Source of the DNA: Gemmatimonadota bacterium
GTDB lineage: Bacteria; 4572-55; J002
DNA: 56,178 nt
NCBI GenBank assembly: GCA_003697105.1
Contig: RFFQ01000160.1
Coordinates: 1-56,178 of the forward strand
Reading direction: 5' to 3'
Positions 1 to 56,178 of this stretch are shown piece by piece (positions within the stretch are counted from its first letter, which is position 1; each line of letters starts with the position of its first letter). The notes under the pieces were generated by a model. That model had not been told where the DNA came from and did no database searches. It saw nothing but the letters and a program-made list of their open reading frames with translations. Position numbers and translations under genes: made by a program.

Positions 1-118
1 TTCTTGTCGCTTCTGTTCTGCCAGTTGTGCTTGGCGTTGGGCTTCCGCTTCTTGCCGCTTCTGTTCTGCCAGTTGTGCTTGGCGTTGGGCTTCCGCTTCT
101 TGTCGCTTCTGTTCCGCC
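1..118. repeat. 48-bp in-frame tandem repeat (two full units plus a partial one)
   Basis: Units at 1-48 and 49-96 differ by a single silent base; a third unit diverges after about 20 bases near 117. The repeat encodes the 16-residue helical motif of the TolA/TonB-like protein and runs off the window, so the copy number is unknown. Confidence 0.85.
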
Positions 119-378
119 AAGGCATCTGGAGCCTCTGTAGGAGTTGGTTTAGTTTCTACCGGTGGTGTTTCGGGTGTGGGGTGTTTCCTCACCGGCACTT
201 CCGGAACATCATCAATTTCGATGTAGTTTTCTACATTAGCGGGGGGCTGTTCCAACGCGATGGCATACGGTACGGGTGAAGAGAGCAACACGCCTGCCCG
301 CCACAGCCCGATTCCGACCGCCGAAACAACCAATAAGCCGCATAAGAGCATCAATAAAATTTTCGTTCCGATTTCCAT
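1..378 (-). CDS. TolA/TonB-like single-pass membrane protein, C-terminus cut by window edge
   Basis: Starts at ATG 378 behind GGGAGG (SD about 6 nt upstream) and stays open to the window edge, so only the first 126 residues are visible. Seen: a short cytoplasmic start, one hydrophobic helix (about residues 7-32), a Pro/Thr/Glu-rich linker with a PTPETPPVETKPTPTEAP stretch, then a Gln/Ala/Glu/Lys/Arg helix made of 16-residue repeats (LAEQKRQEAEAQRQAQ). This layout is that of TolA/TonB-type energy transducers or other periplasm-spanning proteins, but the C-terminal domain that would decide this is outside the window. It lies 17 nt downstream of the large TPR gene and is probably co-transcribed with it, as TPR and Tol/Ton genes often are. 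The exact family remains open. Confidence 0.75.
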   Translation of the reverse strand, partial: MEIGTKILLMLLCGLLVVSAVGIGLWRAGVLLSSPVPYAIALEQPPANVENYIEIDDVPEVPVRKHPTPETPPVETKPTPTEAPDALAEQKRQEAEAQRQAQLAEQKRQEAEAQRQAQLAEQKRQE

Positions 379-395
379 AATATCCTCCCATTGAA

Positions 396-3300
396 TTAAT
401 ACCGTTCCATCAACACTTCCAGACGCACGGCTGCCGCCTGACCCCATTCACTGGCTTCACCTTGATCGGCAATGATTTTACGGTAGATTCGCTTCGCTTC
501 TTCCCATCGCTGCAACTGCTCGTTCGCTAAGCCGGCTTTATACCATGCCGTGATGGGCCAAAGTGGAACATTTGGATATAAATACTTCACTTTTAAGTAT
601 TCTGTAATGGCTTCATCATAATCGCCCATCGCATAATAGCATTCCCCCATCCAATACTGAACTTCGGCGCCGAGTTCAGGATCGTCGGTCTCTAACGCCC
701 GTTGGTAGGCGGCTAATGCTTCGGCATATCGTTCTGCCTCTTGCAGAGCAAACCCGATTTTGTAATGCACTTTGGCAATATCTGGGTGGCGGGGTTGCTT
801 TTCCAACAACATATTATAAGCATCCACTGCCCGATTCCACAAATCCATTTGTTCGTAAGTTAAGCCAAGATTATATCCGGCATCAAACACAAATTCACCG
901 CTCCGGTCATTTTCGACACTATAAGTAAATGCTTTGGCGGCATTCTCATAATCTTGCAACAAAAAGCGGGTAGTTCCCTCATAATAGCTCACTTCCACGG
1001 CTAAGGGTTGTCCGGTGTACTTCGTCATAAACTCGCTGAATTTCTCCACGGCACGTTCGTACTCGTTGCGTTTGTAGTAGTACATCCCCAACCCAAAGAG
1101 GGCATCGTCGGCATATTCACTGGTCGGATAATTTTGAATGACATCCTCAAATGCCCGGCGTGCGGCATCGAGTTCATCATGCTCTAGCAAATAGGCACCT
1201 TGCTCGTAAAATAATCCGGCAATCAGGTTTGTCTCTTTGGGATACTGCTCCCGAAATCGATCCGCCGCTTTACGTGCCGTCTTAATATTGCCCAAGCGGA
1301 AATCACACACAATCTGGCCAAAAATAAAACGGGGTCGCTGCGGGAACTCATGTGCCGCCGCCAAATAGGTATTTTGGGCTTTGGTGATCTCTTCCAATTG
1401 GAGGTATGTTTCAGCCACCGCCTGATATGCTTCGATTTTAAGGGTGCTATCCGGCGTTGTCTCTAGCAATTGTTGGTAACTTTTGAGGGCAGCGCGGTAA
1501 TCCCCGGTTTCGGCGTGTAATTGCCCCACCCGGTAGAGCGACTCTCCGGCGACCTGTGTATTGGGGGATTCCGTTAAACGGGTGAGCGTCTGCACAGCAC
1601 GTTCTTTATCCCCTTGTGCCAAATAGGCGTTTGCCATACCGGAATACGCCTCACCTAAAAAGCGAGATTCCGGGTAGGTTGCGATTAAGCGTTGGTAAGC
1701 ATCCAGCGCTGGTGAAAATTGCCGTAGTTGCAAATAACAATTGCCGATTTCCAGCAAGGCTTGTTCCCCGACTTCACTGTACGGATAGGTATCATAGACA
1801 TTTTGAAAAGCGGTAATGGCACTCTGATACTGCCCTGCCCGTTGTTGGACTTGCGCAATACCAAACTGTGCCAAATAGGTCGAATTCCGATCCGGGTATC
1901 GCGCAACAGCGGCTTCATATTCGACTAGCGCTTGCGCCCGGTTGCCTTGCAATTCATAGCAATACCCAATGTAATACGCCGCTTCATCCGCCCATTCACT
2001 GTTGGCATAGTTGTCACGTAGAGTCTGATATGCCGCCAACGCTTCCGTATAGTTGCCTAATTCGCGCTGGGCATTACCGATCTGCAAATATGCCCAATCG
2101 GCAAACTCACTTTGGGGATAGGTCGCCAAATACATCTGGTAGCGGCGGAGCACCTGCATACTCCGTTCGTAGCCCGGCTGGCGGTAGGAAAGTGCCAAAT
2201 CACTTTCAATGGCTCGAATCTGTGCCTCTGCCGCAAATGGGCTATCGGGGAAATTTTGGGCAACGGCACGATATGCCTCTCCTGCCCGACTCTGGTAAGA
2301 ACGTACCTGAGCCGGCAGGTCTTCCAAGGCGGCTTTTTTGGCCAGCCAGCGGTACGTTTCCCCTAAACGGAATTGGGCATCATCAGCCAACGGGTCTTGT
2401 GGAAATTGTTGGATAAACTTCTCATACAACTGCGCCGCTTTGGCATAATCTTTCAAGTCCTCCCCATAAATCCGAGCGATTTCAAACCGCTGTTGGGAGG
2501 TAATGTTGCCACTGAGCGCCGCCTCCAGAAGGATAAACAATTGCGCCGTAGCGGTTTCATAATCTTTATCCTGATACAGCCGGATATAATCGATCCGCTG
2601 GCGGGCGGTCTCGGCCCACGTGCTGTTGCGATAGGTACTCTCAACGCGCTGGTATTCCTTCACTGCTTGGGCATAGTTGCCCAAATCTTCATAGCATTTA
2701 CCCAATTCAAACTGGGTCTCATCCGCTAAAGGGCTGGACGGATACTGGATCAGCAAATTCTGATATTCCCGAATTGCCATATCCGGCCGGTCTAGCGGGT
2801 AGTGGAAAATTTTCGCAATTTCGGCTTGCACCTGATCGGCTTGGTCTGCTAATGGATAGTCCGCCAGAAATTTGCGGTACGCACTGATGGCATTCTGAAA
2901 TTGCCCGGCGGTTTGGTAAGCGTACCCAATTTCATACTGGGCTTGTTGCGCTAAGTCCGTTTGGGGATAATCCATGATGAACCGCTCAAATTGGCTGATG
3001 GCGGCACGGGTCTGCCCCATTTCCAGTTGCACTTTTGCCAGATCAAACGTTGCCTGCATCCGGAGCGGGCTATCTGTATAGATCGAGAGGAATTGGCGTA
3101 GCGCATTCACCGCCTCCCCATACCGTTTTGCCGCCCAGTGTGCCTTTGCAATCATATATTGAGCGTTATCTGCCAATGCACTCAACGGTTTATCTTCCAG
3201 GAGTCGTTGCCACTCCACAACAGCAGAATCATAATTGGCGCGAGCAAACTCGATCTCGCCCAAACCGTACATAGCATCTTCCTGAATCTCAGCGTTGGGA

Positions 3301-4034
3301 TAGCGGCGAATCACATCTCGATACGCCTGCCGCGCAAGTTCATACTGTCGCTCTTCCGCTAGGGTCTTACCCCGTTGAAAGAGCGCTTTGGGTGCCCATT
3401 CGCTGGCACTGTAACGGGTTGAAATGGCTTCCAGAGCTTGTACAGAATTATCAAAATCCCCTACGCGACGGTAAGCAATCCCCATCTCGTAGAGGGCACG
3501 GGGGGCAAGCTCATGCGCCGGAAAGGTATCCAGCAAACGTTGGTAGGTTAAAATCGCATGTTGCAGATCATTCAATTCTGCATACGAAAAACCGGTTTTC
3601 AAAATGGCTTCCGGCACAGAGCGGTACTGCGGAAAGTTATTTTCCAATTTTTGGAAAATCCGAATGGCTTCACCGTAATCACCCCGTTGGTAGTACGCGT
3701 CGCCAAGCAAAAACGTGGCTTCGGGCACCTTGGGGCTTTGCGGATGTTCGTACAAAAAACGCTGTAAATCCTGAATTGCTTTTTCATAGTTCTTGCCGGC
3801 GTACAAAGACCGCCCTATCCCAAATTTGGCATCTGGAGCATAGATGCTCATCGGGTACTTTTGCAAAAATTCACGATACTGGTTTTCGGACATGACATAA
3901 AGCCCATCTTCATACAGCTTTTGGGCAAATTTCAGATGGGCTTCTTCCTGAGAATCTTGTGCCAGACTCACCGAATAGAAGCTGATGATTATCAAATAGA
4001 TAAACGCGACAGTACATCGAAATGGCATGTTCAT
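396..4034 (-). CDS. Large periplasmic tetratricopeptide-repeat protein
   Basis: About 1212 residues with an N-terminal signal peptide (hydrophobic stretch ending near SLAQD), followed almost wholly by TPR units. Typical signatures recur every 34-38 residues: a G-x-x-Y-x-x-A core followed by a P-x-S-x-x-A-D-x-A linker, as in tol-pal YbgF/BamD-like repeats. Such proteins act as periplasmic scaffolds for envelope complexes; no catalytic domain is visible. The reading frame opens with TTG at 4049, but the GGTGAGG sequence practically touches that codon. ATG at 4034 (MNMPFRC) or ATG at 4028 gives a normal signal peptide, so I chose 4034. It heads a minus-strand unit with the TolA/TonB-like gene 17 nt downstream. 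The partner protein and cargo cannot be read from sequence. Confidence 0.85.
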   Translation of the reverse strand: MNMPFRCTVAFIYLIIISFYSVSLAQDSQEEAHLKFAQKLYEDGLYVMSENQYREFLQKYPMSIYAPDAKFGIGRSLYAGKNYEKAIQDLQRFLYEHPQSPKVPEATFLLGDAYYQRGDYGEAIRIFQKLENNFPQYRSVPEAILKTGFSYAELNDLQHAILTYQRLLDTFPAHELAPRALYEMGIAYRRVGDFDNSVQALEAISTRYSASEWAPKALFQRGKTLAEERQYELARQAYRDVIRRYPNAEIQEDAMYGLGEIEFARANYDSAVVEWQRLLEDKPLSALADNAQYMIAKAHWAAKRYGEAVNALRQFLSIYTDSPLRMQATFDLAKVQLEMGQTRAAISQFERFIMDYPQTDLAQQAQYEIGYAYQTAGQFQNAISAYRKFLADYPLADQADQVQAEIAKIFHYPLDRPDMAIREYQNLLIQYPSSPLADETQFELGKCYEDLGNYAQAVKEYQRVESTYRNSTWAETARQRIDYIRLYQDKDYETATAQLFILLEAALSGNITSQQRFEIARIYGEDLKDYAKAAQLYEKFIQQFPQDPLADDAQFRLGETYRWLAKKAALEDLPAQVRSYQSRAGEAYRAVAQNFPDSPFAAEAQIRAIESDLALSYRQPGYERSMQVLRRYQMYLATYPQSEFADWAYLQIGNAQRELGNYTEALAAYQTLRDNYANSEWADEAAYYIGYCYELQGNRAQALVEYEAAVARYPDRNSTYLAQFGIAQVQQRAGQYQSAITAFQNVYDTYPYSEVGEQALLEIGNCYLQLRQFSPALDAYQRLIATYPESRFLGEAYSGMANAYLAQGDKERAVQTLTRLTESPNTQVAGESLYRVGQLHAETGDYRAALKSYQQLLETTPDSTLKIEAYQAVAETYLQLEEITKAQNTYLAAAHEFPQRPRFIFGQIVCDFRLGNIKTARKAADRFREQYPKETNLIAGLFYEQGAYLLEHDELDAARRAFEDVIQNYPTSEYADDALFGLGMYYYKRNEYERAVEKFSEFMTKYTGQPLAVEVSYYEGTTRFLLQDYENAAKAFTYSVENDRSGEFVFDAGYNLGLTYEQMDLWNRAVDAYNMLLEKQPRHPDIAKVHYKIGFALQEAERYAEALAAYQRALETDDPELGAEVQYWMGECYYAMGDYDEAITEYLKVKYLYPNVPLWPITAWYKAGLANEQLQRWEEAKRIYRKIIADQGEASEWGQAAAVRLEVLMERY

Positions 4035-4104
4035 TATGATGATAGTCAAACCTCACCTAAAGTCCTTAGAGGTAACAAACCTGATAAAATTTCTCACGAG
4101 ATAA

Positions 4105-4133
4105 AGGATAACATATTTGGCAGACCGCGTCAA
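4105..4133 (-). promoter_or_regulatory. Sigma-70-type promoter for the TPR/TolA-like unit
   Basis: On the minus strand TTGACG (4133-4128), a 17-nt spacer and TATCCT (4110-4105). It lies about 70 nt upstream of the TPR start and is divergent from the GH-barrel promoter. Confidence 0.6.
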
Positions 4134-4197
4134 CTGTGATTTTAAGGGGGCTACCCCTTCTTTCCAGTTCCATTCACGCACAATCGTGACTTTTTAA

Positions 4198-4226
4198 TTG
4201 ACAAGATGGGTACAATATGTTATCTT
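4198..4226 (+). promoter_or_regulatory. Promoter of the GH-barrel/GH3 unit
   Basis: TTGACA at 4198-4203, exactly 17 nt, then TATCTT at 4221-4226. The -10 box forms the left end of the palindrome at 4221-4249, so a bound repressor would block polymerase. The arrangement matches the promoter at 30324-30296. Confidence 0.75.
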
Positions 4227-4249
4227 TGTTCGTAAATCGAACAAAGATA
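4221..4249. promoter_or_regulatory. 29-bp palindromic operator, probable ROK repressor site
   Basis: Perfect 12-bp arms (TATCTTTGTTCG and CGAACAAAGATA) around the 5-nt spacer TAAAT. The core TTTGTTCG-TAAAT-CGAACAAA recurs base for base, and in the same orientation relative to transcription, upstream of the 30207 gene. A/T-rich arms of this kind fit known ROK-family (NagC/Mlc/XylR) operators, and a ROK gene lies in the locus. That this ROK protein binds here is inference. Confidence 0.8.
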
Positions 4250-4313
4250 TATTAGTTTCAAATATATCAATAAATTATGATTATTTTCCAGAACGCTTTA
4301 CGAGGAGGTTCTT

Positions 4314-7300
4314 ATGGCTTTCTATCGCGCCGGTCTTGCCACCTATGGGGTGGTATTGGTCTGGCTGATGCTTTTCGGGGGGATCACCACCGCCGCCGCC
4401 CAACCCAACACGGTTACGGTCGTCACAGACAATATGGGGTCTAAGCTTCAAATCGATGGTGCCGATTTTATGGTCATCGGTATGAATTGGGACTATTTCC
4501 CCATCGGCACAAACTATACCTACAGCCTTTGGTCACAACCGGATGATATTATCAGGGATGCCCTCGCCGGGGAAATGTCGCTCCTTAAAGCAATGGGGGT
4601 TAATACCATCCGAATGTATACCGGCGTCCCGCCGCGCTGGGTACAATACATTTATGAGGAATATGGGATTTATACGGTACTCAACCATTCGTTTGGACGG
4701 TATGGTGTCACCATAGATGGCGTCTATACCTACGCCACCAATTATGCCGACCCGCGGACCCGACAATTCCTGTTGGATGAAGTCAAAGCAATGGTCAATG
4801 AGTTCAAGAATACCCCGGGACTATTGATGTGGTTGCTTGGCAATGAAAATAATTACGGTTTGGTGTGGAGTTCTGCCGAAACAGAAGCCCTACCCGAAGG
4901 TGAGCAACAAGCCGCAAAAGCCCGCTATATGTACTCGCTGTTTGGGGAAGCCACCCGCCTGATTCAATCCATAGACACCAACCATCCGGTATCTATGGCA
5001 AACGGCGATATTCAATATCTGGATATTATTGCTGAAGAAGTTCCGACACTGGATATTTTCGGGACGAATGTGTATCGTGGGATTTCGGTAGGGGATCTGT
5101 TTCAAGATGTCAAAGAGAAGATGGGCATACCGGTGATGTTCACCGAATTTGGTTGCGATGCCTATAACGCGAAGGAAATGCGGGAAGATCAGTATCATCA
5201 GGCGCAAATTTTGTTGGGACAATGGCAAGAGATCTACGAGCAATCCTATGGTAAAGGACGGGTGGGCAACGCCATTGGCGGCTTAACCTTTCAATTTAGT
5301 GATGGCTGGTGGAAATATTTACAAGAAGAAAATTTAGATGTACACGATACCCATGCCTCCTGGCCCAACGGGGGGTATCCCTTTGATTATGTGGAAGGTG
5401 AAAATAACATGAACGAGGAATGGTGGGGCATTTGCGCGAAGGGTCCCACCAACGAGCGCGGACTTTACCAACTGTACCCGCGCGCCGCGTATTACGCCTT
5501 AATGCGGGCGTATGAACTTCAGCCGTATGATCCAGAAACAACGCTGGAGACAATCCGGGCTCATTTTGGGGGATTGAACCCGATGGTTGATGTCTTGCGG
5601 GCACGGGGTGATAATGCCGCTTTAACCGCCCAACGCCTCCAAAAGGTGCGGGTCAGCGGGTTGCGGATGGAATTTGAGACCATCAGCAGCGGCGGTAACA
5701 ACGTGAGCACCCCCGATAACCTAATTGCTGGGGAAGAAGGTACTTACCCTGCCTTTAAGGGGTTCGATCATCTGCAATCCTATTACGTGGATGTGGAAGC
5801 GAAGCCCGCAGATAATGTGCGGGCAACCGTTTCCATCAATTATTTGGGGCACGTGCCGGTGAATCCGATAGACGAAATCTTTTACGAAAATCGTGGCCGC
5901 CCGAAAACCGTCTTAACCCCCGATGGACGGAGCGAACTCAGCGACATCGAACGGTTAAAGGTCTATAATGCCAGTGTCTCATGGGAAAGTAAATGGTTTA
6001 ACCTTGATGGATTCTATCGCACCGGACATTATCATTGGGGATATGAAGGTGACTTTTTCGGATTGTACCGGGAAGCGAACTACGGACCCAACATCGATAC
6101 GTACAACGGTGAAGCACCACTTGGTATTGAAGTAACGGGCAAAAAAGCACTTACCGGGCTGAAAATCGCCTACGGGCCCGAACTCTGGTGGGGGGCAAAT
6201 CCGGCAGTATTGATGAAATACCAACGGCGGGTAGGTCCGTTCCAAATGACCGGTATCGTTCAAGAAGATATAGATAATCAGGTGGGTGCGGTTAGTTCCT
6301 TTGCCGTACCGGAACCGACGAATCGCAAGGCAACCCTCCATCTAAAGACGACCCGAGGAATTTTCGGTGTGGAAGTGGGCGGTATTATGTCCGGCCAAAC
6401 CAAAATTGATGAGACATTTCAGGTCATCCGTGGCTCGGAGGGGAATTACACCGTCTATCAAGATCAAATTAAAATGGAAGATACCTTTGGCGGCAAAATT
6501 AAACTCACCGCTACCAAAGGAAAAATAAAATGGTATGCGCAAGGCGCCGCCATGGGTTTGGTTGCCGATGGTGGACCCGATGCGACCCAAACTTACACGG
6601 GCTGGCGGCTCAAAGATAGCGGCAGTGGGAATCAATGGAACATTTTAAGCGGCTTTACGTACAATATCAATAGCGCGTGGCAAGTTGCACCCAATTTCCT
6701 TTGGCAAAAACCGGTTGAAGGACCGATCCCGGCCGGTGTACCGGCGCCCGGCAAACCGCGCAATATTTTGGATGACCCCTTTGCCGTGCGCAGCAACCGT
6801 GAAACGACCGCCGGCGAACTGCTCATCACTTACGACCCCACACCGGGCTCGTGGATGTACGCCTGGGATAGCGATGAAAAAGAAGATGCGAAACTCGCCG
6901 CCAGCGTCGGGTTTGTTTTCCGCCACCAACCTACCACTCAAGATGCCGCTATCGGGATTCTGGGGGATGGTCGTACAACGTTCGCCTTTGATGGCGCACC
7001 GCCGGCGCGGGATGTGTGGGAAGCATACGCTCGGGTCGTCTCTAAATTTCGTCCCGATATGGGTCTGATCGCCAATCTGTATGGCGGAATCGGTGAACCC
7101 AACGGCAATGATGCGCGCGAAATCACGCGATACGGGGTGGATGTCCGGCTCGCACTCCAACACATCAAAATTCAAACCTCCGTGAAGATCGACGATTGGG
7201 GTCCCTATGATTACCACCGCGATTTTAATTTGACGTATCCTTTGCAACTAGAAGCTGATGTCTCGCATGTTCTGGGTAAAATCGATTGGTTTGATGTCCC

Positions 7301-7478
7301 CCAAACCCGCTGGGGAGTCAATGTCAAATGGCGATCACTGGATCGAAACTCTCCCCGCTATTGCCCAGTGGAAGTGGTGAACGATATTGGTGTGCTGGAA
7401 TGCGATCCCACGGCCCCCGGTCAGGATGAGGGCAACGAATGGGAAATCCGAACCTATCTGCATGTGAACGTGCGCTAA
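4314..7478 (+). CDS. Exported GH2/clan-A-like TIM-barrel glycosidase fused to a predicted outer-membrane beta-barrel
   Basis: 1054 residues; ATG 4314 follows GAGGAGG. Signal peptide about residues 1-29 (ends TTAAAQ). Residues about 35-410 form a TIM-barrel like the catalytic domain of GH2 and other clan-A enzymes: GNEN with probable acid/base E178, and VMFTEFG with probable nucleophile E278, about 100 residues apart as expected for strands 4 and 7. Residues about 440-1054 are not a usual binding module. They show repeated 9-14-residue strands alternating polar/hydrophobic, aromatic girdles, tight Asn/Gly/Asp turns, and a final strand EIRTYLHVNVR, as in outer-membrane porins. First gene of a unit controlled by the shared operator, 30 nt ahead of GH3. 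Context (GH16, GH17) suggests a beta-1,3-glucan substrate. The glycosidase assignment is solid at clan level; family and substrate are uncertain. Confidence 0.8.
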   Translation: MAFYRAGLATYGVVLVWLMLFGGITTAAAQPNTVTVVTDNMGSKLQIDGADFMVIGMNWDYFPIGTNYTYSLWSQPDDIIRDALAGEMSLLKAMGVNTIRMYTGVPPRWVQYIYEEYGIYTVLNHSFGRYGVTIDGVYTYATNYADPRTRQFLLDEVKAMVNEFKNTPGLLMWLLGNENNYGLVWSSAETEALPEGEQQAAKARYMYSLFGEATRLIQSIDTNHPVSMANGDIQYLDIIAEEVPTLDIFGTNVYRGISVGDLFQDVKEKMGIPVMFTEFGCDAYNAKEMREDQYHQAQILLGQWQEIYEQSYGKGRVGNAIGGLTFQFSDGWWKYLQEENLDVHDTHASWPNGGYPFDYVEGENNMNEEWWGICAKGPTNERGLYQLYPRAAYYALMRAYELQPYDPETTLETIRAHFGGLNPMVDVLRARGDNAALTAQRLQKVRVSGLRMEFETISSGGNNVSTPDNLIAGEEGTYPAFKGFDHLQSYYVDVEAKPADNVRATVSINYLGHVPVNPIDEIFYENRGRPKTVLTPDGRSELSDIERLKVYNASVSWESKWFNLDGFYRTGHYHWGYEGDFFGLYREANYGPNIDTYNGEAPLGIEVTGKKALTGLKIAYGPELWWGANPAVLMKYQRRVGPFQMTGIVQEDIDNQVGAVSSFAVPEPTNRKATLHLKTTRGIFGVEVGGIMSGQTKIDETFQVIRGSEGNYTVYQDQIKMEDTFGGKIKLTATKGKIKWYAQGAAMGLVADGGPDATQTYTGWRLKDSGSGNQWNILSGFTYNINSAWQVAPNFLWQKPVEGPIPAGVPAPGKPRNILDDPFAVRSNRETTAGELLITYDPTPGSWMYAWDSDEKEDAKLAASVGFVFRHQPTTQDAAIGILGDGRTTFAFDGAPPARDVWEAYARVVSKFRPDMGLIANLYGGIGEPNGNDAREITRYGVDVRLALQHIKIQTSVKIDDWGPYDYHRDFNLTYPLQLEADVSHVLGKIDWFDVPQTRWGVNVKWRSLDRNSPRYCPVEVVNDIGVLECDPTAPGQDEGNEWEIRTYLHVNVR

Positions 7479-7508
7479 TCCAGACCCCTCAATGGAATAG
7501 AAAGTCCC

Positions 7509-9701
7509 ATGAACCGGTCTCAACACATCGAATCAAAAATACGTGAGTTAATCGATCACATGTCCATTGACGAGAAGGTCGGTCAACTGACCCTGATAAC
7601 GAGTGCAGAGGGGCAGATACCCGATTCCTTGCGCGAGGACATCATCGCGGGTCGAATTGGTGGCATATTGAACGAAACCCAGCGGGAGGTCATCCATGAA
7701 CTTCAACGAATTGCCACTGAAGAGAGCCGCCTCGGCATTCCACTGTTGGTCGGGCGGGATGTGATTCACGGCTTCAAAACAATTTTTCCGATCCCGTTAG
7801 GACAAGCGGCAACGTGGAATCCGACTCTTATTGAACAAGCGGCACGGATTAGTGCGCAGGAAGCCGCATCCACCGGTATCAATTGGACATTTGCCCCTAT
7901 GATGGACATCGCGCGAGACCCGCGTTGGGGGCGCATCGCGGAATCCCTCGGAGAAGACCCCTATTTGACGGGCGTTCTCGCCGCTGCAATGATACGGGGT
8001 TTTCAGGGAACAGACCTTTCCGCACCCGACAGTATTGCCGCCTGTGCCAAACATTTTGCCGGGTACGGCGCAAGCGAAAGCGGGCGGGATTACAACACCA
8101 CTAACATCCCAGAAAATGAGCTCCGAAACGTCTATTTACCCCCATTCAAAGCGGCAGTGAATGCCGGTGTCGCCTCAGTGATGACCTCCTTCAGCGATAT
8201 TGACGGCGTACCCGCCACCGCCAACGAAAAACTGCTCCGGCACATCCTGCGGGACGAATGGCAGTATGATGGACTGGTTGTCAGTGATTGGGATGCCATC
8301 TACCAACTGATTGAGCATGGATTGTGCGCCAATAGTAAAGAAGCCGCTTATGAAGCCGCAAACGCCGGCGTTGATATGGAGATGTTTAGCCAAACGTACC
8401 GCGAACACCTGCCCGAATGGGTTGCCGAGGGTAAACTATCTATGGCACAAATCGATGCTCTGGTTGCAAATGTCCTACGGATGAAATTCCGGTTGGGGCT
8501 ATTTGACCAACCTTATACGCGGGCAGAAGATTTCCCACCGGTTGCCAATGCCAGTTTCCGGCAAGCGGCATATCAGACGGCGTTGGAGAGCATCGTTTTG
8601 TTGAAAAATGAAAACCACGTGTTGCCGCTCTCTAAAACAGAGTTGCCCACACTGGCAGTTATGGGACCCTTGGCGGATGATGGTTACGAACAACTCGGTA
8701 CCTGGATTTTTGATGGTGATACCGCCCTCAGCCAAACCCCGTTACAAGCTTTACGAGCGGCAATGAACGGCGAGAATAGCCTCCGCTATGCCCGCGTGAT
8801 GGAAACAACCCGCCAAAATACACGTGAAGGTTTTGCCGGAGCAATCCAACTGGCAAAGCAATCAGAGAAAATCCTGCTTTTTCTCGGCGAGGAGTCGATC
8901 CTTTCCGGCGAGGCACATTGCCGCGCGGACATCCGCCTGCCGGGCAATCAGGAAGAATTAATCCACGAATTGGCGAAACTCGGCAAACCTTTGATCGTCG
9001 TCATCATGGCGGGCAGACCGCTGGCATTGCAAAACGTGATCGACAAGATTGATGCGCTATTGATGGCATGGCATCCGGGTACCATGGCAGGAACGGCAAT
9101 TGCCGATCTGCTACTGGGAAATGCCGCCCCATCCGGCAAACTACCGGTCACTTTTCCGCGAGTAACCGGTCAAATTCCGATCTATTACAATCAAAAAAAT
9201 ACAGGACGTCCGGCAACACCAGAAACCTACATCCACATTGATGAGATTGAACGCGGCGCACCCCAAGTATCACTGGGCAACACCTCATACCATTTTGATG
9301 TGCATTATACACCGCTTTTTCCGTTTGGGTTTGGCTTGTCGTACACCCAGTTTGAGTACCGTCATCTGCAAGTGAATCCATCGGAAATCAAATTAGGAGA
9401 GTCGATTACCATCCGTGCTAACATCCGAAACACTGGTGAGCGGGAAGCTGCGGAAATCGTGCAACTTTATGTGCGCGACCTCGTGGGCAACGTCACCCGT
9501 CCGGTGAAAGAACTCAAAGGATTTCAGAAAATCCGCTTGCAGCCCGGTGAGCAAACAACTGTAACGTTTAACCTGAGTACAGACGAGTTGGCATTTTATA
9601 ACCGTAACATGGTGCGAGTTACCGAACCGGGGGATTTCCATGTCTGGATTGGCAGCAGTTCTGCTACCGGATTGCGGGGGGAGTTTGCCATCATCCCCTG
9701 A
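7509..9701 (+). CDS. GH3 beta-glucosidase, cytoplasmic
   Basis: 730 residues, no signal peptide, so it probably hydrolyses imported beta-gluco-oligosaccharides in the cytoplasm. Seen: N-terminal TIM-barrel with GRDVIHGF, FAPMMDIARDPRWGR, a KHF motif near residue 181 and VVSDW containing the nucleophile D260. The alpha/beta sandwich domain contains SGEAHCR, whose E468 aligns by motif with the acid/base of BglX-like enzymes. A C-terminal fibronectin-III-like domain starts near residue 620 (SYTQFEY onward). Length and order are those of BglX/Bgl3-type enzymes without a PA14 insert. It lies 30 nt after the GH-barrel gene and shares its promoter. GH3 members act on beta-1,2/1,3/1,4/1,6 bonds; neighbours favour beta-1,3-oligosaccharides. 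Confidence 0.93.
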   Translation: MNRSQHIESKIRELIDHMSIDEKVGQLTLITSAEGQIPDSLREDIIAGRIGGILNETQREVIHELQRIATEESRLGIPLLVGRDVIHGFKTIFPIPLGQAATWNPTLIEQAARISAQEAASTGINWTFAPMMDIARDPRWGRIAESLGEDPYLTGVLAAAMIRGFQGTDLSAPDSIAACAKHFAGYGASESGRDYNTTNIPENELRNVYLPPFKAAVNAGVASVMTSFSDIDGVPATANEKLLRHILRDEWQYDGLVVSDWDAIYQLIEHGLCANSKEAAYEAANAGVDMEMFSQTYREHLPEWVAEGKLSMAQIDALVANVLRMKFRLGLFDQPYTRAEDFPPVANASFRQAAYQTALESIVLLKNENHVLPLSKTELPTLAVMGPLADDGYEQLGTWIFDGDTALSQTPLQALRAAMNGENSLRYARVMETTRQNTREGFAGAIQLAKQSEKILLFLGEESILSGEAHCRADIRLPGNQEELIHELAKLGKPLIVVIMAGRPLALQNVIDKIDALLMAWHPGTMAGTAIADLLLGNAAPSGKLPVTFPRVTGQIPIYYNQKNTGRPATPETYIHIDEIERGAPQVSLGNTSYHFDVHYTPLFPFGFGLSYTQFEYRHLQVNPSEIKLGESITIRANIRNTGEREAAEIVQLYVRDLVGNVTRPVKELKGFQKIRLQPGEQTTVTFNLSTDELAFYNRNMVRVTEPGDFHVWIGSSSATGLRGEFAIIP

Positions 9702-9744
9702 AAACCGTATAAACTTTAAGTATTTTCAGTTAGGAGGTATCACA

Positions 9745-10038
9745 ATGAATATTTTGGAAATGTTACCCAATATTGTGGCGATGATCAGTTCGTTGATAGC
9801 CATTTTTTTACTTTATAAGCTCACCCAAAAAGTGCACGGTGGCAGTCTGGAAAAAATGGTAAAATTACTCAGTATCGGCATCTTTTTTTCGGTGTTTATC
9901 CATGCCGGGTTTGAGCTGGCTGAGGTTTTTGGTTTTTTGAGTATCGCACTCCTGCGGTACGTTATGGGTGGGTTAATATCCATCGGCTCCATTTGTTTTA
10001 TCATTGCCGCGTGGATCGGCTTGAAATCCTTTGAATAG
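9745..10038 (+). CDS. Small integral membrane protein of unknown function
   Basis: 97 residues from ATG 9745, chosen because TAGGAGG sits 8 nt upstream; an upstream in-frame extension lacks a ribosome site. Three hydrophobic helices are apparent (about residues 8-26, 40-62 and 70-92) with a short basic loop (KLTQKVHGGSLEKMVK) between the first two. No family recognised. It follows GH3 by 43 nt and precedes another small unknown gene by 19 nt, so it is probably the third gene of the operator-controlled unit. It could be an accessory sensor or transporter subunit, but nothing in the sequence proves a role. Confidence 0.7.
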   Translation: MNILEMLPNIVAMISSLIAIFLLYKLTQKVHGGSLEKMVKLLSIGIFFSVFIHAGFELAEVFGFLSIALLRYVMGGLISIGSICFIIAAWIGLKSFE

Positions 10039-10057
10039 AAAGAGAAAGAGACAAAAC

Positions 10058-10366
10058 ATGGATGACAAACACGTAATTATGGACTTATTGACCGAACTGG
10101 TAAAGAATAAAATGGCAATTTTTGGGGAGGGGGCAGTCCGTAAAGTTCAACAACTTCCCCATCTCGTGGTAGATAACTCTGGAACGGTCGTATCTATTTC
10201 CGGGGACTTGGAACAAGCGGTTAAAGATGTATTTTTGGTTTACGAAAAATTTTCGGGGCGGACTTCCACCATTTCCGGACGGATATTATTGAAAAAATTG
10301 ATAACATACAAATTTCCCCAACACAACCACCTAAAAAGATTGATCCACGATGCCTCAGAGTTTTGA
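10058..10366 (+). CDS. Small soluble protein of unknown function
   Basis: 102 residues from ATG 10058; the preceding AGAAAGAGAC is a modest purine-rich ribosome site. No signal peptide or membrane helix. The sequence looks like a compact alpha/beta fold: helix (DLLTELVKNKMAIFGEGAVRKV), short strands (LPHLVVDNSGTVVSISG), then helices ending in basic residues. No family recognised with confidence. It is the last gene of the plus-strand glucan unit and ends 23 nt from the convergent end of the phosphorylase gene. Its pairing with the 97-residue membrane protein suggests the two work together; this is inference only. Confidence 0.6.
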   Translation: MDDKHVIMDLLTELVKNKMAIFGEGAVRKVQQLPHLVVDNSGTVVSISGDLEQAVKDVFLVYEKFSGRTSTISGRILLKKLITYKFPQHNHLKRLIHDASEF

Positions 10367-10389
10367 ACCCCACGCTTTCCGGTAAAAGA

Positions 10390-13300
10390 TTACCGCAATT
10401 CAATTTCGATGCACTTTACCGAGCGATTCCGAATCTGAGTCACAATGTCTCCATCAAGACAATCTCCTTGAAACGTCTGCACCGAATCCTCTTGATCGAC
10501 CACAATCCATTCTGCCGGAGAAACCGCCCCCATTCCAAACGTATCTTTGCGCGCCGGATTGTGGTACACCACCAAAACAGACCCCAGAAACATAAAGCTG
10601 AACGTATTCGCCGACAATTCAACTTCCTGCCATGTGCCACCCACCTTCAACCGGTGGGTGTGGGATGTTGTGGTGAACAGCCATCCCGGTAGTGCCGGGT
10701 TTAACTTTAGTTGCAATGCGCCATCTGGATGAACCTGAAACGGCGTTTGTCCCACCGCCATGATCATCAAGATATTAATAAACTCTGCCGTGGCGCCACT
10801 TAACCGGGCGACAAACCCGTTACCGTGAATCGACGGGTCCGGGTTGGCACTGCTGACAATAAATGAAGAATTTTCCAGAATACTTCTACCGTAAATTTCA
10901 GGGTTAAAAAACGGTACAAAAACATGCCGGAAATCATGATAAAACGCAGTGTAGAAGCCATTTTTCAGGAGTTCCAACATGTACTTATATTCCATGTGCA
11001 ACCAAATCGACTCATTTTCAAACCAACCCGGTGAAAAGGTGCGGGCACGTCCTATTTCCATAGGTTCCCGCGCTAGGGATTCGTTTACTTTGAACATCTT
11101 TAAATGGCGGTCATACAAGCTACTTTTTCGGAGATTTACAATCAACTTGCGGGAGGTTTCCGTTCCGGGATGGCACCGCAAGAAATGGACAGGACCTTCT
11201 AAGAAGAGGGGCAACGCCCGCGATTCAAATCGCTTTGCCCGAAAACAGGGCAACCCGTTTTCATTGTGCTTGACCTGCCCCTGTTCGTTGGTGATGATCT
11301 CATAATCCACCACCGTATTGATAAAATAAGTCGATAAAACCCCATTTTCCGGGTTCCAGGCGTTATCAATACCATCATTTACGATGCGAAGTGCCGTAAT
11401 CAGATACGCTTTAATATCCGAAATGGGAACGGGTGATTCATGACCCCGGATACCGAACCGGGTGGATTGCCGGTAATCTTCTTTTGCCGTGGTGGCGCGA
11501 TCCCAAAAGTCATAAGGGGATAAATCTTGGCGGAAAAGCGTGTACCACCGGGTCATAAATAGTTCCAATTCTTCAAAAATATAGAATAGCGTATCCGGCG
11601 GAAGCGTATCCAGTGCCGCTTGTAAAAATAGAATGTGCCGTTTGATTTCTAACGTCTCGCTAACACTGGAACCAATCAATCCCGGCAGACCATTAAGCGC
11701 ATCATACCAGTTGGGTTTATCGGCTTCCATCTCCACCCCAATACCGGCGGGGTCGAGCGATGCCAGCTTGTTGGTGATCAGGCAAAGCAGTTTAACAAAC
11801 AAAGTGGTCTGGTACACCTCACCGTTGCCCCAATCAGTACGAACCTGATGCCGCCAAGAGGCACGTTTGTTAAGGAGGGCTTCTTTTTCTTCATCCCACA
11901 CCACCGCGTTAAGTTGCATGGGTTTGCCTTCCCATATCACATATTTATCATCACGGGATTGCACCCGGTGCGCGTTATCGTAAAACGTAAAGGTCTTTTT
12001 TTCAAACAGTAGATGCTGTTTCTTTTCAGGATAGAGCGCCAGATAGTTTTCGATCAAATCCAGATTATACGTCCAGTGATCTGTCCAGAAGCCCTCGCCA
12101 TGTTCCGCATCGTGATGTTTTTGGCAAATACCTAACAGGTCACCCAAGAACATTTCCGGGTCGCCGTTAAGGTGAATCTCCCGCTGATTTAGTTCGATCA
12201 TCAACTCGCCGGGGGTAAACGGTTCTTTCAAGAGGGCACGCACTTCTGCCACCGAACCCGCCTCCAGATAATCCGCCAACACAGCCGCTAACCGGTTTGC
12301 ATCCGGGCAGGTAAACCGGGTTTCTTTAATCACCAACGGGTTAAATCCGTCCAATTGGATCAAATTGACAAACTGTTCCACATTTCCATCACCCACATCA
12401 GGGTTGAAAAAGAGGTCACACCGCCGGTTCTGATTCACATCGCGGAAATTACCATTTCCTTGGGAATAGGGAGTGGGGGTCAGGCGGAAGTCGTTATAGT
12501 CGCGTTCCAGATCGCCATGCTTACGGGAGTACAAATGGAGGGTTGACCGCCCTTGTTTTCCTGTCAGGGTATAGGGAAAACCGCCCCGGAGCACATTATC
12601 CAAAAAATTTTGACGGGCATAGAAGTTCAATGCCGGTTCATTACTAAAAATAAAGTTATGTTGGGTTAATTCATCGATCAGTTCCTGATTTTCAACAAGC
12701 TTAGTGTCAATGTAAGCGGGTTTGGTGATCCGCGGAATCCGCTCATTTAAGGCGGCTACGGAATGGGCATGTCCAATGATGGAGGTGAACGTATAGCAGG
12801 AATGGGGGTCAATCGTGGTCTGAAAAAGCCCCATCGCACATGGTAACCGGTTTTCCAGCATTTGCCCGGCGAGCAATTCGTCACCTGCGCCCATCAAAAA
12901 CCGTTCAGGATAATCGTAATTTCCCCGCCGTCCAAAAATATGTTCGGGGTCAACAAGGGTGGGTGCAATCTGCCCATCAACCTCAAATCCGACATAAAAA
13001 TTGCCTTTTTGGATGCGCACCACATCCGGGCGGTCTGCCGGTTCCACTTTGCCCTTAAAAAACGGCACGTGATGGTCTAGGTTGGTAACCTCTACAAATG
13101 CCTCTACCAAGCGCCGCATATTTTTCAACCCGAAATTGTCGATCCCGTACGGGATAATCAAGGGTAACCCATCCAGCCCTTCCACTGCTATTTTGGACGC
13201 TGTGATATTCTCAATCCGGAGCCGGCGCACCAGACCGGCATATTCCGCATTGGGGATGGTGAAATACTCCACGGTCATGTTCAAACCAAGTGTGGGGTTC

Positions 13301-13674
13301 TTTTCTTCTAGGATTACATGAGCCGGTTGGATGGTCAGCCGTTGGGTGCGCTGCATGTGTTTATCTCTAAGATGATCCTGAAACGGCTCATAAAACTGGT
13401 TCTGAACTTTGAGAAAGGTACGAAATCCCTGTGACGGTACCAGTTGATATGCCCAATTTGCCGGCAGAAACTCCATGATGGGGTGGTGTTTGCCTTCAAT
13501 GCCCATACTGCACACACATTGTCCCCGGTTCACATAAAACACCCACATGGGAATACCACTCTTACCCGCCACACCGGGGAAAAAGCTGGCAAATAATTTA
13601 GCGGAATTATAATTTTCGATGACAACGTCACCGGTGCTGGTAAGATGATAGGATGGAGTTTTTGGATACATCAT
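10390..13674 (-). CDS. GH94/GH149/GH161-like inverting glycoside phosphorylase (probable beta-1,3-glucan phosphorylase)
   Basis: 1094 residues, no signal peptide, so cytoplasmic. ATG 13674 follows AAAGGAC. The N-terminal beta-sandwich (IPMWVFYVNRGQ, then a PANWAYQL segment) leads into an (alpha/alpha)6 barrel with WTDHWTYNLDLIENYLA near residues 525-545. This is the organisation of clan GH-Q phosphorylases annotated as cellobiose phosphorylase. Such enzymes split beta-glucosyl bonds with phosphate, giving alpha-glucose-1-phosphate and saving ATP. At about 1.1 kaa it is longer than usual GH94 cellobiose phosphorylase (about 800) and matches GH149/GH161, families founded on beta-1,3-oligoglucan phosphorylases. 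GH16, GH17 and GH3 neighbours support beta-1,3 specificity. It is the last gene of the minus-strand operon, 18 nt after the ABC genes. Confidence 0.8.
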   Translation of the reverse strand: MMYPKTPSYHLTSTGDVVIENYNSAKLFASFFPGVAGKSGIPMWVFYVNRGQCVCSMGIEGKHHPIMEFLPANWAYQLVPSQGFRTFLKVQNQFYEPFQDHLRDKHMQRTQRLTIQPAHVILEEKNPTLGLNMTVEYFTIPNAEYAGLVRRLRIENITASKIAVEGLDGLPLIIPYGIDNFGLKNMRRLVEAFVEVTNLDHHVPFFKGKVEPADRPDVVRIQKGNFYVGFEVDGQIAPTLVDPEHIFGRRGNYDYPERFLMGAGDELLAGQMLENRLPCAMGLFQTTIDPHSCYTFTSIIGHAHSVAALNERIPRITKPAYIDTKLVENQELIDELTQHNFIFSNEPALNFYARQNFLDNVLRGGFPYTLTGKQGRSTLHLYSRKHGDLERDYNDFRLTPTPYSQGNGNFRDVNQNRRCDLFFNPDVGDGNVEQFVNLIQLDGFNPLVIKETRFTCPDANRLAAVLADYLEAGSVAEVRALLKEPFTPGELMIELNQREIHLNGDPEMFLGDLLGICQKHHDAEHGEGFWTDHWTYNLDLIENYLALYPEKKQHLLFEKKTFTFYDNAHRVQSRDDKYVIWEGKPMQLNAVVWDEEKEALLNKRASWRHQVRTDWGNGEVYQTTLFVKLLCLITNKLASLDPAGIGVEMEADKPNWYDALNGLPGLIGSSVSETLEIKRHILFLQAALDTLPPDTLFYIFEELELFMTRWYTLFRQDLSPYDFWDRATTAKEDYRQSTRFGIRGHESPVPISDIKAYLITALRIVNDGIDNAWNPENGVLSTYFINTVVDYEIITNEQGQVKHNENGLPCFRAKRFESRALPLFLEGPVHFLRCHPGTETSRKLIVNLRKSSLYDRHLKMFKVNESLAREPMEIGRARTFSPGWFENESIWLHMEYKYMLELLKNGFYTAFYHDFRHVFVPFFNPEIYGRSILENSSFIVSSANPDPSIHGNGFVARLSGATAEFINILMIMAVGQTPFQVHPDGALQLKLNPALPGWLFTTTSHTHRLKVGGTWQEVELSANTFSFMFLGSVLVVYHNPARKDTFGMGAVSPAEWIVVDQEDSVQTFQGDCLDGDIVTQIRNRSVKCIEIELR

Positions 13675-13692
13675 AATCGTCCTTTCTGCCGG

Positions 13693-14679
13693 TTAGCCGC
13701 CGTGTAAAAAGCAACGGACAAAGTGGTTATCCGCTAATTTTGTTAGGGGAGGCATCTGCTCCCGGCATTGGGGGGTGGTATGTGGGCAACGACTGGCAAA
13801 GGGACAGCCCCGGCTTTCCGGCCGCCACGTGGGAATCTCTTTTTTTTCGACTTCAGGTAGAGAAATACGCGAACCCCGTTTATGCGGGTCGGGCACTGCC
13901 GAAAGGAGTAATTGCGTATAGGGATGTTGGGGGTTTGAGGTTACATCACGGCTGTCACCGGTTTCTACCATGTGACCCACGTACATCACCGCAATCTCCT
14001 CCGTGAAGTAGCGGGCAGTGGCAATATCATGCGTAATGTACAAAAAGGCGGTATTAAAGTCCTCTTTCATCGCTTCCATCAAATTCAAAATACCCAGCCG
14101 GATGGAAACATCTAGGGCGGAGGTCGGTTCATCCGCCAAAACCACTTCCGTACCGAGCGCCAATGTTTTGCCGATACACACCCGTTGGCGCTGCCCGCCA
14201 CTCAGTTGGTAGGCATATTTTTTTGCCGTTTGCTCTACCGGAATTAGACCGACTTTTTCCAACACAGAATAGACCTTATCCTCCAGTTCGGATTTATTTT
14301 GAACAATCTTGTGGATTTGCAACGGGCGGGCAATATGATGAAAAACCGTATGCACCGGATTCAAAGCGCCGTACGGGTCTTGAAAAATCATTTGCACCTT
14401 CCGGCGGTATGCCATGACGGACGCTTTGTCCGTAAATGTGGCAATATCATTCCCTTGGAACAAAATCTCACCGGCAGTTCGCGGATATTGCAAGGAGATC
14501 ACCCGTGCAGAAGTGCTTTTGCCGCTCCCGGATTCCCCCACGATCCCTAACGCACGCCCCGGATAAAGATTGAATGAGACATCGTTCACCGCCCGCATGT
14601 ACTGCTTCGTAAAAATGCCCTGTTTGGTGGGGAAGTCCTTGACCAAATGGCGAACTTCCATGATCGGCTGAAGGCTCAT
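13693..14679 (-). CDS. Opp/Dpp-type ABC transporter ATP-binding protein (OppF/DppF-like)
   Basis: 328 residues. ATG 14679 overlaps the stop of the upstream ATPase (TGATG), indicating translational coupling; a GTG one codon earlier is possible. Walker A GESGSGKST, Q-loop IFQDP, signature LSGGQRQR, Walker B VVLADEPTSALD and H-loop THD are intact, so the ATPase should be active. The C-terminal oligopeptide-type extension carries the usual Cys cluster (CPFASRCPHTTPQC and a later C). Such ATPases pair with a DppD-like partner to drive import of peptides or, in several thermophiles and plant-polymer degraders, beta-gluco-oligosaccharides. The position inside a glucan operon favours sugar import. 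Confidence 0.93.
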   Translation of the reverse strand: MSLQPIMEVRHLVKDFPTKQGIFTKQYMRAVNDVSFNLYPGRALGIVGESGSGKSTSARVISLQYPRTAGEILFQGNDIATFTDKASVMAYRRKVQMIFQDPYGALNPVHTVFHHIARPLQIHKIVQNKSELEDKVYSVLEKVGLIPVEQTAKKYAYQLSGGQRQRVCIGKTLALGTEVVLADEPTSALDVSIRLGILNLMEAMKEDFNTAFLYITHDIATARYFTEEIAVMYVGHMVETGDSRDVTSNPQHPYTQLLLSAVPDPHKRGSRISLPEVEKKEIPTWRPESRGCPFASRCPHTTPQCREQMPPLTKLADNHFVRCFLHGG

Positions 14680-15674
14680 CACTCCGCTCCTCCTTCAGGT
14701 GTGGGGAACAGGTGGCACGCCACCTGCCGTCCGGGTTCAATCTCGATTAAGGGTGGGTTTTCTCGTTTACAAATATCCATACATGCCTCACAGCGAGGGG
14801 CAAAATAGCAACCGGGCGGCGGGTCCCACAGGTTCACCGGAAAACCGGAAATCCCGCTTAGTACCTTTTTCTCCCCGCTTAATAACGGAAACGAGTTGAT
14901 CAGCCCATTTGTGTACGGATGTTTGGGATCAAGGATGACCTGTTCAGATGTCGCCAATTCCACAATTCGCCCCCCATACATGATCGCGATCCGGTCGGAA
15001 ATTTCGCCCAACAGACTCAAATCATGGGTAATCAGGAGAATTGTAAAGCCAAATTGGTGTTTCAGTTCCTCCAGTTTTGCCATGATTTCCCGCTCAACCA
15101 CCACATCGAGCGCGGTCGTCGGCTCATCCATAATAATCATTTGGGGGTCGAGTGCCAACGCAATGGCAATCACGACCCGTTGGCGCATCCCGCCACTAAA
15201 TTGATGGGGATAATCGTTCATCCGATCCGGGCTGATACCGACTCGTTCCAGAAGGTTTGCCGCTTGTGCCACGGCGTCTGCTTTGGAAATATTCCGGTGC
15301 GCTAAAATGACATCGCACATTTGGTCGCGGATGGAGACCACCGGATTGAGGCAGTTCATCGCGCTTTGAAACACCACGCTAATATCGTTCCAGCGGATAC
15401 GACGCAAGCGCTCCTCGTCCATGCAGAGAATATCCTCACCATTAAATATCACCTCGCCCTCCGGAATCAATGCCGGCGGCTTGTGCAGACGCAAAATGGA
15501 AAACGCCAGCGTACTTTTGCCACAGCCGGATTCACCCGCCAGACCCAGGGTTTCCCCCCGCTTGACCGTCAAATTGACCCGGTCAACCGCTCGGACGGGT
15601 TTTTTCTCCGTCAAATAGTCCACGCAAAGATTGCGAATTTCCAAGATAGTACCGGTGGATGATCCTTGATTCAC
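14679..15674 (-). CDS. Opp/Dpp-type ABC transporter ATP-binding protein (OppD/DppD-like)
   Basis: 331 residues. Walker [11 protein letters not shown]-loop [11 protein letters not shown], signature FSGGMRQR, Walker [13 protein letters not shown] and H-loop THD are complete. The C-terminal extension contains [14 protein letters not shown], the Cys-rich motif typical of OppD/DppD. Its start overlaps the end of the permease gene by 4 nt and its stop overlaps the next ATPase gene, so the ABC genes are translationally coupled. It forms a heterodimer with the 13693 product under the two permeases. The family is certain; an oligosaccharide substrate is inferred from neighbours. Confidence 0.93.
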
Positions 15675-16810
15675 GCCAACTCCTTATCATTTCTTGCTTT
15701 TGCTAACCGTTTTTGTTGAATCTCGTTATACCGTTTTTTCCATAAACCCATATTACCGCCGCCTTTTAATTGCGGGTTGCTGACATAATCCATACCCATG
15801 TTCAGCAGAGCCAACCCCCCGCCAAAGATCGAGATGGTAATGGCAGGTGCTAACATCTCCCACCATGCCCCGACGATCAAAGCGGAGTTGTTTTGTGCCC
15901 ACAGAAGCATTGTACCCCATGTTACGACGCTGGGGTCACCTAAACCGATGAATTCCAAACCGGCTTCCGCCAGTACCGCATATAGCGTTGTCCCCACAAA
16001 CTGACCGGCAATCAGGTTGATAACATTGGGCACCATTTCCACAACAATAATGCGCCATTTGGATTCACCAATTGCTTCGGCGGCGGTAATAAACTCCCGT
16101 TTTCGGATGGATAAGGTTTGAGAACGGAGTACCCGGGCGCCCCACGCCCATGAGGTCACACCAATGATGATGGCAATGGAATGCGGTCCGGCTTCACCTA
16201 AAAATGCCGCCAGCACTAAAATCAGCGGTAAATTCGGGATAACCAACACCACGTTCATCATAAACACCAGCAATTCATCCACTTTACCGCCCATATATGC
16301 CGCCGTCACACCCATTAACACCGCGATCACGGTTCCGATCAGCCCCGCACCAAAGCCAACCAGTAGAGAAATCCGCGCCCCATAAATCAATTGGCTCAAC
16401 ACATCCTGACCGGCGCGAGTTGTACCCAGCCAATGCCGGCGGCTGGGAGGCTCATGCCCCGGATCGTGACGGGAATAGCCCGCAATCCGTTTTTGCAGTG
16501 GTAGCGGTATTTCGGTACCGGTTTGGGTCTCAATGGTGCGGAGGAACTCATGCTTATCTTCAAATCCGTGCCCTTTTAAGGCGGCTAAAGTGGCTTCTAT
16601 TTCGGCAGACATTCCCTCTATTCCGGCTAATTTTTCGAGGGTTTCATCTGTAATTTTGTATTTAATTGGGTCGCGTTCCAGCGCACCGTACGGCGCAATG
16701 AGCGGAGCAAACACCGCCAGCAATACAAACGTGCCGATAATAGTCGCACCGATCACCGCCGGCGAGTTGCCCTTAAAAAAGCGGATTATACTTTCGAGAA
16801 ATCGACTCAT
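15671..16810 (-). CDS. ABC transporter permease (OppC/DppC-like) with a long periplasmic insertion
   Basis: About 379 residues from ATG 16810 (GTG 16819 is possible but has no SD). N-terminal helix near residues 15-42, then a charged region of about 80 residues (KYKITDETLEKL through GHEPPSRRHWLGT), then the usual permease core with the EAA-type motif (EAIGESKWRIIVVEMVPN). Ordinary DppC proteins are about 280-300 residues, so the insertion makes this one longer; it probably faces the periplasm near the binding protein. Overlaps the DppD-like gene by 4 nt and follows the DppB-like gene by about 17 nt. Confidence 0.9.
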   Translation of the reverse strand: MSRFLESIIRFFKGNSPAVIGATIIGTFVLLAVFAPLIAPYGALERDPIKYKITDETLEKLAGIEGMSAEIEATLAALKGHGFEDKHEFLRTIETQTGTEIPLPLQKRIAGYSRHDPGHEPPSRRHWLGTTRAGQDVLSQLIYGARISLLVGFGAGLIGTVIAVLMGVTAAYMGGKVDELLVFMMNVVLVIPNLPLILVLAAFLGEAGPHSIAIIIGVTSWAWGARVLRSQTLSIRKREFITAAEAIGESKWRIIVVEMVPNVINLIAGQFVGTTLYAVLAEAGLEFIGLGDPSVVTWGTMLLWAQNNSALIVGAWWEMLAPAITISIFGGGLALLNMGMDYVSNPQLKGGGNMGLWKKRYNEIQQKRLAKARNDKELA

Positions 16811-16827
16811 TTCAATCACTCATTATT

Positions 16828-17802
16828 TCATTGACGAAGCCGCGGATCCAGCCAGAGATAAAGCAAATCCGCCACAAAATTAGCTACCAGAACACAGATC
16901 ACGATGATCAGCATCAGTGCCTGAATTAATGGGTAATCACGCACCATCACGCCTTTGAGCATCAGGTTGCCTAAACCCGGGTAATTAAAAACAATCTCCA
17001 CAAAAATTGCCCCACCGACGATAAAGGCAATCGCCATGGATACCGCGGTGATAACCGGTAAAATTGCATTGCGAGCGGCATACTGGAACATCACCCGCCG
17101 CCGGCTCAGACCCTTGCCAACCGCCATACGGATGTAATCCTCACTTAACAAATGGATCATGCTGTTCCGCATGTGAAACAGCCAGCCGCCAATGCTGATC
17201 AGCACCATCGATAAAATCGGCAGAATAGCGTGATAGAGTACATTACCGATAAAGGTTAGATTCCAGCCGGGGTCAAGGTCGGGGTCATAGCCATAAGAGA
17301 TGGGAAACCATTCCAGCACCAGCCCGAAGATGTAAAAAAGAATCATCGCCATGACGACTGCCGGAAACGCACCCAGCACTAAAAATGTCGGGGATGCCAG
17401 TTTATCAAACCAACCCCCTTGATGGTAGGCGGCATAAATGCCCATCAAACTCCCAATAAGAATACTGATAAGGGTGGCAGAGCCTGAAATAAACAGCGTC
17501 CATGGGAGGGCATAGCCGATCACCTCCGAAACCGGCGTAGGGAAAAACAGAACACTTGGACCCAAATCCCACGTGAAAACACTCTTTAGATACGCGCCAT
17601 ATTGCACGTACCAGGGTCCCTCCACAAAGCCATATTGCGCCTTCAACGCCGGTAACTGCTCCGGCGTAATCTTGCCCTGTGCGGCGGCAAACATGATCTC
17701 AAACGGGTCACCGGGCATTAGGCGCGGTAGGGCAAAATTCACGGTAATTGCCACTAAAAACGCCGCCAGATAAAACAGAAACCGTCGAACTAAAAAACCC
17801 AT
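16828..17802 (-). CDS. ABC transporter permease (OppB/DppB-like)
   Basis: 324 residues, standard DppB length. An N-terminal helix is followed by a periplasmic loop with LPRLMPGDPFEIM, characteristic of OppB/DppB, then five further helices and the cytoplasmic coupling loop (RMAVGKGLSRRRVMFQYAARN). It forms the membrane channel together with the 15671 product. It is 11 nt downstream of the binding-protein gene. Nothing unusual is seen in the sequence. Confidence 0.93.
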   Translation of the reverse strand: MGFLVRRFLFYLAAFLVAITVNFALPRLMPGDPFEIMFAAAQGKITPEQLPALKAQYGFVEGPWYVQYGAYLKSVFTWDLGPSVLFFPTPVSEVIGYALPWTLFISGSATLISILIGSLMGIYAAYHQGGWFDKLASPTFLVLGAFPAVVMAMILFYIFGLVLEWFPISYGYDPDLDPGWNLTFIGNVLYHAILPILSMVLISIGGWLFHMRNSMIHLLSEDYIRMAVGKGLSRRRVMFQYAARNAILPVITAVSMAIAFIVGGAIFVEIVFNYPGLGNLMLKGVMVRDYPLIQALMLIIVICVLVANFVADLLYLWLDPRLRQ

Positions 17803-17813
17803 AGCATACCCCT

Positions 17814-19460
17814 TTAGCGCAGATGTAAGTGGTTGATTAAAATAACCCGTTCCCCGGCATCATAAAAATTAGGATTGATGTACGGATTATCTTCGGTGGG
17901 CCAACCGACAAACCGCTTTGTGGTGTACTGGTACCATGTCGGATTGGAGAACACCGGAATAATCATCAAATTTTGGGCGACAACTTCCTGCAACTGACTA
18001 ATGATTCGTCGTTGTTCTGCTTCATCCCGAACGGTGACGTACCGGTCTAGCAGACTATCGACAGCGGCAGCGCTCCAACCATGCTTGGCTTCAAAAACAC
18101 CGGCTTTATCAATGTTTTGAGAGTGCAAAAGCGGGGCGTAAAAGCGATACGGCGTGACACCGGTCATCCCATACAACATCCCCACCTCAAATTCACGATT
18201 ATTCCAATTGCTAACATACTGCCCCCATTCAACCGTCTTGGTTTTCGCATTAACCCCCACGTATTTGAGGTCTTCCGTGATCATCTGCACGCTTTGAATC
18301 CAATCCGTCCACCCACTGACAACCATGATCGAGAACTCAATCGGTGACCCATCTTTATTTTCACGGATGCCGTCGCCATCGGAATCGATATACCCCGCGT
18401 CGTCCAGTATCTGTTTCGCTTTTTCGGGGTTGTATTCATTCAACCAATCATATTTTTGATTAACGTCATCATCATACCACGCCGCAAAAAAATCACCGAT
18501 CCCCGTGATGTGCGGGTTGAGTGAAGCATAGCCGTATGTTGCCAGCTCGACTACGCTTTCCCGATCCAGTGCCAGACTAAATGCCTGCCGGAAGTTCAGG
18601 TCGTCCAGCGGTGGCTTATCCAGATTGAGGTTTAAGAAAATCGGTGATCCCGCCGGATACCAATAGCGATTGTGCTCGGGGTCTTTTGCCACGAACGTTT
18701 TCTCAATATCGGGGATAAAATTAGAACCCCAGTCAATTTCCCCGCGGATCAAAGCGGCTTGTACTTGCGCGTTACTTTGGTATTGGCGCAGCCGGACACA
18801 ATCGATATACGGCTTGCCCTCTTCCCAATAATAGGGGTTACGACAGACGGTGATTTGATACGGGCTGAAACGTTTCACCTCCGTAAAGGGTCCCGATCCC
18901 ACCGGATGTTTATTGGTAAATAATTCGGGATTTTCAACATTCTGCCAGATGTGCTTTGGGACAATGTATTGGCTAGGGATCGACCATTCAACCGTTGTAT
19001 TCACTTGCGTCAGATGAAACCGAACCGTGCGGTGATCCACTTTTTCTACCCATTTGATTTTCGGAGTCTCTCCCACGAACAGTCCCGCCACATCAACTGC
19101 CGGGAATTTTTTCGCCATCTCGAAGGTAAAAATCACGTCATCAGCGGTCAGCGGCGTACCATCCGACCAACGCAGACCCTCCCGTAAATAATAAGTGATA
19201 GAGAGGAGGTCATCCGAATACTCAAAATGTTCGGCTAGGCGGTACTCGATGCGATTTTGGCGGAAATTATAGACGACCAGAGGCTCATAAATAAACCCCG
19301 GCGCCGGACTGCGGTTTACATTTTGGGTATAGGGATTGAAATTTTCAATAAAAGCGATGGTAAGAACGGGACCATCGATGGTTCCACCCCGTTTTTGCGC
19401 AAAGAGAGGTATGGAAAACATCAGTAACACGATGAGGACGGCGATAAGGGTATGTTTCAT
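17814..19460 (-). CDS. Family 5 extracellular solute-binding protein
   Basis: 548 residues with a cleavable signal peptide (MKHTLIAVLIVLLMFSIPLFAQ) and no lipobox, so a free periplasmic protein. The SBP_bac_5 signature is clear: LREGLRWSDGTPLTADDVIFTFE near residue 100 and later DLNFRQAFSLALDRE. A DSDGDGIRENKDG stretch is a calcium-binding-like loop often seen in this family. It delivers substrate to the DppBCDF-like importer encoded directly downstream. Family 5 proteins bind peptides, nickel or beta-gluco-oligosaccharides; the locus points to the last. It is 17 nt downstream of the GH17 gene. Confidence 0.92.
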   Translation of the reverse strand: MKHTLIAVLIVLLMFSIPLFAQKRGGTIDGPVLTIAFIENFNPYTQNVNRSPAPGFIYEPLVVYNFRQNRIEYRLAEHFEYSDDLLSITYYLREGLRWSDGTPLTADDVIFTFEMAKKFPAVDVAGLFVGETPKIKWVEKVDHRTVRFHLTQVNTTVEWSIPSQYIVPKHIWQNVENPELFTNKHPVGSGPFTEVKRFSPYQITVCRNPYYWEEGKPYIDCVRLRQYQSNAQVQAALIRGEIDWGSNFIPDIEKTFVAKDPEHNRYWYPAGSPIFLNLNLDKPPLDDLNFRQAFSLALDRESVVELATYGYASLNPHITGIGDFFAAWYDDDVNQKYDWLNEYNPEKAKQILDDAGYIDSDGDGIRENKDGSPIEFSIMVVSGWTDWIQSVQMITEDLKYVGVNAKTKTVEWGQYVSNWNNREFEVGMLYGMTGVTPYRFYAPLLHSQNIDKAGVFEAKHGWSAAAVDSLLDRYVTVRDEAEQRRIISQLQEVVAQNLMIIPVFSNPTWYQYTTKRFVGWPTEDNPYINPNFYDAGERVILINHLHLR

Positions 19461-19477
19461 AATCCAAAAATCCCGGC

Positions 19478-20554
19478 TTATTTCAAAAAATGGACGACGG
19501 AGGGTTTGGGGGTACGGTCAACATAGAAAAGACCCCAATGTTTTTCAACTTCATTGGCGGGGGAGCTATCCCCGCCACCTTTCCACGGTTCATCAAACAC
19601 TTCAAACCAAAATGTGGTGATCTGGTTTCCCTCGATCCATTGGGTTAAGTCCCGTAAAAACTGCTCCTGTCTTGCCAAACTGACTTCACCTTTGATCAAC
19701 GTCCCCTGCTGCCCCTCCCCGATTTTGCTGGCGTTGTAGTCGGTTGCCCAACCGGTTTCGCCGAGGACGATCACCTTATTTGGATGCCGGGCTTGAATAT
19801 CATGGTACACGGAATCCGTCCAACTGATGGCATTTGCCAGCCGCTGACCATTCCACAGGGCGTAGGCGTGCATCACAATAAAATCAATTTCGTCTGCCAC
19901 GGTCTGGCTTTCTGGTTTATTCCAAAAGTTGTAATCATCGGCGGTCGTCACTGGCTGGGATACATACCAACGAACCGCACGGATATATTGGATCAAGGTT
20001 TTTTGCGCGAGTCGGTGTCCCGACCAAAAGACTTGCGTTTCGTTGCCGGCATTCACCGCGATGACAATATCTTTAAACTGATTTGCCAGAGCGATCCCGC
20101 GGGCTACCTGTGCCAGATTCTGTTGCTGGTAAAGGGGATTATCGTTTTCGGTGGTGAGCCAGATACCAAGCATCACTTTTAGGGGGAGGTCATTCTTGCG
20201 GATAACCTCCAAAATGCGCTCCGAGTCATCATCAGCCCCGTAAATCCGGATCAGATTCCAATGCTGGGTGATAATGTTCAAATCTTCGAGGATTTCCGCT
20301 TCAGAGGGTCCCCGGATGCCCGGTGCTTGACCTGCCCGAAAGGGTCCATAGGAGACGGCGTTACCAATCCATTTGCCATCAACGTTGGGTTGAAATTCAC
20401 GAGGATGGAACGGGTCTGCTTTCGGTATTGAGGCGATTGTTTGGCGTAGTTCATCAACCGAAGGGGTCTGCGCCGTAATGGGAGGCACATTTACACAAGC
20501 GATCCATACCCCCCCGTACAACGCCACAATCACCCATAACATGGGACGGTTCAT
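19478..20554 (-). CDS. Exported GH17-type beta-1,3-glucanase
   Basis: 358 residues. The N-terminus is a signal peptide; cleavage near ITAQ is likely, and lipidation at C20 is possible but the box WIAC is poor. The GH17 TIM-barrel is recognisable: SYGPFRAGQAPG, LIRIYGADDD, a VNAGNE motif with probable acid/base E172, and VIVLGETGWA with nucleophile E266. GH17 enzymes cleave or transfer beta-1,3-glucan chains. The product probably trims laminarin-type oligosaccharides in the periplasm before the binding protein encoded 17 nt downstream collects them. The family call is firm; endo- versus exo- or transglycosylase mode is not. Confidence 0.9.
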   Translation of the reverse strand: MNRPMLWVIVALYGGVWIACVNVPPITAQTPSVDELRQTIASIPKADPFHPREFQPNVDGKWIGNAVSYGPFRAGQAPGIRGPSEAEILEDLNIITQHWNLIRIYGADDDSERILEVIRKNDLPLKVMLGIWLTTENDNPLYQQQNLAQVARGIALANQFKDIVIAVNAGNETQVFWSGHRLAQKTLIQYIRAVRWYVSQPVTTADDYNFWNKPESQTVADEIDFIVMHAYALWNGQRLANAISWTDSVYHDIQARHPNKVIVLGETGWATDYNASKIGEGQQGTLIKGEVSLARQEQFLRDLTQWIEGNQITTFWFEVFDEPWKGGGDSSPANEVEKHWGLFYVDRTPKPSVVHFLK

Positions 20555-20666
20555 TGCTCAACCTTAGCCTTTTTTGTGGTGCATGACTGCCAGCCTTTTG
20601 AAGACCGGCAGCCATACGAATGCGCAAAAAACGTCTTTTTGGTATGTCCGAAGAGGACATTTGTCC
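20555..20666 (-). promoter_or_regulatory. Intercistronic region with a small hairpin
   Basis: The longest gap (112 nt) inside the minus-strand operon. On the minus strand ATGTCC-TCTTC-GGACAT forms a 6-bp hairpin about 15 nt after the T9SS-protein stop, followed by A- and T-rich bases. A weaker pairing TGCC/GGCA follows. It may be a partial terminator or an RNA-processing site that lowers expression of the downstream GH17/ABC part; no strong promoter is seen in it. Confidence 0.4.
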
Positions 20667-23054
20667 TTATTTCAGCAAGACCATCTTCTTGCTAGCCGTA
20701 AAATCACCGGTTTGGAGGGTGTAAATGTACGTGCCGGTATCCAATTGATCCGCCTTAAAATGGACGGTGTAAGACCCCGCATCCTGGAACCCATCCACCA
20801 ACGTTGCCACTTCCTGACCGGCAATCGTGTAAACACTGAGGGTGACATAGTCCGCTTGAGCCAGATCGAACCGGATCGTTGTCGTTGGGTTGAAGGGATT
20901 CGGATAATTTTGACCTAGCCGCATCACCGCTGGGGTGGCAACGGCTGTCGTTTCAATCACCATCGTATCATCCGTGTAGAAATAGATATTATCCACATAG
21001 ACGGTGTTTGGGTCACCGGAGATAATCAACTGGGCTAAATGTTCACGAGCTTGCAAACCGGTGAATGCCGAGAGGGGAATATCAAATTGAACCCATTCTC
21101 TGGTCACCAACGCCGGGTCTGAGTTGGCATCGAAGGTGAGTTCATGTTCGGAATCATCACCGCCACCATAGGCGCCATCCGCGCCAAAATCGACCAACTT
21201 GATGCGGAAGACCGCCGGCAAGTCCGTCGGGTCTGGCGTCCAGATGTCCATGTGAAAATAGAGCATGTCAGAAGCATCAATGGGATTGCTGATAAATTCG
21301 ATGCCGGCATACACGAGGTTGGTATAGAGTTTGGTATCGTTCCCTTCAATTTGTACATCCTCGACATCGGCGGCATCCCAATCAGCAGACCACGTATCCA
21401 CGGGCACATCGGGATAGGGGTTACTGAACAAGGAAATCACATTTTCGGCGGCAAGGGTGGGTGTGGGAGCGGGTTCTTCGGGTTCGTCCGGTGGGGGTGG
21501 TAAAACCCCTTCGGGCACGAGGATATTATCCAGATAAATCACGTTATCTTGGTCACGCGGGGCAAAATCTGGGAAAATAACCAGTTTGTTGTAAGTATTG
21601 CCGATGTAAGCAGAAAAATCGTAGGTTAATTCTTCCCACTGGTCTGTGACCGTGTTCGCCACATTAATTTCAACTGGCGGGCTGGCACCTTCAAACTTGA
21701 CCCGAACATCACTGATCACCGGCTTGTGTACCATCAAGGTGATAATGCTGTTATTTTCGTTAAAAGTAAATTCGCCGATGTCGGTGGTTTCAAAACCGGC
21801 CCAATCCATACCGGATTCTCGGGCAATAAATTGGGCAACCATCATCGAAGCATTGGGGTCGGACATATCCGGGTTGGGGATAATTTCCAGCGGGGGATTA
21901 TCCTGATTTTCAAAAACACGCCATTCCCAGTCGGCGCCGAGACCGCCATCTTCAAAATCGATGAGCACACTGCCGGTAAGTTCCATCGCATAAAAATAGA
22001 TGTTATCCACATAGACCGTATTGGGGTCGCCGGAGATAACCAGTTGGGCAAGATGCTCGCGTGTCACCAGACCGGTAAACGCCGAAAGCGGAATATCAAA
22101 CTGAATCCATTCTCCGGTGATTAAGGGCGGGTTGGAATTTGCATCGAAGGTGAGTTCATGCTCGGCGTCATCACCGCCACCGTAGGCACCATCGGCGCCA
22201 AAATCCACCAATTTGATGCGAAATACGGCGGGTAACTCGGTTGGATCGGGTGTCCAGATATCCATGTGAAAATGGGACATCGTCGAAGCGTCAATGGTTT
22301 GGGAGACAAACTCAATGCCGGCATAGTTCAGATGGGTGTAGAGTTTGGTATCGTTGCCTTCAATTTGCACATCCTCCACATCGGCATCATCCCAATCGGC
22401 AGACCACGTATCCACCGGCACATTTTCATAGGCATTGCTAAAAAGCGAAATGACATCTTCTGCCGGTACGGTCGGTGTGGGAGCGGCAACGTCTGGCTCC
22501 GCCGGTGGCGTGATGTTCCCTGCCGGAAGTTGAATGTTATCAAAATAAATCACGTGATCGGCATCGCGCGCGCCAAAGTCAGGAATGATGACGAGCCGGG
22601 AATATTGATTACCAATCGCACCGGAAAAATCGAAGGTTAGCTCCTCCCACTGATTGGTGACCGTGTTTGGCACTTGAATTTCCACAGCCGGACCCACCCC
22701 TTCAAACTTAACGGCAACATTGCTGATAACAGGCTTGTGAACCATAAGGGTGATGGTGCTATTATCGGCAGTAAATTCAAATTCATCTATATCATTGGTA
22801 AAACAGAGCGCCCACGGTTGCCCAGTTTGACGCGCCGTAAATTGGGCGACCGTAGCGGACGTATTGGGGTCGGAAACATCTGGATTGGCAATAAATTCCA
22901 ATGGTGGATTGTCGGCATTTTCACCGACAATCCAAACCCAGTCTGCACCAAGCCCGCCCGGTTCAAAATCTACTTGAACGTATTGCGCCAAGCCCGTCCC
23001 GCCCATGCAGACGAACAATACTATTACCACCAAAGATGTAGTAATGTGTTTCAT
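20667..23054 (-). CDS. T9SS-secreted protein with A-B-A-B glycan-binding-like modules
   Basis: 795 residues from ATG 23054 (AGGAGG 5 nt upstream; an upstream extension lacks a ribosome site). Signal peptide ends near GTGLAQ. It then alternates two module types, A (about 23-175 and 375-535) and B (about 195-360 and 550-705). A modules share a VDFExGGLGADW start; B modules share FSNxYxNVPVDTWSADW, VDFGADGAYGGGDD and a final YVDNIYFY strand. The last about 85 residues are a type IX secretion C-terminal domain with NYPNPFNPTTTIRFDL. No catalytic motif is seen, so surface binding of glucan is likely. B modules of this type accompany laminarin-active proteins in marine Bacteroidota (from memory, not searched). 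It lies 70 nt after the permease gene. Confidence 0.85.
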   Translation of the reverse strand: MKHITTSLVVIVLFVCMGGTGLAQYVQVDFEPGGLGADWVWIVGENADNPPLEFIANPDVSDPNTSATVAQFTARQTGQPWALCFTNDIDEFEFTADNSTITLMVHKPVISNVAVKFEGVGPAVEIQVPNTVTNQWEELTFDFSGAIGNQYSRLVIIPDFGARDADHVIYFDNIQLPAGNITPPAEPDVAAPTPTVPAEDVISLFSNAYENVPVDTWSADWDDADVEDVQIEGNDTKLYTHLNYAGIEFVSQTIDASTMSHFHMDIWTPDPTELPAVFRIKLVDFGADGAYGGGDDAEHELTFDANSNPPLITGEWIQFDIPLSAFTGLVTREHLAQLVISGDPNTVYVDNIYFYAMELTGSVLIDFEDGGLGADWEWRVFENQDNPPLEIIPNPDMSDPNASMMVAQFIARESGMDWAGFETTDIGEFTFNENNSIITLMVHKPVISDVRVKFEGASPPVEINVANTVTDQWEELTYDFSAYIGNTYNKLVIFPDFAPRDQDNVIYLDNILVPEGVLPPPPDEPEEPAPTPTLAAENVISLFSNPYPDVPVDTWSADWDAADVEDVQIEGNDTKLYTNLVYAGIEFISNPIDASDMLYFHMDIWTPDPTDLPAVFRIKLVDFGADGAYGGGDDSEHELTFDANSDPALVTREWVQFDIPLSAFTGLQAREHLAQLIISGDPNTVYVDNIYFYTDDTMVIETTAVATPAVMRLGQNYPNPFNPTTTIRFDLAQADYVTLSVYTIAGQEVATLVDGFQDAGSYTVHFKADQLDTGTYIYTLQTGDFTASKKMVLLK

Positions 23055-23124
23055 GGTAACCTCCTGACAAGTTATAAGTAAAAAAATTGTGAATGAATTA
23101 GCGTACCGGTAACAGCGGCACAAA

Positions 23125-24582
23125 TTACGTTGGGGTCACCCCTAATTTTCCGCGCCGGCGTTCCAGTTCCATGCGAATCTCATGTGCTTTTTCTTCAGTG
23201 ATGGGAAAGACATACACTGCCCAAATAGCGAGAGCAGAGGTGATAATCGGAATCACCACATCAAAAAAACGGAGTAAAAAGATGGTTTGTTCCGTTTGAT
23301 TGCCATTCAAATTGACATCAAAACCCGTTGCGTTCAGCAGAAACCCCCCTGCCGCCAATGCGAGAGACATCCCCAGTTTAACAACCCACCAAAAGATAGA
23401 ACCAAACATTCCTTCCCGCCGCTCATGGGTTTCCAATTCATCCAAATCCACCACATCCGCCACCATAGAAGGCATCAAGGTAAACAAGCCCCCTAATCCG
23501 AATGCCAGCAATGGCGTAGGCAAAATCACTAACCACGGAACGGCAGGATTGTAACACACCCATTTTAGGGCATACCCCGCAATGGAGAGTCCAGTAGAAA
23601 CAAAAAAGGCAGGGCGTTTCCGGATTTTGGTTGCCATCCACGTGACCAGCACCACCACCACAAACGTCGAAACCGCACCGACAGACCCCGCATATCCCAC
23701 ATATTCCGCACCGCGTGTTTGATCGCCACCAAACACGTAATAGATGATCACATAGGATTGAAAAGAGGAGATCATAATAAATCCGTTGAAAACCAAAAAG
23801 GTGGCAACACACAATAGTAAAAAGGGTTTGGATTTGAGCACCAACGCAAACCCTTTGAAAAAGCTGAGGATGGTCTTCCAGAAGGGCTCCGTTGGCTTAT
23901 CGGCAACAGGGTTTGCCTCTACTCCCGGATTGAAGCGCTCCCGTAGAAAGATTGCCGGTAAAATCCCGATGCCAATGGTGACAATGCCAATAATAATCGC
24001 CAATCCTGCCGCGCCGGCAATTTGATCTTTGAAAAACCCTTCGTAGGTCATGATCCATAAAAACCAGGGTGCAATTACGTAAGCAAGCTGTCCAATAAAA
24101 TTTTGCACGCCCATCAGGCGGGTACGTTCGTGATAATCTGGGGTGAGTTCATAACCGAGGGCAACCCACGGGGTGGCAAAAACGGTGTACGCCAGATAAA
24201 ACAGGATGGAACCAATGAGGAAAAAGACAAAATAGAAGGTTTCGGTTTTACCGCGTGGTAACTGCCACAGCAGGGCAAAAATAATTCCGGCGGCAATCGC
24301 TCCCCCCAAAATATAAGGGCGGCGGCGTCCCCACCGGGTGCGGGTGTGATCCGAAATGTAGCCCATCATCGGATCGGTGAGTGCATCCGTAAACCGGGGC
24401 AACGCGCCCAGCAATCCAACCAGCGCGGGGTTCATTCCCAATCCTAAGTTTAGGACAATCATCATTCCCCCACTCGCCGCCGCCAGTAGATTGTTGACAA
24501 ATGCGCCTAACCCGTAAATAACTTTCTGGATAAATGGTATGCGATCCTCAGGTGCAGTTTCGTAGTGTTGTTGTGAACTCAT
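23125..24582 (-). CDS. GPH-family (melibiose-type) sugar:cation symporter, MFS
   Basis: 485 residues from ATG 24582, preceded by AAGGAA; an upstream extension lacks a ribosome site. About 12 membrane helices. Family hallmarks are DALTDPMMGYISDHTRTRWG after helix 2, RRRPYILGG next to it, and a central loop of about 50 residues between helices 6 and 7. GPH proteins such as MelB, XynB and LacS import glycosides with Na+ or H+. Encoded between GH16 (37 nt upstream) and the T9SS protein, it offers a second inner-membrane route besides the ABC importer, perhaps for short products such as laminaribiose. Confidence 0.92.
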   Translation of the reverse strand: MSSQQHYETAPEDRIPFIQKVIYGLGAFVNNLLAAASGGMMIVLNLGLGMNPALVGLLGALPRFTDALTDPMMGYISDHTRTRWGRRRPYILGGAIAAGIIFALLWQLPRGKTETFYFVFFLIGSILFYLAYTVFATPWVALGYELTPDYHERTRLMGVQNFIGQLAYVIAPWFLWIMTYEGFFKDQIAGAAGLAIIIGIVTIGIGILPAIFLRERFNPGVEANPVADKPTEPFWKTILSFFKGFALVLKSKPFLLLCVATFLVFNGFIMISSFQSYVIIYYVFGGDQTRGAEYVGYAGSVGAVSTFVVVVLVTWMATKIRKRPAFFVSTGLSIAGYALKWVCYNPAVPWLVILPTPLLAFGLGGLFTLMPSMVADVVDLDELETHERREGMFGSIFWWVVKLGMSLALAAGGFLLNATGFDVNLNGNQTEQTIFLLRFFDVVIPIITSALAIWAVYVFPITEEKAHEIRMELERRRGKLGVTPT

Positions 24583-24619
24583 ATACAATTCCTTGTATTT
24601 TTGATAGAAATCCGACCCT

Positions 24620-25426
24620 TCATTGGGACATTTGATACACCCGAACCCAGTCCACAACCAACGTTTGGGGAAAAACCGTGTTGGCGGTGGGCGCACCTAC
24701 ATAATTACCACCAACTGCCAAATTCAAAATGATATAAAACGGGTGATCATAGACCCATTCGCCGGGGGTATCCTTTGGTGTAACCACTTGATACAGTTGG
24801 TCATCTAAATACCACCGAATCTCATCGGGAGTCCATTCTACCGCAAACAGATGGAAATCCGTATCAAATCGGGCATTGGTTAAGCGGTAAGCGGAAGTGA
24901 CCGCGGCGCCGGCAGAATAGCCGGGACCATGCAGACTGCCATGAACCACCGTTGGTTCCTGCCCGCGATATTCCATGATGTCGATCTCTCCACATTGGGG
25001 CCAGCCTACGGTTTCGATATTTGCGCCGAGCAGCCAAAAAGCGGGCCACAACCCTTGTCCCCACGGCATTTTCATCCGTGCTTCAAAGCGTCCATAAGTG
25101 GTCTCAAATTTATCTCGGGTAACAAGACGGGCAGAGGTGTAATTTCGTCCTTCATAGGATTCTTCCCGTGCCGTAATAACCAAATTGCCATTGCCATCTA
25201 AGGTGGCATTTTCGGGGCGATCCGTGTCATATTCCAGTTGGGCATTGCCCCAATCCGTGCCAATATCATATCCCCAGCGAGTGGGGTCTGGCACTTCACC
25301 AGCCGCACCTTCAAACTCATCTTGCCAAACCAATTGCCACGCGGTGGAATCTCCGGAATCCGTATCACAACCACCGAGGATCAGCACTATCACACCGAAA
25401 CCCAGCCAAAATAGATATGTTTTCAT
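24620..25426 (-). CDS. GH16 laminarinase-type lipoprotein
   Basis: 268 residues. Signal peptide with lipobox LGGC (C20), so a lipoprotein. The rest is a single GH16 beta-jelly-roll: GYDIGTDWGNAQLEYDTDRP, then WGQGLWPAFWLLG, then the catalytic motif EIDIME with nucleophile E147, helper D149 and acid/base E152. The extra Met (ExDxxE) is the beta-bulge form of bacterial laminarinases rather than lichenases. It should make endo-cuts in beta-1,3-glucan at the cell surface or periplasm. Its start overlaps the ROK gene by 4 nt (ATGA), coupling repressor and enzyme translation. No accessory module is present; binding may be supplied by the modular proteins of the same operon. Confidence 0.95.
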   Translation of the reverse strand: MKTYLFWLGFGVIVLILGGCDTDSGDSTAWQLVWQDEFEGAAGEVPDPTRWGYDIGTDWGNAQLEYDTDRPENATLDGNGNLVITAREESYEGRNYTSARLVTRDKFETTYGRFEARMKMPWGQGLWPAFWLLGANIETVGWPQCGEIDIMEYRGQEPTVVHGSLHGPGYSAGAAVTSAYRLTNARFDTDFHLFAVEWTPDEIRWYLDDQLYQVVTPKDTPGEWVYDHPFYIILNLAVGGNYVGAPTANTVFPQTLVVDWVRVYQMSQ

Positions 25427-26694
25427 GATTTTAATCCGATAATAGAGGGTTCTTGCCGGCTCATTTCCGGCTCTGTTAAAGCTTCTTTCAAGGCGAGGGT
25501 TGCCGCGCCCAAGGCAATCGCTCTTTCACCTAAAGTACTGGCATGAATTTCCGCGGTGGCAATCGAGCTGACTAAGGTCGCGGTTTTCACTTTTTCCCGG
25601 ATGGGTTCTAAAAGCAGGTCTCCCACCCGCACAATACTTCCTCCTAAGATCACCATCGCCGGATTCATCAAATTACACCAGCTAGCGATGGCAATTCCCA
25701 GATAATTCGCAGCATCTTGAATCAATTTTAGGCCCAAGGCATCCCCCGCTAACGCAGCATCTGCAATGGCGGTAATACTGGGCAAGCCGTGATGAAGCAC
25801 ACTATCGGGATAATCGGGTAGGAGTTCCGTAGCACGTTGCTTGAGCGCATCTGTACTCGCAAAGGTGACCAAGCAGCCGTTCATGCCACACACACAGGGT
25901 TTTCCGTCGGGGTCAAGTGGCAAGTGTCCCATTTCCCCCGCGACACCGCGGGCACCCCGGTAAATTTCACCATTAAGGATGTACCCCGCCCCGATTCCAT
26001 AGCCGATTTTGATATACGTCAGGTCAACATAGGTCAGGTCAGTTGCCGTGCGCCCCAAACCCCACCATTTTTCCGCTAACGCCCCCAAATTGGCATCATT
26101 ATCCACCAAGACGGGCACACCAAAATAGTGATGCAACTGTTCCAGTTGGCTACGACCCTCCCACGCCGGAATCACGGTTTCCGGTAGCCATTCTGGGTGT
26201 GCGGGATCAACCGGGCTGGGTACTGCCACACCGATATTCAGCAGTTTTGCCCGGCCATTTGCCACCTCTGCTAAGCAGTCATCACACAACCGGATAACCA
26301 GTGCCCACGTTCCCTGCGGGTCGGTGCGAACCGAAAAGCATTCTTCCCGCCATGCCAACACGTTGCCCCGCAAGTTTATTAGTACCACCGCCACATGCGT
26401 CGCTCCAATATCCACCCCGAGAATCACACGGGCATCATCTTGAAATTCCAACAGAATCGGACGCCGTCCACCGCTGGATTTACCCCGGCCGACCTCTACC
26501 ACAAATCCGGTTTCTAACAGTTCCTTGACAATCTCGGTAACGGTGGATCGGGAAAGATTCATCTGGCGGGCGATCTCCGCTCGGGAGATTTGATGCTCCC
26601 GCCAAATCAAGCGGAGAATACTATCCGGTAGATGCCGGTCTTGCCATAAATCATCATACTGTTCTTCTGGTTTTTGATGCGTCAAAATAACCAT
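25423..26694 (-). CDS. ROK-family transcriptional repressor
   Basis: 423 residues from ATG 26694; GTG 26703 is an alternative. N-terminal winged helix-turn-helix (ISRAEIARQMNLSRSTVTEIV, about residues 38-60 counted from GTG) and wing GRGKSSGGRRP, then an ASKHA sugar-kinase fold with GVDIGATH. The ROK zinc motif CVCGMNGC follows GEMGHLPL, whose His is the expected fourth ligand. Such NagC/Mlc/XylR-type proteins repress sugar genes until a sugar binds. It is the second gene of the operon, so it would be autoregulated through the palindrome at 30275-30301. The inducer is unknown; glucose or a beta-1,3-disaccharide would be logical. Confidence 0.93.
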   Translation of the reverse strand: MVILTHQKPEEQYDDLWQDRHLPDSILRLIWREHQISRAEIARQMNLSRSTVTEIVKELLETGFVVEVGRGKSSGGRRPILLEFQDDARVILGVDIGATHVAVVLINLRGNVLAWREECFSVRTDPQGTWALVIRLCDDCLAEVANGRAKLLNIGVAVPSPVDPAHPEWLPETVIPAWEGRSQLEQLHHYFGVPVLVDNDANLGALAEKWWGLGRTATDLTYVDLTYIKIGYGIGAGYILNGEIYRGARGVAGEMGHLPLDPDGKPCVCGMNGCLVTFASTDALKQRATELLPDYPDSVLHHGLPSITAIADAALAGDALGLKLIQDAANYLGIAIASWCNLMNPAMVILGGSIVRVGDLLLEPIREKVKTATLVSSIATAEIHASTLGERAIALGAATLALKEALTEPEMSRQEPSIIGLKS

Positions 26695-26718
26695 ATAAGA
26701 CACCCGCTTACGTAGTAA

Positions 26719-29700
26719 TTAATTGTGAAAAAACACATTATCGACATAAATGGTATTGAGGTAATCCGAGGCAAGAATTAACTGTGCCAGATGCTCGCGT
26801 GTCGTCAAACCGGTAAATTCCGCAAGTGGGATATCGAGACTTAACCATGTTTCGGTCGCTAAACCGGGGGTGGTACTGGCATCCAGAATCAATTCATGCT
26901 CCACATCATCCCCGCCACCATACGCGCCATCTGCCCCAAAATCGACCAGTTTAATACGCAAATTTGCCGGCAGGTCGGTGGCATCTGGTGTCCAGAGGTG
27001 TAAATGGAAATGGGTCATTGCGGTAGCATCAATGGGCTGTGAGGTAAATTCAATACCGGCAAAGACTAGATTGGTGTATTTCTTGGTATCATTACCCTCA
27101 ATTTGGATATCTTCTAGATCAGCGGCATCCCACTCTGCAGACCACGTATCGACGGTCACATTGGGGTAAGCGTTGCTGAAAAGGGAAATCACATTTTCGG
27201 CAGGTACGGTGGGTGTGGGAGCGGCGTCTGCCGGCTCATCCGGAGGAGGTGCAATGGTTCCAGCCGGCACTTGGATATTATCAAAATAAATGATATGATC
27301 CTGATCGCGCGGGGCAAAATCTGGGAAAATCACCAATTTGTTGTAGGTATTGCCAATCGAGGCGGAAAAGTCAAACGTGAGTTCTTCCCACTGGCCGGTG
27401 GTGGTGTTGGTGACTCCCACTTCCACCGGTGGATTAAAACCTTCAAATTTAATGCGCACTTCGCTGATCACCGATTTATAGACCTGAATGGTGATGGTGC
27501 TGTTGGTTTCATCAAACGTAAATTCGCCAATCGAGCGGGTTTCACAACCTGCCCAATCCTGACCGGCATCGCGTGCCGTAAATTGTGCCACACTGGCAGA
27601 TGGATTAAGACCCACCGGCGCCGGATTGGAAACAACCTCAAGGGCAGGATTATCATCATTTTCAAACGTGGTCCAGCTCCAATCCGCACCAAGCCCGGCG
27701 GCTTCAAAATCGACTTGAACGGTACTTCCTGCGGTCTCTGCCCGGTAAAAATAGAGATTATCCACATAAATGGTGTTGAGATCATCCGAAGAGAGAATTA
27801 ACTGTGCCAGATGTTGGCGCGTCGTCAAACCGGTAAATTCCGCCAGTGGAATATCAAGGCTTAACCACGTTCCGGTAGCTAAATGGGGAGAAGTAGTAGC
27901 ATCCAAGATTAATTCATGTTCCACATCATCCCCGCCGCCATACGCTCCATCTGCGCCAAAATCCACCAGTTTAATCCGGAAATTTGCCGGCAGGTCGGTG
28001 GCATCCGGCGTCCACAGGTGCATGTGGTAATGGGTCATCGCGGCGGCATCAATGGGTTGGGAAGTAAATTCAATACCGGCAAAGGTCAAATTGGTGTATT
28101 TTTTAGTGTCATTGCCTTCAATCTGAATATCTTCCAGATCGGCGGCATCCCATTCTGCCGACCACGTATCGACAGGCACATTGGAGTAACTGTTGCTGAA
28201 GAGCGCAATCACATTTTCGGGGGATTCCGCGGGTTCTGGGGCGGGGGTTGCCGGTTCGGTGGCACCCCCTCCACCGGTTTCGGTATAAAAAAGCACATTA
28301 TCGATATAGATGGTGTTCAGGTAATCGGAAGCCAAAATCAGTTGTGCCAAGTGTTCCCGCGTGGTCAATCCGGTAAAATCTGCCAGTGGAATCGCTAAAC
28401 TCAGCCACGTTCCGGTGGCTAAACCGGGAGAAGTGGTCGCATCCAAGATTAATTCATGTTCCACATCATCCCCGCCATCATACGCCCCATCTGCGCCAAA
28501 ATCCACCAGTTTGATGCGAAGGTCTGCCGGGTCTGCCGTGGGGTCGGGAGTCCAGAGGTTCAGGTAAAAATGGGTCATTGCGGTGACATCAAGCGTTTGG
28601 GAGGTAAACTCAATGCCAGCAAAGACCAGATTACGGTATTTTTTGGTCTCATTGCCGTCAATCTGAATATCTTCTAGGTCGGCGGCATCCCATTCTGCCG
28701 ACCACGTATCGATGGGCACATTAGGGTAAGCGTTGCTAAAAAGAGCGATTACATTTTCCGCGGCGAATGCGGGTGTGGGAGCGGCAGTCGCCGGTCCGGT
28801 ATCCCCGCCACCACCGCCGCCATCCCCGGCATAAAAATAGACATTATCCACATAAACGGTTGGTAAATCTCCGGAGAGCACCAGTTGCGCCAGATGCTGC
28901 CTGCCGGTCAGACCGGTAAAATCCGACATCGGAATATCCAAGCTGACCCACGCTTCCGTTGCCAGTGGGGGGCTGGTAAATGAAACTTCGTGGGAAGAAT
29001 CATCCCCCCCACCATAAACGCCATCTGTACCAAAATCCACTAACATGACCTTAAACACGGCTGGGGGTGCGGTGGAATTGGGGGTCCAGATATCCAGATG
29101 AAAATGGGTCATGTCACTGACATTTAGGGGTTGGGAGGCAAATTCAATCCCCACAAAATTGAGATTGGTATATTTCAGGACATCATCCCCAGCGATCTGA
29201 ATTTCTTCCAGCTCCGCTGTAGAATATTGCCAGTAGGTGTTCCACCGGTCTACCGGAACATTGCTGTAGGCATTGCTGAATAAAGAGATCACATCACCGG
29301 CATCGCGGGTGGGTGTAGGAGCGGGGGTTGTGGGTCTGGGGGAGGCGGCAACCACGTGGATCGAGATCGTTTCCGCAAACTGCGTGGTACCTAAGGCGAT
29401 AGTGATTTCGGTTGTACCAAGTGCAACGCCGGTGACACGCCCGTCTGGGCTGATCGTGGCAATATTTTCATCCGCGGAACGGAGTGTAAAATAGGTGGAA
29501 GAGGCATAAACCGTTTGGTCGATACCATCCACATTAAATGTAACACCGGCAACGCCAGCGGGCAGGCTTTCACCCACTTCTACCGTGATTTCAGGCGCAT
29601 CAATGACGACGCGCGGATGGGCAATGGTGCCTAATGTTTCATACCGCACATTATCAATCCAAAGGGTGTATCCGACACCGGCTTCATTTCCATCGGCAAA

Positions 29701-30207
29701 ATAAAAGAGTCCCCGTTCCTGTGTTAGCTTTGCCGCTAACGGAATGGGGACAATGTACTTTTGCCAGCGTGTCGTCAAGGGTAAGTTGCGAACTTCCGCA
29801 ATGTAACGCGACGTACCCGCATTATCATTGCCTAATCCAACATTATTCAGGGTAGCGCTCATGCTGGCACGTGCCCAAAAGGTCAGCGCGTCATACTGGC
29901 TCAAATCGCGTCCGATGCCCGCTACAAATGCCGCCCCCGCATAAGAACCGGTGGGGTCGCCTTCGCTGGGAATCGTGAACTTCATAGAAGCCGTGCCATC
30001 AAACGCATTCATATCATCGATTTCGAGCGCATCCAATTTAGAATCTCCAAATGCCTGATAATCCACCCCGACAAAGGTATCCGTAAAAACAAGCGGTTCC
30101 TTCGGAAATTCAGCGGGTTCTAAATCAGCTTCATCCCGCTCACAGGCGGTGAAGTTGGTTAGCAGGAATAGACTGAGCAACATATACGCTAAATATCTGG
30201 TAATCAT
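26719..30207 (-). CDS. Modular surface lipoprotein: beta-sandwich, Big_2 and B-B-B-A-B glycan-binding-like modules
   Basis: 1162 residues; ATG 30207 follows GGAGGAATT. Signal peptide ends at NFTAC, with Cys as a likely lipid site although Phe at -3 is not ideal. Order: a CBM-like beta-sandwich (about 35-190, ending LWIDNVRYE), a bacterial Ig-like Big_2 domain (about 200-285, DGRVTGVALGTTEITIAL), B1 (about 310-465), B2 (480-640), B3 (655-805), A (810-965) and B4 (985-1162), joined by Pro/Thr/Gly linkers. No catalytic motif. It carries the same A and B modules as the T9SS protein of this operon. First gene behind the operator-controlled promoter, so probably the most abundant product. A glucan-capturing role is inferred. 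Confidence 0.85.
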   Translation of the reverse strand: MITRYLAYMLLSLFLLTNFTACERDEADLEPAEFPKEPLVFTDTFVGVDYQAFGDSKLDALEIDDMNAFDGTASMKFTIPSEGDPTGSYAGAAFVAGIGRDLSQYDALTFWARASMSATLNNVGLGNDNAGTSRYIAEVRNLPLTTRWQKYIVPIPLAAKLTQERGLFYFADGNEAGVGYTLWIDNVRYETLGTIAHPRVVIDAPEITVEVGESLPAGVAGVTFNVDGIDQTVYASSTYFTLRSADENIATISPDGRVTGVALGTTEITIALGTTQFAETISIHVVAASPRPTTPAPTPTRDAGDVISLFSNAYSNVPVDRWNTYWQYSTAELEEIQIAGDDVLKYTNLNFVGIEFASQPLNVSDMTHFHLDIWTPNSTAPPAVFKVMLVDFGTDGVYGGGDDSSHEVSFTSPPLATEAWVSLDIPMSDFTGLTGRQHLAQLVLSGDLPTVYVDNVYFYAGDGGGGGGDTGPATAAPTPAFAAENVIALFSNAYPNVPIDTWSAEWDAADLEDIQIDGNETKKYRNLVFAGIEFTSQTLDVTAMTHFYLNLWTPDPTADPADLRIKLVDFGADGAYDGGDDVEHELILDATTSPGLATGTWLSLAIPLADFTGLTTREHLAQLILASDYLNTIYIDNVLFYTETGGGGATEPATPAPEPAESPENVIALFSNSYSNVPVDTWSAEWDAADLEDIQIEGNDTKKYTNLTFAGIEFTSQPIDAAAMTHYHMHLWTPDATDLPANFRIKLVDFGADGAYGGGDDVEHELILDATTSPHLATGTWLSLDIPLAEFTGLTTRQHLAQLILSSDDLNTIYVDNLYFYRAETAGSTVQVDFEAAGLGADWSWTTFENDDNPALEVVSNPAPVGLNPSASVAQFTARDAGQDWAGCETRSIGEFTFDETNSTITIQVYKSVISEVRIKFEGFNPPVEVGVTNTTTGQWEELTFDFSASIGNTYNKLVIFPDFAPRDQDHIIYFDNIQVPAGTIAPPPDEPADAAPTPTVPAENVISLFSNAYPNVTVDTWSAEWDAADLEDIQIEGNDTKKYTNLVFAGIEFTSQPIDATAMTHFHLHLWTPDATDLPANLRIKLVDFGADGAYGGGDDVEHELILDASTTPGLATETWLSLDIPLAEFTGLTTREHLAQLILASDYLNTIYVDNVFFHN
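26740..29290. repeat. Intragenic module duplications in the lipoprotein gene
   Basis: Four diverged copies of an about 450-bp unit encode B modules, at about 26740-27190, 27750-28190, 28285-28735 and 28830-29290; one A unit lies at about 27255-27735. The two copies flanking A are nearly identical over long stretches at DNA level, which suggests recent duplication or gene conversion. Related copies lie in the 20667 gene (B about 20970-21430 and 21990-22450; A about 21515-21985 and 22520-22990). Confidence 0.85.
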
Positions 30208-30274
30208 AATAATTCCTCCATAGAAGGCGATAGGGGGTTATCGTCAAAAGCTGGTAAATCGCGGTGGTGAATGT

Positions 30275-30301
30275 TACTTTGTTCGATTTACGAACAAAGT
30301 A
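30275..30301. promoter_or_regulatory. 27-bp palindromic operator, second copy
   Basis: Perfect 11-bp arms (TACTTTGTTCG and CGAACAAAGTA) around ATTTA on the plus strand. Read on the minus strand, the direction of the lipoprotein operon, its core is TTTGTTCG-TAAAT-CGAACAAA, identical with the core at 4225-4245 including the asymmetric spacer. Confidence 0.8.
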
Positions 30302-30324
30302 TGTTATTCCATTGTATCTGTCAA
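30296..30324 (-). promoter_or_regulatory. Promoter of the 11-gene glucan operon
   Basis: On the minus strand TTGACA (30324-30319), 17-nt spacer, TACTTT (30301-30296). The -10 box is the first part of the operator palindrome, as at 4198-4226. Transcription would give a leader of about 85 nt before ATG 30207. Confidence 0.75.
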
Positions 30325-30355
30325 GTAAAAAAATACCACCAATCTCAAAAAAGCA

Positions 30356-30384
30356 TTGACGGAGACTAACGAATCCAATAGATT
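30356..30384 (+). promoter_or_regulatory. Possible promoter of the MFS exporter gene
   Basis: TTGACG at 30356-30361, 17 nt, TAGATT at 30379-30384, about 50 nt upstream of ATG 30436. It does not overlap the operator palindrome. Confidence 0.45.
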
Positions 30385-30435
30385 CTGGGCTTCATTTCCG
30401 TTTTTCCAGAACGTACCACACAGGCAGGTTAGTCC

Positions 30436-31635
30436 ATGTCAGGCAAAACAGGCAGTAATCGCACCCAATTGGTGATCATCTTTTTGACAATTTTTATCGA
30501 TCTACTGGGATTTGGGATTATCATTCCGGTTTTTCCGATTTATGTGCAAGGGTTTGTTACGGGTACGCAGGATATTGGAAAGATCGTGGCGTTGATGGTC
30601 ACCGCGTATGCCTTAATGCAATTTATTTTTTCCCCAATTTGGGGACGGTTATCGGATCGGATTGGTCGGCGCCCGGTTATTTTGGGGAGTCTTTGCGCCA
30701 CGGGTATCACGCACCTGCTGTTTGCCCTTGCTCCCAATTTAGGATTGTTATTTGTAGCTCGGATTTTAACCGGTATTGCCGCCGCGACGATTCCCACGGC
30801 GATGGCATTTATTTCGGATATCACCAGTGAGAAAGATCGTGCCAAAGGGATGGGATTAATTGGGGCGGCGTTTGGACTGGGGTTAATTTTAGGACCGGCA
30901 ATGGGGGGCATCCTTAGCCATTTGGGGGGGATGAAGGTCGCTTTGCTCTCCACAGCGCTGTTTTCATTTTCCGCGTTTTTGCTGGCATTCTTCAAATTGA
31001 TTGAAAGTGTTGATGTTGCCGGAGCTTCAGAACGGGATTACCGGCGGTACAACATTTGGTATGTGTTAAAGACCGTCGCTCACCCGCGATTGGGCTTGCT
31101 GTTTATCATCTTTTTACTCGTTTCGATTTCCTTCGCTAATTTTACCACAATTTTCGTGCTCTTCACGGAACGGCGTTTTGGTTACTCTCCTACGGAAAAT
31201 GGATATTTACTGGCATTGATGGGAGTGGTCAGCGCCTCCATCCAAGGGCGGTGGATTGGTCCCATCACGGAAAAATTTGGGGAAAAAAAGTTGATCACCT
31301 TTGCCACCCTATTGCTATCCAGTGCGTTTTTGATCAGCCGCTATTTGCTTATGCCCGCGTTTCTCCTAGTGATTGTGATGATTGGCACTGGAATTGCCTT
31401 GCACAATACATCGATAATCAGTTTAATTTCTAAAAATGCGGGCGCAGATGAGCAGGGTGGCATTTTGGGGATTCACCAATCATTTTCCGCACTGGGAAGA
31501 ATGATTGGACCTATTTGGGGTGGTTATTTTTTCGATAATTTTGGAATTTTTTCACCCTTGACCAGCGCCGCGGTTGTGATTCTTGTCAGTTGCGGTTTGT
31601 CATTGGCTTTGTACCGCAAAGATATACTTTCATAA
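30436..31635 (+). CDS. MFS transporter of the DHA1/TetA-like drug:H+ antiporter type
   Basis: 399 residues, 12 predicted helices. Seen: DLLGFGIIIPVFPIY in helix 1, motif A-like GRLSDRIGRRPVI between helices 2 and 3, and the antiporter motif C-like GLILGPAMGGILS in helix 5. These are hallmarks of TetA/Bmr-like exporters. ATG 30436 follows AGGTTAG. It is divergent from the glucan operon but lacks its operator; the gene for an HD-GYP protein follows 24 nt later, so the two may be co-transcribed. The substrate cannot be read from sequence. Confidence 0.88.
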   Translation: MSGKTGSNRTQLVIIFLTIFIDLLGFGIIIPVFPIYVQGFVTGTQDIGKIVALMVTAYALMQFIFSPIWGRLSDRIGRRPVILGSLCATGITHLLFALAPNLGLLFVARILTGIAAATIPTAMAFISDITSEKDRAKGMGLIGAAFGLGLILGPAMGGILSHLGGMKVALLSTALFSFSAFLLAFFKLIESVDVAGASERDYRRYNIWYVLKTVAHPRLGLLFIIFLLVSISFANFTTIFVLFTERRFGYSPTENGYLLALMGVVSASIQGRWIGPITEKFGEKKLITFATLLLSSAFLISRYLLMPAFLLVIVMIGTGIALHNTSIISLISKNAGADEQGGILGIHQSFSALGRMIGPIWGGYFFDNFGIFSPLTSAAVVILVSCGLSLALYRKDILS

Positions 31636-31659
31636 TAGTCGGAATAGTGGGGGTTTGCT

Positions 31660-32871
31660 ATGGATGAACGGGAAAAATTTCAAGAGATAATCCGGTTGGG
31701 CGCGGAAATCAACCAATTAAAAGATGTGGACATTTTACTGGAGCGCATTCTGACCGAGACCCGGCGATTGGTCAATGCAGACGCTGGCTCCGTCTATCTG
31801 CGCAAAGGGAATGATCTGGAATTTAGCATCACCCAAAATGATACCCAACAGGCACAGCTTCCCCCCGACAAAAAGTTAATCTACGATATTTTTACCATTC
31901 CGATCAACAACGCGAGTATTGCGGGTTATGTGGCAAATACGGGCGAATCCCTAAATATTCCCGATGTTTACAAACTATCGGAGGATTATCCATTTCGTTT
32001 CAATCCGGGGATTGACAAAGCCTCGAATTACCGGACGCAATCGATGTTGACCGTACCAATGAAGACCCACCGCGGGGATGTGGTGGGGGTATTGCAATTG
32101 ATCAATGCCCAAAAGCGTAGCGGTAAGATTATCGCCTTTGCCAAAACCGATGTTCCCTTAATTGAAGCCATTGCCAACAGTGCCGCCGCCGCATTGGAAC
32201 ATGCGCAAATGACCCGCGACATCATCTTGCGCATGGTCAAAATGGTGGAATTGAACGACCCGCGCGAAACCGGCGGTCATGCCAACCGCGTCGGCGCCTT
32301 TTCCGCGGAATTGTACGAAGCGTGGGCACGAAAAAAAGGTATTCCCCGAGAGGAAATTGAACATAACCGCGACCGCTTACGCACGGCGGCAATGCTCCAC
32401 GATATTGGGAAAATCGGAATTTCCGACCTGATTCTGAAGAAGAACAGCCCGCTGACAGAGAATGAAAAATTGAATTTCCAGCAACATACCTTGATCGGAG
32501 CCCGACTGTTTGGAGACGCTTTGACGCCCTTCGATCAAGCCGCACAGGAAGTCGCGTTAAACCACCATGAACGCTGGGACGGGCAAGGTTATCCGGGGCA
32601 CATCCACCCCGTGACCGGCTATCCGGTATATGGCTTTATCAATGAAGATGGTAGCGCAAAACCCAAGAAAGGTGAGGAAATCCCCATTTTCGGACGTGTG
32701 GTGGCAATCGCCGATACCTACGATACCCTCTATCGAATGCAAAAATCAGATGAGGAGATTTTAGACGTCATTAAATCACAAGCAAATAGGCGTTTTGATC
32801 CCGAATTGGTTGAAATTTTTGTCACCATCCATGACGTGATCAAGTCGATTCGTAAACGATATAAAGATTAG
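31660..32871 (+). CDS. GAF domain - HD-GYP c-di-GMP phosphodiesterase
   Basis: 403 residues, no membrane helix. An N-terminal GAF domain (about 10-180) binds an unknown ligand. The HD-GYP domain (about 185-400) has GGHANRV (H207), MLHDIG with HD at 247-248, QQHTLIG (H276), NHHERWDGQGYPG (H302/H303, GYP at 310-312) and an ADTYD motif, so the metal site and GYP loop look complete. It should hydrolyse cyclic di-GMP. An insertion of about 25 residues after GYP (through PKKGEEIP) is a minor oddity. GTG/ATG context: ATG 31660 sits 8 nt after GTGGGGG. A hairpin terminator follows at 32922-32955. Confidence 0.92.
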   Translation: MDEREKFQEIIRLGAEINQLKDVDILLERILTETRRLVNADAGSVYLRKGNDLEFSITQNDTQQAQLPPDKKLIYDIFTIPINNASIAGYVANTGESLNIPDVYKLSEDYPFRFNPGIDKASNYRTQSMLTVPMKTHRGDVVGVLQLINAQKRSGKIIAFAKTDVPLIEAIANSAAAALEHAQMTRDIILRMVKMVELNDPRETGGHANRVGAFSAELYEAWARKKGIPREEIEHNRDRLRTAAMLHDIGKIGISDLILKKNSPLTENEKLNFQQHTLIGARLFGDALTPFDQAAQEVALNHHERWDGQGYPGHIHPVTGYPVYGFINEDGSAKPKKGEEIPIFGRVVAIADTYDTLYRMQKSDEEILDVIKSQANRRFDPELVEIFVTIHDVIKSIRKRYKD

Positions 32872-32921
32872 TTCCGGGGCAACCACCAAAACACATCTGC
32901 TTTCCTCAAACCGTTCAATTG

Positions 32922-32955
32922 ATGCCGCCTATCCCGCGATGCGCGGCATTTTTCA
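32922..32955 (+). terminator. Rho-independent terminator after the HD-GYP gene
   Basis: ATGCCGC (32922-32928) pairs with GCGGCAT (32943-32949), followed by a T-rich run. It lies between the HD-GYP stop and the HAD start. Confidence 0.65.
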
Positions 32956-32975
32956 TTTTCCGAAGGATGTATCAG

Positions 32976-33728
32976 ATGAAACTCAAAACGATCTTTTTTG
33001 ATGTGGGCGATGTGCTGTTCAATGAGGATCGCCTTCGCTTCCGAATTTTGCAGTCCTTAGTAAAAGCACTGCAAGCACAAGGTCAGGAATGGACCTTGTC
33101 AAAATTAATCCGGGTGCGCGAACGCCGGGCTCGTTACAATGACGAATCATTTTTTCACTATGATTTTGCTCAAGAATTGCTCGGTGAAGAGGCCTTTCAC
33201 GCATGGTTTACGGGCGAACGGTATATCCTGACCCATAAAGAGCGGTATATACACGAAATCCTGATGCCGGGCATGAAAGAGCTGTTGGAAAGATTACATT
33301 GCCGGTACAAATTGGGCATTATTGCCAACCAACCTGTGGAAACGGAAGATGCCTTGGAATACTATGGCATATTGAAGTATTTTGACCCCCAATTGATCGG
33401 GATCAGTGACAAAGTGGGTCTGGCAAAACCGGAGGTGACCTTTTTTGAGTGGGGCTTGAAAAACGCCGGTTGCAAACCGGATGAAGCAGCGATGATTGGC
33501 GACCGGCTGGAAGCTGATATTGCCCCCGCCAATAGGGTTGGCATGACGTCGATTTGGTTCATCCCAGAAGTAGCGGATAAAGGATGGGTGGCACAGGATG
33601 CCGAAGAAGAACAATATTTACAAGTCATCTCCCACCTGCCGAACTGGCGACGAACCCCGATCCGGCAGATGGAGCACCCAGATGTGGTTGTCAAAAGTAG
33701 CCACGAAATAAGCGACTATTTGGCATAA
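32976..33728 (+). CDS. HAD-superfamily hydrolase with a D-x-G motif I
   Basis: 250 residues from ATG 32976 (GAAGGA 8 nt upstream). Motif I reads FFDVGDVL: the nucleophilic Asp is present but the second Asp of DxDx(T/V) is Gly, as in YihX-type alpha-glucose-1-phosphatases and related DxG members. Motif II region GIIANQP, motif III Lys in VGLAKPEVTFF, motif IV MIGDRLEADI. A helical cap lies at about 15-95. The C-terminal about 35 residues (HLPNWRRTP onward) exceed the usual fold. The substrate is unknown; if YihX-like it might use glucose-1-phosphate, the product of the phosphorylase in this window, but it is not part of that operon. Confidence 0.85.
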   Translation: MKLKTIFFDVGDVLFNEDRLRFRILQSLVKALQAQGQEWTLSKLIRVRERRARYNDESFFHYDFAQELLGEEAFHAWFTGERYILTHKERYIHEILMPGMKELLERLHCRYKLGIIANQPVETEDALEYYGILKYFDPQLIGISDKVGLAKPEVTFFEWGLKNAGCKPDEAAMIGDRLEADIAPANRVGMTSIWFIPEVADKGWVAQDAEEEQYLQVISHLPNWRRTPIRQMEHPDVVVKSSHEISDYLA

Positions 33729-33892
33729 GATACGGTCGCCATTTCCAAATGTCCCGTTTTAGTGGAGTGTGCGGGTAACTCGTGCAGACTTAATTTAGAA
33801 AAAGTGGACTCATGTACCCATATTGGCTTGGTAGTTGGTAGCGGATTTTTTCTGCTTACTTGCGTTGATGCCTCCTAGAACCGGACGGTTGG
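33729..33892. other. Intergenic region between convergent HAD genes
   Basis: 164 bp separating two convergent genes. I see no convincing coding sequence, tRNA or strong terminator hairpin here. Confidence 0.5.
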
Positions 33893-34618
33893 TCAGAGCA
33901 TCTCCACCAGTTCCGTAATAGATTCCACTTCAGCATCTGCCACACTATCCGGTCGAGCCTGTGTCGCCGGACGTACCCAAACGGTTTTCCAGCCACATTG
34001 ATGTGCCCCCTGAATATCCGAGGTATAAGAATCCCCCACAAACAATAAATGATCCGGCGGTTGTTCCACCTGATGGGCGGCGGTATCAAAAATACCCCGG
34101 TGGGGCTTCATTACACCGATTTCATCCGAGATCAGAATCACCTGAAAATATGGCTTGAGGTCAAATTGATTGATTTTTTGATGCTGAACATCGGCGAATC
34201 CATTCGTGATCAAACCAAGTGGATACTGAGATCGCAGGTATTCTAATACTTCGGGAACCCCTTCATACAAACGCCAATAGCGGCCGTAAATTCCGAGATA
34301 TTTTTCGCCAAGGGTACGTGCTAAATCCGGCGGTAAACCAAAATGCGCCAGCAGGTTGGCAAACCGTTGGTAGCGGACATATTCGCGGGTTACGGTGCCT
34401 TGTTCCAACTGTTTCCACAACAGGTCATTGTAGTGATTATACACTCGAAACAATTCATCAAATGGAATATGCCCGAACACCGCCTGATATTGCTGGTACA
34501 ATTCCCGTTTTGCCATTTTAGAGGCATAAGTATGGTCCAGAAGGGTATTATCCAAATCGAAAAAAATCGCCGTGATAGAATCCAACCGGTTACACCCGAG
34601 GTTCGCCATCAATGCCAT
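33893..34618 (-). CDS. YjjG/YfnB-type HAD nucleotidase
   Basis: 241 residues, or 238 from ATG 34609. Motif I FFDLDNTLLDH, motif II GLITNGF, motif III Lys in GVMKPHRGIFD and motif IV FVGDSYTSDIQGA are all intact. A helical cap (about 30-110) is as in YjjG house-cleaning 5'-nucleotidases that hydrolyse non-canonical nucleoside monophosphates. The start overlaps the 3' end of the NtrC-type gene by up to 29 nt, and the AGAGGAG ribosome site lies in that gene's last codons, so translation is coupled. ATG 34609 has the better SD spacing (about 10 nt). A link to the regulator is not obvious. Confidence 0.88.
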   Translation of the reverse strand: MALMANLGCNRLDSITAIFFDLDNTLLDHTYASKMAKRELYQQYQAVFGHIPFDELFRVYNHYNDLLWKQLEQGTVTREYVRYQRFANLLAHFGLPPDLARTLGEKYLGIYGRYWRLYEGVPEVLEYLRSQYPLGLITNGFADVQHQKINQFDLKPYFQVILISDEIGVMKPHRGIFDTAAHQVEQPPDHLLFVGDSYTSDIQGAHQCGWKTVWVRPATQARPDSVADAEVESITELVEML

Positions 34619-36134
34619 ACTCCTCTAATTTCTTATAAAGGGTTTTTCGCCCGATGCCCAATACTTTTGCCGCCTGTGATTTATTATAATCGACCTTCTT
34701 GAGGGTAGCTTCAATCAGTTTTTTTTCCATATCTTCCAGTGAGTGTCCCACTTCCACCGTGACCTGATTGTCATTTTGTTCGAGTTGCGGCGCAGAGGGA
34801 AGAAATTGTCCCAGATAGGATTGCAAATAAGCAGACATATATTCATGCAAGCCACGCAAGATCATCGTACTGGCATCCTGCAACTGCCGGTTGGTATCCA
34901 ACGGAAACGGATAGCCCGCGGTTTCTTGGCGCCGGGCGCCTTGCCGTACATGATATGGTACATCTTCCAGTTGCAATAATGATCCGCGAGAAAGGACAAC
35001 CATCCCTTCAATACAATTACGCAGTTCCCGGATATTACCGGGCCAATGATACTGGTAAAAACAGGTCATCACATCATTGGTGACCCCCTCAACCTCTTTT
35101 TGATGTTGGGCGGCGAATTCATGGATAAAGTGATCCACTAACAGGGGCAAATCCTCGATTCGCTCGCGCAACGGTGGCAGTTCCAGATGGACAACATTGA
35201 GACGATAAAACAGGTCTTCGCGGTAGCGTCCTTTTTGGACTTCTCCCCACAAGTCCCGATTGGTAGCGGTAATAAGGCGCACATCAGAGGAGACTGTTCG
35301 CATTCCGCCGACGCGTTCAAATTCGCCAGTTTCCAGCACCCGCAACAGTTTTACTTGTACTGCCGGTGAGATTTCCCCCACTTCATCCAAAAAGAGTGTA
35401 CCCGCATCCGCCAATTCAAACCGCCCTTGGCGGCGCGTAACGGCGCCGGTAAATGCGCCTTTTTCATGCCCGAAAAGCTCACTTTCCACCACACCTTCTG
35501 CCAATGCGCCACAATTCAAGCGGATGAAGGGCTGGTCCCGGCGGGGGCTATTATAGTGAATCGCATGCGCCACCAATTCTTTGCCGGTGCCGCTTTCTCC
35601 AGTGATCAAGACGGTTGCTTTGCTATCCGCCACTTGAGCGATTTTTTCAAAGATTTGTACCATTTTACTGGAGTTGCCGATGATATTGGATAAGCCGTAT
35701 TTGGAATCCAACTGGCGGTGCAGTTGGAGGTTTTCCATCTCAACGGCTTGATTTTCTACAACTTTATCAACAATTGCAATGAGTTTATCAATATTAACCG
35801 GTTTTTGTAAAAAGTCAAAAGCGCCGGCTCGCATACAGCGCACGGCGGATTCAACATCACCATAATCGGTAATAAAAATCACACCGATGCGCCGGTCTTT
35901 TGCCCGGGCGACTTCCAACACGCGCGTCCCCGAGACGGGTTTCATCACCAGCGCCGTGATAACGACATCCACTTGACCGGTATCCAATACATTCAGTCCG
36001 TAAGTGCCATCCCCGCTACTCAACACATTGTAACCGGATTCCTGCAACCGGTAGGCAATCCGGTCTCGGTCTGCCGCATTGGGTTCCAGCACTAAAATAG
36101 TTTTTTCATGACGCGGAATCTGTGGATTTTCCAT
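34590..36134 (-). CDS. NtrC-family sigma-54 activator with a degenerate receiver domain
   Basis: 514 residues. Receiver-like domain (about 10-125), AAA+ domain (about 148-390) and Fis-type HTH at the C-terminus ([21 protein letters not shown]). The AAA+ part is complete: GESGTGKE Walker A, GAFTGA (226-231) for sigma-54 contact, and LFLDE Walker B. The receiver lost its chemistry: the phosphoacceptor position is Ala61 ([10 protein letters not shown], gcg codon confirmed), and the acidic pair is Glu17-Pro18; only Thr89 and Lys111 of the switch set remain. It should therefore work without phosphorylation, perhaps through protein contact or ligand. It overlaps the receptor-like gene by 29 nt. Target promoters are unknown. 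Confidence 0.93.
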
Positions 36135-37323
36135 TGAGACACATCTCTAACAATTCATCAAGGCGATAGCGTTTCCGCTCGATAGCTTCCAATTGGTCCG
36201 CGATGGCGGTAAGATCACGAGTCACGATATCCTCGAAACCCATAAACGAGGTTAACCGTAGGGTATTTTCGGCAGTGCGGGTTGCATGGTGGCGGGTTTG
36301 GTGGGTCAGTTCGCTGAGGGAGCGGGAGTAGGTTTGGGGGGCATCCGGGCTGCTGGTCATTGTGGTGGTAGCTTGCTCGTAGCATCCCTTAAACGCCTGG
36401 GTCATATCTTGTAATGCTTGGTTCGCTTGTTTTGCCTCTTCAGCATAGGCATCAATAACGGTTACGAGGCTTTCCATTTCATCAATAATTTTAGCAACAG
36501 ATTTATACATTTTGACCACCACATCATTCACTTGTTGAACAGTCCGGGAGGATTCATTCGCAAGTTCTCGCACCTCTTCGGCAACGACGGCAAAGCTTTT
36601 ACCATATTCACCGGCACGAGCGGCCTCGATAGTCGCATTCAATGCCAATAAATCGGTTTGATCGGCAAGTTTCACCAAACTATCAACAACCGTTTCCACA
36701 TCTTCCGTGCTGGTTTTCAGTTGGATAACCGCCTGCATCCCGCGCTGGTTCAAGGTTTGGACACTAAAAAGATGATCAATGGAAGTTCGCACCCGAAGTT
36801 CATTGGCGGAAACCACATTTTGGACATTGCGCACCTGCTGGCGTAGCTGTTGGAACTCGCGAATCACGTCTGACGCGTGTTCCGAGGCGCTTTGAATCAA
36901 TTCACCAATCTGCAAGGTCTGTTCCGCGTATTTTTCCACATCTTCGGTAATGCTGTTCACCGCTTCGGCGGTATCCGGTAGGATATCCAACGCTTGATTG
37001 TGTAGCTTAAAAAGCGTGTCGGATGCCTTTTGGATATAGTCTCCTTCTTCCCGTAAATGCTGTTGCATCAGTTCAAAAATTTCATGCAATTCCGCCAAAG
37101 TGATTTCGGTCTGTTGCCGTTGTTCTTGCCGGATGGAGTGCGTCAACTGTTGCTCCAACCTGACAGCTACCCAGAGCAGCGGCACGATAAGCAATAAAAT
37201 GAGCCACCACAACCCCCAGAGGCTCAAAATTGCGGACACCCCAACCGGAAGTGAGCCAAAAAGGATCAGTATGAATAACGGTTTGGTCTCAAAAAAACGG
37301 GCAAACCAGCGGCGCATATTCAT
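36106..37323 (-). CDS. Membrane-anchored methyl-accepting chemotaxis-like protein without a periplasmic sensor
   Basis: About 405 residues from ATG 37323; a GTG 12 nt upstream is less likely. Two hydrophobic helices at about 15-35 and 40-57 are separated by only a few residues, so no periplasmic domain exists. The rest is a long coiled coil with the chemoreceptor hairpin tip [20 protein letters not shown] and [12 protein letters not shown]. No HAMP domain is evident. No che genes are in the window. Its 3' end overlaps the NtrC-type gene by 29 nt, so the pair is probably a signalling unit in which the receptor's tip or N-terminal half controls the activator. A role in ordinary chemotaxis cannot be excluded. 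Confidence 0.88.
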
Positions 37324-37373
37324 TTGCAATACCACCCTACCTAAAGTCAGGAAATAGCCGTAATATTATCAAC

Positions 37374-37402
37374 ATCTTATCAGTTTGGGAAACCCGTGTC
37401 AA
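37374..37402 (-). promoter_or_regulatory. Promoter of the receptor/NtrC/YjjG unit
   Basis: On the minus strand TTGACA (37402-37397), 17 nt, TAAGAT (37379-37374), about 50 nt upstream of ATG 37323. Confidence 0.65.
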
Positions 37403-37496
37403 CGGAAAAATGAATGGAGAGATACCAACGGAATCGATTATAATAAGTATATTATGATAGAAGTATTAAATAGTTATGAAGATACTCAAGGGGTTT

Positions 37497-39068
37497 TCAC
37501 GAATGCGGTGATGGAGACGCCTCCTGATGAATAAGCGGGCAAACATCCGGTTTTAAGCGATAAACAGCGGCTTTGCGTGTGCCGATCCGTTCCAAAATAC
37601 CGGCTTGGCACAAAATACGTAGGTGGGCAGTTGCCGTTGACCACGCGACCCCCGTATAGGTAAAATGGACATTTTTAAACCATTCCCCTTGGACAATGGA
37701 GAGCATCCGGGCAACCGCATGAGGCTTAATGCGCCCTTTTTTTGAATGAATATGCTGTAACTTGGCTAATAACTGCCGGTATAGATGATCCGCATACAAT
37801 ACCGGCGTGACGTTTAACCGTTCCGCATGGTATGGCGTGGATTGGTAGGAAATGGGGTGAGAAGATTGTGTAGCCACAGCTATCTGATCCGCTAAGAGCG
37901 CACTTTGCTGAATCAGTGCTTCCCGATCAGCATGATCTTGTTCTGTCTGTAAGTGATTCGGAATCTTTTCCAGTGTGCGTATCGCTTGATGCACCAATTG
38001 CAAAGCTCGAATATAGTGCCCTTGGTCTTGATCGATACGAGCCCGGGTTTGTAAAAATTGGGCGCTCAAACGAAAATCATCCAATGTTGCACAAAGCTCC
38101 AACCCTTGTTCCACGACAGTATTTGCACGAATAAAAATCTTCTGGGCACGGGGTATATCACCGGTTTCCTGACATTGCAAGGCAAGCCGCCGTTCCATTT
38201 GGGCATACTTCAGAAAGCGCACCACCACTTGATGTTGACGGATCACAAACGGGCTTAAATTCAATGCTAACTGCAAGTACCGACGGGCATTATCGTACTG
38301 TTTTAAGCGTAAATAGCTTTCCGAAATATGGTTATATGCTCGTACTAGAGCATCTATATCGCGGAGTTGTGCCGCTTGAAACGCACATTGCTGGAACAGT
38401 TCAATCGCCTTTTCATAATCCTCCCGAAACCGTGCCAATAAACCATAATCATTTAAACAAGATAACTGGTGCTGTTCATCATCTAGTAGGGCATGATGTG
38501 CATCCTGCAGATATGCTTTGGACTCCGCATAGCGCCCAGTACGAGCGTAAACCGCGGCCAATCCCCGGTAAGATTCCGCGGTGAGTTTCGGTGAGGATGA
38601 CGGGGCCGAAGCTGTCTGAACGGCTTGTTGGAAAAAGCCCTCGGCAACAGGGAAGTGTCCCAAAAAAAAATGTGCCCACCCACACGCTATCGCGGCGCGG
38701 GCACGTAATGTTCGTGTATGCCCAGCCAAATTAATCGCTTGTACAAGTACGGGAATAGCCCGTTGGTAAGCCCCCAGTTTATTCCACAGTTGCCCGGTCA
38801 TATAACACGTAAGGGCTTCACCCACTGTGGTTTGCGCGATAACCCTTGCCCGCTGAATCCGTTGAAACGCGCACTCCCATTGGTGATTAATTTCGTACAG
38901 GCGGCTTTGCAAGAGCCAAACAATGAACGGATTTCCGACTCTTTGATCATAATCTGCGCCGAAGTCCACCTCATACGCCGAAACACTGGAAAGATCGTAA
39001 TATGGTTTTAATTGTTCATAAAATTGAATGATCGTATCACTTATAGATAAAAACGGGATTTCGAGCAT
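37497..39068 (-). CDS. TPR protein with C-terminal winged-helix domain, putative regulator
   Basis: 523 residues, no signal peptide. Residues about 60-375 are helical TPR-like repeats (GAYQRAIPVLVQAINLAG, GRYAESKAYLQDAHHALL, KQYDNARRYLQLALNL). Residues about 430-510 look like an ArsR/MarR-type winged helix: a helical start, WSTATAHLRILCQAGILERI as the recognition helix region, then the wing IGTRKAAVYRL. TPR plus wHTH suggests a transcription factor that senses a protein or peptide partner, though an adaptor role is possible. No strong ribosome site precedes ATG 39068. It lies divergent from a frameshifted secreted-protein gene. No exact family is recognised. Confidence 0.75.
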   Translation of the reverse strand: MLEIPFLSISDTIIQFYEQLKPYYDLSSVSAYEVDFGADYDQRVGNPFIVWLLQSRLYEINHQWECAFQRIQRARVIAQTTVGEALTCYMTGQLWNKLGAYQRAIPVLVQAINLAGHTRTLRARAAIACGWAHFFLGHFPVAEGFFQQAVQTASAPSSSPKLTAESYRGLAAVYARTGRYAESKAYLQDAHHALLDDEQHQLSCLNDYGLLARFREDYEKAIELFQQCAFQAAQLRDIDALVRAYNHISESYLRLKQYDNARRYLQLALNLSPFVIRQHQVVVRFLKYAQMERRLALQCQETGDIPRAQKIFIRANTVVEQGLELCATLDDFRLSAQFLQTRARIDQDQGHYIRALQLVHQAIRTLEKIPNHLQTEQDHADREALIQQSALLADQIAVATQSSHPISYQSTPYHAERLNVTPVLYADHLYRQLLAKLQHIHSKKGRIKPHAVARMLSIVQGEWFKNVHFTYTGVAWSTATAHLRILCQAGILERIGTRKAAVYRLKPDVCPLIHQEASPSPHS

Positions 39069-39442
39069 CGGAGTATGCCCACATCACAAAAATGGTCAAA
39101 AATTAACCTCAAACTAACGTATAAAATGCCAAAAAAAGATAAACTTTATGTTAAAATTAGTATTGACAATCTTATAATTCGATTTATACTAAGAAACTAA
39201 CCTCCTAACACTATTCCTTCTGGCAGGAATGGGTAGAAGCCCTCTTCGATGAGTGCCTTCAGGTCGGAGAGGGCAATCGCCACTGGGGAATATAAATTTA
39301 GAGTCGTTTCTTTGCGGATGTGAATAGCTTCGGTCGGGTTGGGGGGCGAACTTCCGGTAAGATAAACGCATGGATCGTGTGGAATATCGCGATACCTTAG
39401 TGGAAAAACCCCACAACTACAATTCTCGAATCGGTTAGAATA
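39069..39442. other. 374-bp intergenic region, AT-rich promoter zone
   Basis: The first about 120 bp are strongly AT-rich and hold a plus-strand promoter (39163-39190). The rest has no convincing gene. A minus-strand open frame (39466-39197, TTG start, no ribosome site) is the only long one and may be a decayed fragment. Confidence 0.5.
39163..39190 (+). promoter_or_regulatory. Sigma-70-type promoter pointing to the frameshifted gene
   Basis: TTGACA at 39163-39168, 16 nt, TATACT at 39185-39190. It would give a leader of about 245 nt before ATG 39443. Confidence 0.55.
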
Positions 39443-40356
39443 ATGCACTTTTCCCACCGCGGGCAAGTTATCTTTATTGGCTGTATTATCATGGGGTCAA
39501 TTTTAATAGCAAATGCCGATCCGGTGGATGAACTTGCCATCAGTGTAGAACATAATGGGATACTGGAAATCGCTGGCAGTTTGCAAATAGGAGCTGAAAT
39601 TCAGCCACAATCGATTCAATTTCCCCGAGAATATCTCTCCGGTGATATTATCATTCATCTAACGTACTATGGAAATAACCGCGCTTACCTAGATGCTATT
39701 TTTTGGAAAACCAACCCCCATCCCATATACCCAACCGTGATAATGAAGAGTATCTTCTAAAAAAAGTTCGCCAACCGGATCATGACCTCATGCTTCTAAC
39801 GCGGGATGTCCTCACATTTGCCTTTCCGCCCATAACGCCATCCAAGGAGATGGTCATCTATGCCCACACGATTCCCTCTACCGCTTCTCGACCTTGTTTT
39901 ATTTACCCCACCCAGAATCAATCACACCGCTTGGCGGAGTTCCACACTTACCAGTTAAATTCCAAACGCGGCACACTGGTTATCGATGGTGAATGGGATA
40001 CTATCGAATTGAACCGGTCTAGTTTTAGTGAATTTACACAACTCGGCGCCAGTTATCCCGAGGCACTGGTTTACGGCTGGATTCTGAATGATGATGCCTT
40101 TTTGTATCTTACCATAGATTTTTTACCCGATAATACACCGGAGCCATACAACCATTTAGGTGTTCTTTATATCCAATCCGGGTCAGAACTCCAGCGCTAC
40201 ATTGTTTCTCAAACAAACAAAACGTGGGGGTGTGTTGGCTTTACATACACTCCCCGAGCAAATTACCAGCATACTATTTATGAATTCAAGATACCGCTCG
40301 CAAATATTCACTCCCAAGATACGATTCAATTGATGGTTCATCTCTGCGATGGCTAA
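39443..40356 (+). pseudogene. Secreted protein gene interrupted by a frameshift
   Basis: Two overlapping open frames read on as one protein. The first (ATG 39443, ends 39760) has a signal peptide (VIFIGCIIMGSILIANADP) and reads to YLDAIFWKTNP. The second (frame -1, from about 39703 to 40356) continues with PPSHIPNRDNEEYLLKKV and ends in a beta-rich domain (GTLVIDGEWDTIEL, then AYGWILNDDAFLYLTIDF-like strands) typical of secreted beta-sandwich proteins. The switch falls at a T6 run (39699-39704) or C5 run (39715-39719), classic sites of indel or sequencing error. The restored product would be about 300 residues. No canonical slippery heptamer is in register, so programmed shifting is unlikely. 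Function unknown. Confidence 0.65.
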
Positions 40357-40455
40357 AATGGACTCACCGTACCTTTTAGTTGACAATATCATTAAATTGT
40401 ATTAAGTAGCGGATTTAGGGTTATTATTGCTTTCGTCAAGAGAAGGAAAAGGACA

Positions 40456-40824
40456 ATGGGAGTTATCCGCCAAATACTAGGTGCAAAGTCCAAATATGAT
40501 AAAACACTCCCCTATACGTACGAGGGGCGGGTTTACACGATTGAAGGCGATGACGACGTTTTTGAGTCCTATTTCGCCGATACCGTTTGCGGATTAGTTG
40601 AGCAACTTGCCCTCGATGAGGTCGATCCGGACAGTGTCAAAATCCTTGAAATATACCGGGGACAAGAGCGCACCATTGATGTGAAATACTGCACGGATCG
40701 CAACAACCGGTGGTTACCACGCCCAGAGATTTGCGAATCGTTACGCGGTCACTTTAAAGGACATATTGACCCCAGTTGTTGTGCTTTTCGGGATCGAAAC
40801 CGGCAAGCAGAAGGTCCCTATTAA
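40456..40824 (+). CDS. Small soluble protein of unknown function
   Basis: 122 residues; ATG 40456 has a good ribosome site (GAAGGAAAAGGAC). No signal peptide or membrane helix. Acidic, with scattered Cys (VCGLVEQ, KYCTDRN, PEICESL, PSCCAF) and a CC pair near the C-terminus, so metal binding is possible but no standard zinc motif is visible. The first half (PYTYEGRVYTIEGDDDVFESYFADTV) looks like an alpha/beta domain. It stands alone between the frameshifted gene and the strong bidirectional terminator. No family recognised. Confidence 0.75.
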   Translation: MGVIRQILGAKSKYDKTLPYTYEGRVYTIEGDDDVFESYFADTVCGLVEQLALDEVDPDSVKILEIYRGQERTIDVKYCTDRNNRWLPRPEICESLRGHFKGHIDPSCCAFRDRNRQAEGPY

Positions 40825-40828
40825 ACTA

Positions 40829-40864
40829 AAAAAGCGAGCCTATATGAGAATAGGCTCGCTTTTT
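40829..40864. terminator. Strong bidirectional rho-independent terminator
   Basis: Perfect 15-bp arms AAAAAGCGAGCCTAT (40829-40843) and its complement (40850-40864) around a 6-nt loop, with A and T tracts on both sides. It serves the convergent small gene (plus) and dnaK (minus). Confidence 0.93.
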
Positions 40865-40888
40865 GGTTCTCTTCAAAATAAGGTGGGA

Positions 40889-42793
40889 TTAATTGACCAC
40901 CTCATAGTCGGTATCGACAGCACCATCATCTTTCTTCTGAGCCGTCTCTCCACCGCCACCATCACCGGCAAAGCCTTGACCGCCGGGGGTTTCTCCAGCT
41001 TGTTGCTGTTGTTGTTCGTAAAGCGGATAAAATGCTTTTTGTACCTCTTCAATGGCTTTTTCAATGGCGTCTAGGTCACTTCCATCTTTGACGTCCTTCA
41101 GCCGTTGCAAGGCGCTTTCAATACCCGATTTCACCTCGGCACTCATCTGACCACTCAGTTCCTGCAGTTGTTTTTCCGTCTGGTAGATAATTTGGTCAGC
41201 CTTATTCCGGGTTTCAACCTCTTTACGCCGTTTGTCATCTTCGGCGGCGTGTGCTTCGGCATCCTTGACCATCTTTTCAATTTCGGCTTCAGTCAAACCA
41301 CTACTTGCCGTGATCCGGATGCTTTGTTGACGACCGGTTGTCTTATCCTGTGCCATCACATGCAGAATCCCGTTGGCGTCAATATCAAATGTAACTTCGA
41401 TCTGCGGGACACCGCGTGGTGCCGGTGGGATGCCATCCAAGTGGAAACGACCCAACGATTTATTATCTGCCGCCATCTTCCGCTCGCCTTGTAAAACATG
41501 GACTTCTACCGACGGTTGGTTGTCTGCCGCTGTGGAGAAAATCTGGCTCTTTTTGGTAGGGATCGTCGTATTGCGGGGAATCAACGTGGTAAAGACACCG
41601 CCCAGCGTTTCGATTCCCAGCGAAAGTGGGGTCACATCGAGCAAGAGCACATCTTTCACATCTCCGCGCAAAATACCGCCTTGAATCGCGGCACCGATAG
41701 CAACGACTTCGTCCGGGTTGACCCCTTTATGCGGCTCACGTCCAAATAGTTTTTTCACCGTTTCCTGCACTTTCGGGATACGGGTTGAACCCCCAACCAA
41801 AATCACTTCATCGATGTCACTGGCTTGCAAACCGGCATCTTTCAGCGCATTTTTACAGGGTTCAATGGTACGGTCGATCAAGTCATCCACCAATTGTTCA
41901 AATTTGGAACGGCTCAGGGTGTAATTCAAGTGTTTTGGCCCACTGGCATCGGCGGTGATAAACGGTAAATTGATTTCCGTTTGCATGGAGCTTGACAGTT
42001 CCACTTTTGCTTTTTCAGCCGCTTCCTTCAACCGCTGGAGAGCCATCGGGTCTTTCCGCAGGTCGATGCCATAATCTTTATTGAATTCATCCGCGAGCCA
42101 GTCAATGATTCGCTGATCGAAATCATCCCCGCCAAGGTGCGTATCACCGTTGGTGGACTTGACCTCAAACACGCCGTCACCAATCTCAAGGATGGAAATA
42201 TCGAACGTCCCCCCACCGAGGTCGTAAACCGCTATTTTTTCATCACTCTTTTTATCCAAACCATATGCCAGTGATGCTGCCGTAGGTTCGTTGATGATAC
42301 GTTTGACATCTAAACCGGCAATTTTACCGGCATCTTTGGTTGCCTGACGCTGGCTATCGTTGAAATACGCCGGAACCGTGATAACAGCTTCCGTCACAGG
42401 CTCACCGAGATAATCTTCGGCGGTCTGTTTCATTTTTTGCAGAATCATCGCCGAGATTTCCGGCGGGCTGAATTTACCCGCACTGACTTCTGCCCATGCA
42501 TCGCCATTGTCCGCCGGAACTACTTTGTACGGTACTTTTTTCAGTTCTTCGCCTACTTCTGCATAGCGGCGACCCATAAATCGCTTAATCGAAAATATCG
42601 TATTTTGGGGATTTGTTACCGCTTGCCGTTTCGCCGGCTGTCCAACCAATCGTTCACCATTTTTAGTGAACGCTACAATTGACGGTGTCGTCCGACCCCC
42701 TTCGGAATTGGTGATAACTACCGGTTCACCGCCTTCCATCACAGCAACACAACTATTGGTCGTACCCAAGTCAATACCAATGATTTTACCCAT
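40889..42793 (-). CDS. dnaK: Chaperone DnaK (Hsp70)
   Basis: 634 residues from ATG 42793 (AAGGAG 8 nt upstream; a GTG three codons earlier is less likely). All Hsp70 signatures are present: [17 protein letters not shown] at the N-terminus, [46 protein letters not shown] and [15 protein letters not shown] substrate-binding domain with [16 protein letters not shown] follows, then the helical lid and a short acidic tail. It folds proteins with DnaJ and GrpE, neither of which is in the window. It lies downstream of fmdB, htrA and hsp20 on the same strand, forming a proteostasis cluster. No CIRCE element (TTAGCACTC-N9-GAGTGCTAA) was seen. Confidence 0.98.
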
Positions 42794-42851
42794 TCTTTCC
42801 ACTCCTTTTTTAATGCCATCACGGGATCGTCATGGCAGGTTCAAAATTTAG

Positions 42852-43157
42852 TTAATCCGTTGATTTTGATGTTGTCGTTTTGGTGGTTGATGCTGATGAA
42901 TCATTTGAACTGGTTTTAGTGGAATCCGCTGTTGAACCGTTATGTTCCGATTTCGCTTTTTGCTGATAATCTTTGCTGCGATAATCTGTGATATAGAAAC
43001 CAGAGCCTTTGAAAATAAAACCTGCTCCCGGACTAATCAGGCGTTCCACTTTACCATTTTTTCCACACAAACAGTGAGTCAACGGTTCATCTTTCATTGA
43101 TTGGAAATACTCAAACGTTTGTCCACACGATATACAACGGTAGTCATACGTTGGCAT
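42852..43157 (-). CDS. FmdB-type zinc ribbon protein
   Basis: 101 residues. The N-terminal MPTYDYRCISCGQTFEYFQ followed by HCLCG gives the CxxC...CxC zinc ribbon of FmdB/CxxC_CxxC_SSSS regulators, and GAGFIFKGSGFYITDYRS is the family's conserved second part. The C-terminal about 30 residues are a Ser/Thr/Lys tail, as is common. Function of the family is poorly known (FmdB was named as a formamidase regulator). It is 58 nt upstream of dnaK on the same strand, an order seen in several phyla. Confidence 0.93.
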   Translation of the reverse strand: MPTYDYRCISCGQTFEYFQSMKDEPLTHCLCGKNGKVERLISPGAGFIFKGSGFYITDYRSKDYQQKAKSEHNGSTADSTKTSSNDSSASTTKTTTSKSTD

Positions 43158-43184
43158 ACCTAAATCTCCTCTCTACAGTTATCA

Positions 43185-43271
43185 GTTAGCAGTGAACAGT
43201 TAGTGTGAACAGTTGCTAATGATAAATTTACCGTCAACCCTCCTGCTAACGACTCACTGTTCACTGCTAAC
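43185..43271. repeat. Intergenic inverted repeat of a GTTAGCAGTGAACAGT element
   Basis: GTTAGCAGTGAACAGT (43185-43200) has a perfect 16-bp inverted copy at 43256-43271; degenerate copies (CAGTTATCAGTT, GTGAACAGTTGCTAA) fill the sides. It lies between htrA and fmdB and could form a cruciform or transcript hairpin. It resembles small dispersed intergenic repeats of large bacterial genomes. Confidence 0.75.
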
Positions 43272-43288
43272 GGTTCACTGCTTATTGA

Positions 43289-44788
43289 TTACCCAACATC
43301 TTTCGGTACTTTAAGCGCTACAAACATTGTATTTTCATCTCGTTGAATAAGAAATAAGACGGCATCTCCGGCTTCCAAGTTTTTCATCTCATTTTGGAAG
43401 TCTTTGATAGATTTAATTTCATGCCGGTTGATTTCCAAAATCACATCACCGGGGCGCAAACCTTCTTTCGCGGCAACACTGCGAGGCGTCACACTTGTGA
43501 TAACTAGACCTTCGACATTTTCATCTAGTCGGTAACGACGGGCACGCTCGCTGGTAATCGTAGCGACCTCAATACCGATCTTTTCCGAGACTTCTGGCTC
43601 TGCATGTTCTGCCACGACAGTTTGCGAGTCTAACTCACCTAGGGTAACCGAAACCGTTTTCTTTTTCCCATCCCGGTAATATTCTAGCTTAATTTTGGTG
43701 CCGGGGTCCATCCCCGCAATTCGATTGCGTAGGGAGGACACATCCGTTACCGGATCACCATTCAGCCCGACAATAACATCACCACGTTCCAAACCGGCTT
43801 CCAAAGCAGGACTATCTTCCATAACATCATTCACAATAACACCTCGGGTGTCTGGATCAAGACCCATAGCTTCCGCCATAGTCGCATCTAAATTTTCGAT
43901 CCAAATACCGAGCCAGCCCCGAGCAACTTTGCCATCCGTAATCAACTTTTCCATGATATTACGTGCCATATTAATCGGAATGGCGAATCCAATCCCGTCA
44001 TAACCTCCACTTCGAGTGGAAATCGCGGTGTTAATCCCGATCAATTCACCACTCATGTTGACCAGCGCACCCCCACTGTTGCCCGGATTGATGGCGGCAT
44101 CCGTTTGAATAAAATCTTCATAACCCCCTTCACGAGCCAGCAAACCGACATTGCGCCCCAATGCACTGACAATGCCTTGTGTCACGGTTGAGGAAAAACC
44201 AAACGGGGAACCAATCGCCAACACCCATTCACCGACTTCCAGTTTATCACTATCGCCCAGCCGGGCAACGGGCAGGTCATGTACTTCTTCTACAATGCGA
44301 ATCACCGCCACATCCGTTTTGGGGTCTGTACCGACGATCTCCGCTTCATAACTTTTGTTATCGTTCAGATGAACTTCTATCTCATCCGCATCTTCCACGA
44401 CGTGATTGTTGGTCAAGATATACCCATCCGAACTCACAATCACCCCAGAACCTAGCCCTTGCTGCAGTTGTTCATCGGGTATATCGGGCATAAAACGACG
44501 GAAAAAAGGGTCATCAAAAAACGGATGAAGATCACCTGTATGAACCACTTTCTCACTGGTAATTGAAACCACTGACGGCGTCACATCCTTCGCAATGGCA
44601 ACAAAAGCACGACTGGTATTTTGCAATGCTAAAATTTCCTCTGCCATCGGTTTATCGGAACCGAGTTTAGGGGTTTCTTCCGCATTCGTCAACGGCGTCA
44701 TATCAAAAGAACCGGTAATAAGCATTCCTGCCACAATTCCAATCATTAATACAAATGAAATTGCCAGTGCTTTTTGGGTAAATTTCAT
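43289..44788 (-). CDS. HtrA/DegP-type periplasmic serine protease (Do-like)
   Basis: 499 residues; ATG 44788 has GGAGTG upstream. An N-terminal hydrophobic segment (about 8-25) anchors or exports it. The trypsin-like domain has the triad H129 (TNNHVV), D159 (PKTDVAVI) and S238 (NPGNSGGAL). Two PDZ domains follow: about 290-390 (SPALEAGLERGDVIVGLNG) and about 400-495 (AAKEGLRPGDVILEIN). Degrades or refolds damaged envelope proteins. Organisation matches DegP/DegQ. It lies between hsp20 (23 nt upstream) and fmdB. Confidence 0.96.
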   Translation of the reverse strand: MKFTQKALAISFVLMIGIVAGMLITGSFDMTPLTNAEETPKLGSDKPMAEEILALQNTSRAFVAIAKDVTPSVVSITSEKVVHTGDLHPFFDDPFFRRFMPDIPDEQLQQGLGSGVIVSSDGYILTNNHVVEDADEIEVHLNDNKSYEAEIVGTDPKTDVAVIRIVEEVHDLPVARLGDSDKLEVGEWVLAIGSPFGFSSTVTQGIVSALGRNVGLLAREGGYEDFIQTDAAINPGNSGGALVNMSGELIGINTAISTRSGGYDGIGFAIPINMARNIMEKLITDGKVARGWLGIWIENLDATMAEAMGLDPDTRGVIVNDVMEDSPALEAGLERGDVIVGLNGDPVTDVSSLRNRIAGMDPGTKIKLEYYRDGKKKTVSVTLGELDSQTVVAEHAEPEVSEKIGIEVATITSERARRYRLDENVEGLVITSVTPRSVAAKEGLRPGDVILEINRHEIKSIKDFQNEMKNLEAGDAVLFLIQRDENTMFVALKVPKDVG

Positions 44789-44811
44789 CGTGTAATCACT
44801 CCTTTCTTATC

Positions 44812-45258
44812 TTAACCGACTCTAATTTCAATTTCTTTCGCATTCGACTTTTCCAGTTTGGGCAAAATGATTTCCAACAAACCATCCCGAAACTTCGCAC
44901 TCACATTTTCCGCATCGACTTCCACAGGTAATTCAAAATTACGTACAAATCGACCATACGTGCGCTCAATCCGATGATAATTACGTCCTTTTGTGTCCGT
45001 TTCGGATTGTTTCTCACCCCGGATTGTCAGTTGAGAACCTTGTAACGTCAACTTGATATCGTTTTGATCCAGCCCCGGTAATTCTGCGTGAACGACAATC
45101 TCATTTTCGGTCTCATAAATGTCCACTGGAGGTGCCCAGGTACCTTCGGCAAAGGATTTTTCCGGGCGTAAACCGGTCACAATATCATCCAACAACTTAT
45201 TTACTTCCGTTTTGATCGCAAAAATATCCGGACGTGTACTCAGCTTGACAATTGACAT
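44812..45258 (-). CDS. Small heat-shock protein, Hsp20/alpha-crystallin family
   Basis: 148 residues from ATG 45258 (AAAGGAG upstream; an upstream extension lacks a ribosome site). The alpha-crystallin domain covers about 42-148: PPVDIYETENEIVVHAELPG, LTIRGEKQ, and the family-typical FVRNFELP and FRDGLLEIILPK. The C-terminus lacks a separate IxI motif but ends KEIEIRVG, where IEI may serve. It holds unfolded proteins for DnaK, whose gene is in the same cluster. First gene of the minus-strand cluster; its promoter lies in the AT-rich stretch near 45310-45430 but no clear boxes were found. Confidence 0.95.
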   Translation of the reverse strand: MSIVKLSTRPDIFAIKTEVNKLLDDIVTGLRPEKSFAEGTWAPPVDIYETENEIVVHAELPGLDQNDIKLTLQGSQLTIRGEKQSETDTKGRNYHRIERTYGRFVRNFELPVEVDAENVSAKFRDGLLEIILPKLEKSNAKEIEIRVG

Positions 45259-45492
45259 ACCACTCACTCCTTTCTCTATGAGATTGAAAACTGATGTGTG
45301 ATGTGCCAAGTAAGCAAAGATAGAACCAAAAATAAAAAAATTTATAACTAATTGATAAATATGATGTTATAAAATCAAAAACGATGAATAACCGAGAACG
45401 TATTGAGGTTCTGAAGTAGAAATGCGCAATTATGACACAACTTGACAGAGATTTAACACTTAAAAGATACATTTCTGCCAAGATGTCATCTT
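45259..45492. other. AT-rich upstream region of the chaperone cluster
   Basis: About 230 bp with very A/T-rich stretches (45325-45390). Nothing coding is seen. It should hold the hsp20 promoter, but I could not define -35/-10 boxes, a sigma-32-like site or a CIRCE element. Confidence 0.5.
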
Positions 45493-45668
45493 TGAGTTTG
45501 AGGAGTTGGGGAGTTGGGGAGTTTGACGAGTTTGGGAGTTTGACGAGTTTGGGAGTTGGGGAGTTGGGGAGTTTGACGAGTTTGGGAGTTGGGGAGTTTG
45601 ACGAGTTGGGGAGTTTGACGAGTTTGGGAGTTGGGGAGTTTGACGAGTTCGGGAGTTTGATGAGCTTG
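45493..45668. repeat. Minisatellite of 9/18-bp GAGTTTGGG / AGTTTGACG units
   Basis: About 175 bp made of GGGAGTTTGACGAGTTTG (18 bp) and shortened GGGAGTTGG (9 bp) units in irregular order. Stop-free open frames through it on either strand are by-products of the repeat and are not taken as genes. Confidence 0.9.
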
Positions 45669-45674
45669 TGATAC

Positions 45675-45922
45675 TTCACCCTTCATCCTTCATCCTTCCG
45701 CCTTCATCCTTCATCCTTCCGCCTTCCGCCTTCATCCTTCATCCTTCCGCCTTCATCCTTCATCCTTCCGCCTTCATCCTTCATCCTTCCGCCTTCACCC
45801 TTCATCCTTCCGCCTTCATCCTTCATCCTTCCGCCTTCCGCCTTCATCCTTCCGCCTTCCGCCTTCATCCTTCCGCCTTCCGCCTTCATCCTTCATCCTT
45901 CCGCCTTCCGCCTTCATCCTTC
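45675..45922. repeat. Heptanucleotide minisatellite (CTTCATC / CTTCCGC)
   Basis: About 35 tandem 7-bp units of two main kinds, CTTCATC and CTTCCGC, in irregular order. Since 7 is not a multiple of 3, three units make a 21-bp coding period. The part from 45816 to 45922 encodes the C-terminal tail of the YbhN-like protein. It resembles the short tandem heptamer repeats described in cyanobacteria. Confidence 0.93.
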
Positions 45923-46790
45923 CAACCCCTTCCATCCAGAGAATTGGGATACCTAAAAGCCCGGGTAGTAGCACATTTAATCCATAGAACAGCAGGGATG
46001 CCATGAGTGCCGAAGCACGAGCCACATCAAACAAACCGAATGCAACTATCGCCCCCGCTTCTCGAATCCCCAAACCACCAATAGTGATGGCAAACGCGTT
46101 TATTCCCATCATTAGGGGAAAAGCAATGAATCCTATCCGCACAGAAACCGGTTCAAAGGCATTAATCAGGAGCAAATATTGGAGCGCATAAACCAGAAAG
46201 GCAAAAATAGAGTAGCATAAGGCAAGAACAAACTGAATGCGAGTTAGGGTTGAAGGAATATTTTGATGATAAATTCTTTGAGAGATTCGATCAAAAATCC
46301 ACTTGACCCATTGAGGGTGATTGAGCAGACTCAGGCAGAGGAGCAAAACTGCCGCAAACAACACCCAATAGTGCGCACCCCACCAAATCGCTAAACTTAA
46401 ACAGAGAAACAGCAATAACGTAAGCGACGCAAAAGCTTTATCAACCACAAACATCACCGCAATCAACCATTTTCGGTCTGATTTGAAAAAAAGAGCCCGT
46501 CCGGCCTCCCCAAAGCGCCCCGGCGTAATTAACATCAAGCTATAGCCTCCTAGCACAGAGCGTACGGATTGCCAAACGGCGGGGCGTACCAACGGCTGAA
46601 CCAGCACATGCCACCGCAAAATTTGGAACCCTAAATTGAACGGTAGTAGCGCCACAGCACCCCAAACAAAACGAGGCTGCATTTGCCGGAATGCCGCTTG
46701 TAGCGCTTCCCCCCGCGTCAAACGAATCAGCATCGTTAAAATGGCAACGGTCAGGAAAACCTTAAATACAAAAAAAAGGTATTTTTTCAT
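45816..46790 (-). CDS. YbhN/UPF0104 (LPG-synthase TM region) membrane protein with repeat-encoded tail
   Basis: About 324 residues from ATG 46790 (TTG 46802 possible; no good ribosome site for either). Six to eight helices with the family motifs LGGYSLMLITPGRFGEAGRA and GGLGIREAGAI, as in the flippase-like domain of lysylphosphatidylglycerol synthases and YbhN. The fold ends near residue 290 (ILWMEGVG). The last about 35 residues (RMKAEGGRMKDEGGRRKDEG and repeats of it) come from the heptanucleotide minisatellite and are basic and acidic, probably cytoplasmic and unstructured. The natural stop was probably lost when the array expanded. Transported lipid unknown. Confidence 0.85.
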   Translation of the reverse strand: MKKYLFFVFKVFLTVAILTMLIRLTRGEALQAAFRQMQPRFVWGAVALLPFNLGFQILRWHVLVQPLVRPAVWQSVRSVLGGYSLMLITPGRFGEAGRALFFKSDRKWLIAVMFVVDKAFASLTLLLFLCLSLAIWWGAHYWVLFAAVLLLCLSLLNHPQWVKWIFDRISQRIYHQNIPSTLTRIQFVLALCYSIFAFLVYALQYLLLINAFEPVSVRIGFIAFPLMMGINAFAITIGGLGIREAGAIVAFGLFDVARASALMASLLFYGLNVLLPGLLGIPILWMEGVGRMKAEGGRMKDEGGRRKDEGGRRKDEGGRRKDEG

Positions 46791-46803
46791 TTGGTTCAAC
46801 AAA

Positions 46804-46831
46804 AAACACCGCCTACAAAGAGGCGGTGTTT
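46804..46831 (-). terminator. Rho-independent terminator of the 82-residue protein gene
   Basis: Arms AAACACCGCC (46804-46813) and GGCGGTGTTT (46822-46831), 8-nt loop; on the minus strand the hairpin is followed by six T. It lies just upstream of the YbhN-like start. Confidence 0.8.
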
Positions 46832-46882
46832 ACGACCACTCGCTAAAGACAGACAAAGCATTTTGGGAGAATGGTCAAAAAA

Positions 46883-47131
46883 CTAAAGGCGGTTCACAAA
46901 CAAGTTGGTACCGCGAATTTCTTGGTTATTAAAAAAACAAATCTCAAACCCTTTGGTACAAGGACGGAGCAAAACCATATTGACTTCGTCATCGTCCGAG
47001 ACATAAAGGCAATCATCAAGGTCATTTACCTTGACAGCAATTGACGCCGGCGACAGCCCCAAAAACGATTCGACCTCAGCAGCGGTCGCCTGTCGATGAA
47101 ACGGTAACTGCTTGAGGATCGGTTCGTACAT
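46883..47131 (-). CDS. Small protein of unknown function
   Basis: 82 residues from ATG 47131, chosen for the GGGGGG ribosome site 5 nt upstream. No signal peptide. The first half (RQATAAEVESFLGLSPASIAVKVNDL) could form a helix-turn-helix, the second half is beta-rich (CLYVSDDDEVNMVLLRPCTKG, then FEICFFNNQEI). No family recognised. It has its own promoter and terminator, so it is a real monocistronic gene. Confidence 0.7.
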   Translation of the reverse strand: MYEPILKQLPFHRQATAAEVESFLGLSPASIAVKVNDLDDCLYVSDDDEVNMVLLRPCTKGFEICFFNNQEIRGTNLFVNRL

Positions 47132-47199
47132 GGCAACCCCCCATCTCTTGAAAATATTCGGAAAGAACAACGATGTTATGACGGACATCATTAGAAGAG

Positions 47200-47228
47200 A
47201 TAATATCACACTTCGGGTATCTTGTCAA
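47200..47228 (-). promoter_or_regulatory. Promoter of the 82-residue protein gene
   Basis: On the minus strand TTGACA (47228-47223), 17 nt, TATTAT (47205-47200), about 70 nt upstream of ATG 47131. Confidence 0.7.
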
Positions 47229-47253
47229 ACTAAAAATTGAAAGATGTTTACTG

Positions 47254-47282
47254 TTGACAACACTTTAAGTACACAATAGTAT
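47254..47282 (+). promoter_or_regulatory. Promoter of the sodium:solute symporter gene
   Basis: TTGACA (47254-47259), 17 nt, TAGTAT (47277-47282), about 40 nt upstream of ATG 47323 and back-to-back with the 47228-47200 promoter. Confidence 0.7.
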
Positions 47283-47322
47283 AGAGCCTAAAATCAGTAT
47301 CTTAACCTCCATTTTAAATGGA

Positions 47323-48732
47323 ATGATGATGAACATAATGACATTCACTCCCCTCGATGTGGCGTTAATTCTTGCCTATTTCACCGGGGTGATACTCATC
47401 GGAACCCTCGGTTCCCGTCGCCAAAAATCAGATTTAGAAGATTATCTGGTTGCCGGACGCCGGGTGACCCTTTTCCCGTTTGTAGCAACCCTCGTCACCA
47501 CCTGGTACGGCGGCATTCTGGGAGTTGGGGAATATTCGTATCAATACGGTATTGCCAACTGGATCGCCTTTGGTTTTTTTTACTACTTTTGGGCAGTGAT
47601 CTACGCCATGCTAATGTCTAAGCGAGTGCACCGTGCCCACCATTACACGATTCCTGACGAACTAACGGCCGCTTATGACCGCAAAACGGGTTTGCTGGGG
47701 GCGATATTCACCTTCGCCATGACAGTACCAGCCGCCTATATCTTGATGATCGGTACAATGATCCAATTAATTTTTGGGTGGTCTTTAGCAACTTCCGTGA
47801 TTGTAGGTACATTCTTTTCCATCGGTTATATCCTGATCGGAGGATTCCGTTCCGTAGTCAGGACGGATATCGTGCAATTTGTATTCATGTTCCTCGGCTT
47901 TGGGCTGATTCTCCCTTTTGCCATCATCAAATTCGGTGGGTTTGATTTTCTACGCTCCAACTTACCCGCGACCCATTGGGACCCCACTGGGGGGATGCAT
48001 TTTCAGGAAATTTTTGTTTGGTTTTTTATTGCCGCCGGTACAATGGTCGATCCCGGATTTTACCAGCGTTGCACAGCCGCTCAAACGGAAAAAACAGCAC
48101 AGAAAGGCATCTTCATCGCCATTGGATTCTGGTTTCTATTCGATTTGATGACTACCAGTGCCGGTCTTTATGCCCGCGCAATCCTGCCGAAACTCGATAA
48201 CCCCGTTATGGCGTATCCCATGTTAGCAGAGCACGTTTTGCCTACCGTTTTCAAAGCGATTTTTTTCATCGGGATGCTCTCTACCATCATGTCCACCATT
48301 GATAGTAACACATTCCTCGCCGCCATGACCCTAGGTAGAGACGTGATCTGGCGCTGGAAGAGTGATCCCGCCGCCGAGCCACAAGTCGGTATATATACCC
48401 AAATGGGACTCATCCTCACCGGTATCGCTTCGGTGATAATGGCGCTTTATTTTGAATCCGTGATTGACATCTGGAAAACCGTAGGAAGCATTGGCACTCC
48501 GGTACTCTTTTTACCCCTGATGACGAGCTTATATACCCGCTGGCGAGTCTCTGCCAATGTCGTCTTCGGGTCAATGGTACTCACGACCATCGTTACCGGT
48601 AGCTGGGTAATCTGGGGCGAAACGCAGGGAGCGTATCCATTCGGCATTGAGCCGATCTATCCGGGATTGCTGACATCAGCAGTGATTTTTGGGATCGGAT
48701 TGTGGCAATTCCGGGAAAAGTCATTCGGATAA
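47323..48732 (+). CDS. Sodium:solute symporter (SSS family)
   Basis: 469 residues, or 464 if translation starts at the in-frame ATG 47338; no strong ribosome site separates them. Twelve to thirteen helices with the SSS core: SDLEDYLVAGRRVTLFPF, TTWYGGILGVGEYSYQYG in helix 2, GGFRSVVRTDIVQFVFMF near residue 175 and the helix with STIMSTIDSNTFLAAMTLGRD, matching the sodium-site helix 8/9 region. Imports sugars, amino acids or other solutes with Na+. The substrate cannot be told. Its 3' end overlaps the convergent MFS gene by 12 nt. Confidence 0.92.
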   Translation: MMMNIMTFTPLDVALILAYFTGVILIGTLGSRRQKSDLEDYLVAGRRVTLFPFVATLVTTWYGGILGVGEYSYQYGIANWIAFGFFYYFWAVIYAMLMSKRVHRAHHYTIPDELTAAYDRKTGLLGAIFTFAMTVPAAYILMIGTMIQLIFGWSLATSVIVGTFFSIGYILIGGFRSVVRTDIVQFVFMFLGFGLILPFAIIKFGGFDFLRSNLPATHWDPTGGMHFQEIFVWFFIAAGTMVDPGFYQRCTAAQTEKTAQKGIFIAIGFWFLFDLMTTSAGLYARAILPKLDNPVMAYPMLAEHVLPTVFKAIFFIGMLSTIMSTIDSNTFLAAMTLGRDVIWRWKSDPAAEPQVGIYTQMGLILTGIASVIMALYFESVIDIWKTVGSIGTPVLFLPLMTSLYTRWRVSANVVFGSMVLTTIVTGSWVIWGETQGAYPFGIEPIYPGLLTSAVIFGIGLWQFREKSFG

Positions 48733-49875
48733 ATTCGGAATGTTGATAAACTGTACCATTATCAAAGAAATCAGCGCCAGCCCTGCACCCGCAATGAACG
48801 GAATCCGATAATCAACCATCCACAACATACCACCTGCGGCTGGAATCACAACTGCCGCAATATGATTGATAGTAAACCCTACCGCCATCGTAGAGGCCAC
48901 ATCCTGCGGGTCACCGATCTTCTGAAAATAAGTACGGATCGCAAACGAAAAGTTGAAAAAAATATGATCCAGTACATAAAGAACCGCCACAAGCCATTTT
49001 TCAGTTGCCAATGCATATCCGGTAAAGACAAACAACAGCGCAAGATATTCCGTCGAAAGCACCTTGCGTTCCCCAAATTTGATCACCGCCCGCCCAATCT
49101 GAGGACTTAAAAAATAGTTGATCGCATTGTTCACCACAAACAAGATGGTAATTTCCTGCACACTATAACTGAACTTTTTCACCAGCAAAAATACCGCAAA
49201 CGCCACAAAAATCTGCCGGCGCGCCCCTGCCATGAAGGTCAAAAAATAATAAAGCCAGTACGCTTTTTTCAGAAACATTTTTTTCCGTTGGTAGGGGCGA
49301 GTTTCATCTGCCGGATGGCGTGTTAATCCCCAAACACCTAGCGCGGTTACGATCCCTCCAACCAGCACATACATTTGCAAGTAACTCAAAAAGGAGGTAA
49401 ACAGCAAAATCATTACACCCACTACAATGTTAGAAACCGCCCCCAAACTCCGTTGAATACCGAAGACCCACGGCGACGTGGTTTTTTCAAAATATTGTAA
49501 GGTAAGCGATTGGTTGGTGGTTTCATAATAATGAAACCCAAAACTCATGATCACCGTCGTTAGTAAAAGGCCACTATAGGAAGGAAAAAAGCCGGTTGCG
49601 GCAACGCCAATCCCCAAACAGATGATTGATAATGCGGATAAACGATGTTCTTTCACCACGAGTAAGACAAAAATCACCAGCAGCGCCAAAAATCCGGGGA
49701 TTTCCCGCACGGACTGGATCATCCCGATGTGATAGCCTTCCAAATGCGCGATTTCCACAGCAAAATTGTTGAAAAGCGTTCGCCAGCCCTGCAGTCCAAT
49801 GGAGGAGGCAATCGTCAATACGATCAAAAATTGAAACATGGGATTGGTGCGTACATGTTTTATTCCTGTCACCAT
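48721..49875 (-). CDS. MFS transporter of unknown substrate
   Basis: 384 residues from ATG 49875, which has GGGG about 10 nt upstream; a longer open frame upstream (to 50040) has no homology-like or hydrophobic character. Twelve predicted helices; N- and C-halves are separated by a charged loop (RHPADETRPYQRKKMFLKKAY). MFS motif A is poorly preserved. Family placement inside MFS is not recognised. Convergent with the symporter gene with a 12-nt overlap of coding ends, so antisense interference between the two transcripts is possible. Confidence 0.8.
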   Translation of the reverse strand: MVTGIKHVRTNPMFQFLIVLTIASSIGLQGWRTLFNNFAVEIAHLEGYHIGMIQSVREIPGFLALLVIFVLLVVKEHRLSALSIICLGIGVAATGFFPSYSGLLLTTVIMSFGFHYYETTNQSLTLQYFEKTTSPWVFGIQRSLGAVSNIVVGVMILLFTSFLSYLQMYVLVGGIVTALGVWGLTRHPADETRPYQRKKMFLKKAYWLYYFLTFMAGARRQIFVAFAVFLLVKKFSYSVQEITILFVVNNAINYFLSPQIGRAVIKFGERKVLSTEYLALLFVFTGYALATEKWLVAVLYVLDHIFFNFSFAIRTYFQKIGDPQDVASTMAVGFTINHIAAVVIPAAGGMLWMVDYRIPFIAGAGLALISLIMVQFINIPNLSE

Positions 49876-50036
49876 TCTTATACCCCAAAAGGATTCAAAT
49901 AACCTCTCAACAGCTCGTTTTACCAAATCCCCCGATGAACACGGGGCGTTTTCATCACTAACCCGATGGATTGGGTTTCCCCAATCGATAGCTTCTCCCC
50001 CGACCCCCATCCCCGAATTAACCCCAAAAACAAAAA

Positions 50037-50061
50037 CCACTTCGCATTAATTGCGAAATGG
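50037..50061 (-). terminator. Rho-independent terminator after yqeY
   Basis: CCACTTCGCA (50037-50046) pairs with TGCGAAATGG (50052-50061) with one G:U wobble in RNA; on the minus strand a T5-G-T5 tract follows. Confidence 0.75.
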
Positions 50062-50100
50062 CTTTTGAAGTTTATCTGATGATAATTTTGGTCAATCCGG

Positions 50101-50565
50101 TCAACCGTTCAATAAATCCTTGACGATCTGGCTGACAAGCTTCCCATCAGCGACGCCTTTGGTTTGTGGAACAACGATTTTCATCACTTTGCCCATATCA
50201 CGCGGCGATTGCGCCCCACTTTCGGCAATTGCCGCCTGAACCAACTGCGTAATTTCTTCTGTAGAAAGTTGTTTTGGCAGATATTCTTGAACGATCGCTA
50301 ATTCCGCCTCTTCCTGAGCAACATTATCGTCACGTCCCGCGTTCCGGTAGTTCTCAATGGACTCACGGCGCTGTTTGGCGTATTTTGTCAATACGTCCAT
50401 GACTTCTTCGTCATTCAGCGCATAATCACGACCCCTTTCGGCTCGCAAACTTACTTCGGTTTCGAGAATCTTAGCTTTGATCATTCGCAGGACACTTAAT
50501 CGGTCTTTATCTTTCGTTTTCATTGCTGTTTTTAAGTCAGCTAGGATTTTGTCTTTTAGAGACAT
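50101..50565 (-). CDS. YqeY/GatB-related protein
   Basis: 154 residues, the usual length of YqeY. Signatures: MSLKDKILADLKTAMKTKDK at the start, LSVLRMIKAKI, KQRRESIENYRNAGRDD, EYLPKQLS and the C-terminal DMGKVMKIVVPQTKGVADG. The fold resembles the tail domain of GatB, the amidotransferase subunit that acts on mischarged Gln-tRNA; a direct role is unproven. It follows rpsU by 23 nt, a conserved pairing in many bacteria. Confidence 0.95.
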   Translation of the reverse strand: MSLKDKILADLKTAMKTKDKDRLSVLRMIKAKILETEVSLRAERGRDYALNDEEVMDVLTKYAKQRRESIENYRNAGRDDNVAQEEAELAIVQEYLPKQLSTEEITQLVQAAIAESGAQSPRDMGKVMKIVVPQTKGVADGKLVSQIVKDLLNG

Positions 50566-50588
50566 TTGTGATTCTCCTCACAACATGA

Positions 50589-50783
50589 TTAATTGTCCAT
50601 CGCCTGTATTTTGCGTTGACGGCGTCGGGCGGCATTCATCCGGCGTTTCCGCCGTTCGCTCGGTTTTTCAAAATAGCGGTTCTTACGAATTTCCGCCATA
50701 TAACCGGAACGCTCGCATTGACGCTTAAACCGTCTCAATGCACTTTCCAACGACTCATTATCATTGACTAATACATGTGGCAT
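50589..50783 (-). CDS. rpsU: 30S ribosomal protein bS21
   Basis: 64 residues, normal length. Typical sequence: [22 protein letters not shown] and [29 protein letters not shown] upstream is a very strong ribosome site. bS21 sits at the 30S platform near the anti-SD region and helps initiation; genes with strong SD sequences are abundant here. Followed by yqeY in one unit. Confidence 0.97.
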
Positions 50784-50903
50784 GTGCTACGCCTCCTTCC
50801 TGAAGTGGTGTTGAACGAAGACCTTCGTCCACAAAAATGGCTGAAAACGGAAAAAGACGCAACTAAGTGTCCTGACGTACCTCAAACAACTTCGGTCACA
50901 GAA

Positions 50904-51281
50904 TTATCCTAAACCTTTTAATTGGCGTCCACCTAACAAATGAAAATGCAAATGATGGACTATCTGTCCGCCCTCGGCACCCGTGTTCGTAATAACGCGG
51001 TACCCGGATTCCGCAATGCCTTTCTGCGCCGCAATTTGGGGAATGACGCTCATCATGTATCCCAATAAGTCCGCATTGGCGGCATTCACCTCATTCATGG
51101 AAGCAATGTGATCTTTCGGAATCACTAAAACATGAACTGGTGCTCGAGGATTAATATCTTCAAACACCAGCACTCGATCATCTTCGTAAACAATGGTTGA
51201 CGGAATTTCATTACGGACAATTTTACAAAAAATACAGTCGTTTATGATTGTCACCTCCCTTAATTTAGTGGTGAGTAACAT
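50904..51281 (-). CDS. HIT-family nucleotide hydrolase/transferase (HinT-like)
   Basis: About 113-125 residues depending on the start. The protein proper begins at NDCIFCKIVRNEIPS and contains the His triad HLHFHLL, with AEGGQIVHHLHFHLLGG as in HinT purine-nucleoside phosphoramidases. The start is uncertain: a near-perfect SD (AGGGAGGTGA, 51260-51251) lies 5-8 nt before ATC 51248 and ATA 51245, with no ATG after it. Canonical choices are ATG 51281, which lacks a ribosome site, or GTG 51254, which overlaps the SD. I give ATG 51281. Divergent from pdxS. Confidence 0.88.
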   Translation of the reverse strand: MLLTTKLREVTIINDCIFCKIVRNEIPSTIVYEDDRVLVFEDINPRAPVHVLVIPKDHIASMNEVNAANADLLGYMMSVIPQIAAQKGIAESGYRVITNTGAEGGQIVHHLHFHLLGGRQLKGLG

Positions 51282-51373
51282 AATAAAAATCAGATGACTA
51301 AGCAATACTTTTTCCTACATTTGCTCGAGGTCGCATTCTGACTATTATCCCGCCCAGTTTTGCAAAGATGATA

Positions 51374-51402
51374 TTGACAATTAGCAAATTACACCGTAAG
51401 AT
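51374..51402 (+). promoter_or_regulatory. Promoter of pdxST
   Basis: TTGACA (51374-51379), 17 nt, TAAGAT (51397-51402), about 80 nt upstream of ATG 51485. Confidence 0.7.
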
Positions 51403-51484
51403 CAAGCCCATAATCAATAGGTTCTTCCACCTTTTGTGAAGGTCAGATAGATTTTTTGAATCCTTTTTAGAGACGAGGTACACT

Positions 51485-52366
51485 ATGGAAAAAGGTACGT
51501 ATGAAGTCAAAGTGGGTTTAGCCGAAATGCTAAAAGGGGGCGTGATCATGGATGTCACCACACCCGACCAAGCTAAAATTGCCGAGGATGCCGGTGCTGC
51601 CGCGGTCATGGCGTTGGAACGTATTCCGGCAGATATTCGGGTGGCGGGAGGTGTCGCTCGTATGTCCGATCCCGCGATCATCCAAAAAATCCAAGAAGCC
51701 GTCTCCATCCCGGTAATGGCAAAATGCCGTATCGGACACTTTGTGGAAGCCCAGATTTTGCAAGAAATGGGCATTGATTTTATCGATGAAAGCGAAGTAC
51801 TCACCCCGGCAGATGAAGCCCATCATATTGATAAACATCCATTTAAAGTACCCTTTGTTTGCGGCTGCCGTAACCTTGGGGAAGCATTACGACGCATCGG
51901 TGAAGGCGCCGCAATGATCCGCACAAAAGGGGAAGCCGGCACCGGAAACGTGGTGGAAGCCGTGCGACACATGCGCGCGGTAATGGGCGAAATTCGCAAA
52001 TTGACCACAATGGACGACGCCGAACTGATGGCAGAAGCCAAACATCTGGGAGCACCCTATGAACTGGTCAAACAAACGGCAAAATTAGGTAAGCTACCGG
52101 TACCAAACTTCGCCGCCGGTGGGGTGGCAACACCCGCAGACGCCGCATTAATGATGCAATTGGGGGCAGAAGCGGTCTTTGTAGGTTCCGGCATCTTTAA
52201 ATCCGAAGACCCTAAACCTCGTGCGGTTGCAATTGTTCAAGCCGTAACACATTACCAAGACCCGGAAGTGCTCCTGCGCGTGTCTACCAATCTGGGTAAA
52301 CCCATGGTCGGGATCAATCTGGATACGCTCAGTGATGAAGAGCGGTTAGCACATCGAGGTTGGTAA
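51485..52366 (+). CDS. pdxS: Pyridoxal 5'-phosphate synthase subunit PdxS
   Basis: 293 residues, full length; ATG 51485 after GAGGTACACT. TIM-barrel subunit of the DXP-independent PLP pathway. It makes PLP from ribose 5-phosphate, glyceraldehyde 3-phosphate and ammonia from PdxT. Typical segments: [52 protein letters not shown] with the active-site Lys, and [15 protein letters not shown]-like [18 protein letters not shown]. It ends one base before pdxT, so the two are translated together. It has its own promoter. Confidence 0.98.
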
Positions 52367-52367
52367 G

Positions 52368-52937
52368 ATGGCACGACATCTCGGAATTTTGGCATTGCAA
52401 GGTGATTTTGCCAAGCATGCCGCCATGCTGAAACAGCTAGACGTCGCATATTCACTGATCAAAAAACCATCAGACTTAGCCCCTTGCGACGGGCTGATCA
52501 TCCCCGGCGGAGAATCAACCACGATGACCATCTTAATGCACAAATATGAGCTATACCCGGCCGTAACGGAATTTGCCCAAAACTACCCGGTGATGGGCAC
52601 ATGTGCCGGTATGATCATGGTTGCGAATCAAGTGGATGATGAACGAGTTGACCCACTACACCTCATTAATATCAAGGTGTTACGAAACGCCTATGGCCGG
52701 CAGATTGACTCCTTCACTACAATGATTGAATTGCCTTTTTTAGATGACCCCTCACCGTTTCAGGCGGTGTTTATCCGGGCACCCCAAATAGAGACTACCG
52801 GGGAGGGCGTGATGATTCTGCTCCACTGGCAAGACCAGCCTATTATGGTACGCAACGAGACCGTGTTAGCGTTGGCATTCCACCCGGAACTAACCCGTGA
52901 CCCACGAATTCACCGTTATTTTTTGGAGAACTTTTAA
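52368..52937 (+). CDS. pdxT: Pyridoxal 5'-phosphate synthase glutaminase subunit PdxT
   Basis: 189 residues, normal length. A class-I glutamine amidotransferase: GGEST oxyanion region, GTCAGM with the nucleophilic Cys, and the His/Glu of FHPELT. It releases ammonia from glutamine and channels it to PdxS. It begins one base after the pdxS stop and is followed by a terminator hairpin. Confidence 0.97.
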   Translation: MARHLGILALQGDFAKHAAMLKQLDVAYSLIKKPSDLAPCDGLIIPGGESTTMTILMHKYELYPAVTEFAQNYPVMGTCAGMIMVANQVDDERVDPLHLINIKVLRNAYGRQIDSFTTMIELPFLDDPSPFQAVFIRAPQIETTGEGVMILLHWQDQPIMVRNETVLALAFHPELTRDPRIHRYFLENF

Positions 52938-52939
52938 CG

Positions 52940-52980
52940 AAAGAAACCCCCAATTGGATACTCCATTCGGGGTTTCTTTT
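52940..52980 (+). terminator. Rho-independent terminator after pdxT
   Basis: AAAGAAACCCC (52940-52950) pairs perfectly with GGGGTTTCTTT (52969-52979), 18-nt loop, T-rich end. It stands only 7 nt before the GT2 start codon. Confidence 0.85.
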
Positions 52981-52986
52981 CCTCCT

Positions 52987-53991
52987 ATGCCCGCCGCGTC
53001 AATCATCATTCCAAACTTTAATGGCAAGATGCACCTGCAACGGTTATTACCGTCGCTTTTTACCCAATCCGAAACCGATATTGAAGTAATTGTGGTGGAT
53101 AATGGCTCCTCGGATGGCTCTGTGGAGTGGGTACAACGCCTGTTTCCGCACGTATTTGTCTTACCCCATAGGAGCAACGAAGGCTTTGCCCTCGCGTGCA
53201 ATCGGGGCATTGCCAATGCCCACAGTGAAAATCTGATTATTTTAAACAACGATACTGTAGTGGAACCGGAGTTTGTGCGGAAAATGCTCGAAGCCGCCAC
53301 CGGTACGGCTGTTGGAATGGTAGCAGCAAAAGTGTATCATGGATTTGAAGGAAACATTCTCGATTCGGTGGGATTGCAACTTCACCGCAACGGGATGGGA
53401 ACCCTGATCGGTCACGGCGAACCAGACCAAGGTCAGTGGGATGACGTTATACCGTTTGCTCCTAGCGGTGTGGCAGCACTCTACAAACGACAGATGCTCG
53501 ATCAGGTCGGGCGGTTTGATGCCAATTTTTTTGCCTATTATGAAGACCTTGATCTCGGTTTCCGGGCGCGGCTAGCCGGTTGGCAATGTGTATCTGCCCC
53601 CCAAGCGATTGTCCGGCATGAGCATTCCGCCACAAGCCACTCTTTTGATAATGCCTTCAAAATATACTACTTACACCGCAATAAACTGTGGATGATCATC
53701 AAAAACTATCCAGCACATCTGCTGGTACGGTATCTAGTTAATATTTTGTTTTACGATCTCCTTGCCGCCACCGCCTCGATCTGCCGGGATCACACCCTCG
53801 CCGGAATCCGTGCTCGTTGGGATGCGGTAAAAGCGTTTCCTCAGCGGCTACGCCAACGCCGGCAAATTCAACGGGGGTGCACCCTTCCTCACAAGGAACT
53901 GGAACACTGGTTTCAACCGTCCGGGTCACCTACAGCCTACACGAATCACACATCTGCAGAGACCGAGCGATATTCTTCACGCACCGGATAA
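52987..53991 (+). CDS. GT2-family glycosyltransferase
   Basis: 334 residues from ATG 52987. GT-A fold: ASIIIPNFNGK, VIVVDNGSSDGS, RSNEGFALACNRGI, and LNNDTVVEP holding the DxD-equivalent NND; then the acceptor motif FDANFFAYYEDLDLGFRARLAGW (ED at its centre), as in rhamnosyl- and O-antigen-type transferases (WcaA/RfbN-like). It probably adds a sugar to a cell-surface glycan. No good ribosome site precedes ATG 52987, because the terminator hairpin occupies that region. Its last 46 nt overlap the convergent cupin gene. Confidence 0.9.
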   Translation: MPAASIIIPNFNGKMHLQRLLPSLFTQSETDIEVIVVDNGSSDGSVEWVQRLFPHVFVLPHRSNEGFALACNRGIANAHSENLIILNNDTVVEPEFVRKMLEAATGTAVGMVAAKVYHGFEGNILDSVGLQLHRNGMGTLIGHGEPDQGQWDDVIPFAPSGVAALYKRQMLDQVGRFDANFFAYYEDLDLGFRARLAGWQCVSAPQAIVRHEHSATSHSFDNAFKIYYLHRNKLWMIIKNYPAHLLVRYLVNILFYDLLAATASICRDHTLAGIRARWDAVKAFPQRLRQRRQIQRGCTLPHKELEHWFQPSGSPTAYTNHTSAETERYSSRTG

Positions 53992-54284
53992 AACACGTCC
54001 AACAATTGGCATGCCGTAAGCGCTCGCCCGGAATGCGGGACATCCCCCGGAATAACCGCCACTTGTCCCGGTTCTAAAATCTGCGTTTCGCCATCGATAG
54101 TCAATTCATACCGTCCAGCGAGCACATGTGCTACTTGCTGGTGGGGGTGTTGGTGTTCCGGCAAGGGTGCCCCGTCCGCCACATCCCAATACGCGAACGT
54201 CATTTGCTCCGTGTGAATGAATTTTGCCGTGTAGCCAGGGATAATTTCGATACCAGTAATACGCGATAAAGTATAAAAATACAT
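53946..54284 (-). CDS. Small cupin-domain protein
   Basis: 112 residues; ATG 54284 after AAAGGAG. A single cupin barrel: PLPEHQHPHQQVAHVLAGRYEL (metal-binding His set and Glu-poor motif 1) and VAVIPGDVPHSGRAL (motif 2 with His). Such proteins bind a metal and act as sugar isomerases, dioxygenases or sensors; function is not predictable. The 3' end overlaps the GT2 gene by 46 nt in the opposite direction. Confidence 0.88.
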   Translation of the reverse strand: MYFYTLSRITGIEIIPGYTAKFIHTEQMTFAYWDVADGAPLPEHQHPHQQVAHVLAGRYELTIDGETQILEPGQVAVIPGDVPHSGRALTACQLLDVFYPVREEYRSVSADV

Positions 54285-54307
54285 CGTGGAATCTCCTTTA
54301 AATTAAA

Positions 54308-54343
54308 CATGCCTCATCGATGGTTGTATTTCGATGAGGCATG
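54308..54343 (-). terminator. Hairpin terminator after the E2 gene
   Basis: CATGCCTCATCGA (54308-54320) pairs perfectly with TCGATGAGGCATG (54331-54343), 10-nt loop; on the minus strand TTTAATTTAA follows, so a moderate terminator. Confidence 0.75.
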
Positions 54344-54368
54344 ATTTATGTCCTTCATTATAAACCGG

Positions 54369-55775
54369 TTACAACGGTAAGTTGGGATTAAAATTTTCCA
54401 GATTACGGGCAATTTGTTCCAAAAACATGCCGCCCATTGCCCCATCAATGATGCGATGGTCGAATGAAAGCGTCATATACATCATAGAGCGAATCGCAAT
54501 TGTATCTCCAAATTGAGGATGCTCAATTACCACGGGACGTTTTTTAATCGCTCCGGTTGCCAAAATCGCCACTTGGGGTTGATTGATAATTGGAGTACCG
54601 GTCAAATTACCAAAAACACCGATGTTGGTGATGGTAAATGTCCCGTCCATCACTTCATCGGGGCGAAGTTGTTTGTTGCGCGCGCGATCTGCCAAGTCAT
54701 TGATGGCAATCGCCATACCTCGCATACTGAGTTGATCTGCATTTTTGATAACCGGTACGATCAAACCCGCATTGGGTAAGGCGACGGCAATCCCTAAATT
54801 GATATATTTTTTGATGATAATCTGATCCCCCTCAACCGAGCCATTGACCCACGGGTACTCTTTGAGAGCCTTAATAACCGCATCTGCGATGAACGGAGTC
54901 GGCGTAAGTTTAACACCCTCTTGCTCAAAAAATTGGGCTTTATACTTTTCACGATAGTTGACAATATGAGTCATATCGACTTCCGTTGTAGCCGTAACAT
55001 GCGGCGAGGTCTGGATGCTGTGTACCATGTGTTTGGCAATGAGCTTGCGCATGTTGTCCATTTCCACAATATCGACATTACCCCGCGAGACCGTTTGTGC
55101 CGCCGCTGGTGCTGGGATAGAAGTTGGCACCGCCGGGGGCTTCGGTGCTGCCGGTGCGGCAGCCGGTTGTGGAGGTACTGGAGCGGCTTTACGTCGTTCC
55201 AGATAGTTCAGCAGGTCTTTTTTAGTCACCCGACCGCGATCACCTGTGCCGGGGATTGATTCCAATTCATCCATTGAGATGCCTTCTTCCTTCGCAATAC
55301 GCTGTACCAGCGGCGAGAAGAAGCGAGAACGTTCCTGAGGTACCGGTGTCTCCGGTTGTGGGGCAGGGGCCGCCGGAGCTGGCGGCGCAGGAAGCGGTTC
55401 AGGTTGAGATTCCGGTTGTGGGGTAGGGGCTGGCGGCGCAGGAACCGGTTCGGGTTGAGATTCCGGTTGCGGGACAGGGGCAGAAGAGGACGCTTCACTC
55501 TGTGCCGCCTCAATGGCCGATTTTGCGGCCTCGATATCCGTTTCAATCCAAGCAATAACACTCCCGACTTCGACCGTGTCATCTTCTTTTGCCAACAATT
55601 TGGTAATAACACCGCTCTCTGGGGACGGAATCTCTGAATCAACTTTATCGGTACTAATTTCCAAAATATTTTCATCTTTTTCGACACGGTCCCCCACGTT
55701 CTTGTACCATTGGAGAATAGTTCCTTCCGTAATACTCTCACCCATTTGGGGCATGACCATTTCAATCTTCGCCAT
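54369..55775 (-). CDS. Dihydrolipoamide acyltransferase, E2 subunit of a 2-oxoacid dehydrogenase complex
   Basis: 468 residues from ATG 55775 (AAGGAG upstream). Lipoyl domain (about 1-78) with the lipoylated Lys44 in EISTDKVDS; a Pro/Ala/Gln/Glu-rich flexible linker (about 95-150) with PQPESQPEP-type repeats; a peripheral-subunit-binding domain (about 152-190, FSPLVQRIAKEEGISMDELE); a second Pro/Ala linker; and the catalytic domain (about 240-468) with SFDHRIIDGA, whose His and Asp are the acyl-transfer residues. The sequence resembles branched-chain-type and succinyl-type E2 proteins. E1 and E3 genes are not in the window, so the oxoacid cannot be named. Confidence 0.95.
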   Translation of the reverse strand: MAKIEMVMPQMGESITEGTILQWYKNVGDRVEKDENILEISTDKVDSEIPSPESGVITKLLAKEDDTVEVGSVIAWIETDIEAAKSAIEAAQSEASSSAPVPQPESQPEPVPAPPAPTPQPESQPEPLPAPPAPAAPAPQPETPVPQERSRFFSPLVQRIAKEEGISMDELESIPGTGDRGRVTKKDLLNYLERRKAAPVPPQPAAAPAAPKPPAVPTSIPAPAAAQTVSRGNVDIVEMDNMRKLIAKHMVHSIQTSPHVTATTEVDMTHIVNYREKYKAQFFEQEGVKLTPTPFIADAVIKALKEYPWVNGSVEGDQIIIKKYINLGIAVALPNAGLIVPVIKNADQLSMRGMAIAINDLADRARNKQLRPDEVMDGTFTITNIGVFGNLTGTPIINQPQVAILATGAIKKRPVVIEHPQFGDTIAIRSMMYMTLSFDHRIIDGAMGGMFLEQIARNLENFNPNLPL

Positions 55776-55831
55776 AAGACACTCCTTCAAAATGTTATAA
55801 AAATGTTTGATTCCAACCAGAATAACGGGGT

Positions 55832-56178
55832 TTATGCCGATGCTTTCGCCACAGCCTCTTCCGAAATATCCGGTAGCTCGGCAAAGCCGTTCGTCGCTTG
55901 TTGAATCGCGGTGGAAAGAGCTCTCACATACACCCAGAGGAGTTTGGTTTCATTAACATGCCCTTCCAAAGCAGATTTCAAACTCAATAATACTGCCAGC
56001 ATATTGGCAAATTCGTGTTCAAGCCGGGCGGTACGGTTGTTCAAATCTGCCACATTTTCCTTCAAGACGGCGACATCTTCCTTCAAGACGGCAACATCTT
56101 CCTTCAAGACGGCGACATCTTCCTTCAAGACGGCAACATCTTCCTTCAAGACGGCGACATCTTCCTTCAAGACGGCAA
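55832..56178 (-). CDS. Coiled-coil protein, N-terminus outside the window
   Basis: Open to the window edge, so the start is outside. At least 115 residues are visible. The visible N-terminal part is a run of seven-residue repeats LKEDVAV, an almost perfect heptad coiled coil, then LKENVADLNNRTARLEHEF and a helical, partly hydrophobic C-terminus (MLAVLLSLKSALEGHV). No enzyme motif is seen. It may be a structural or scaffold protein. It ends 57 nt upstream of the E2 start on the same strand, so the two could be co-transcribed. Confidence 0.75.
   Translation of the reverse strand, partial: AVLKEDVAVLKEDVAVLKEDVAVLKEDVAVLKEDVAVLKENVADLNNRTARLEHEFANMLAVLLSLKSALEGHVNETKLLWVYVRALSTAIQQATNGFAELPDISEEAVAKASA
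56051..56178. repeat. 21-bp tandem repeat with 42-bp higher-order period
   Basis: About six copies of a 21-bp unit (ending ...CTTCCTTCAAGACGGC) alternate strictly at one base (GACGGCGAC versus GACGGCAAC), giving a 42-bp period. The change is silent (Val GTC/GTT). The array runs off the window end. Confidence 0.9.

Follow-up and report, generated by a model that had tools for sequence, protein, structure and literature searches.

Can a glycosidase and an outer-membrane barrel be parts of the same polypeptide chain and, if so, does the barrel serve as the pore through which the sugar enters? This question was raised by an open reading frame at positions 4314-7478 (+) of a 56,178-nucleotide stretch of bacterial DNA (the window). 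The initial annotation had described its product as a clan-A TIM barrel followed by about 600 residues with porin-like strands. Here, we analyzed this gene, its relatives, and their loci by sequence comparison and structure prediction.

Gene structure and domain order

The frame at 4314-7478 (+) is intact and uninterrupted (1054 codons, 1054 amino acids) and occurs as a single copy in the window's genome. Its product starts with a predicted signal peptide, continues with a clan GH-A TIM barrel, and ends with a predicted barrel of about 600 residues. The signal peptide (residues 1 to about 29, ending ...TTAAAQ; 4314-4400, +) is SPI-like, lacks a lipobox, and ends with AAA-Q; residues 2-28 form a helix in the structural model. 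A strict lipobox was present in none of 77 fusion relatives. The two halves are connected by linker helices in the model (residues 406-444; 5529-5645, +), and two barrel-less relatives (L120, L121) end by alignment at about residues 433-440. The full-length AlphaFold2 model (58 full-length homologues) reached a pLDDT of 79 and a pTM of 0.67, and at this pTM the placement of the enzyme relative to the barrel is uncertain. The 77 relatives whose frames we read, among the best 80 of at least 581, each carry one uninterrupted frame and several of them come from isolates, so that the fusion is not an assembly artefact. Thus, the presence of a glycosidase and an outer-membrane barrel in a single chain is strongly supported.

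The catalytic half

The catalytic TIM barrel comprises residues 34-405 (4413-5528, +). Pfam assigned a GH2-type TIM barrel (PF02836, 35.2 bits) to residues 83-288 and a sub-threshold GH72 match to the same region, but there was no Pfam match beyond residue 291. The two glutamates that had been proposed as catalytic residues in the initial annotation were supported as such. E178 belongs to a GNEN motif (N177-E178; 4842-4847, +) and is the predicted general acid/base, and E278 (TEFG; 5145-5147, +) is the predicted nucleophile. N177, E178, and E278 are invariant across 58 full-length sequences, and in the AlphaFold2 model E178 follows strand beta4 and E278 is located at the end of beta7. This is the catalytic layout of GH158 and GH157, which are endo-beta-1,3-glucanase families. 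Foldseek searches with the enzyme half returned members of GH158 and GH157 as best fold matches (E about 1e-13). When the enzyme-half profile was compared with solved chains, BuGH158 (6pal) ranked first (E 1.3e-9) with the catalytic regions aligned. The GNEN motif lines up with the catalytic NE motif of BuGH158, a proven endo-beta-1,3-glucanase in which N136, E137, and E220 are essential (PMC7157763), and E278 aligns with the TEWG/TEFG motif of solved GH158 chains.

Although 6pal is the best PDB match of this profile, the identity to it is only about 16% and GH2 enzymes match weakly too. At such low identity we do not claim GH158 membership; by sequence, the enzyme half probably forms a clan GH-A family of its own or else a distant branch of GH158. 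A GH2 identity was considered and rejected: the N-terminal sugar-binding/sandwich domains of GH2 enzymes are lacking and the TIM barrel begins right behind the signal peptide. From the fold and the neighboring genes, we infer that the fusion protein is a beta-1,3-glucanase. In RefSeq, the Bacteroides finegoldii copy is named 'glycoside hydrolase family 2 TIM barrel-domain containing protein'. Since this name refers to the TIM barrel only, the barrel goes unnoticed.

The barrel half

The C-terminal half (residues 445-1054; 5646-7475, +) is predicted to form an outer-membrane beta-barrel of 24-26 strands. When it was modelled alone (AlphaFold2, 77 sequences), we obtained a barrel of 26 beta-strands with a pLDDT of 85 and a pTM of 0.83. 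Two strands (701-708 and 711-718) are short, show hardly any amphipathicity, and may form an outer hairpin; for this reason the strand number is given as 24-26. On one side of the barrel the turns mostly involve 2-3 residues (59 residues in all) and on the opposite side there are loops of up to 36 residues (267 residues in total). Such an asymmetry between turns and loops is the usual pattern of outer-membrane barrels. Both barrel termini are located on the short-turn side of the model. The modelled strands show an alternation of inside and outside hydrophobicity with a mean of 1.29, compared with 0.73 ± 0.10 when residues were permuted within strands, and none of 5000 permutations reached 1.29. 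The terminal strand (1040-1053) is amphipathic, as the initial annotation had noticed. All of the top 50 Foldseek matches of the C-terminal half are outer-membrane barrels, including MOMP, BtuB, FepA, AlgE, LptD, chitoporin, and OmpF. However, the TM-scores did not exceed 0.37 and none of the solved barrels matched the full circumference. Thus, amphipathic strands and the turn and loop pattern of outer-membrane barrels are both present, and a closed barrel is suggested by the matches of the model to such proteins.

These data bear on the possibility that the C-terminal half is a soluble beta-rich module. No Pfam or PDB sequence family was found to cover this region and the TM-scores to solved barrels are modest, as would be expected for such a module. 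The confident model, the exclusive Foldseek matches to outer-membrane barrels, the alternating amphipathicity, and the turn and loop pattern speak against it and make it a very improbable explanation. A beta-sandwich or a beta-helix was not obtained. With these results, the porin-like strands of the initial annotation stand as a predicted barrel. The 14-18 strands anticipated there are too few, and the barrel proper begins at about residue 445 and not at 430. In the search for a Pfam family of the barrel, the matches were weak and scattered and were judged to be chance; DUF6882, for example, matched 11 of the 77 members with a best E of 7e-4. There was no match to the Plug domain (PF07715) in the fusion protein, which with 24-26 modelled strands versus 22 is not SusC-like.

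Strand residues that face inward are better conserved than those facing outward (0.76 vs. 0.61). The outer loops equal the enzyme in conservation (0.75 vs. 0.74) and several of them reach 0.93-0.96, which is unusual for a porin. Among the 267 loop positions, 99 show a conservation of 95% or more (19 of these are aromatic residues or His), and the long conserved loops are rich in Trp, Tyr, and His. Because both the inner faces and the outer loops are highly conserved, the barrel is probably more than an anchor. Loops of this kind might act like a carbohydrate-binding module, and the barrel would then be a scaffold that binds the polymer, keeps it at the surface for the enzyme, and is closed to transport. 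Other binding proteins are encoded in the same loci, which would fit a binding role. However, a wide membrane barrel is costly for this purpose, the inward strand faces are conserved as well, and the locus would be left with no outer-membrane route of its own. We consider a closed scaffold improbable.

Distribution of the fusion protein and barrel-less relatives

Scanning one genome per species, we found at least 581 relatives of the fusion protein. The best 80 of these share 56-68% identity and nearly all are full-length. Their hosts include metagenome-assembled genomes of Bacteroidota, Gemmatimonadota, Ignavibacteriota, Calditrichota, KSB1, Zixibacteria, Krumholzibacteriota, Delongbacteria, and Eisenbacteria, as well as isolates. 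Cultured Flavobacterium species and a gut Bacteroides are among the hosts of the fusion, and relatives occur in the cultured bacteria Flavobacterium degerlachei, Cloacibacterium rupense, and Bacteroides finegoldii. The fusion was present in 29 of 297 sampled Bacteroidota genomes (about 10%) and in 24 of 200 sampled Gemmatimonadota genomes (12%); no relatives were found in two genomes of the window's own phylum.

The initial annotation had proposed a search for stand-alone homologues of each half, and the outcome differed for the two. The barrel apart from the enzyme was not found in about 500 sampled genomes, and a profile search revealed no stand-alone barrel in 198 genomes of Bacteroidota and 200 of Gemmatimonadota. 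One short frame (Gemmatimonadota genome G461) was considered as a candidate and rejected since it stops at a contig end; the short or broken frames that we met correspond to contig ends, split contigs, or damaged copies. The enzyme alone was detected in four genomes of the Bacteroidota sample (52-59% identity), and in three of them (L120, L121, L123) it is a lipoprotein according to its lipobox. In the tree, the four barrel-less enzymes are nested within the fusion clade, where they occupy two separate positions; the placement of L120 has moderate support (93/90) with a bootstrap that had not fully settled. In the fourth (L122:2025-3626; G132 contig 314), the enzyme is naturally truncated by a stop codon, and a degenerate barrel start (E 1e-6 to the barrel profile) follows immediately behind it. 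Because of the nested positions and this remnant, the fusion seems to have come first, and the barrel seems to have been lost on at least two occasions. These natural variants provide a built-in comparison.

Genomic context

The divergent neighbor of the fusion gene (396-4049, -) encodes a 1217-aa protein that consists almost entirely of tetratricopeptide repeats. On the other side of the fusion gene follows a GH3 beta-glucosidase without obvious signal peptide (7509-9701, +; PF00933/PF01915). Further downstream, we found a cytoplasmic GH161-type beta-1,3-oligoglucan phosphorylase (10390-13674, -; phmmer to the GH161 chain 9qqk, E 4e-221) and an ABC importer of the oligopeptide/oligosaccharide type with an SBP_bac_5 binding protein (13693-19460, -; PF00496, PF00528, ATPases and second permease assigned by sequence). 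These are followed by a GH17 beta-1,3-glucanase-like protein with signal sequence (19478-20554, -; PF00332) and by a repeat protein with a T9SS C-terminal sorting domain (20667-23123, -; PF18962, phmmer to the PKD-domain protein 8qx6, E 3e-9), which is a candidate surface glycan-binding protein. An MFS_2 (GPH-type) sugar transporter (23125-24696, -; PF13347), a GH16 laminarinase-like lipoprotein (24620-25426, -; PF00722, lipobox LGGC), a ROK-family regulator (25423-26703, -; PF00480), and a second lipoprotein (26719-30207, -; Big_2) complete the locus. The last of these belongs to the same cluster as the protein at 20667-23123 and carries several copies of a binding-type repeat (AAPTPTVPAENVISLFSNAY...) shared with it, of which the lipoprotein has more copies. 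The central repeats of both proteins had no Pfam assignment.

We compared 88 loci, which comprised 80 relatives (the best of at least 581), seven comparison loci, and the window. The binding-repeat cluster is the commonest neighbor of the fusion gene (63 of 88 loci), and GH16 (60), phosphorylase (37), and GH17 (34) clusters also recur. The conserved neighbors among fusion loci comprise GH16, GH161/GH149, GH17, GH3, MFS, and binding repeats. A cluster of about 957 aa beside many fusion genes, considered as TonB receptor, was actually a Y_Y_Y/LuxR-type regulator. The B. finegoldii locus reads DUF6377, fusion, hypothetical protein, GH16, fimbrillin, hypothetical protein, and BglX, with no SusC/SusD annotated. 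Its contig (L144, NZ_OY725931.1) is labelled 'plasmid 29'; since rpsA, mazG, and ribonuclease Z are encoded on it, it is more likely to be part of the chromosome.

Relation to SusC/SusD systems

The statement of the initial annotation that this locus lacks SusC/SusD was correct: neither is encoded there. SusD was not found in the window's genome, but there are 22 TonB-dependent receptors with Plug domain elsewhere in it. When we searched with one SusC and one SusD sequence, both proteins were found beside only one (L013) of 80 fusion loci, the best of at least 581. A Pfam scan of 111 further large neighbors gave no Plug or SusD match among families with at least two members, single-member families being covered in part.

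The beta-1,3-glucan locus of B. uniformis (1,3GUL) encodes a regulator, SusC, SusD, SGBP-B, GH16, GH158 (BuGH158, PDB 6pal), and GH3 (PMC7157763). Several Flavobacterium loci show the similar order regulator, fusion, binding protein, GH16, GH3, the B. finegoldii locus is likewise parallel to it, and the fusion therefore occupies the place of SusC, SusD, and GH158. Both BuGH158 and the enzyme of the fusion are of clan GH-A and show the NE...E catalytic pattern, and both loci contain GH16 and GH3. What are three proteins in 1,3GUL is a GH158-like enzyme and a barrel in one chain here, and this barrel is unrelated in sequence to SusC. The proposal that the fusion could replace SusC/SusD is plausible and fits the comparative evidence: the pair was found beside only one of the 80 fusion loci searched with one SusC and one SusD, and one barrel-less lipoprotein enzyme (L121:2119-9562) lies directly behind SusC, SusD, and GH16. 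A one-for-one replacement does not hold, since no SusC/SusD was seen near the other three barrel-less loci in the DNA searched.

Possible functions of the fusion protein

We lean towards the reading that the fusion serves as a processing pore for (laminarin-like) beta-1,3-glucan in the outer membrane and stands in for the SusC, SusD, and stand-alone GH158 proteins that Bacteroides species encode in their beta-1,3-glucan loci. From the computed single chain, both folds, the conservation, and the locus context, we infer activity and transport. After Sec export, the BAM machinery would insert the C-terminal half, which would form a wide barrel with about 24-26 strands. The GH158-like endo-beta-1,3-glucanase would remain tethered at the mouth of this barrel. 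The polymer would be captured and nicked by surface binding proteins and the GH16 lipoprotein. A glucan chain would then enter the barrel, steered by conserved aromatic and charged residues of the loops and the inner wall, and would be cut by the fused enzyme. The resulting oligosaccharides would cross the inner membrane via the ABC or the MFS transporter and reach GH3 and the GH161 phosphorylase. One of the 22 TonB-dependent receptors encoded elsewhere could also carry the sugar, which counts against a pore.

Enzymes joined to outer-membrane barrels exist among EstA-type autotransporters (PMC3546941), and the fusion is therefore not categorically new. Like EstA (type V secretion), it combines an N-terminal soluble enzyme and a C-terminal barrel in one chain. 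The barrel might thus only secrete the glucanase and anchor it at the surface, and the sugar would enter otherwise, for instance through one of these TonB-dependent receptors. The lipoprotein nature of three barrel-less enzymes, in which anchoring seems to be the need that was retained, agrees with such a display. However, EstA-type proteins join a GDSL esterase to a 12-stranded barrel, whereas here a glycosidase precedes 24-26 strands, and the Autotransporter domain (PF03797) matched none of the 77 barrel halves. According to the model and the alignment, strand 1 begins only about 12 residues after the portion that the fusion has in common with barrel-less enzymes, which makes threading of the enzyme through the barrel tight, though possible. 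In addition, the inner wall and the loops are far more conserved than a mere anchor requires, and the search with one SusC and one SusD gave no alternative transporter locally. We regard surface display as rather unlikely but as deserving more weight than a closed scaffold. For the processing pore, the enzyme may reside in the periplasm or outside (threaded in an autotransporter-like manner). The periplasm is the default location of a domain ahead of the first barrel strand.

Glycan porins are built from about 14-18 strands and do not carry an enzyme. The fusion resembles chitoporin, CymA, and other glycan porins in that its barrel is proposed to pass oligosaccharides, and chitoporin is among its Foldseek matches. 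LptD, another of these matches, is a similarly large, 26-stranded barrel, but it exports lipopolysaccharide, has a periplasmic jellyroll and an LptE plug, and no sequence similarity to the fusion was detected. The initial annotation knew of no characterized enzyme-porin fusion of this kind. Our full-text literature search for glycosidase-barrel fusions returned nothing relevant and the barrel differs from the EstA type, but with EstA the statement does not extend to enzyme-barrel fusions in general.

Laminarin ranks among the main storage sugars of algae, and in Bacteroidota SusC/SusD is usually considered responsible for taking it up. The fusion family suggests an alternative outer-membrane route for it. 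If the processing pore is real, an algal or fungal sugar polymer would be cut and admitted by a single protein. We judge the chances to be balanced that this is a widespread TonB- and SusCD-independent mode of glycan uptake, in which an endo-glucanase and a very wide channel are united and the polymer is cut while entering. For structural and membrane-insertion studies, the family offers a new kind of large barrel.

Two minor observations concern other genes of the window. With its listed GTG start, the MFS transporter (23125-24696, -) overlaps the GH16 gene (24620-25426, -); translation more likely begins at an internal ATG (MSSQQHYETAPED...). The frame of a flippase-like membrane protein enters a perfect short repeat (GGRRKDEGGRRKDEG...) at its C-terminus (about 45816-45900, -), which suggests that its end is a read-through into tandem-repeat DNA.
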